Made by a program: the position numbers and the translations under genes. The notes under the pieces were generated by a model. The model made no database searches, had not been told where the DNA came from, and was given only the letters and a program-made list of their open reading frames with translations. A DNA stretch of 23,913 nt from positions 1 to 23,913 of the IMG/VR virus record IMGVR_UViG_3300021139_000151. One strand, written 5' to 3'. Origin of the DNA: a virus. Of the stretch, positions 1 through 23,913 are shown in pieces (position 1 is the stretch's first letter; each line of letters starts with the position of its first letter).

Positions 1-1
1 C

Positions 2-196
2 TTCAACATTGATGCTGGTTACCTACCTGACCGTTTGGCTATCAATGACGATGGCAACTTGGTGATACTTAATCCAGTATCAAGTGCTTGGCAGTGTGAG
101 TACTGCATGTTTAGATCCTTGTGTCACGATGATGGCGAGGGGCAAGTACGCATTACAGAGAGTTCTATAACAAAGAGAGAGGTAGAAAATGGTTGA
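2..196 (+). CDS. C-terminal end of a Cas4/RecB-like PD-(D/E)XK exonuclease (partial)
   Basis: An open frame enters from the left edge and gives the last 64 residues of a protein. It contains W-Q-C-x2-C-x5-C (visible residues 30-41). Such a cluster is characteristic of the C-terminal iron-sulfur region of Cas4/AddB-like and phage RecB-family nucleases, where three C-terminal cysteines join an upstream one to hold a 4Fe-4S cluster. The catalytic core lies outside the window, so nuclease activity is inferred. The position, two genes before an ERF annealing protein, fits a recombination exonuclease that makes single-stranded ends for the annealer. The stop overlaps the next start by 8 bases. Any other zinc- or iron-binding protein with this spacing remains possible. 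Confidence 0.6.
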   Translation, partial: FNIDAGYLPDRLAINDDGNLVILNPVSSAWQCEYCMFRSLCHDDGEGQVRITESSITKREVENG

Positions 197-437
197 TTAC
201 CCAATAGTAACCATGGAAGGCAACAAGACCAAGTTGGAATTGTACGCCGACATGATGGATGGCGATAGTTATGGAGTCATTCTGAAAGAAGTTGACACTG
301 GTGACTCAGTGTGGTTAGGCTTTTTAGGCAATTACGAGGCAGCAATGGAGACCATGGAAACTATCATGACTTCTTTTGCGGCACTTGGTTACACTTTAGA
401 TTCTTACTTTAAGGAGGAAGAAAATGCAAAGCAATGA
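189..437 (+). CDS. hypothetical small acidic protein (82 aa)
   Basis: I do not recognise this protein. It is acidic, soluble-looking and has no cysteine cluster, signal peptide or membrane segment. The start overlaps the end of the exonuclease gene and is preceded by a purine-rich AGAGAGGTAGAAA that can act as ribosome binding site. Its 3' end overlaps the ERF start by 14 bases and itself contains the AAGGAGGAAG Shine-Dalgarno of ERF, so the two are probably translationally coupled. Its place between exonuclease and annealing protein suggests a small accessory protein of recombination or replication, which is inference from context only. Confidence 0.75.
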   Translation: MVDYPIVTMEGNKTKLELYADMMDGDSYGVILKEVDTGDSVWLGFLGNYEAAMETMETIMTSFAALGYTLDSYFKEEENAKQ

Positions 438-1005
438 GATTAACGAATTAGCAGCAGCATTAGTAGCGGCTCAGGCCGAGTTCAGCGCAGTACCAAAGGG
501 GTCAACGAACCCATTCTTTAAGAGCAAGTATGCGGCATTACCGGATGTAGTGGCTAGTGCCAGCCCAGTGCTGACCAAGCACGGTTTAGCAGTAAGTCAA
601 TTCATTACGCATGACGAGACGGGTGGCGATGCATTGCTTACGTACCTGCTACATGGCTCAGGTCAGTACATTGCTTATTCAATGAAACTGCACATGGTTA
701 AGGATGACCCACAGGCTCAGGGTAGTGCTGTCACATACGCTCGACGTTACGCCTACATGAGTGTTCTTGGCCTTGTGGCTGACGATGACGATGATGGCAA
801 CAGTGCAACTAAGGCTAAGCAGAACGCACCGGCAAAGCCCAAAGAAAAGACATCTATGGACTTGATGCGAGATTTACTATCAGCCAAGTTTGATTCACCG
901 GCAGACCGTAAGATGTTCTGTGAGGAAAGAGTTCAGCGTACGTTGAAATCGTTGACCGACCTTGAAGAAGCCGAAATTGCTGGGATTATTTTAGAGTTGT
1001 CATGA
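424..1005 (+). CDS. erf: ERF-family single-strand annealing protein
   Basis: This 193-aa protein has the hallmarks of the ERF superfamily (P22 Erf-like recombinases): N-P-F-F-K-S-K-Y-A at residues 29-37, Q-A-Q-G-S-A-V-T-Y-A-R-R-Y at 97-109 and G-L-V-A-D followed by an acidic run ending D-G-N at 116-126. ERF proteins form rings that bind single-stranded DNA and anneal complementary strands, used for phage genome circularisation and repair. The conserved core occupies about the first 130 residues; a Lys/Pro-rich linker and a short C-terminal helical domain follow, which is the normal layout. A strong AAGGAGG site precedes the start. The partner exonuclease lies upstream and SSB and a resolvase follow about 3 kb downstream, so a complete recombination pathway is present. 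Confidence 0.93.
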   Translation: MQSNEINELAAALVAAQAEFSAVPKGSTNPFFKSKYAALPDVVASASPVLTKHGLAVSQFITHDETGGDALLTYLLHGSGQYIAYSMKLHMVKDDPQAQGSAVTYARRYAYMSVLGLVADDDDDGNSATKAKQNAPAKPKEKTSMDLMRDLLSAKFDSPADRKMFCEERVQRTLKSLTDLEEAEIAGIILELS

Positions 1006-1151
1006 CAAAATGTAGGCATGACTGGCGTATCAACATAAGTGCACAGGCTCCCGTCGTCCTGTGTCACTTGTGTGGTACGTCCTTTAAGCCACAGCCACAG
1101 CAGTTGCCTTATCGAGGTGTTGTGCCAGAAAAATTTAAGGAGTCGAAATGA
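1002..1151 (+). CDS. small zinc-ribbon-like protein (49 aa)
   Basis: The start overlaps the ERF stop as ATGA. The 49-aa product carries C4-x-H6 and, further on, C21-x2-C24-G, a plausible zinc-ribbon arrangement, followed by a Pro/Gln stretch and a basic tail. The ATGA overlap, the cysteine pattern and the next gene starting inside its stop support it as real. Function is unknown; small zinc ribbons of this kind in phages usually act as nucleic-acid-binding or host-interaction adaptors, but nothing here fixes the role. Confidence 0.6.
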   Translation: MTKCRHDWRINISAQAPVVLCHLCGTSFKPQPQQLPYRGVVPEKFKESK

Positions 1152-1234
1152 TTTGGATTGAAAGAATATTTTTAGGTTTAACAGTGGGGTTTTTGGTTTT
1201 TATTTTGCTTGGTATTTTTGGAGCATGGGATTAA
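1148..1234 (+). CDS. single-pass membrane microprotein (28 aa)
   Basis: The start overlaps the preceding stop (ATGA) and AAGGAG lies 6 bases upstream. The product begins M-I-W-I-E-R and then runs almost entirely through hydrophobic residues (about 7-25), ending A-W-D. It would be a one-helix membrane peptide. Its stop overlaps the ATG of the Ntn-hydrolase gene (TAATG), so it may couple translation into that gene. It is too short for family assignment. Confidence 0.5.
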   Translation: MIWIERIFLGLTVGFLVFILLGIFGAWD

Positions 1235-1707
1235 TGACAATAATTATCGGTTACACAGATGGAAAGACATACGCCATTGGTGGCGACTCAGGTGCCTTTG
1301 AGGATGGCGGTCTATTCCAATTGTCGGGTGAACCGAAGGTTTGGAAGTCAGGCGATGCTTTGCTTGGTGGTTCGGGAACGTTTCGCATCATCGAGTTAGC
1401 ACGCAAGTCAGGTCTTAGTGATCCATACGCATTACGTAATCACTTAATGGAAGCAAACCCTGGTGGCGAGTGGAGTCTGTTAGTGGTAACAAAGAAAGCA
1501 ATCTACGAAATAGATGAAGACTTTTCGGTAATTAAGTTTAAGGAGAACTATGCATCCATTGGTGCTGGTAACAGTGTTGGTACTGGTGCGATTGCTGTAT
1601 TGGCAGAGCAGAAGATAGAGCCAGACACAGCGGTTCGCGTGGCCTTAAAAGTAACAGTCAGACATAGCAACATGGCGATGCCACCGTTCAATGTATTAAA
1701 GGTATAG
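1234..1707 (+). CDS. proteasome/HslV-like Ntn hydrolase
   Basis: I chose the ATG at 1234 rather than the in-frame one at 1225. It forms a TAATG overlap with the preceding gene and gives M-T-I-I-I-G, so removal of Met exposes Thr1, the nucleophile of proteasome beta subunits and HslV. Counted from that Thr, Asp lies exactly at position 17 (G-G-D-S) and Lys at 34, close to the D17/K33 of the family, and G-G-S-G-T at about 46-50 matches the conserved Gly-rich segment. At 157 aa it is slightly shorter than HslV. Family knowledge predicts an N-terminal-threonine peptidase forming rings. No AAA+ unfoldase partner is seen in the window, so it may work alone or with a host ATPase. Relatives are often annotated in actinophages as HslV/proteasome-like. 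Activity is inferred. Confidence 0.75.
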   Translation: MTIIIGYTDGKTYAIGGDSGAFEDGGLFQLSGEPKVWKSGDALLGGSGTFRIIELARKSGLSDPYALRNHLMEANPGGEWSLLVVTKKAIYEIDEDFSVIKFKENYASIGAGNSVGTGAIAVLAEQKIEPDTAVRVALKVTVRHSNMAMPPFNVLKV

Positions 1708-1714
1708 GAGAGTG

Positions 1715-1849
1715 ATGAGAAAATGGGTTTGCCCTAAGTGCTTGACATTAGTGGAAGCACGGGCAGAAGAAGTAGTACATCGCTGTCCTAGCAACAAAAG
1801 TAAATTAACTGAATTCATCCCAGAGGAGGGTAATGAACCACGAACTTGA
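1715..1849 (+). CDS. small zinc-ribbon protein (44 aa)
   Basis: This short frame starts just after the Ntn-hydrolase stop, with GGAGAGTG just upstream. It carries C6-P-K-C9 and H22-R-C24-P, a CxxC/HxC pattern that can bind one zinc ion. It overlaps the next gene start by 17 bases, and a GAGGAGGG Shine-Dalgarno for that gene lies inside it. It is not recognised as a named family; probably a small nucleic-acid- or protein-binding zinc ribbon. Confidence 0.55.
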   Translation: MRKWVCPKCLTLVEARAEEVVHRCPSNKSKLTEFIPEEGNEPRT

Positions 1850-2000
1850 ACTTAACTACCTGCGCGAGAGGAACGAAGTAATTCTTGGCAGAGTAGAGGA
1901 ATACATGATAGAGAACCGCGACCTACACAGGAAGATTCGCGAACTTGAAATCCAGTTGAGCAGGGTGAACCATCCTTCTCATCCAAAGAACAATGATTAA
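1833..2000 (+). CDS. small coiled-coil protein (55 aa)
   Basis: An excellent GAGGAGGG site precedes the ATG. Residues 3-45 are a continuous heptad-like helix rich in Glu, Arg, Leu and Ile (for example E-L-E-L-N-Y-L-R-E-R and I-R-E-L-E-I-Q-L), strongly suggesting a coiled coil; the tail is Pro/His/Asn-rich. Its stop overlaps the start of the lysozyme-like gene by eight bases. It may be an oligomerising adaptor; function not recognised. Confidence 0.6.
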   Translation: MNHELELNYLRERNEVILGRVEEYMIENRDLHRKIRELEIQLSRVNHPSHPKNND

Positions 2001-2379
2001 GACCACGCTGGCGATGGGGGCTTTTCTTACGTCCTTGTCATTTGTACAGCCAACACCGGCGGTAGAAGTACCGCAACCAGTCTTGGTGGAGACAGCGATG
2101 CCTACACCACCATTGCTTTCTTTGCCTAGAGATGTACAAACGAGGTTTGCTTGTATTGCGTATCGTGAAAGTCGTGGCAAAGTAATTGATACCAACGTGG
2201 TATCAGGTGCTCAGGGTATGTTTCAATTCATGCCTGAGATTTGGCAGTACGCTCGTCAGAACATTAAGGGCTTACCTGCTACACCCAACGAAGCAGACGT
2301 ATACCAACAACAAGCAGTAGCAGTATTTTATTACAATAGAAATCACGGGTTGTACCCAGAATGGACGGATGGTTGCTAA
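1993..2379 (+). CDS. exported transglycosylase/lysozyme-like protein (Rpf/SLT-like fold)
   Basis: The 128-aa product begins M-I-K-T-T-L followed by a hydrophobic stretch to about residue 19 and A-V-E near 23-25, consistent with a cleaved signal peptide. A Pro-rich linker follows. Residues 50-128 hold C-I-A-Y-R-E-S-R-G (catalytic-type Glu59) and S-G-A-Q-G-M-F-Q-F-M (71-80), then W84, which is the pattern of lytic transglycosylase-like and resuscitation-promoting-factor domains. Such enzymes cleave the glycan strand of peptidoglycan. Placement inside the early module rather than next to a holin, plus the signal peptide, suggests export through the host Sec pathway, perhaps for wall remodelling or lysis. 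The domain is compact, about the minimum for the family. Confidence 0.8.
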   Translation: MIKTTLAMGAFLTSLSFVQPTPAVEVPQPVLVETAMPTPPLLSLPRDVQTRFACIAYRESRGKVIDTNVVSGAQGMFQFMPEIWQYARQNIKGLPATPNEADVYQQQAVAVFYYNRNHGLYPEWTDGC

Positions 2380-2663
2380 TGAACGCTTCCTTTAACGAGA
2401 TACTAAAAGAAGTGCAGGAGATGCACGATAAGAAGTCACGTGACTATGGGCGACCTGATAACCCTTATTACAACATCAGACAAAGCCTTTCTTTCGGGAT
2501 ACCTTCATGGGTGGGTGCTTGTCTGAGAGCCAATGACAAGATGGGTCGTCTGCAATTAGCAGCACAAGGCTCAAAGTTGGCTAACGAGGGCATCGAAGAT
2601 TCTCTACTTGACATGATTACGTACCTTACAATTGCACTGGATGAGTTTAGGAATGGAAACTGA
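2379..2663 (+). CDS. MazG-like / DUF1599 (nucleotide-modification-associated) protein
   Basis: I selected the ATG at 2379 because it overlaps the preceding stop as TAATG; an upstream ATG at 2361 lies within the previous gene. The 94-aa product shows K-S-R-D-Y-G (19-24), W44-V-G, R-A-N-D-K-M-G-R-L (50-58) and E-D-S-L-L-D-M-I-T-Y-L (73-83). This order of acidic and basic residues in an all-alpha protein matches the DUF1599 / nucleotide modification associated domain 1 group, related to MazG-type nucleotide pyrophosphohydrolases. A likely role is nucleotide-pool control in phage DNA synthesis. Assignment is by motif memory rather than a search. Confidence 0.6.
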   Translation: MNASFNEILKEVQEMHDKKSRDYGRPDNPYYNIRQSLSFGIPSWVGACLRANDKMGRLQLAAQGSKLANEGIEDSLLDMITYLTIALDEFRNGN

Positions 2664-3183
2664 TTACAGGAAAGCGATCTGTTTTCTTATTGAAGATGGG
2701 TACATCACTGAAGAACAGGCAAGGGAAGCGGTCACCAAGGTTAGGGCTATTTCTCCTGATAAGGGTAAAGATAGTGAGTCTTGGACGGTCGCTCGAAGGC
2801 TGGTAAAAGAACTTAGGAAGGCGATAGTTGCCAATGGCAAAAAGCCTTTTAGAGAAAATGATACTGTTGCTGCTTGCTTTGAAAAGATGGTGCGCCTTGA
2901 TAAAAGAAAAGAAGAAGAAGCGTTGGTTTTAATTGAGTGGTGCGCAAGCCATGACTTCTGGAGCACGGTCATCTTGTCGCCAGAGAAGTTTCGTAAGCAC
3001 TATGAGACTATGTTGGCACAGCGTGAGCGAGATAATAAAAAACCCGTGGATAGAACCGAAGTCGTCTATCAACAGATAGAAGATTACGAAAACCGTCGGG
3101 CAGAAGAACTTGCGAAGCGTAGAGCAGAGTCGGTGCCTATGCCAGCAGGATTTAAAGATGCATTAAAGGGAGGAAGAAAGTGA
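2653..3183 (+). CDS. putative replication-associated protein (176 aa)
   Basis: The frame opens at 2632, but the ATG at 2653, overlapping the previous stop by 11 bases, is the more likely start. The N-terminus (Y-I-T-E-E-Q-A-R-E-A-V) may be a small helical domain. The C-terminal half has L-I-E-W-C-A-S-H-D-F-W followed by S-P-E-K-F-R-K-H-Y-E, resembling the tail seen in many phage and actinobacterial helix-turn-helix or DnaD-like replication proteins (W-x(5)-F-W...S-x-x-K-L-R-x-x-Y). The final 50 residues are a charged helix. A role as replication initiator or helicase loader would fit its place among DNA-metabolism genes, but the resemblance is weak evidence. Confidence 0.6.
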   Translation: METDYRKAICFLIEDGYITEEQAREAVTKVRAISPDKGKDSESWTVARRLVKELRKAIVANGKKPFRENDTVAACFEKMVRLDKRKEEEALVLIEWCASHDFWSTVILSPEKFRKHYETMLAQRERDNKKPVDRTEVVYQQIEDYENRRAEELAKRRAESVPMPAGFKDALKGGRK

Positions 3184-3437
3184 GTTGGAGGGAAGAAGCA
3201 AGATGTAGGGGGATGGATGTCAACATCTTTCATCCGCAGAAAGGCAAGTCGTACATCGTAGAAGAAAAAATCTTAAACGTTTGTGTTCCTTGTCCGGTTA
3301 GAGAGCAATGTCTTGAGGATGCATTAAACGATTATCTGCAAATTGGATACCGTGCTGGGATTAGTGCCAAGCAAAGAAGTAGAATGGTTAAGGAACGCAG
3401 TCAGAAAGGACTTGTACCATGGAAAAGCAGGAGTTAA
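3180..3437 (+). CDS. WhiB-family iron-sulfur transcription regulator (first copy)
   Basis: This gene begins with GTG, overlapping the previous stop (GTGA) and preceded by GGGAGGAAGAAA. The 85-aa product has the four WhiB cysteines at C9, C35, C38 and C44 (C-x25-C-x2-C-x5-C), which ligate a 4Fe-4S cluster, and G-Y-R-A-G at 56-60 where classical WhiB proteins have G-V/I-W-G-G; a basic tail (K-x-R-S-R) follows. WhiB proteins bind the primary sigma factor and reprogramme transcription. Phage copies can repress host whiB genes or block superinfection (known for mycobacteriophage TM4 WhiBTM4). The altered turn motif, lacking Trp, is unusual and may change sigma contact. Confidence 0.9.
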   Translation: MSWREEARCRGMDVNIFHPQKGKSYIVEEKILNVCVPCPVREQCLEDALNDYLQIGYRAGISAKQRSRMVKERSQKGLVPWKSRS

Positions 3438-3586
3438 TTCAATCAATTAATGAGGCGGTGGACTCTGTAATGATTCCATTCCTTACAGAACTTATTACGC
3501 TTGGCGTTGACCAACAGATCATTACAACAGCAATGAAAAACATTATGGCTAGACAGAGGGACGATGACGACACCACAGAAAGATAA
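3419..3586 (+). CDS. hypothetical small protein (55 aa)
   Basis: It overlaps the WhiB 3' end by 19 bases and ends inside the start of the following gene. The product is mostly helical (residues 3-45) with a hydrophobic middle (V-M-I-P-F-L-T-E-L-I-T-L), then an acidic tail D-D-D-D-T-T-E-R. AAGGAACG upstream may act as ribosome binding site. Not recognised. Its last codons are encoded by the first copy of the 17-bp repeat described separately. Confidence 0.5.
   Translation: MEKQELIQSINEAVDSVMIPFLTELITLGVDQQIITTAMKNIMARQRDDDDTTER
3564..3580 (+). repeat. 17-bp direct repeat, copy 1 (second copy 3670-3686)
   Basis: ATGACGACACCACAGAA occurs at 3564-3580 and again, unchanged, at 3670-3686, 106 bases apart. 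Each copy contains the start of one gene (M-T-T-P-Q-K) and the end of the previous one (D-D-T-T-E). This is a duplicated gene junction. Confidence 0.9.
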
Positions 3587-3692
3587 CGTCTTTGATGAAA
3601 TTAGTAAATCAATGACAAAGGAAGAACTTTTGAAAGAACTTACAAAAATACAGGAAAAAATGGGTATGTATGACGACACCACAGAAGGCTAA
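3564..3692 (+). CDS. hypothetical small protein (42 aa) flanked by duplicated junctions
   Basis: The start M-T-T-P-Q-K and the C-terminal D-D-T-T-E-G are both encoded by copies of the same 17-bp repeat, read in different frames. The middle is a charged helix with K-E-E-L-L-K-E-L-T-K-I-Q-E-K, probably a short coiled coil. The start overlaps the previous gene by 23 bases and the end overlaps the resolvase by 23 bases. It may be a real microprotein or a by-product of the duplication that created the second junction. Confidence 0.4.
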   Translation: MTTPQKDNVFDEISKSMTKEELLKELTKIQEKMGMYDDTTEG

Positions 3693-4008
3693 GGGCAGTC
3701 AGTGGGAGCGCGACGTTGCCCGTTATTTCAACGAACGAGGCCGTGTCACTATTGAACGTAGGTACGGTGCTGGCAACACGATAGACAAGGGAGATCTAAA
3801 CGGTCTGCCTGGCATTGTGTTTGAGTGTAAGAACGTAGGAAAGATAACTCTTTCCACCATCGTTGACGAGGCATTACACGAGCAGGCTAACGCTCGCGCT
3901 GACTTTGGTGTTTCTATTATCAAGCGTCGTAATCGTGGTGCCAAAGAAGCCTACGTAGTTATGACATTAGAGCAGTGGATTACCTTGCTAGATGAGACCG
4001 AAAGGTGA
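3670..4008 (+). CDS. Holliday-junction-resolvase-like PD-(D/E)XK nuclease
   Basis: The 112-aa product has the active-site pattern of Hjc-type and related small PD-(D/E)XK nucleases: G-S-Q-W-E-R-D (Glu13), K-G-D-L-N-G-L-P-G (Asp42), then F-E-C-K (Glu52 and Lys54), and a helix with E-A-L-H-E-Q-A. Length matches archaeal Hjc (about 120 aa). These enzymes resolve four-way DNA junctions made during recombination and replication, which suits a neighbour of ERF and SSB. R-R-Y-G-A-G-N just before the catalytic Asp is also typical. A RUS-type resolvase is excluded by the E-x-K motif. The N-terminal codons lie in the second copy of the 17-bp repeat, and the ATG overlaps the previous gene. Confidence 0.8.
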   Translation: MTTPQKAKGSQWERDVARYFNERGRVTIERRYGAGNTIDKGDLNGLPGIVFECKNVGKITLSTIVDEALHEQANARADFGVSIIKRRNRGAKEAYVVMTLEQWITLLDETER

Positions 4009-4014
4009 TAGAAT
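3985..4014 (+). promoter_or_regulatory. candidate sigma-70-type promoter for ssb
   Basis: TTGCTA at 3985-3990 and TAGAAT at 4009-4014 are separated by 18 bases, with TG one base before the -10 hexamer (TGATAGAAT, an extended -10). It overlaps the end of the resolvase gene and would start transcription about 30 bases before the SSB start. The 18-bp spacer recurs in other candidates here. Confidence 0.45.
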
Positions 4015-4048
4015 TACACTGTTGTAACTAAGAGAAAAGAGATAAGAA

Positions 4049-4405
4049 ATGAGCACTACCATTATCGGGAGACTCACAACCGACCCAGAAATCAAGTTCA
4101 TCAATAACGGCATGGCACTTGTTAACTTTAGTGTTGCCGTTAACCGTAAAAAGGGTGAAGAAGAATACGTTTCTTACTTTGATGTAACTGCTTGGGGCAC
4201 ACTAGCCCAAGGTGTTGCAGACTCACTCCACAAGGGTGACAGAGTTATCGTAAATGGGTTTCTAACTCAAGACCGTTACGAAAACAAGGAAGGCAAGACA
4301 GTGGGCAAGGTTATCCTTAACGCTCAGGCTGTTGGCCCCGACCTACAGTTCGCTACGGCAGAGGTACACTCAGCCAAGAAGAAGGAAGTAGAACCAGCCT
4401 TCTAA
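4049..4405 (+). CDS. ssb: single-stranded DNA-binding protein (SSB)
   Basis: The 118-aa protein is a one-OB-fold SSB: I-I-G-R-L-T-T-D-P-E at about 5-14, V-N-F-S-V-A-V-N-R at 25-33, D-V-T-A-W-G at 45-50, G-D-R-V-I-V-N-G at 63-70, then Y-E-N-K-E-G-K. It binds and protects single-stranded DNA during replication and recombination. The tail is short (E-V-E-P-A-F), still ending in an acidic-Pro-Phe peptide like the host-interacting SSB tip (D-D-I-P-F), although less acidic. The gene follows a candidate promoter and ends in a TAATG overlap with the second WhiB gene, so the two are likely co-translated. Confidence 0.93.
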   Translation: MSTTIIGRLTTDPEIKFINNGMALVNFSVAVNRKKGEEEYVSYFDVTAWGTLAQGVADSLHKGDRVIVNGFLTQDRYENKEGKTVGKVILNAQAVGPDLQFATAEVHSAKKKEVEPAF

Positions 4406-4791
4406 TGGTCGACTGGTCGGAAGCGAAATGTATTGGCATGACCAAACTTTTCTTTGACGACCGCATTAAAAAAATCAACAGAGCGAAATACATCTGTAAG
4501 AACTGCCCAATCAAAACGGAATGTCTTGACTGGGCTTTAGTTCATCGCGAAGCGTGGGGTGTGTGGTCAGGCTTGGACTATCACGAACTAAGAATCGTGG
4601 CTGTCTCACTTGGCTACACACCTCCCAATCGTAAAGAAGTAGAGCATGGCACCGAGCGCGGTTGGGCTTGGCATCGTAGGCAAAAGATGAAAGACAATGG
4701 GCACGAGACTTGCCAGCCGTGCATCGATGCATACAATCAAGCAACCCGCATCCGTGTGGCACGTTACCGCAAAAGAAAAAACAATACTTGA
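4405..4791 (+). CDS. WhiB-family regulator with extra C-terminal zinc-finger-like domain (second copy)
   Basis: Residues 1-60 are a WhiB domain: C9, C31, C34 and C40 (C-x21-C-x2-C-x5-C) plus the canonical turn G-V-W-S-G (52-56). Residues 80-128 add H-G-T-E-R-G-W-A-W-H-R-R and then C103-x2-C106, with a basic end (R-Y-R-K-R-K). This H/C-G-T-x2-G-[YW]-x2-H-x-R...C-x2-C motif is, as I recall, common in small actinophage proteins and probably binds zinc or DNA. The WhiB part should bind a 4Fe-4S cluster and the host sigma factor; the extra domain could give DNA or partner specificity. TAATG coupling to ssb suggests co-expression. It differs strongly from the first WhiB, so it is not a recent duplicate. 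Confidence 0.88.
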   Translation: MVDWSEAKCIGMTKLFFDDRIKKINRAKYICKNCPIKTECLDWALVHREAWGVWSGLDYHELRIVAVSLGYTPPNRKEVEHGTERGWAWHRRQKMKDNGHETCQPCIDAYNQATRIRVARYRKRKNNT

Positions 4792-4817
4792 CAAGTCCTC
4801 CGGTGTATGCGTAGTAT
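4788..4817 (+). promoter_or_regulatory. candidate promoter at the end of the second WhiB gene
   Basis: A perfect TTGACA at 4788-4793 overlaps the WhiB stop codon. TAGTAT at 4812-4817 follows after an 18-base spacer. It lies about 28 bases before the start at 4845, which has a strong AAGGAGGGTGAG site. Confidence 0.55.
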
Positions 4818-4844
4818 GTCGTTACACCAATTAAGGAGGGTGAG

Positions 4845-5006
4845 ATGGAAGTAAAAACATTTGGCAAAGACAATACCGAAGTTCTTTGGTTTGCTGAATT
4901 AACCGAGTCTATGGTTGAGAACTTAGACGATGACGAACTAGAAGTCCTGATACGTCAACTTGATAAAGCAGTAGAAAGCATTTGCCAAGACTTTGGGGTT
5001 ATGTAA
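4845..5006 (+). CDS. hypothetical small acidic protein (53 aa)
   Basis: The start follows an excellent AAGGAGGGTGAG site and a candidate promoter. The product is acidic: residues 1-20 look like a beta segment, residues 20-50 a helix with E-N-L-D-D-D-E-L-E-V-L-I-R-Q-L-D-K-A-V-E. Not recognised. The stop overlaps the next start as TAATG. Its own promoter and strong translation signal suggest a well-expressed early protein, possibly a host-takeover or regulatory factor; this is inference. Confidence 0.65.
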   Translation: MEVKTFGKDNTEVLWFAELTESMVENLDDDELEVLIRQLDKAVESICQDFGVM

Positions 5007-5191
5007 TGCCTGATTCTATTACTGTTAAGATCCGTGGCGAGATGGTTAACTTCGTGTTTGAGGTTACACCTGAGCAATGGGCTGAGATAGACAAGTGCGT
5101 GAATGGTCATAACCGCCCAAGAAAAACTACACGCGGTACCAAAGACGTAGTAACATTGATTCGAGAGTCGATACGCCTTACCAAGGTGTGA
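5006..5191 (+). CDS. hypothetical small protein (61 aa)
   Basis: The start at 5006 is chosen for its TAATG overlap; an in-frame ATG at 4982 lies inside the previous gene. The product starts with a beta-rich half (I-T-V-K-I-R-G-E-M-V-N-F-V-F-E-V) and continues T-P-E-Q-W-A-E-I-D-K, ending with a basic helix (V-T-L-I-R-E-S-I-R-L-T-K-V). The strand-then-helices pattern is reminiscent of small ribbon-helix-helix proteins, but no clear family match is visible. It is the last gene of the AT-rich left module; a terminator-like structure follows about 50 bases on. Confidence 0.6.
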   Translation: MPDSITVKIRGEMVNFVFEVTPEQWAEIDKCVNGHNRPRKTTRGTKDVVTLIRESIRLTKV

Positions 5192-5240
5192 CTCACGACT
5201 AGCCAGTGGTGTACTCCAATCCGCCACTGACTTTGGCAGA

Positions 5241-5285
5241 CCCCCAGGGAATTTTATTACCCCCCTGGAATAATTTTTCTGGGGG
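5241..5285 (+). terminator. terminator-like element with alternative pairings
   Basis: CCAGGG (5244-5249) can pair with CCCTGG (5263-5268), followed by the U-rich AATAATTTTTCT, a plausible intrinsic terminator for the left operon. The alternative CCCCCAG (5241-5247) with CTGGGGG (5279-5285) spans the U-tract and would exclude the first hairpin. Confidence 0.5.
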
Positions 5286-5287
5286 TG

Positions 5288-5329
5288 CTGCGACAAAATC
5301 CCGCGGCACTGCGACAAAATCCCACGCCT
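5288..5329 (+). repeat. two 21-bp tandem units with identical 15-bp core
   Basis: CTGCGACAAAATCCC occurs at 5288-5302 and 5309-5323, each followed by six diverged bases. The 21-base period equals two helical turns, so a protein binding both would sit on one DNA face. No further copies were noticed in the window. Confidence 0.8.
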
Positions 5330-5566
5330 CCGCATCCGCCGCCGCGCTTTTGCCCGTGTTGCAGATCTATGGATTATTTTCGTATCCTATAAAGTCGATG
5401 GATTAGGTCGGATTTAGGCGGCTCGATGGCCGGCCGGTGGTGCTCGATGGGTGCTCGTTCAGGTCATTTAGTTTGGCCGCTATTAATTGCCACGAGGGCC
5501 ACGCTTAATCGCGCTACAATTTCAGCAGCGATACGGGCAGATGACCCGTGCGCGATTGGAGATGCG

Positions 5567-6793
5567 ATGAGTGAGGAACTCTCGATGATTGAAGCCGGCG
5601 ATGAGCCGGTGATGCTGTACGAGTGCGAGCGGTGCGGTTTGGCGTTCGATGACCAATGGGATGTATCGACCGTTCACGGAAGGACTACTCAGTTCGAGTG
5701 GTGCGATGATTGCCGCGAGGTGGACTCGTGGTTTTGCGCTGACTGCGACACGCTGTTCGCGTGCCTCGGTGTTAATGGTCATGGTGTGCCGTCCGTGTGC
5801 GTTAACGAGCACGACTGGGTGTGCGTGGATTGCCGCGACAATAACTACACCTATTGCGAAGGGTGCGACCAGTACCTACTTGACTACTGCGGCTGCGATG
5901 TGGAGGATGACTACGAGGAGGACTGCGGAATTATCTACTCTTACTCGTACAAGCCCGACCCTGTGTTTTGGCCAATTCAGCCGCGCTACTCAGTGCACCA
6001 GGTGGGCCGCTCGTTCTCGTTCTTTAACGATGCCTCTCGTGGTCGTATTCTCGATGAGAACGAACGCCTTCTCGACCGTTCACGCCTCGCGTATTTCGGG
6101 ATTGAACTCGAGGTCGAGGCTCGAGAGGGTGACCGGCTCGAACTCGCGGAGATGATGTCTACGGCGTTCGATAGTTCGGTGCTTTACCTTAAGGAGGACG
6201 GGTCGCTATCTCGTGGCTTCGAGATAGTCACTCATCCTCGGTCGCTCGACTCGTGGCAGCAGTTCGCACCGTCCTTCGGTGCGGCACTGTCGAGACTCGG
6301 TGCGGCTGGTGCTCGTGCGTGGTCGGAGTCATCGTGCGGATTGCACGTGCACGTCTCGCGTGTCGCGTTCAGTGGCCCGTCTCACGTTTCACGCTTTGCG
6401 CTGCTCTATGCACGTAACGAGACTGGGTTCGTGAATGTCGCGCGGCGTTCGTCTGGGTATGCCTCGTTCTCATCGCTGCGCGGTGGTGCTGGCGTGGTGA
6501 CTAAGTGTGCACGCTCGGAGTACGCCTCACACTCGGACGCGGTTAATCTGGGATGGCCTCAGACTGTGGAGGTGCGCATCTGGCGGCCATCGCTGGCGGT
6601 CGGGCGTGTGCTCGCATCGGTCGAGTTCGTTCACGCTTCGATGCAATACACGCGCGGCCTGAATAGTCGAGATGTGGTCGCAGGTGCGCTCGAGTGGGAT
6701 GAGTTCGCTCGTTACGTTCGAGACAATGCCGCCACGTATCCGCACGCGGTTCGTGTGCTCGATGGTGGCACGTTCGAGATGGTGGGTGCGTAA
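5567..6793 (+). CDS. glutamine-synthetase-like amidoligase with cysteine-rich N-terminal domain
   Basis: The frame opens at 5426, but the ATG at 5567 has GGAG five bases upstream and gives a 408-aa protein without the odd leader. Residues 18-120 form a cysteine-rich region with C-x2-C pairs at 20/23, 46/49, 57/60, 86/89 and 97/100, probably several zinc ribbons. Residues 175-360 match the phage/bacterial amidoligase family related to glutamine synthetase (PF12224-type): G-I-E-L-E-V-E (178-184), K-E-D-G-S-L (209-214), F-E-I-V-T-H-P (218-224), C-G-L-H-V-H-V-S-R (257-265) and V-E-V-R-I-W-R (334-340), supplying acidic metal ligands and the nucleotide-binding His/Arg. The family forms amide bonds between a carboxylate and an amine using ATP. 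The following class II glutamine amidotransferase could supply ammonia; this gene pairing is known for the family. The substrate (peptide, wall or protein) is unknown. Confidence 0.85.
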   Translation: MSEELSMIEAGDEPVMLYECERCGLAFDDQWDVSTVHGRTTQFEWCDDCREVDSWFCADCDTLFACLGVNGHGVPSVCVNEHDWVCVDCRDNNYTYCEGCDQYLLDYCGCDVEDDYEEDCGIIYSYSYKPDPVFWPIQPRYSVHQVGRSFSFFNDASRGRILDENERLLDRSRLAYFGIELEVEAREGDRLELAEMMSTAFDSSVLYLKEDGSLSRGFEIVTHPRSLDSWQQFAPSFGAALSRLGAAGARAWSESSCGLHVHVSRVAFSGPSHVSRFALLYARNETGFVNVARRSSGYASFSSLRGGAGVVTKCARSEYASHSDAVNLGWPQTVEVRIWRPSLAVGRVLASVEFVHASMQYTRGLNSRDVVAGALEWDEFARYVRDNAATYPHAVRVLDGGTFEMVGA

Positions 6794-6795
6794 TC

Positions 6796-7605
6796 ATGTG
6801 TCTACTTATCTGTGGCCTCAGTGCCTATGACGTGCCTACTGGCAGCGAACTCGAGCACGCTTGCAGGGCTAATCCTGACGGGTTCGGGTTCTCGGTGCTG
6901 TTTAACAATGAGGCCGGCGTGCGCGATTTATTGACCGTCCGCGGGATGGACTCAGCGGTGATCCGCAGCTCTTTTTTGGAGTCGTTGACCAGGCTGAATG
7001 ACTCAGTCATCGCGTGGATGTTTCATGCTCGCATCGCGACTCATGGTGCGGTGAATGTTGACGGATGTCATCCGTTCGCGGTGGATGGTTCACCTCGCAC
7101 GGTGCTCGGTCACAATGGCGTGCTGCCGGTTCGCATCGCTAAGAACGACTGGCGGTCGGACTCACGAGTGTTTGCTGAGGACTATCTGCCGGCACTCGGT
7201 GGCGTGGCTGCCCTCGGTTCCGCGGTCGTATTCGATGTGCTCGATGGGTTCGTGTCTGGTTCAGGTTCTAAGTGCGTAATTCTCAGTGCTGAGGATGACC
7301 ACGAGCCGGTAACAATTCTCGGTGAGTCGCTCGGACATTGGCGCGGCGATGTGTGGTTCAGTAATAACTCATACAAGCCGTACACGCCGGCATACCGGAT
7401 TATGGGTCAGCCCTACTCGGTATTCGGTGCACTCGATGACTACGACTCGTTCGAGCCGGTCGATGTGTCGATGCTCACGCCATGCATTAACGCTGAGTGT
7501 GAGGCGATGCTCGATGATGAGTGGTGCGATGCGTGCGGCACGTGCCAAGAGTGCTGGCTCGGTTCGTGGGATTGCCAGTGCGACTATGCGGAGGTGATGC
7601 AATGA
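6796..7605 (+). CDS. class II (Ntn-type) glutamine amidotransferase with C-terminal zinc module
   Basis: The 269-aa protein starts two bases after the amidoligase stop. Cys2 follows the initiator Met and is the expected N-terminal nucleophile of class II amidotransferases. Also visible are N-P-D-G-F-G-F (26-32), H-A-R-I-A-T-H-G (77-84, with the substrate Arg), C-H-P-F (91-94), G-H-N-G-V-L (105-110, oxyanion Asn-Gly) and S-D-S-R-V-F (121-126, Asp122), all in family order. It should hydrolyse glutamine to ammonia or carry out a related Ntn amidohydrolase step. Residues 230-262 add eight cysteines (C230, C235, C244, C247, C250, C253, C260, C262), a zinc module resembling the amidoligase N-terminus. 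The two proteins probably act together. A free-standing peptidase role cannot be excluded. Confidence 0.88.
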   Translation: MCLLICGLSAYDVPTGSELEHACRANPDGFGFSVLFNNEAGVRDLLTVRGMDSAVIRSSFLESLTRLNDSVIAWMFHARIATHGAVNVDGCHPFAVDGSPRTVLGHNGVLPVRIAKNDWRSDSRVFAEDYLPALGGVAALGSAVVFDVLDGFVSGSGSKCVILSAEDDHEPVTILGESLGHWRGDVWFSNNSYKPYTPAYRIMGQPYSVFGALDDYDSFEPVDVSMLTPCINAECEAMLDDEWCDACGTCQECWLGSWDCQCDYAEVMQ

Positions 7606-7805
7606 GGGCGAACGATGGCTACTCAGTGCGTACGTGGTGCGGCCTGGTGCTGAGTGTGGTCACGGGCTACGTGGTCGCATTAAAGGTTCACTACGCGGTC
7701 ACGGTGCATTGGTCGATGCCTCACCAGTCCGACCCGTTCGCGTGCATCGTGTGGCTCGTGGTCACGGTGGCACTGGCTCTCGTAGTGGTGGCATGTGATG
7801 AGTGA
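7602..7805 (+). CDS. two-helix membrane protein (67 aa)
   Basis: The ATG at 7602 overlaps the amidotransferase stop (ATGA), preferred over the earlier in-frame start at 7521 inside that gene; GGAGGTG lies just upstream. Two hydrophobic segments, about 11-28 and 46-65, are separated by a short loop with H-Q-S-D-P. A small integral membrane protein is predicted. Its overlap with the amidoligase/amidotransferase pair suggests it belongs to the same system, perhaps anchoring or exporting the product; this is inference. A holin-like fold is also possible from topology alone. Confidence 0.65.
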   Translation: MRANDGYSVRTWCGLVLSVVTGYVVALKVHYAVTVHWSMPHQSDPFACIVWLVVTVALALVVVACDE

Positions 7806-7971
7806 ACTCGACCGTGTAAATAAGGTTTTACGTGCTCAGCATTGTCAGTTGCTCATGGTTCAGATTGACTCCGAGGGCTCGTTCGTTATTCATTTTGACG
7901 CTGAGGCTTCAGGCTGCGGCTATCTATGCATGACCAAGGATGGGGAGGTTCACTACATCCTGCCCGATTAA
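7798..7971 (+). CDS. hypothetical small protein (57 aa), last gene of the island operon
   Basis: The start overlaps the membrane-protein stop by eight bases. The product has a short helix then alternating hydrophobic residues suggesting beta strands (L-L-M-V-Q-I-D...F-V-I-H-F-D...Y-L-C-M-T) and three cysteines (C16, C40, C44). Not recognised. It shares the GC-rich composition and is followed 26 bases later by the intrinsic terminator, so it ends the four-gene island operon. Confidence 0.6.
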   Translation: MSELDRVNKVLRAQHCQLLMVQIDSEGSFVIHFDAEASGCGYLCMTKDGEVHYILPD

Positions 7972-7997
7972 TTCACTACCTATTAGACACGCTAGAG

Positions 7998-8021
7998 AGC
8001 CGGCCTTCGGGCCGGTTTTTT
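7998..8021 (+). terminator. intrinsic terminator after the island operon
   Basis: CCGGCC (8000-8005), loop TTCG (8006-8009), GGCCGG (8010-8015), then six T (8016-8021), extendable by G-U and A-U pairs. A stable UUCG tetraloop on a GC stem with a U-tract is a textbook rho-independent terminator. Confidence 0.92.
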
Positions 8022-8241
8022 AGTGCCTGTAGTTCAGTCCGGATGGCTGGTGCGGCGGCTCTAGGTGCCTTGTAGCGCGGCTGGTGGCAGTGGCCCGATG
8101 ATGGCTCGGTGCTCGATGTGTGGTGCTGGTGGTCATGTGGTGGTGCTGCTGGTGCGGCCTCAGTGGTGCCTAGATTTTGATCTTTGGCATGCTGGTTCAG
8201 TGATGACGTGAGAGATAAGCCCATCCCTCAGCATCCCTTAT

Positions 8242-8269
8242 TCGTGCGTATAGGTACCAATACTAACGA
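8242..8269. promoter_or_regulatory. 28-bp imperfect palindrome centred on GGTACC
   Basis: TCGTGCGTAT (8242-8251) and ATACTAACGA (8260-8269) are inverted with 8 of 10 matches around AGGTACCA. It lies 9 bases before the LexA box. Its size and symmetry suit an operator for a dimeric repressor. Confidence 0.5.
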
Positions 8270-8278
8270 GTAAGTAGG

Positions 8279-8292
8279 CGAACAAGTGTTCG
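8279..8292. promoter_or_regulatory. LexA (SOS) box
   Basis: CGAACAAGTGTTCG is a perfect match to the Gram-positive/actinobacterial LexA operator CGAACRNRYGTTCG, with arms CGAACA and TGTTCG around AG. It should be bound by host LexA and released on DNA damage. The controlled transcript is uncertain: nearest candidate promoter begins 65 bases downstream on the + strand. Confidence 0.75.
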
Positions 8293-8356
8293 TATTTGAC
8301 CGGATGTGTGCCGAGGGGGGTGCCTCTGCGTAAAAGTGTATCTCAAAAACGGTGAA

Positions 8357-8385
8357 CTGTCATTCTCATCACCAGTGTTTATAAG
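8357..8385 (+). promoter_or_regulatory. candidate promoter downstream of the LexA box
   Basis: CTGTCA (8357-8362), 17-base spacer, TATAAG (8380-8385), matching the consensus at 4/6 and 5/6. It would read toward the small genes at 8865 and 8986. Confidence 0.35.
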
Positions 8386-8415
8386 GGTTTTGGTACATAT
8401 GCTGTAAAAAAGCGC

Positions 8416-8442
8416 GTTTGATTTCGCGGAGAGAAATCGAAC
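8416..8442. other. 10-bp hairpin in the non-coding region
   Basis: GTTTGATTTC (8416-8425) pairs with GAAATCGAAC (8433-8442) with one G-U, loop GCGGAGA. A6 runs flank it: on the - strand the structure is followed by GCGC and T6, so it could end - strand transcripts; on the + strand AAAAAAC follows. Confidence 0.5.
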
Positions 8443-8864
8443 AAAAAACTTTTCAAACCGATCAGGTGAGAACCCTCATTATTCTTTCTTAATCCCCCTT
8501 AAAAGCACTATCTTTAATACTCAGGCTTTGCTTACAGGTATCCCCGCATCACCTAACCAAAAAAGAAAGACTTAAGTATCTTAAATGGGACATCCACCCG
8601 TCATGAACACGAGGCTTGTCCGATGCGTTTAGAAGTACTTGGACATTTCACCAATGGCTTATGGTGCGTGTTCGACCGAATACCGCTCTAACCGGCTAAC
8701 TCCGGCGAGTATCTTACGTACAGGGCATTTACATGCATGGCAGTAAGACTCACACTCCGGGGGGACTTGCACCCACGACTACTCACATCGGTAGTACATA
8801 CAGGATACCACACTTTGCGCAACATGTTACGCACCCTGGTGTCTACTATGTGTATGCTTGGTGT

Positions 8865-8978
8865 ATGTGTTCTACCTGTGGCTGCGGCCGACCTAAAGAC
8901 AAGCACGGCGAAAAGACTATTGCTGCTGCCAATAAGAAGTATTCTAAAGTAAAGCCTAAAGCAAAGAAAAAGAAGTAA
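8865..8978 (+). CDS. small cysteine/lysine-rich protein (37 aa)
   Basis: The frame is open from 8733, but the protein-like part begins at the ATG at 8865: M-C-S-T-C-G-C-G followed by K-D-K-H-G and a lysine-rich tail (K-x-K-P-K-A-K-K-K-K). Short proteins starting M-C-S-T-C-G-C with a basic tail exist in actinobacteria and phages, as I recall. Three clustered cysteines may bind metal, and the tail suggests nucleic-acid contact. No clear Shine-Dalgarno precedes the start, so translation may be leaderless or begin upstream at 8733 (81 aa). Confidence 0.5.
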   Translation: MCSTCGCGRPKDKHGEKTIAAANKKYSKVKPKAKKKK

Positions 8979-8985
8979 CTACCCC

Positions 8986-9138
8986 GTGTTTCTTGTACCC
9001 AAGATTTTGCGAGACACAGACCCTTCTACTTGGCTTTTTAATCCCAAATACAGACGCAGGGTGCGCCGTCGACGTAGAGGTATTACGATCACCGTTAACG
9101 GCCAGGACTGGCAAGCATGGGTAGAGTCCCAGCGCTAG
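8986..9138 (+). CDS. small arginine-rich protein (50 aa)
   Basis: The GTG start lies 7 bases after the previous stop, without a strong ribosome site. The product has W-L-F-N-P-K-Y followed by R-R-R-V-R-R-R-R-R-G and then I-T-I-T-V-N-G-Q-D-W-Q-A-W-V-E. The arginine cluster would bind DNA or RNA, and the end looks like a compact beta hairpin plus helix. Not recognised. Protein-like composition and position after another basic microprotein support it, but the start is uncertain. Confidence 0.45.
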   Translation: MFLVPKILRDTDPSTWLFNPKYRRRVRRRRRGITITVNGQDWQAWVESQR

Positions 9139-9177
9139 TCCAGGCTTTGCACCTTGGTGCGAATTTTAAAATTTTTT

Positions 9178-9207
9178 TTGACTTCCGCCATAGATGTGTG
9201 CTAAGAT
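9178..9207 (+). promoter_or_regulatory. candidate promoter of the virion operon
   Basis: TTGACT (9178-9183), 18-base spacer, TAAGAT (9202-9207) with TG one base upstream (TGCTAAGAT, extended -10). An AT-rich stretch of A and T runs just upstream could act as UP element. It would start at about 9214, giving an 88-base leader before the first gene. Confidence 0.6.
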
Positions 9208-9212
9208 AAAAG

Positions 9213-9236
9213 AGTAGTTCGGACAGGCTACTTTTT
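9213..9236 (+). terminator. short leader hairpin with U-tract
   Basis: AGTAG (9213-9217) and CTACT (9228-9232), loop 10, run into T5 (9232-9236). It begins at the predicted transcription start. Weak alone, but U-tract position fits a small attenuator or pause site. Confidence 0.35.
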
Positions 9237-9248
9237 CACCCTCCTTCC

Positions 9249-9285
9249 GAGAATCCCCCTGGTTGCATAACTGGGGGGATTTCTC
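9249..9285 (+). terminator. long leader hairpin (attenuator or terminator) before the virion genes
   Basis: AATCCCCCTGGTT (9252-9264), loop GCAT, AACTGGGGGGATT (9269-9281): 13 pairs including two G-U, extendable by three pairs around a bulged T. Only AUUUCUC follows, a poor U-tract. It lies between the promoter and the first gene, so may be an imperfect terminator or a stabilising 5' structure. Confidence 0.65.
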
Positions 9286-9301
9286 ATGCTATGATTAAAG
9301 C

Positions 9302-9562
9302 ATGAAGAAAACATACGCACCACACATCACCTCACTCCTTACAGGAGCAGGAGCAGTACTAGCAGTTGTTCACCCAGGATTTAAGATCCCTGTAGGAGTT
9401 GAAGGACTTGTAGCATCGCTGTGCATTTTGGCATCTACATTTGTTCAGGCCCTCCACTTTGTACGCAAGAACAATCTTGAAGGCAACTTGTTGCTTGCAA
9501 GTCACCTTGCTACACAGGCAGCGGAATCAATCAAGGCTGACACAACAACACCAACAGCCTAA
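9302..9562 (+). CDS. small two-helix membrane protein, holin-like
   Basis: The 86-aa product has a positive N-terminus (M-K-K), hydrophobic segments at about 9-24 and 32-54 separated by a short loop (H-P-G-F-K-I-P), and a hydrophilic C-terminus. This topology and size fit class II holins or other small phage membrane proteins. It is the first gene after a promoter and leader hairpins and ends in a TAATG overlap with the next gene. No endolysin is adjacent (a lysozyme-like gene is 7 kb upstream), so holin is only a suggestion. Confidence 0.7.
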   Translation: MKKTYAPHITSLLTGAGAVLAVVHPGFKIPVGVEGLVASLCILASTFVQALHFVRKNNLEGNLLLASHLATQAAESIKADTTTPTA

Positions 9563-9813
9563 TGTCACATGGGGAGATTATTGAAAAGTCACTTAAAGAG
9601 TGGCTCGATGAAAACCTCCCCAAGTTTCTCAACCGCATAAACGAGGAACTACCAAGTGATGCACCATGGGAGATGCCCGTCGTAGAAGATTACGTTTTAG
9701 TAGTTGCGGTTAAAGACTACAACGATGGACTTGGCGGCATCTTTACCATTGGTGATTCCAACGTACCTGGATACAGAGTGCGTGGTTTGATTGCTGACGC
9801 ATTGAACTCATAA
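9562..9813 (+). CDS. hypothetical protein before terminase (83 aa)
   Basis: The start overlaps the preceding stop as TAATG, and its stop abuts the terminase ATG directly. An acidic helical N-terminus (E-K-S-L-K-E-W-L-D) is followed by a beta-rich half (Y-V-L-V-V-A-V-K-D-Y, then G-G-I-F-T-I-G-D) and a final helix (Y-R-V-R-G-L-I-A-D-A-L). Not recognised. Its position is typical of a terminase small subunit, but no helix-turn-helix is evident here; instead the large subunit carries an N-terminal one. Confidence 0.7.
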   Translation: MSHGEIIEKSLKEWLDENLPKFLNRINEELPSDAPWEMPVVEDYVLVVAVKDYNDGLGGIFTIGDSNVPGYRVRGLIADALNS

Positions 9814-11733
9814 ATGGCAGTAACACCAGTACAACGTAAGAAGTACTTTGAGGCACGCACGGCGGGGTTCTCTATTGCCGAAAGTGCTCGCAAAGCAAAG
9901 TTCTCAGAGGCTACTGCCTACCGTGTAGAAAAGGCTGCTCAGAATCTACGTGCCGATGAAGGCATTGATAGTTCTGCCAGCAACTACCGAGAATTAAAGA
10001 AAGAAGCCAAACTCTCTGGGCCGATACCGTATGACAGATTGTCAGACGAAGCCAAGTTAGCACTAGAAGATTTTGGTTATTTTCGTGAACGTTACTTTGG
10101 CCGTGTGTCTACGCCATGGCAAGAAGAAGCCGGTATTGCTTTAGTAGAATTACTTGAGTCGCCAGACAAAGAATACGTGGTTATGAACATGCCACCTGGT
10201 TCTGGTAAAACCACATTGCTACATGACATTACGTGTTGGGTCATTTGCCGTAATCGTTCTACTCGTCTTTTGACTGGTAGTGCGACTATGAGCCTAGCCA
10301 AACGAAACTTGATGCGTGTGCGTAGATCACTAGAACGTGTTATTCCAGAACAAGCAGATGAGATGCTTAAAGAACGTGGACAAGCACTTGATGCTATTAC
10401 GACAATGGCTTACGACTTTGGTCGCTTTAAGCCGTTGGAAAAAGAACTGTGGACTAACGAAGCGTTTATTGTTATGCAGCCAGAGGAATCTGGTGCTATT
10501 AGTGAAAAGGAGCCAACCCTAAGTGCCTACGGTATGGATAGTGGTTTCATCGGAGGACGCTTCGATGGCTGTTTCTGGGACGACCTTGTGGACCCTCGCA
10601 AGGTCCGTTCTTCAGAAATGCGAGAAGCAATGGAAGACTGGTACCAAGACGTTGCAGAGACTCGACTTGAACCAGCAGGTATGCTTGCTCTTATTGGTCA
10701 GCGCCTGGCTCCTGATGATCTTTACCGCTTCGCTTTAGACATGGTGCAGCCTCTTGATGAGGAAGCCGAAGAATCCATAGATGAATTAACAGAAGAAGAA
10801 GCAGCATTGCTTCGACGTGACAAAAAATACAAACACCTAAAATACAAGGCTCATTATGAAGAAAAGTGTTCAAAGGATAATCATAAGCGTTCGGCTGCTG
10901 CTTACCCCGAAGGGTGTCTCTTGGACCCGCGCCGTCTTGGATGGCGAGACATTTCTAACCTTATGTCCAACCGAGGAGAACGCTTTGCTGTTGTATACCA
11001 GCAGGAAGACCTGGCGTTAGATGAAGTATTGGTCAGAAACGAATGGGTGTTTGGGCATGGAAACAGCCCAGGGTGCATTGACAAAGACCGTGACAGGTGG
11101 GAGATTCCACCAGGGCTTAATCCCTCAGATTGCATCGTGGTGGCTACAGCCGACCCATCTCCAACAAACTACTGGTCTATCCAGTGCTGGCTTTACCACA
11201 AAGATTCAGAGCAACGTTTCTTGCTCGACCTCATTAGAGCCAAGATGGAAGCCCCGCAGTTCTTAGAGTATAACTACAACCAAGGGGAATTTACTGGGGT
11301 TATGGAAGATTGGCAGCGATTGTCAGTTTCTTTAGGATTCCCAATTCAGGTATGGGTTGTGGAACAAAATGCAGCCCAACGATTCATGTTGCAGTATGAC
11401 CATTTCAAACGATGGAGGCAACTGCGAGGGGTTGAGATTATTCCTCACAACACCACCAGCAATAAATCTGATGCTGAATACGGTGTTACGACAATTTCTC
11501 AACATTGGAAGTTTGGTCGTGTAAGATTGATGGGTAAGGGTGAAGGTAAAATTCGGTCAATGAAATTAATTGATGAAGTGACCAGATACCCTCATGGACG
11601 TACGGATGACTGTGTAATGGCGGAATGGTTCTTTGAATGGAACCTTCCAAACATTTACGTGCCTCAAACGAAGTCCGTACAAGCCTGGCGACCCAAATGG
11701 GTACGAAGTACTCAATTAGCGAATTTGAGGTAA
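9814..11733 (+). CDS. terL: terminase large subunit
   Basis: The 639-aa protein has a helix-turn-helix-like N-terminus (about 12-45: F-S-I-A-E-S-A-R-K-A-K-F-S-E-A-T-A-Y-R-V), then an ATPase domain with Walker A M-P-P-G-S-G-K-T-T (126-134, Lys132), Walker B C-F-W-D-D (253-257) and A-L-I-G-Q-R (292-297) as the coupling segment. The C-terminal RNase-H-like nuclease shows A-D-P-S-P (Asp447), V-V-E-Q-N (Glu517) and T-D-D-C (Asp598/599), the acidic metal-binding triad. It pumps DNA into proheads and cuts concatemers. The N-terminal HTH suggests that it may recognise DNA itself, as expected if no separate small subunit exists. Portal follows directly. Confidence 0.95.
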   Translation: MAVTPVQRKKYFEARTAGFSIAESARKAKFSEATAYRVEKAAQNLRADEGIDSSASNYRELKKEAKLSGPIPYDRLSDEAKLALEDFGYFRERYFGRVSTPWQEEAGIALVELLESPDKEYVVMNMPPGSGKTTLLHDITCWVICRNRSTRLLTGSATMSLAKRNLMRVRRSLERVIPEQADEMLKERGQALDAITTMAYDFGRFKPLEKELWTNEAFIVMQPEESGAISEKEPTLSAYGMDSGFIGGRFDGCFWDDLVDPRKVRSSEMREAMEDWYQDVAETRLEPAGMLALIGQRLAPDDLYRFALDMVQPLDEEAEESIDELTEEEAALLRRDKKYKHLKYKAHYEEKCSKDNHKRSAAAYPEGCLLDPRRLGWRDISNLMSNRGERFAVVYQQEDLALDEVLVRNEWVFGHGNSPGCIDKDRDRWEIPPGLNPSDCIVVATADPSPTNYWSIQCWLYHKDSEQRFLLDLIRAKMEAPQFLEYNYNQGEFTGVMEDWQRLSVSLGFPIQVWVVEQNAAQRFMLQYDHFKRWRQLRGVEIIPHNTTSNKSDAEYGVTTISQHWKFGRVRLMGKGEGKIRSMKLIDEVTRYPHGRTDDCVMAEWFFEWNLPNIYVPQTKSVQAWRPKWVRSTQLANLR

Positions 11734-11736
11734 TTA

Positions 11737-13635
11737 ATGCCTGTTTCTTTTGATAACGATAAGGCCGCAGGTCAGATTGTCCAAATGTACCAAGAGCGAC
11801 GCTCTCACCGCAGTGGACAATTTAGACGCATGCAGGAAATACGTGACCACTACAACGGTGACGTAATTGTTCCATTGCCTGAGTTAGACGAAGCAGAGAA
11901 GCCAGCAATTCCTAACTTGATTGCTCAAGGTATTGATGCGTTCGCTATGCGAGTGGCATCAGTGCTACCAGACATTCAGTACCCTGCACTTCGCCCAGGA
12001 ATCCAGTCTTCAGAAAACCGTTCTCGTGACCGTCGCCTAGCCAACATTGGTTGGTGGGATATGAACCGTATGGGAACCAAGTTGCGCCGCCGCGCACGTC
12101 ACCTTACTGCTTACGGTATGAGTGCTGTATCTCTTTCTCCAGTTTCTCTTGATCCATCAGACAACCGCAAGATTCCACACTGGCGCGTACGTAACCCACT
12201 CGCTACCTACCCATCGCCAATGATTGACCCAGACAACATGGAACCACAGGATTGCATCTTTGCAGACCGTCGTCCCCTTGGCTGGATGAAAATGCATTAC
12301 CCACAACAGACTTCTGTCTTGTACAAGGGTGACAAAACTGACACAGACATGTTTGAGATTCTTGAGTACCTAGATGCTGCTGAGACTGTTCTTGTAGCCG
12401 TTGGTGCTGAAAAACAAAAGAACCAAGGTTTTACACAGGAAACAGGAAAGGGTGTTGCTACACACATTATCCTTGAGCGTATCCCTAACCGTGCAGAAGT
12501 TTGTCCAGTAGTTATCGCTGGACGTATTACGCTTGACCGTCTACAAGGTCAATTTGACCAAATGCTTGGTATGTACCAGCGCGAAGCAAAACTAGACGCA
12601 CTAAACACAATTGCAGTATTCCGCAACGTATTCCCAGACGAATGGGTTGTATCTCCTGCTAACGCTCCGACCAGCCCACGTATTGTTCAAGAGGCTGACG
12701 GCAAGATGGGTATCCGAGGTATTTTGGACAAAGGACAGATTCAGATTGTCCACCCACAGCAAACACAAGATACACCGATGGCGCTGGACCGCCTTGAGCG
12801 AGCACAGCGACTTACGGCTGGTATTCCTGCCGAATTTGGGGGCGAGTCTGGCTCTAACATTCGCACCGCCCGACGTGGGGCTTCAGTCCTGTCTAGTGCA
12901 GTTGACATGCCACTCCAGGAATACCAGGAAATCTTCTCACAGTCAATGGAACTGGAGAACATGCGTGCAGTTCAGATCATGAAGTCATACTACGGAAACA
13001 AGCCAAGTATGTTCTTTATGGGTGGCGATGGCAAAGTTGTTAGCGAAGACTACACACCAAACGAAACATTCGAAACACACTTTAGTTACGTTAAGTACCC
13101 GATGCCTGGCTCAGACATTAATGCCATGATTGTTTCAATTGGTCAACGTGTTGGTATGGGAATCATGTCTAACGAAACTGCTCGTACTATGGACCCTGCA
13201 ATTGAAGACCCTACATTAGAAGCAGACCGTGTTGAGATTGAAGGATTACGCAAAGCACTCCTAACCGGTCTTGAACAACAAGCCGCTCAGGGTTCACTTG
13301 ACCCATCTATCATTGCTAGAATTGCAAAGATGAAAGCACAACGTCACGTATCGCTCGAAGATGCAGTTGCAAAGATTCACGAAGAAATGCAAGCCGAGCA
13401 AGCACAAAAGGCTCAAGCAATGCAGCAACAGCAGCAAGGCCAAGCACCAGGACCAGAGGCACAACCAGGAATGGGTTTGTCTCCAGAAAACCCAATGCAA
13501 GGCGGAGCACCAGCACCACAAGGTAAGCCAGACCTATCAGCACTTCTTGGTGCGTTAGGTGGGGGCGGAGCACCAGGTGGGGCACCAGGCGGACCAGTAG
13601 CACAAGCACCAGCACCAGCACCAGCAGGAGTGTAA
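11737..13635 (+). CDS. portal protein
   Basis: Position three bases after terminase, length 632 aa and content (early M-Y-Q-E-R-R region, a basic DNA-facing middle, a long helical stretch at about 330-560) support portal: the dodecameric ring at the capsid vertex through which DNA passes. Residues 540-632 form a low-complexity tail: a Q-rich run (Q-Q-Q-Q-Q-G-Q) and then Pro/Ala/Gly repeats (A-P-G-G, A-P-A-P), encoded by short CCAGGN/GCACCA DNA repeats. A disordered tail of this kind is unusual; it could contact the internal proteins encoded next. Identification is mainly by gene order and size. Confidence 0.82.
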   Translation: MPVSFDNDKAAGQIVQMYQERRSHRSGQFRRMQEIRDHYNGDVIVPLPELDEAEKPAIPNLIAQGIDAFAMRVASVLPDIQYPALRPGIQSSENRSRDRRLANIGWWDMNRMGTKLRRRARHLTAYGMSAVSLSPVSLDPSDNRKIPHWRVRNPLATYPSPMIDPDNMEPQDCIFADRRPLGWMKMHYPQQTSVLYKGDKTDTDMFEILEYLDAAETVLVAVGAEKQKNQGFTQETGKGVATHIILERIPNRAEVCPVVIAGRITLDRLQGQFDQMLGMYQREAKLDALNTIAVFRNVFPDEWVVSPANAPTSPRIVQEADGKMGIRGILDKGQIQIVHPQQTQDTPMALDRLERAQRLTAGIPAEFGGESGSNIRTARRGASVLSSAVDMPLQEYQEIFSQSMELENMRAVQIMKSYYGNKPSMFFMGGDGKVVSEDYTPNETFETHFSYVKYPMPGSDINAMIVSIGQRVGMGIMSNETARTMDPAIEDPTLEADRVEIEGLRKALLTGLEQQAAQGSLDPSIIARIAKMKAQRHVSLEDAVAKIHEEMQAEQAQKAQAMQQQQQGQAPGPEAQPGMGLSPENPMQGGAPAPQGKPDLSALLGALGGGGAPGGAPGGPVAQAPAPAPAGV

Positions 13636-13638
13636 TAC

Positions 13639-14061
13639 ATGCCAAGAACAGGTAAGGGCGGTTCACGCCAAGGTACGCCAGGTCAAGCATACGGAAACCG
13701 TACAGATCTGAACATGCCAATGAGTACAGTACCAAATCAAGAGTATGGCAAAGCCGCAGCGCAAAAGGCTGCACAAGCCGCAGTGCCAATGGGTGCTTCA
13801 CCAGTTGCACAGCCAGCACCAAGCATGCCAATCCCAAGTGGCAATGTTCCAACACCAGGTTCTATGAACTTTCTTGGTGCAACAGAACGACCAATGGAAC
13901 CAGTACAAGCAGGTCTACCTTCAGGCCCAGGAGCAGGTCCAGAAGCCATAGGTATGCCACGTAATACAATTTCAAACGCATTACAAAATCTTTTGCGTGA
14001 CCCTAACGCAAATTCAGGTACATACGAATTGGCCGCCACTGCTAGAGCCTTTGGACTCTAA
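13639..14061 (+). CDS. Pro/Ala-rich virion-associated protein (140 aa)
   Basis: It starts three bases after the portal stop and ends in a TAATG overlap with the giant gene. The N-terminus G-G-S-R-Q-G-T-P-G-Q-A-Y-G-N-R-T-D-L-N looks conserved, as small actinophage proteins after portal often carry a similar P-G-x-x-Y-x-N-R-T-D-L peptide (from memory). The middle is disordered (Pro, Ala, Met, Gly), and the end has a helix (N-T-I-S-N-A-L-Q-N-L-L-R). Composition is like the portal tail, hinting at shared interaction. Function unknown; probably a head-completion or internal protein. Confidence 0.7.
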   Translation: MPRTGKGGSRQGTPGQAYGNRTDLNMPMSTVPNQEYGKAAAQKAAQAAVPMGASPVAQPAPSMPIPSGNVPTPGSMNFLGATERPMEPVQAGLPSGPGAGPEAIGMPRNTISNALQNLLRDPNANSGTYELAATARAFGL

Positions 14062-17000
14062 TGCCTTCGATTAATACTACAGAAATACTTGGCAAGCCTA
14101 ATACACAAGGCATTGCTGGTTTAATTGAAACTAACCTCCAAGGAGCCATCAAAGGCTACTCTGGTGAAAACGCTGACCAGCAAGCAAGAATTTTAGCGTA
14201 TTACAAGAATAACCCTAATGCAATGAACAACCCTGCTCAGGTGTATGGTCTTGCTACTTCGTTGAGACAAGATCCTCACACTATTACTCAGGCGTTGAAA
14301 TACCTTTCGTTATACAACGAAGGAACAAAGCACATTTACGAACAAGCCAATGGCAGCAACCTAGGCCATCAAATTTGGCACGGCATTACTTCTGTTGGTA
14401 ACACTATTTGGGATTCACTTACAAGTGGAGAAAACTGGAAAAACGCTTTTGCTCGTCCAGTAATGAAATACGTTAATTTTTGGACACAAGGTGACGTTGG
14501 ACAAAAAATAATTAATGCAGACGTAAGCGGCGCTAAAGGTGCTGCCGATGCCGTTGTCGGACTTGGAAAAGTAAGTAGCAATGTTCTTAATAGGGTTGAT
14601 ACAACTCTTGCAGAACTTGTTGGTGCACAAGGTATTAACGGATACAAAGATGCTTGGCGAACAGTTAACAATTTTGCACAAGCGCCTATTAATTTAATTA
14701 ACCCATTTAGTGACCAAAATGGCTATCAACTGATGGCTCACACTATGGCATACTACGAATCTCTTGCCAATCAAAAAGGATGGGCATACGCTCTGGGTCA
14801 CATGCTTCCAAGCATCGCCGCTATGTACGCAAGTGATGGATTCTTAGCACCTGGTATTGCTGGCGAAACAGGAACAAGCGAGTACTTGTCTGCAATGTCC
14901 GAAGCGGAACAAGCATTAGCCAAGGGTGAAAAACTAACTGTTGAACAGAAAAAGTTAATTGACGCATCTCCAAAAGTTAAAGAATTAGAACGACAAGCAA
15001 AAATGGAAGGGCCACGAGGTCCTGTTGCAAACATAGCGGACAAAGTTTCTACTCCTTTGGGCGGTATTGCAAGACTTGCAAAGATGGCTGGCAAGCCAAT
15101 GACAGATGTCAAGTTAAATGCTCTTTACTTGCTTAACCAAGAAACAGCAAAAATAGAACACCATCAATTGTGGGAAGACACCAAGGGTGGTGTAGTAATT
15201 GGTTCGGATGGCAAACCTAAAGATTTAGGTCGCCAGACACTTGAATACTTTGGCATGAATCCAACAGGTGCTTTCTTTGACACCACATCAGGTCTTTTTG
15301 ACATTTACACAAAGTACCTTGGAGCGGACCCACTAGGTGCTGCTGGTAAAGTATTTGCCGCTGCACGTTCATTTGAAGGTCTATCACCACGTCTTGCTGA
15401 CTTCTTAGAGACAACACGCAAATCATTGTTTGACATGAAGGGCAACAGAATTACTGGTGCACAATTTAAAAACGATGCACTACTTGGCCAATCGTACGGA
15501 CGTGCCGCTGGAAAACTGAATCAAATGATGGGTGGCCTAAGTATTTGGTTCCGTGGTCTTGGTATCCACAACGCGGGCGATATCTATGCAACATCAAGAT
15601 TAGCCAACGTTGCTACTTCGTATCAATATATGGCAACGCACACTGGTTCTGAAATTGCTCGTGCCTACCGTGGTGTGTATTCAGATAAGGCTATTAAATT
15701 GCTTGACAAAGCCAAAACGTTTAACGATGTGGTTGACGTTCACGCAATGCTTGCTGATGGCTACGGTATGGTGCACGACGTTGCTCCAACGCTAGGCATG
15801 TATGGCAAGATTAAGACTGTTCTTGTTGATGCAAACAAAGTCATGGACGACATGGCTATTTCTGCAATTCTCAATGAAGACATGCCTGTACTTAAGCGTT
15901 GGACCAAAGCGTTCAAGGAACGTGGCTATGATGCAACTCCGGACAGCGCAATGTTTATTGCCTCTGCAAAAGCTGACCTTCGTTGGCGCACAATCTTTAG
16001 ACGTTGGTGTTTTACTCAGTTAAGTAAATCGCCAATGTACTACAGCGAAGTTTTGCAACGCATGGAAACCCATTCTATTGTTCCTGGTGACTACAACGCT
16101 ATTGCCGCTATTCAAGACATGGCACGCGGTGCGTTTGTACCAGAACGAGAAGTAGTTGCAATGGGCGACACTTTGTACGCAACCTCTACACCAGAAGATT
16201 ACGTTACCGCTTACCGCAATTGTCTTTACAACATTGTAATGCGTAATGCTACTGCCGGTATGAGACAGACAGAACTTGACTCAGTATCAAAGATGGTAGA
16301 AAACCACATTTGGGATGAAGTTGTACGCATGACTGGTCTTGATGGTGGTGGTGCGTTAAAGCGTGTTTATACTGCCGGTCCTAACGGTTATGAACTATCT
16401 AAACTTGTAGATGCAGAAGGTAAAGAGTTTACCGCTGCAAACGGTACTCAGCAACTTGGTCACTTAAAGATGCCTCTTGCTAAAGACATTAGAAACCTGT
16501 CTCGCACAATTCGTAATGAAATTACCAAGGTAACCCCAGACACTCGAAACATTCACGACTTCACTGCTTGGGATAACGAGATTCGTTCTATTGCCACAGA
16601 ACGCGGTTTGTTAAAAAATGAAGTTAGCAAATATGGTAAAGAAATTGCTAAGTACCGTTCAAAAGGTTTTAAGGACTCTAAGGGTTACGAAGTACTTAGT
16701 GAGCGTGGTATTAAATCTTACGATAAAACAGTTGAAGAAATTGACAAACTTGCTAACGCTACCTATGCAACTCCAGATTTAGGTCAAGAATTTACTAATT
16801 TCTACAACACCCTTCACACTAAATACAAAGATGTTGCACAGCAAATTGAAGACCACAAAGCCGCCATGGAAGAACTTGCTCATCGTAGGGCAAACCCTGC
16901 AATGGAGTTTGATACTCCTGCACCCAAGCCATTGTCGCCACAACACGTTGAATCTCTAAAGGGTCAACTGCACGCATACAACGATCACCTGATGTCTGCC

Positions 17001-20000
17001 AACCTTCTTCTTAACCCAGAACAAATTGTCAAAGAAGAACAAGCAATGCTATGGGCAAGAGAACAAGCAGGCATGTTTGGTCCTGGCGATGTTGCTAAAA
17101 CAAAGATTGCGGAACGTTTTAAGAACAACCTTGACGAAATTAAAAAAGACCGCCCTAACTACAGAAGCAATTTTCAAGTTGTAGTTGACGGACTTAACAG
17201 AACACTAAGCCTTGTATTCGTACCATTGGCGCTTCTTTCTGGCCGTTGGGCAATGCACGTAGGTTTGTCAGAAGGTGCCCTTAACGCTTTCCGCCAAGGC
17301 CCATTTAAGTTGTTTGAACAATCACTTGCTAAATCTATTGCTAAGCACGAACTTAACGGTATTCCACTTGCCGAGGGTGGGCTTCGCGACAAGCAAGTAA
17401 GCCTTCTTCGTGACGTAGTTGCTGGAACAATTATGGGCATGGAAAGCAGTGTCCTTAGAGCAATGAATCCTGAAAAGGCTGACCGTCTTATTGGTGATGC
17501 TGTATCACTACACCTTCGCCACGATGGATGGAAGGGTGGGGTTCACGGTAACGATACCGTTATGCCCGACATGCCTGGAAAGACGGAAGACATATTTACC
17601 ATTAATGGTGAAGGAACAGTATCTCAAGGAAAAGCAGTTCGCACTGACGACATGAGAGTTTTAAACCCAAACACAAGTGGGTACTCAACTGCTTTGTCTG
17701 AGTGGGCAAACATGATTACTAACGACAAGATTTTTGCTCCTGTTGCAAAAGAACTACACGAAAAAATTGTTGTTGAAGGACATGAATTCTGGGGTACGCG
17801 AGGCAGCGACACTTGGCGCAAAGACATTGCAGATAATCTTTTGCCAGCAGCGCGTAAGGCTATTAATGATTTAACACCAGAAGAAGCCGCTCGCATGCGT
17901 CAATTTGATGGCATCAACGCTAACCCAAACCTTTCTTCAATGAGTATGGAAGACCGTGAATTGCTTAAGGTGCAACGTGAGGCTGAAACCGGACGTGCAG
18001 AAGCACTTCAGTCAATGTCACCAGACCTTCGTTACATTCAAGATTCAATTGACAAGTTCCATGGATCAGGTGGAAAAATTGAATCGTTCCCAAGCGGTAA
18101 AACATCACCAGCAGATTTGGCTAAATTAGAAAAAGACTTTGCTCCTCTTAAACAATTTGAACAAGAATGGCGAGCAAGTAAAAAAACATGGGACCCTGAA
18201 AGTGGTACGTCTGAAGGACGTAGAGCAGGTGTTATTAACGCTGCCTTTGAACTTCATCGTGATAAAGGTCTTAATCTTTTAGTAGCAAGAGATTCAGAAG
18301 GTAAAATCACTGGTGCTTTGTCTTGGTACGAGACTGGTTCAATTCATGTTCAAACCGTTGGTTCTTTGGGTGGCGGTGCTGGTGCCGCATTGGAGCACGA
18401 ACTTGCAACACAAATTGTTGAAAAGTATGGTTATGGCGTTAAGCATAGGTATGACATTGAATTTGGATCATGGCCTTACCACGAAAAAACAGGCAAAATA
18501 CCAACTGCTAATTGGGAAGGCAAAACATCAGAAGCGATGTTTAGCGCTGAGCAAATTGAAAAGATTGCTGCTCTTAAGCCAATGCCATCAGCACTTGGTA
18601 TGTCTGCTGACGAAAAGTTCCGTCTTGCTTCTAAAGAAGATGCCGCACGTCGTGCTGTAGAAAACATCATGGGTACATTTTTTGGAACTGCTGGTTCTGA
18701 AGGACACGTACTTCACACAGAACTTCTTGACCACGTTGTTTCAGGTACAGTTCCAGGGCCAAAAGAAATGACTGAATTGATTGCTCGCATGGGTGATTCA
18801 GCACCTCGTGACATTCCTGCACGTGGATTAGAGGGCATTAGTAGTTTGGGTGGATTTGCCAAGACTGTTATTAGCCGAGTTTCTGAACAAGGTCACGATA
18901 AGATTCTTGGACCAATGGTTAACTGGTTGGTTCGTAAGCCAGTGTACCTTGGTGATTACCACAGGGAAATGGAAATATTGCGTCCATTGATTAACAACGG
19001 AACGCTTCACGAAGCACAAGCAGAAATTATTGCAGAAAACAAGGCTCTTATGCGTATGAGTCGTTTTGTCCACAACCCTAAAGATAAGACGATGTTTGAA
19101 ACAAACATGCGTGTTGTTGCTCCGTTCTACTTCGCTAAAAACCAAGCATGGCGACGTGCTTTCCGTTTGGCCAAAACAGATCCAGGTGCAGTTGAAAAGT
19201 ACATGAAGTTATGCCTTGCTGTTACTGACTACATCTCGACAACATCTGATAAGAGTGCAATCCCAGGTACTCACATTCCTGGTACAGAATTTATAGGTAA
19301 TATTGCTGGGCTTAACCCGTTGTTCAACACTGCTGCTGGTTTTGGAAAAATGGCATTTGGTCTGACAGGTAGTGCCGGTTCAGTTACATCTATTGTTCCA
19401 ACAGGTGACCAGATGGGATTTGGAAACATGCTTGGTGAATTTATTCGCCCACCATGGGGACCGCTTATTACTGTCCCTGCCAAATGGATTCGTGACTACA
19501 CAGCCGCTAACCACTCACCAGTTGCACAAAAATGGATTAATGGATTCCTTGGTAAGGCATCTTCATACTCCTCTTGGACACGAGATGTATTGCCGTCTGG
19601 AACATTACAAGACGTATTGGAATTAGGAGCAGGTATGTTTAACATGCCTAACTCAACCATTCAGTCAACTGAAAATCAAATGCTTAACAATGCCGTAGAC
19701 AACCTATTTGCTCAACAACGCAAGATTGTAGAAAAAGAATATGACTACACTGGCATGACTCAAGCACAGCGTGACATGATGGTTCGTGGTCTTACCGACC
19801 AGGCCGTAAGTAACATTCTTAACAACCCTGAACAACGCCAAGCGTTCCTTGACCGTGCTAAGCAAGGCGCAATGATGATGTCGTTTGTTAAAACAGTACT
19901 TAACTTCTTTAGTCCTTTGGCGCTTAGTCTTAATGCAACGTTCTCAAAGCAGCCTGAGTTTGACAAAATTCTTGCTGAAAAGAATCCAGATGGAACACCT

Positions 20001-20774
20001 AAGTACACAACAATTGAAGCGGCTGACATCTTTGCTCAAAAGTTTCCAGACAACATTACTGACCTTATTTCTCACACAAAGTCAACGTACTCTAATTTCC
20101 CTGAAACCCAAAGTGCTGTTGACTTGTTAACAAATAACCCTGGAACAGTGCGAGACTACCCGTATGGTTCTGCAATGCTTGTGAATCGTAGTTCAAACTA
20201 TTCACCACAGGCATACCAGTTAGAATTGTCTATGAATCTTCGTAGTCGTGAAGCACCTAGTGAATATCTAAGTTCTGCACTATACGGTATTGGTAATGAC
20301 TATTACTACAATTTCCTAAAGCCTGAGATTATGGCTATACCTGGTGCTACCGAGCAAGTAATGATGCGTCTTGCCGATGGTTCTTCCAAAGCAACAACAG
20401 AACTTAATTACAATGGTTTTAAGCAATTGGCTGCAATGGCTAAGTCATACGGTGATACCACTAACCCAATTTGGTACGACCAATTTACAGGTGCGGCAAA
20501 AAAGAATGTTGCCAACAAGGCTCTTGAAGATATGACCAAGATGATTAAAGACCCTAACGTTACTGCTATTTCTCAAGACGACAAAGATAAGTTTCAAGGT
20601 CTTATAGATCAGTACAATGGTTTCCTAAAGGCTTACCGTAATCTAACTGGTGGCGGTGCATCGGCCTTGTCTAATTCATGGTATGCCTTCTGTGAGGATG
20701 CAGCGGCATCTGAATATTACGCAAATCAATCATATTTTATTAAATCAGTTCTACAGGCAATGCCTAACAAGTAA
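14061..20774 (+). CDS. giant internal/ejected virion protein (2237 aa), polyvalent type, with GNAT-like segment
   Basis: One uninterrupted frame encodes 2237 residues between the portal and scaffold genes. Most is helical and charged, with a hydrophobic stretch at about 1048-1065 (T-L-S-L-V-F-V-P-L-A-L-L). About 1365-1500 resembles a GNAT acetyltransferase fold: L-L-V-A-R-D-S-E-G-K-I-T-G-A-L-S-W (near 1404-1420), then V-G-S-L-G-G-G-A-G (near 1433), like the acetyl-CoA pyrophosphate loop, and an E-x-x-L helix. About 1665-1720 has M-R-V-V-A-P-F-Y-F-A-K-N-Q, similar to C-terminal domains of phage large polyvalent proteins (LPD38-like). Such proteins are packaged and ejected with DNA, and can carry enzymes acting early in infection. 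Position argues against a tail tape measure. No RNA-polymerase or transglycosylase motif was recognised. Function of the rest is unknown. Confidence 0.75.
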   Translation: MPSINTTEILGKPNTQGIAGLIETNLQGAIKGYSGENADQQARILAYYKNNPNAMNNPAQVYGLATSLRQDPHTITQALKYLSLYNEGTKHIYEQANGSNLGHQIWHGITSVGNTIWDSLTSGENWKNAFARPVMKYVNFWTQGDVGQKIINADVSGAKGAADAVVGLGKVSSNVLNRVDTTLAELVGAQGINGYKDAWRTVNNFAQAPINLINPFSDQNGYQLMAHTMAYYESLANQKGWAYALGHMLPSIAAMYASDGFLAPGIAGETGTSEYLSAMSEAEQALAKGEKLTVEQKKLIDASPKVKELERQAKMEGPRGPVANIADKVSTPLGGIARLAKMAGKPMTDVKLNALYLLNQETAKIEHHQLWEDTKGGVVIGSDGKPKDLGRQTLEYFGMNPTGAFFDTTSGLFDIYTKYLGADPLGAAGKVFAAARSFEGLSPRLADFLETTRKSLFDMKGNRITGAQFKNDALLGQSYGRAAGKLNQMMGGLSIWFRGLGIHNAGDIYATSRLANVATSYQYMATHTGSEIARAYRGVYSDKAIKLLDKAKTFNDVVDVHAMLADGYGMVHDVAPTLGMYGKIKTVLVDANKVMDDMAISAILNEDMPVLKRWTKAFKERGYDATPDSAMFIASAKADLRWRTIFRRWCFTQLSKSPMYYSEVLQRMETHSIVPGDYNAIAAIQDMARGAFVPEREVVAMGDTLYATSTPEDYVTAYRNCLYNIVMRNATAGMRQTELDSVSKMVENHIWDEVVRMTGLDGGGALKRVYTAGPNGYELSKLVDAEGKEFTAANGTQQLGHLKMPLAKDIRNLSRTIRNEITKVTPDTRNIHDFTAWDNEIRSIATERGLLKNEVSKYGKEIAKYRSKGFKDSKGYEVLSERGIKSYDKTVEEIDKLANATYATPDLGQEFTNFYNTLHTKYKDVAQQIEDHKAAMEELAHRRANPAMEFDTPAPKPLSPQHVESLKGQLHAYNDHLMSANLLLNPEQIVKEEQAMLWAREQAGMFGPGDVAKTKIAERFKNNLDEIKKDRPNYRSNFQVVVDGLNRTLSLVFVPLALLSGRWAMHVGLSEGALNAFRQGPFKLFEQSLAKSIAKHELNGIPLAEGGLRDKQVSLLRDVVAGTIMGMESSVLRAMNPEKADRLIGDAVSLHLRHDGWKGGVHGNDTVMPDMPGKTEDIFTINGEGTVSQGKAVRTDDMRVLNPNTSGYSTALSEWANMITNDKIFAPVAKELHEKIVVEGHEFWGTRGSDTWRKDIADNLLPAARKAINDLTPEEAARMRQFDGINANPNLSSMSMEDRELLKVQREAETGRAEALQSMSPDLRYIQDSIDKFHGSGGKIESFPSGKTSPADLAKLEKDFAPLKQFEQEWRASKKTWDPESGTSEGRRAGVINAAFELHRDKGLNLLVARDSEGKITGALSWYETGSIHVQTVGSLGGGAGAALEHELATQIVEKYGYGVKHRYDIEFGSWPYHEKTGKIPTANWEGKTSEAMFSAEQIEKIAALKPMPSALGMSADEKFRLASKEDAARRAVENIMGTFFGTAGSEGHVLHTELLDHVVSGTVPGPKEMTELIARMGDSAPRDIPARGLEGISSLGGFAKTVISRVSEQGHDKILGPMVNWLVRKPVYLGDYHREMEILRPLINNGTLHEAQAEIIAENKALMRMSRFVHNPKDKTMFETNMRVVAPFYFAKNQAWRRAFRLAKTDPGAVEKYMKLCLAVTDYISTTSDKSAIPGTHIPGTEFIGNIAGLNPLFNTAAGFGKMAFGLTGSAGSVTSIVPTGDQMGFGNMLGEFIRPPWGPLITVPAKWIRDYTAANHSPVAQKWINGFLGKASSYSSWTRDVLPSGTLQDVLELGAGMFNMPNSTIQSTENQMLNNAVDNLFAQQRKIVEKEYDYTGMTQAQRDMMVRGLTDQAVSNILNNPEQRQAFLDRAKQGAMMMSFVKTVLNFFSPLALSLNATFSKQPEFDKILAEKNPDGTPKYTTIEAADIFAQKFPDNITDLISHTKSTYSNFPETQSAVDLLTNNPGTVRDYPYGSAMLVNRSSNYSPQAYQLELSMNLRSREAPSEYLSSALYGIGNDYYYNFLKPEIMAIPGATEQVMMRLADGSSKATTELNYNGFKQLAAMAKSYGDTTNPIWYDQFTGAAKKNVANKALEDMTKMIKDPNVTAISQDDKDKFQGLIDQYNGFLKAYRNLTGGGASALSNSWYAFCEDAAASEYYANQSYFIKSVLQAMPNK

Positions 20775-20782
20775 GGAATAAA

Positions 20783-21289
20783 ATGCCAGAAACAACCCCC
20801 CAAGTAGAAAAAGTACCGACAATGAATGACATGGCTAACATGGCGCAACTATACGCCGTGCCAATGTCAGAAGGAGCACTTCAGGCAATAGCCAAAGATG
20901 CTACACCTGAAAAGGCTAAGGCTTTCGAGGAGCACGTAAAGACCACTGCACAGGGCCTATATCCCTCTCTAGCGCCACAGATTGCTGCTGGTATACCTAC
21001 GGCCCACCTTCTTGATCCGTACCGCCAGGTGGCTAAGCAAATGCTTGGAGAAAGTTTTGAGCCTGACTTTATTGCTGACCCTAAATCGGCTGCTGCTTTG
21101 GCTGGCAGGATAGATGAAAAAACAGGACGGCCTACTCTTATGAGCCTAGACCAATGGAAACAACACATTAAGTCCCACCCTGGATTTGGATGGGATACTA
21201 CGCCTGCTGCCCACGAACAAATTGGTCAGGTTATTAAAGCACTACATGAATCATTTACTCAACCACCACAGCAAGGAGCGATGCAATAA
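20783..21289 (+). CDS. hypothetical virion protein (168 aa)
   Basis: It begins eight bases after the giant gene, with AAGGAAT as ribosome site, and its stop overlaps the next start (TAATG). The N-terminus is disordered; residues 75-160 look structured, with L-L-D-P-Y-R-Q-V-A-K, D-P-K-S-A-A-A-L, M-S-L-D-Q-W-K-Q-H and P-G-F-G-W-D-T-T-P-A-A. This W/D-rich peptide also feels familiar from actinophage head proteins, but I cannot name a family. The short Pro/Gln tail recalls the portal tail. Probably a head-internal or ejection protein acting with the giant protein. Confidence 0.75.
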   Translation: MPETTPQVEKVPTMNDMANMAQLYAVPMSEGALQAIAKDATPEKAKAFEEHVKTTAQGLYPSLAPQIAAGIPTAHLLDPYRQVAKQMLGESFEPDFIADPKSAAALAGRIDEKTGRPTLMSLDQWKQHIKSHPGFGWDTTPAAHEQIGQVIKALHESFTQPPQQGAMQ

Positions 21290-22659
21290 TGGGAACAACA
21301 CCTCCACCAATTAGTTTTAATACATATTCAGCAGCAGGTTCAGCATTGCCTATGTTCATCCCAAATGCGGATGTTCTTATTAACCAATTTGGTTTTACCA
21401 AAGCAGAATTAAACACCAAGGCAGGTAAAGCGTTTGTTAACAGTCAAATTGTTACAGGCGCAAAAGGTGGTTCCCCAGACAGTTCTACATGGAAAACAGC
21501 CATGGATTACATGTCAACAAAATACCCTGGTCTTTGGTCTAAATTAACGTCTTGGGCAAATGTTCCTAGTGCAGTTGGTGCGCCACATTACACCACTGCG
21601 TCAATGGACTTGTACACTGCTTTGCAATCACAAGGTGGAGACTTTAGTGGTCTTACCAAAGACATTGTTTATGGCGGTAAAAGTTCTTCTTCGGCTGTTG
21701 TTGTAGCGGGGCCTAACGGTCTTGCTACTAGCAATGCTTCAGCAGGTTCCCAGGCTAGTGCTTACGGAACAATGCTTAACTATCTTGACTCATGGGGCAT
21801 GGGCAATTTGATGCCTACTATCCAAAAGATGATTACGGCTCAGGGCGATAACTTAACTAATACACAAGAGTTATTGAACTATGTTCGCAATACTGCTGAA
21901 TACAAGCAAAACTTCCCTGGTCTTACCGAGCGCAATGCCAGCCTTGGGCCAGGTGCAGAGCACATGACAGAAGCCCAGTACCAACAGTATGTGACTACCG
22001 TACAGGGCCTTACAGGTCTTTATGGCCTTCCTGAAGGAACAATAACCAAGGCGGCAATTGGTGACTTGATTAAGAACAACGTGTCAACTACGGAACTTGA
22101 GTCCAGGATTAATAAGGGATACGTGGCTTACAACAACGCTGACCAGAACGTTAAGAACCTTTTGGCTCAGGAATACGGGCTTACCCCAGGACAAGGCGTT
22201 GCTTACTTTCTTAATCCAACGGCAGCACAGGCAACTATTGAAAAGAACATTGCTGCTGCAACTATCCAGGGTTATGCTCAGGGCATAGGTCTTAAGGGTA
22301 TGAGTCAGGCTGGAGCAGAGCAGTTGGCAGGAATGGTCAAGATGGCAGGTACGGCAGCCAGCACAGGTGGAGCCGCCGACCCATACGCCGCTTACAGCAT
22401 GTCTCAACTCCGTTCAGACCTAGCCACAGCAGCAAGAGATGTTCAACTTACGGTTGCCGCACCAGGTTCAGGCCGCTCTACAGTAACCACTAATCAACTT
22501 ATAGGTTCTCAAATTGCCGGCTATGCCGGTACAAATCAGGCCGCTGAACAGGTTCAGGTAGCCCGTGCTGAACAAGCCGCAGCCGCCCCGTTTGAAAAGG
22601 GTGGTGGATACGTTGAAAACGCTAAGGGGGTTGTAGGGCTTGGTAGCGCTAGGACGTAA
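21289..22659 (+). CDS. Ala/Gly-rich virion protein (456 aa)
   Basis: The start overlaps the previous stop as TAATG. The sequence is rich in Ala, Gly, Thr and Gln, with many predicted helices and few charges: I-P-N-A-D-V-L-I-N-Q-F-G-F near the N-terminus, repeated Y-x(2-3)-Y aromatic pairs in the middle, and long Ala/Gln helices at about 320-440. No signal peptide or enzyme motif is seen. Size and position before scaffold and capsid suggest an internal virion or ejection protein. An alternative is a minor capsid protein. Confidence 0.72.
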   Translation: MGTTPPPISFNTYSAAGSALPMFIPNADVLINQFGFTKAELNTKAGKAFVNSQIVTGAKGGSPDSSTWKTAMDYMSTKYPGLWSKLTSWANVPSAVGAPHYTTASMDLYTALQSQGGDFSGLTKDIVYGGKSSSSAVVVAGPNGLATSNASAGSQASAYGTMLNYLDSWGMGNLMPTIQKMITAQGDNLTNTQELLNYVRNTAEYKQNFPGLTERNASLGPGAEHMTEAQYQQYVTTVQGLTGLYGLPEGTITKAAIGDLIKNNVSTTELESRINKGYVAYNNADQNVKNLLAQEYGLTPGQGVAYFLNPTAAQATIEKNIAAATIQGYAQGIGLKGMSQAGAEQLAGMVKMAGTAASTGGAADPYAAYSMSQLRSDLATAARDVQLTVAAPGSGRSTVTTNQLIGSQIAGYAGTNQAAEQVQVARAEQAAAAPFEKGGGYVENAKGVVGLGSART

Positions 22660-22674
22660 CATTCGTTATTAAAA

Positions 22675-22683
22675 TGATACAAT
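22675..22683 (+). promoter_or_regulatory. candidate extended -10 promoter for scaffold/capsid
   Basis: TGATACAAT is an extended -10 (TGnTACAAT) with no clear -35 at 17-18 bases. It would give a leader of about 145 bases carrying the two matched hairpins before the scaffold gene. Confidence 0.35.
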
Positions 22684-22734
22684 TGACGTAGATGGTTGGC
22701 CCTATGTGGCCGTAGGAGCGCTAATTATCTAAAC

Positions 22735-22764
22735 CCGCTTTGGAGGGCATGACCAAAGTGCGTA
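22735..22764 (+). repeat. leader hairpin 1 (CCGCTTT...AAAGTGCGTA)
   Basis: CGCTTTGG (22736-22743) pairs with CCAAAGTG (22753-22760), 8 pairs including one G-U. The loop contains GGGCATG, and the stem end contains part of a GGAGG. The outer arms recur 51 bases downstream at 22786-22815. Confidence 0.65.
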
Positions 22765-22785
22765 TAAAAATGCTGAAAATATTAT

Positions 22786-22815
22786 CCGCTTTATTAACCT
22801 CTGGTAAAGTGCGTA
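22786..22815 (+). repeat. leader hairpin 2, same stem arms and different loop
   Basis: CGCTTTA (22787-22793) pairs with TAAAGTG (22805-22811) around an 11-base loop. CCGCTTT and AAAGTGCGTA are identical to hairpin 1 and at the same internal spacing; the 13 bases between differ. The AAGGAG of scaffold follows 4 bases after the repeat. Confidence 0.65.
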
Positions 22816-22834
22816 CCCGCAAGGAGCGATTAGC

Positions 22835-23320
22835 ATGGCAGAATTTGAAGATTACGAAGACGAGATTGAAGTTGAGCGTCAACCGCTAGACCCGAACATT
22901 CGGAAGCAGTTGCGTGAAGCAGAAAAGGCTCGTAAGGAATTAGACGGTCTTAAGGCAGAACTAGAAGCGCAAAAGCGTGAAGTTCAGTTTTCTAAGGCAG
23001 GGATTCCGGATTCAGGTATTGGTTCATTATTCCGTAAGGCGTATGACGGTGAAACTTCTCAGGAAGCAATCCGAGCAGCGGCTGAAGAGTATGGAATTTT
23101 AAAATCTGAATCTATCGAAGATACTTCAAGTAATGCAGAATTAGATGCTCTACGCAGGACGCAAGGTGCAACTGTAGGTAATTCTGGCGCAATGCCAGAC
23201 CCACAGCAAATGTACCTTGAAGCACTTGCCGCAGCGTCTACTCCTGATGAAGTCATGCGAGTCGTTGAAGGAGACACCGGGTCAAAACTGGGTGTCTACT
23301 CTTCTCGTGGGTCGTTCTAA
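22835..23320 (+). CDS. capsid scaffolding protein
   Basis: The 161-aa product is highly charged. An acidic N-terminus (E-F-E-D-Y-E-D-E-I-E-V-E) leads into a coiled coil at about 25-52 (E-K-A-R-K-E-L-D-G-L-K-A-E-L-E-A-Q-K), then a helical C-terminal half. This composition, small size and placement 41 bases before the major capsid gene are typical of phage scaffolds, which direct procapsid assembly and then leave. The C-terminus (E-A-L-A-A-A-S-T-P-D-E-V-M-R-V-V) could bind the capsid protein. AAGGAG precedes the start. It is under a structured leader, suggesting regulated translation. Confidence 0.82.
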   Translation: MAEFEDYEDEIEVERQPLDPNIRKQLREAEKARKELDGLKAELEAQKREVQFSKAGIPDSGIGSLFRKAYDGETSQEAIRAAAEEYGILKSESIEDTSSNAELDALRRTQGATVGNSGAMPDPQQMYLEALAAASTPDEVMRVVEGDTGSKLGVYSSRGSF

Positions 23321-23361
23321 GCCTAAAAACTTAAACACCTAAAGAAAAGGAGTTAACCACA

Positions 23362-23913
23362 ATGGTTGACGCATATACAGGTCAGAGCACCCTTGATTTC
23401 TCAAAGGCCGCTTATGACCGCATGGCATACTTTGCACTACGCCCAGAACTATACTTTGACGCTGCCGCTGACGTTCAGCCTACGCACCAGAGCATGCCTG
23501 GAGCATCAGTTGCATTTACAATTGTTAACGACCTAGCAATTCAGGCTTCTGCACTGACTGAGACAAGCGACGTATCTACTGTTGCTCTTTCAGACAGCCA
23601 GGTTACCCTGACACTTGCTGAGTACGGTAACGCTGTGCTTACCACTGCCAAGTTGCGTGGAACGTCATACGTAGACATTGACCCAATCGTTGCCAACGTA
23701 GTTGGATACAACGCTGGAGTTTCAATTGACACAATTGCACGTGCTGCACTTGACCAGGGTACAAACGTACAGTACGCATCAGGACTTGGAGCAACAACTC
23801 TACAGTCATCTGTCACAACCCGTGCCGGAGTAACAGCATCAAACACAATCTCATCACTTGACATTCGTGTTGCTCGTGCTCGTCTCCGTTCACAGAACGT
23901 ACCAACATTCGGC
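23362..23913 (+). CDS. major capsid protein, N4-gp56-like (5' part)
   Basis: The first 184 codons are present and run off the right edge. AAAGGAG lies 10 bases before the ATG. The protein has P-G-A-S-V-A-F-T-I (about 47-55), A-L-T-E-T-S-D-V, then V-T-L-T-L-A-E-Y-G-N-A-V-L-T-T-A-K-L (about 77-94) and D-P-I-V-A-N-V-V-G-Y-N-A-G. The order A-L-T-E-x...L-x-E-Y-G-N resembles N4-gp56-family and related HK97-fold capsid proteins. Codon use is strongly biased to a few favoured codons (for example GCA, ACA, CTT), as expected for the most abundant virion protein. Position after scaffold makes the assignment firm; the exact family is tentative. Confidence 0.88.
   Translation, partial: MVDAYTGQSTLDFSKAAYDRMAYFALRPELYFDAAADVQPTHQSMPGASVAFTIVNDLAIQASALTETSDVSTVALSDSQVTLTLAEYGNAVLTTAKLRGTSYVDIDPIVANVVGYNAGVSIDTIARAALDQGTNVQYASGLGATTLQSSVTTRAGVTASNTISSLDIRVARARLRSQNVPTFG

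Follow-up and report, generated by a model that had tools for sequence, protein, structure and literature searches.

Phages that carry an amidoligase (AL) next to a class II glutamine amidotransferase (GAT) are already known, the primary papers on this idea being reportedly those of Iyer et al. in 2009 and, for phage Marvin, of Mageeney et al. in 2012. The locus described here is a membrane-linked variant of these pairs. In phiEco32, LUZ24, RIO-1 and other phages, a cassette that is also known already combines a PF14395 protein, a PF12224 amidoligase, a class II amidotransferase, an ATP-grasp protein and a GGACT protein; it is proposed to modify peptidoglycan against superinfection, and the amidotransferase of such wall cassettes is read as a peptidoglycan-degrading enzyme (PMC5498523). 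AL-GAT pairs are reported without a functional test in Methylophilales (OM43) phages and in Marvin, where the pair is suggested to serve secondary metabolism (PMC10580990). In a Pseudomonas phage, missense changes appeared in both genes of an amidoligase/aminotransferase pair, gp22 and gp23, in both lines evolved under biofilm selection (PMC11450229). Two enzyme systems of other contexts are also comparable. MurT/GatD, the lipid II amidotransferase, would work alike, as it joins a glutaminase to an ATP-using ligase that amidates a wall carboxylate, but it is not homologous to AL-GAT, GatD being of class I and MurT Mur-ligase-like (PMC3267633). EgtA/EgtC of ergothioneine synthesis resemble the pair in combining a GS/GCS-like ligase with a class II Ntn enzyme. 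For the phage AL-GAT pair, we came across neither a described substrate nor an experimental study in the literature.

The window, which is the whole stretch of DNA analysed here, is the complete IMG/VR record IMGVR_UViG_3300021139_000151, a virus fragment of 23,913 nt, and a search of its whole nucleotide sequence against the phage collection gave no match. Its left side has genes for Erf, a DnaD-like protein, RusA, SSB and WhiB, and its right side has terminase and portal genes. The WhiB-like regulator (4405..4791, plus strand; PF02467, 57.8 bits) suggests that this freshwater phage has an Actinomycetota host. Between the end of this gene and the terminase module, whose large subunit TerL is encoded at 9814..11733 on the plus strand (phrog_38, 2e-53), lies a cassette with spacers of about 0.75 kb on each side. 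It is formed by four plus-strand ORFs: AL (5567..6793, 408 aa), GAT (6796..7605, 269 aa), MEM, which has two hydrophobic segments by hydropathy (7602..7805, 67 aa), and SML, a soluble, lineage-specific protein (7795..7971, 57-58 aa, from GTG 7795 or ATG 7798). Successive genes are spaced by +2, -4 and -11 nt. An intrinsic terminator with a GC stem, a UUCG loop and a U run (7990..8025, plus strand) closes the cassette with a folding energy of -26.7 kcal/mol (z = -5.9); it is absent from the list of a simple terminator scan, probably owing to pairing of its T run with the 5' arm. The cassette has a GC content of 0.56-0.60 and a reversed AT skew, against 0.43-0.47 GC in the flanks. The earlier note on this DNA had described overlapping or nearly touching genes with a common base composition, a strong terminator at their end and a cargo position between early and virion modules, and the locus is indeed built in this way. 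PADLOC defence models matched none of the four proteins.

The AL frame opens at 5426; GGAG precedes 5567, and the protein of the related phage L011 aligns from the Met at 5567 with 78% identity. The profile search of 5567-6793 against PF12224 (Amidoligase_2), which the note had proposed, gives 22.9 bits for a cut-off of 22, a marginal match that covers positions 47-141 of 245 only. Among 20-26 homologues, the motifs G178-x-E180-x-E182, K209, D211-x-S213, G217-x-E219, G258-x-H260-x-H262, R294, N327 and T333-x-E335-x-R337 are invariant, and we take them to be the GS metal and ATP ligands; the note had named a lack of such ligands as fatal to its reading, and these GS-type motifs are kept throughout. 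The AlphaFold (AF2) model of AL (mean pLDDT 74), which like that of GAT was built from alignments of locus sequences only, without database-phage rows, matches YbdK, GS and Dop/PafA with E-values of 2e-4 to 1e-2. The carboxylate-amine ligase YbdK ranks first, and the matches also include GCS. The YbdK and GS matches (E about 2e-4 to 4e-4) have a TM of about 0.35, which is a fold-level likeness only. By its motifs and predicted fold, AL is classified as a GS-fold amidoligase. Its N-terminal region is Cys-rich and zinc-ribbon-like, almost every viral or bacterial relative is likewise Cys-rich there, and a search of the AL sequence against the PDB returned only zinc-finger-type chance matches (E>=0.02). 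At least 577 AL relatives were confirmed by a collection scan with AL. In five loci, a second and shorter amidoligase paralogue, which lacks the Cys-rich region and largely keeps the catalytic motifs, is encoded about 0.3-0.5 kb upstream of AL-GAT (L023:3145-3957, L034:3632-4447, L035:3617-4423, L042:3134-3940 and L027:3742-4392).

GAT begins with Met-Cys, which gives the N-terminal Cys2 of class II (Ntn) enzymes, and throughout the viral set there is no variation at C2, H77-x-R79-xx-T82-x-G84, H106-N107-G108 and D122. It is nearer to GATase_4 than to GATase_6. The proposed class II profile search of 6796-7605 succeeded only in part: the protein alone reaches 18.2 bits with GATase_4, under the cut-off of 23, whereas the family profile finds the GlmS glutaminase (6e-10) and PurF (about 1e-4) in the PDB. 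The AF2 model (pLDDT 79) has GlmS/GFAT as top matches, followed by EgtC and PurF. Motifs and predicted fold mark GAT as a divergent class II glutamine amidotransferase, so the amidoligase and class II amidotransferase identities given in the note stand, with catalytic residues intact. The C-terminal tail of GAT is Cys-rich. This tail and the Cys-rich region of AL are both zinc-binding-like and could dock proteins, and AL is related to the Pup ligase/deamidase fold, so the pair might amidate or tag side chains of a host or phage protein. Such a function is improbable, as the Dop and PafA matches of the AL model are weaker than those of YbdK and GS and no Pup-like gene was seen with the pair.

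One of the two strongest rival explanations is chemistry of the EgtA/EgtC type, in which AL would join an acid such as glutamate to an amine and GAT would act as an EgtC-like gamma-glutamyl hydrolase that removes it. The YbdK and GCS matches of AL and the EgtC match of the GAT model are consistent with this chemistry, as is the reading of the cassette amidotransferase as a degradation enzyme (PMC5498523). EgtC removes glutamate, whereas in sequence the window GAT stands nearer to GlmS; its family profile matches GlmS and PurF and does not match EgtC in the PDB at E<=0.1. A PF06094 (GGACT, gamma-glutamyl cyclotransferase) partner is found in 0 of 29 carriers, with LUZ24 positive. The partner swap of the viral contig L053 also stands against removal of glutamate, and on balance this chemistry is unlikely.

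In L053, a GAT-family protein (E 3e-27) overlaps the gene of WbuX, an N-acetyl sugar amidotransferase (TIGR03573, 280.7 bits, cut-off 203.2), instead of an amidoligase. Amidotransferases of the WbuX family take ammonia from a glutaminase partner, so this pairing favours GAT as an ammonia donor, with one locus as the evidence. Next to the WbuX and GAT genes come genes like PseC/LegC, PseB and NeuB and then a portal gene, which ties one GAT relative, at this single locus, to putative surface-sugar synthesis. The region L053:449-5314 looks like a phage-borne nonulosonic-acid pathway with a class II glutaminase upstream of the portal gene; such pathways usually use a class I glutaminase.

AL and GAT are rarely found apart. 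Among 46 viral loci found by GAT, AL lies directly upstream in 44, and the exceptions are L053 and the cut contig L012; GAT lies directly downstream in 77 of 80 viral loci found by AL, and the other three stop at a contig edge. The median gap between the genes is 3 nt in viral loci. Tree distances of the two proteins correlate at 0.78, with values of at most 0.23 in 1000 permutations, a correlation that could arise from adjacency or linkage alone. Double or triple AL-GAT pairs occur at 31 loci, in which first and second copies are separate types for both AL and GAT. No fused AL-GAT protein was present among the loci examined, and a search for a third gene or a precursor peptide conserved in every carrier found none.

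The pair is abundant in viral metagenomes, the collection being scanned with tighter alignment subsets since the full alignments were too diverse. It is present in Mycobacterium phage Marvin and its relatives, in OM43 phages, in a podovirus from Manatee Spring and on OM43-type and Bacteroidota-type viral contigs, the Bacteroidota label meaning similarity to the Prevotella MAG locus L200. Bacterial copies are carried by mycobacterial plasmids and by actinobacterial genomes, mostly of Nocardia, where they adjoin genes such as DUF2637 and DUF4192; the chromosomal copies are presumably located on mobile elements. The bacterial neighbours are only partly identified, longest-ORF gene calls being unreliable in GC-rich bacterial loci. 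Strong GAT matches (E < 1e-45) are found in 28 of the 78 Nocardia-group genomes searched, about one third, and usually there are two of them about 2.1 kb apart. Nocardia loci including L136, L139, L145 and L155 have tandem AL-GAT-AL-GAT arrays with position-specific types and patchy presence. On a mycobacterial plasmid (L204:2002-6744) and in Mycolicibacterium (L198:2-4660), a protein of about 1550-1580 aa with methyltransferase and SNF2-type helicase regions, which resembles defence or anti-restriction helicases, is encoded directly upstream of AL-GAT.

The window shares with the phiEco32/LUZ24/RIO-1 cassette an adjoining PF12224 amidoligase and class II amidotransferase, the vicinity of early genes and the superinfection hypothesis. 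It differs in its amidotransferase, which in the phiEco32/LUZ24 cassette is a GATase_6 protein of 510-675 aa, and in the ATP-grasp, GGACT and COOH-NH2 ligase partners of that cassette. PF14395 (COOH-NH2 ligase) was found in 0 of 26 window-type carriers, with LUZ24 and phiEco32 positive as controls; the window tested for these partners is a 24-kb fragment, and phage ATP-grasp proteins barely match Pfam. Family profiles of the window-type pair match the phiEco32/LUZ24 cassette proteins weakly. By gene content, the window cassette is a reduced, membrane-linked variant and not a member of the phiEco32/LUZ24 type. Marvin gp105-gp106 and their relatives (19 records) are homologous AL-GAT pairs arranged as in the window (29-36% and 31% identity), but belong to another phage type, have no two-helix MEM and lie near the genome end. 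In Marvin and its relatives the pair is followed by an ATGA-coupled ORF of 81 aa (L002:8897-9142 in Marvin) with one N-terminal hydrophobic segment, which is unannotated in Marvin and annotated as hypothetical in relatives. The OM43 phages MEP401/402 share with the window the order AL and then GAT, their ORFs overlapping, but their AL has a long N-terminal extension and no membrane partner was found (PMC10580990).

MEM overlaps GAT by 4 nt (ATGA), and its membrane insertion is predicted from hydropathy alone. BLAST finds only near relatives, and equivalents were sought as small ORFs with hydrophobic segments that start at the GAT stop. In the AL clade of the window, which comprises 14 lineages (support 0.986), a coupled ORF with two segments is present in 13 and one with a single segment in the other, whereas 0 of 69 viral lineages outside the clade have a two-segment ORF there (Fisher 2.6e-14), although most of the 14 lineages are one phage group with related flanking genes and are not fully independent. 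Control stops in the same loci had a two-segment ORF in 3 of 154 cases, and with the clade test this rules out MEM as a chance ORF. When lineages are grouped by GC and not by the tree, the MEM association gives only a weak signal. The MEM proteins of L062, L066 and L071 are recognisably homologous by alignment, with TG-(Y/W) and (S/N)DP-x-A motifs, and the remaining clade equivalents are alike in size, place and topology only. The membrane component of the operon, as claimed in the note, is real in this clade. MEM is missing from most AL-GAT carriers, namely low-GC lineages and bacterial elements, so tethering at the membrane is no general feature. Only the near-identical phages L008, L009, L010 and L012 share SML, which is deleted in L011. 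A single conserved system of four genes is ruled out by this dispensability: of the neighbourhood conservation that the note had asked about, that of AL with GAT and, clade-wide, of MEM was found, and that of SML was not. The conserved core is AL followed by GAT.

The cassette is exchanged between closely related phages. L011 is 97-100% identical to the window across nearly all compared flanks. Inside the approximate limits of the exchanged GC-rich segment, about 5470 to 8000 (plus strand) as drawn from identity, GC and AT skew, the nucleotide identity drops from 92-100% to mostly 58-90%, and beyond them it rises to 98-100%. SSB and WhiB have synonymous divergences of 0.013 and 0.053, against 0.73 for AL, 0.85 for GAT and 0.38 for MEM. 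L010 has a GAT of the second allele (98.5% to L011) and the MEM and SML of the window, so crossovers fell at differing points. In wider relatives the terminase is 81-94% identical and AL 33-45%, no higher than where the terminase is only 58% identical. Several lineages, those of L062, L063/L064, L066, L068 and L070, have the cassette in opposite orientation with respect to WhiB and/or terminase, and no convincing flanking inverted repeats able to explain this were found. It looks like a portable, exchanged module that forms a GC-rich island between near-identical phages. A dN/dS of 0.21-0.25 between the cassette alleles (Nei-Gojobori, one allele pair) indicates purifying selection. Inert or decaying cargo could account for the patchy Nocardia distribution, but it is hardly credible with this ratio of about 0.2, with all catalytic residues kept and with hundreds of relatives.

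Tentatively, we prefer to read AL and GAT as a membrane-tethered, glutamine-dependent amidotransferase that acts on an envelope carboxylate and is used in conflict. GAT would split glutamine by its Cys2 and hand the ammonia to AL, whose GS-type active site would use metal ions and ATP to activate a carboxylate and then amidate it. Residues and folds argue strongly for ammonia production and amidation. We infer that the two proteins form a complex and transfer ammonia within it, and that they serve in conflict. In the window's phage clade, MEM, translationally coupled to GAT, may hold this complex at the membrane, in which case the substrate would most likely be a carboxylate linked to the membrane or the wall, such as the stem peptide of a peptidoglycan precursor or an acid of an envelope glycan; the MEM association hints at both the tethering and such a substrate. 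The altered envelope might block competing phages or dampen host defence. This envelope reading may be right in view of the GS and glutaminase residues, the folds, the near-obligate pairing, MEM, the swapping and the occurrence in either orientation; against it, no substrate gene travels with the pair. No one wall chemistry suggests itself for carriers whose hosts extend from Actinomycetota to probable Bacteroidota and OM43.

In the other of the strongest rivals, what the pair makes or modifies is soluble and not part of the envelope, such as a small metabolite, a peptide or a nucleotide or DNA base. Most lineages are without a membrane partner, the cassette adjoins replication genes and the Marvin pair has been suggested for secondary metabolism (PMC10580990). 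A soluble product is nevertheless doubtful, since no conserved precursor peptide or base-modification gene was recognised beside the pair and the coupled membrane protein recurs in the clade of the window. The idea of a wall- or envelope-directed role or superinfection exclusion, raised in the note, gains from the coupled membrane protein, the exchange of alleles and the WbuX pairing in L053, while the substrate is still putative. Should the pair amidate wall precursors, phages would with it encode a counterpart of MurT/GatD. A bolder and rather unlikely extension is that AL, GAT and MEM are three subunits of a membrane-anchored amidotransferase, encoded by allelic, orientation-free cassettes that phages of freshwater Actinomycetota exchange in order to alter a carboxylate of the envelope, each allele excluding different competing phages; if true, it would be a modular enzyme for superinfection exclusion, in contrast to the membrane proteins and glycosyltransferases known as excluders. 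The long-noted phage pair now has three handles, namely the clade-specific membrane partner, the partner swap that favours ammonia supply and a natural experiment of two alleles about 75% identical in phages otherwise mostly 97-100% identical.

Variability alone is no proof of conflict, because the DnaD-like gene and a 2237-aa protein vary comparably and the cassette is not unique in this respect. The DnaD-like helicase loader (window 2632-3183) is 37-51% identical where the terminase is 81-94% identical and appears to be another exchanged gene. The 2237-aa protein (window 14061-20774) changes very fast, and its pieces are 20-47% identical in related phages. Two short segments at 4870-5020 and 8820-9060, in or near both cassette spacers, also have low identity where the phages compared are otherwise near-identical.

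Follow-up and report, generated by a model that had tools for sequence, protein, structure and literature searches.

A giant gene among the packaging and head genes

The window analysed here is the whole of a linear virus record of 23.9 kb (23,913 nucleotides). An open reading frame on its plus strand runs from an ATG at position 14061 to a stop at position 20774, with zero internal stops, and encodes a protein of 2237 residues, hereafter the giant (Table 1). The ATG overlaps the stop codon of the preceding gene (TAATG). The giant recurs full-length in two related contigs (L002 and L003), most of it at 96-100% identity, and partially in two others (L004 and L005). Moreover, a syntenic giant ORF was found in about 75 non-redundant related contigs. 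Therefore, it is not a chance ORF. The coordinates and length that a first-pass annotation had given for it are confirmed.

In order, terminase (starting at 9814) and portal are followed by a 140-aa gene, the giant, two genes of 168 and 456 aa, a scaffold-like gene and capsid (23362). The giant sits in the packaging and head-gene region of a portal-terminase phage and, as had been proposed, between portal and scaffold, with one gene intervening before it and two after. Also in agreement with the first-pass annotation, which saw no recognised domain over most of the length, searches of the giant against Pfam, PHROG and NCBIfam gave zero matches. Neither the giant nor its GNAT segment had a usable match among PDB sequences.

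Table 1. Features of the giant gene and its neighbourhood (window coordinates; residues are those of the giant)
Feature	Position	Strand	Description and basis
Portal protein	11737..13635	+	phrog_104, 5e-10; profile match to Immanuel3 portal
140-aa partner gene	13639..14061	+	homologue of Immanuel3 gp07; phrog_8200; profile
Giant protein gene	14061..20774	+	2237 aa; synteny and conservation in ~75 contigs
Block N	14061..15395	+	residues 1-445; jackhmmer mapping, 75 giants
Block M1	15528..16640	+	residues 490-860; block mapping
Site A	16641..16937	+	residues 861-959; short in the window
Block M2	16938..17795	+	residues 960-1245; includes site B near residue 1111
Site C and cargo	17808..18626	+	residues 1250-1522; the site as mapped over the giants spans 1246-1522
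GNAT-fold domain	18075..18539	+	residues ~1339-1493 (b1 to b7); AlphaFold2, Foldseek, VIA-align
Candidate acetyl-CoA loop L-G-G-G-A-G	18366..18383	+	residues 1436-1441, between b4 and a3; alignment and model
Tyr1473-His1474	18477..18482	+	a4 position where many GNATs place the catalytic Tyr; alignment and model
C-terminal core (block C)	18627..20771	+	residues 1523-2237; most strongly conserved region of the giants
Site D			near residues 1642-1659, within the C-terminal core
168-aa gene	20783..21289	+	its domain forms the C-terminal tail of gp11 (peptidase) and of gp12 (glycosylase) in Immanuel3; profile
456-aa gene	21289..22659	+	homologue of Immanuel3 gp13; phrog_8424; profile
Scaffold-like gene	22835-23320		phrog_7813, 7e-17; capsid gene next

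A family of giants in actinobacterial podoviruses

Related giants were gathered by terminase-based and core-based IMG/VR scans, the core-based scan using a close subset of rows. The 75 non-redundant giants have the C-terminal core in common; some are truncated by contig ends, and full-length members measure 1539-3610 aa. The Beephvirinae, podoviruses of Streptomyces, belong to the family (Immanuel3 gp09, 1648 aa; Abafar_00008). Abafar, a Beephvirinae relative, shows podovirus morphology with a very short tail (PMC11536984). All 29 isolate records of the family are annotated as 'hypothetical protein'. The family phrog_10618, of unknown function, was matched by 20 of 29 core rows. The window giant does not reach phrog_10618 directly; the homology of its C-terminal core, seen with jackhmmer and profiles, and the kept gene order place it in this family of actinobacterial podoviruses. 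A limited search of the open-access literature returned no paper describing these giants.

The host, a freshwater bacterium, is probably an actinobacterium. This affiliation is indicated by a WhiB-like transcriptional regulator at window positions 4405-4791 (phrog_12112, 5e-17) and by an Acidimicrobiaceae MAG, one contig of which carries the same block of genes; that contig could be misbinned and is a weak clue alone. Elsewhere in the window, an Amidoligase_2 gene (1e-4) adjoins a class-II glutamine amidotransferase-like gene (GATase_4, 1e-3; phrog_25883) at 5426-7605, possibly forming a pair for peptide or metabolite modification. An HslV-family peptidase-like phage gene lies at 1225-1707 (phrog_1040, 2e-8). 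About 1.5 kb just upstream of the packaging genes (7806-9301) contains no convincing gene, tRNA, Rfam match or repeat.

Conserved blocks and sites that carry cargo

Four blocks of the window giant (N, M1, M2 and C) were mapped by jackhmmer over the 75 giants. Closer relatives keep all of them, and in distant members C only, or C with parts of the rest, is recognisable. The large length differences among giants map to four sites (A to D) lying between or inside the blocks. At site C, for instance, many relatives have a spacing of about 70-110 aa; in the window it is 273 aa, and it extends to 1621 aa in the kinase-bearing L128. Four relatives (L009, L011, L013 and L017) are without the window's insert between residues ~1254 (1323 in L009) and 1522. 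Site A carries an ADP-ribosyltransferase (ART) in L113 and in L136/L017, ParB in L126, NADAR and DUF4326 with a possible GNAT in L121, and a module homologous to the GNAT segment of the window in L143 and L108. The same module occupies site B in L118/L120.

The Pfam assignments behind these contents are ADPrib_exo_Tox in L113 (1e-13), as well as in L157 (1.6e-11), L046 and L044; DUF3990 in L136 and L017; a PI3_PI4/HipA-like kinase in L125 (4e-7) and L128; and ParB_N in L126 (2e-7). Block C is the only recognisable block in L044 and L046, and their cargo is not assigned to sites. In L121, a 1073-aa insert of a 3033-aa giant (locus positions 5708-8926) has NADAR (1e-25) adjoining DUF4326 (3e-32), the possible GNAT coming after; the NADAR and DUF4326 pair is perhaps a counter to ADP-ribosylation defences. 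Many inserts of sister giants gave no convincing Pfam match. Those of L159 (6530-9943), L124 (7910-9949) and L123 (7409-9463), of 680-1138 aa, are possible new effector domains.

The first-pass annotation had described a single embedded GNAT-like domain. The block map widens this picture to a scaffold in which exchangeable cargo is inserted at several sites.

The insert at site C is predicted to adopt a GNAT fold

Residues 1318-1515 were modelled with AlphaFold2 using 7 homologous segments (pLDDT 83.2, pTM 0.84; lower confidence in the C-terminal part of the module). The modelled order of secondary structures, b1-a1-a2-b2-b3-b4-a3-b5-a4-b6-b7, is the GNAT topology. Foldseek against the PDB gave 35 matches at E<=1e-3, to GNAT-fold acetyltransferases, with AtaT and TacT at ranks 2-6. 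With VIA-align, the best match was AtaT (Z 10.9, 140 residues, rmsd 3.3 A); the nine top matches (Z 10.2-10.9) were AtaT, TacT or KacT structures or an unnamed bacterial toxin, and other GNATs scored 9.9 and below. Several viral structural matches are likewise annotated as acetyltransferase or NAT_SF. According to the model, the segment 1350-1500 thus has a GNAT fold. The GNAT-like region had earlier been placed at about 1365-1500; the fold is upheld, and the modelled boundaries shift to about 1339-1493. For residues 1350-1520, where an unrelated fold would have spoken against the proposal, the predicted structure has GNAT topology.

The GNAT was not detected by sequence in Pfam, PDB-sequence or PHROG searches. 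A match of the segment to the PRP22 helicase (E 0.017) was rejected because it is at odds with the confident GNAT model. An earlier AlphaFold model built from 3 near-identical sequences (pLDDT 51), whose Foldseek list was GNAT-rich but not significant, was discarded as proof.

Conserved motifs and the question of catalysis

In a seven-row alignment of the module, the G-A pair of the candidate acetyl-CoA loop is invariant (7/7) and G-x-G is present in 6/7; the R/Q position of the canonical R/Q-x-x-G-x-G/A motif shows no conservation. The His of the Tyr-His motif is found in all seven rows, the Tyr being replaced by Phe in L108. From its position in the model, we infer a catalytic role for Tyr1473-His1474. 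When the window is compared with L002, the CoA half of the module (residues 1397-1515) has a dN/dS of about 0.13 (0.024/0.189), consistent with constraint on this half.

These observations bear on the alternative that survives best, namely that the giant is ejected as a pilot or tunnel protein, with a GNAT-fold insert that is catalytically dead and either serves as a structural or binding module for partner recognition or is a tolerated passenger. GNAT folds can have non-catalytic roles, and the absence of the R/Q from the loop would fit such a module, as would the sharp difference in the a1-a2 segment between near-identical phages described below. However, the loop glycines and the His of the Tyr-His motif are kept down to about 25% identity, the CoA half appears to be under purifying selection, and the inserts of sister giants are enzyme families. 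We consider a dead module unlikely, at perhaps one chance in five.

The module is found at different sites in related phages

Homologues of the module occur in L143 (residues 866-1043, site A), L118/L120 (1294-1557, site B), L108 (site A) and L117, as compared to site C in the window; the possible GNAT of L121 is a weak call. In this analysis, metagenomic contigs are the sole source of the module and its homologues, and sequence-pattern searches for further relatives returned only those already known. On a tree of the core the bearers are scattered, with 6 changes at the fewest for 6 scored bearers including the weak L121 (a quick tree without bootstrap, in which gain and loss are indistinguishable). 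Compared with L143, the window is 54.5% identical over the module and 33-42% identical over the four blocks, which suggests that the module has been exchanged between phages.

Between the window and L002, dS is 0.26 in the module, about ten times the value in the C and M2 blocks (near 0.02). It is raised in the M1 block too (0.14), and therefore recombination was not restricted to the module. By its GC content (0.43), the insert does not stand out as foreign. Within the module, window positions 18141-18248 (residues 1361-1396, a1-a2 of the GNAT) are replaced with respect to L002 and L005, with 63% nucleotide identity and 16 more residues in L002 and L005, the phages being otherwise nearly identical.

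A proposed carrier of enzymes into the host cell

Gene order, a short-tailed isolated relative and the host-conflict enzymes of sister giants lead us to favour the view that the giant is ejected and carries host-directed domains. We put at roughly 60% the probability that the giant is an ejected virion protein of a short-tailed Actinomycetota phage, with a scaffold that carries exchangeable enzymes and a GNAT at site C that acts on the host at entry. The scaffold, made of blocks N, M1, M2 and C, would be packaged in the head near the portal and would leave the particle with the DNA. The sites between or inside the blocks would accept interchangeable enzyme modules. The GNAT-fold domain of site C may then enter the cytoplasm together with the first DNA, so that a host target would be acetylated ahead of phage gene expression; a protein, or a part of the transcription or translation machinery, is the most plausible target. 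T4 Alt likewise enters the cell with the phage DNA as enzyme cargo.

Ejection is favoured by the place of the giant among head genes, which is the same in Beephvirinae, and by the domain of the downstream 168-aa gene, which is fused to cell-wall hydrolases in these phages. Counting against it, only one weak hydrophobic stretch was found in the giant. By sequence, the core showed no homology to T7 gp16 or to any other PDB chain; its identification as a homologue of a solved ejection protein is unsupported at this level.

A second alternative would make the giant a head or tail structural component that is not ejected, its inserts being decorations or neutral passengers at loops. It gains from the facts that the virion location is deduced from gene order and that no ejection-protein homology was detected, but the inserts are repeatedly host-conflict enzyme families and the domain of the neighbouring gene is tied to cell-wall hydrolases in relatives, so that we regard this alternative as improbable, somewhat more so than a dead module. 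The least probable alternative, that the module is related to the tRNA-acetylating toxins AtaT, TacT and KacT and, once delivered by the phage, stops host translation by acetylating aminoacyl-tRNA, draws on the toxins among the top VIA and Foldseek matches, but a gap of about 1 in Z amounts to a tie, other GNATs score within 1-2 Z, sequence identity to the toxins is 7-18% and a fold match says nothing on the substrate.

Returning to the ejected carrier, a broader proposal can be made, tentatively and at a little less than even odds: short-tailed actinobacterial phages would share an ejection scaffold in which acetyltransferase, ADP-ribosyltransferase, kinase, NADAR and ParB domains are swapped at defined sites, forming an interchangeable effector-delivery platform used at entry.

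Comparison with known systems

Among GNAT acetyltransferases, the nearest by structure are AtaT, TacT and KacT, with which the module shares fold and topology. In contrast to these, it is embedded in a 2237-aa protein, has no sequence-level match and is without the R/Q of the acetyl-CoA loop. Within the family, Immanuel3 gp09 and Abafar_00008 share a homologous C-terminal core and the gene order with the window giant; Immanuel3 gp09, however, is shorter, and Pfam finds no enzyme cargo in it.

Rac, of phiKMV-like phages, is a GNAT that acts on the alpha subunit of host RNA polymerase during infection and can redirect the polymerase, in the passage of PMC7824862 that cites it. Like Rac, the window module has a GNAT fold and is encoded by a phage, and an action on the host is proposed for it too. 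Rac is however a stand-alone protein, whereas the window GNAT is embedded.

As with T7 gp16 and podovirus ejection proteins, among which mosaic domain exchange is known (PMC8954989), the giant lies in a head-gene block with hydrolase-linked neighbour domains. The window family differs in being larger and in having host-directed enzyme domains; PDB and Pfam searches of the window giant found neither sequence homology to T7 gp16-type proteins nor a transglycosylase.

There is a parallel in content with phage polyvalent proteins (Iyer et al. 2017, PMC5512222). These are large, are encoded near head genes and bring together unrelated enzyme domains, among which ART, kinase, GNAT and ParB are named, and they are predicted to act at entry. 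Cargo enzymes brought into the cell with the DNA have been proposed for them (PMC5512222; PMC9503650). The window giant is also large and in a head-gene block, and its family has cargo of the same kinds. Polyvalent marker domains (LPDs, ART-PolyVal) had no Pfam match in the window giant, with a weak ART-PolyVal in L136 (0.13); it is therefore described as polyvalent-like and not classed as a polyvalent member. Its GNAT is not linked by sequence to either of the two polyvalent GNAT families (PMC5512222). It has one recognised cargo domain, and L121 has NADAR, DUF4326 and a possible GNAT.

That phage virion proteins can carry ART, kinase, GNAT and ParB domains as cargo was already known. What this analysis adds is the family of scaffolds, with cargo sites at fixed places, and the occurrence of one module at different sites in related phages. 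Beephvirinae isolates growing on Streptomyces offer a place where ejection of the scaffold can be examined, giving a testable function to a family that isolate records leave without one. Polyvalent effectors have been described as varied multidomain proteins; here, one family-specific scaffold is found in dozens of phages with cargo changed at four defined sites, a natural domain-swap experiment in which sister phages, set side by side, can reveal the host systems targeted at entry.
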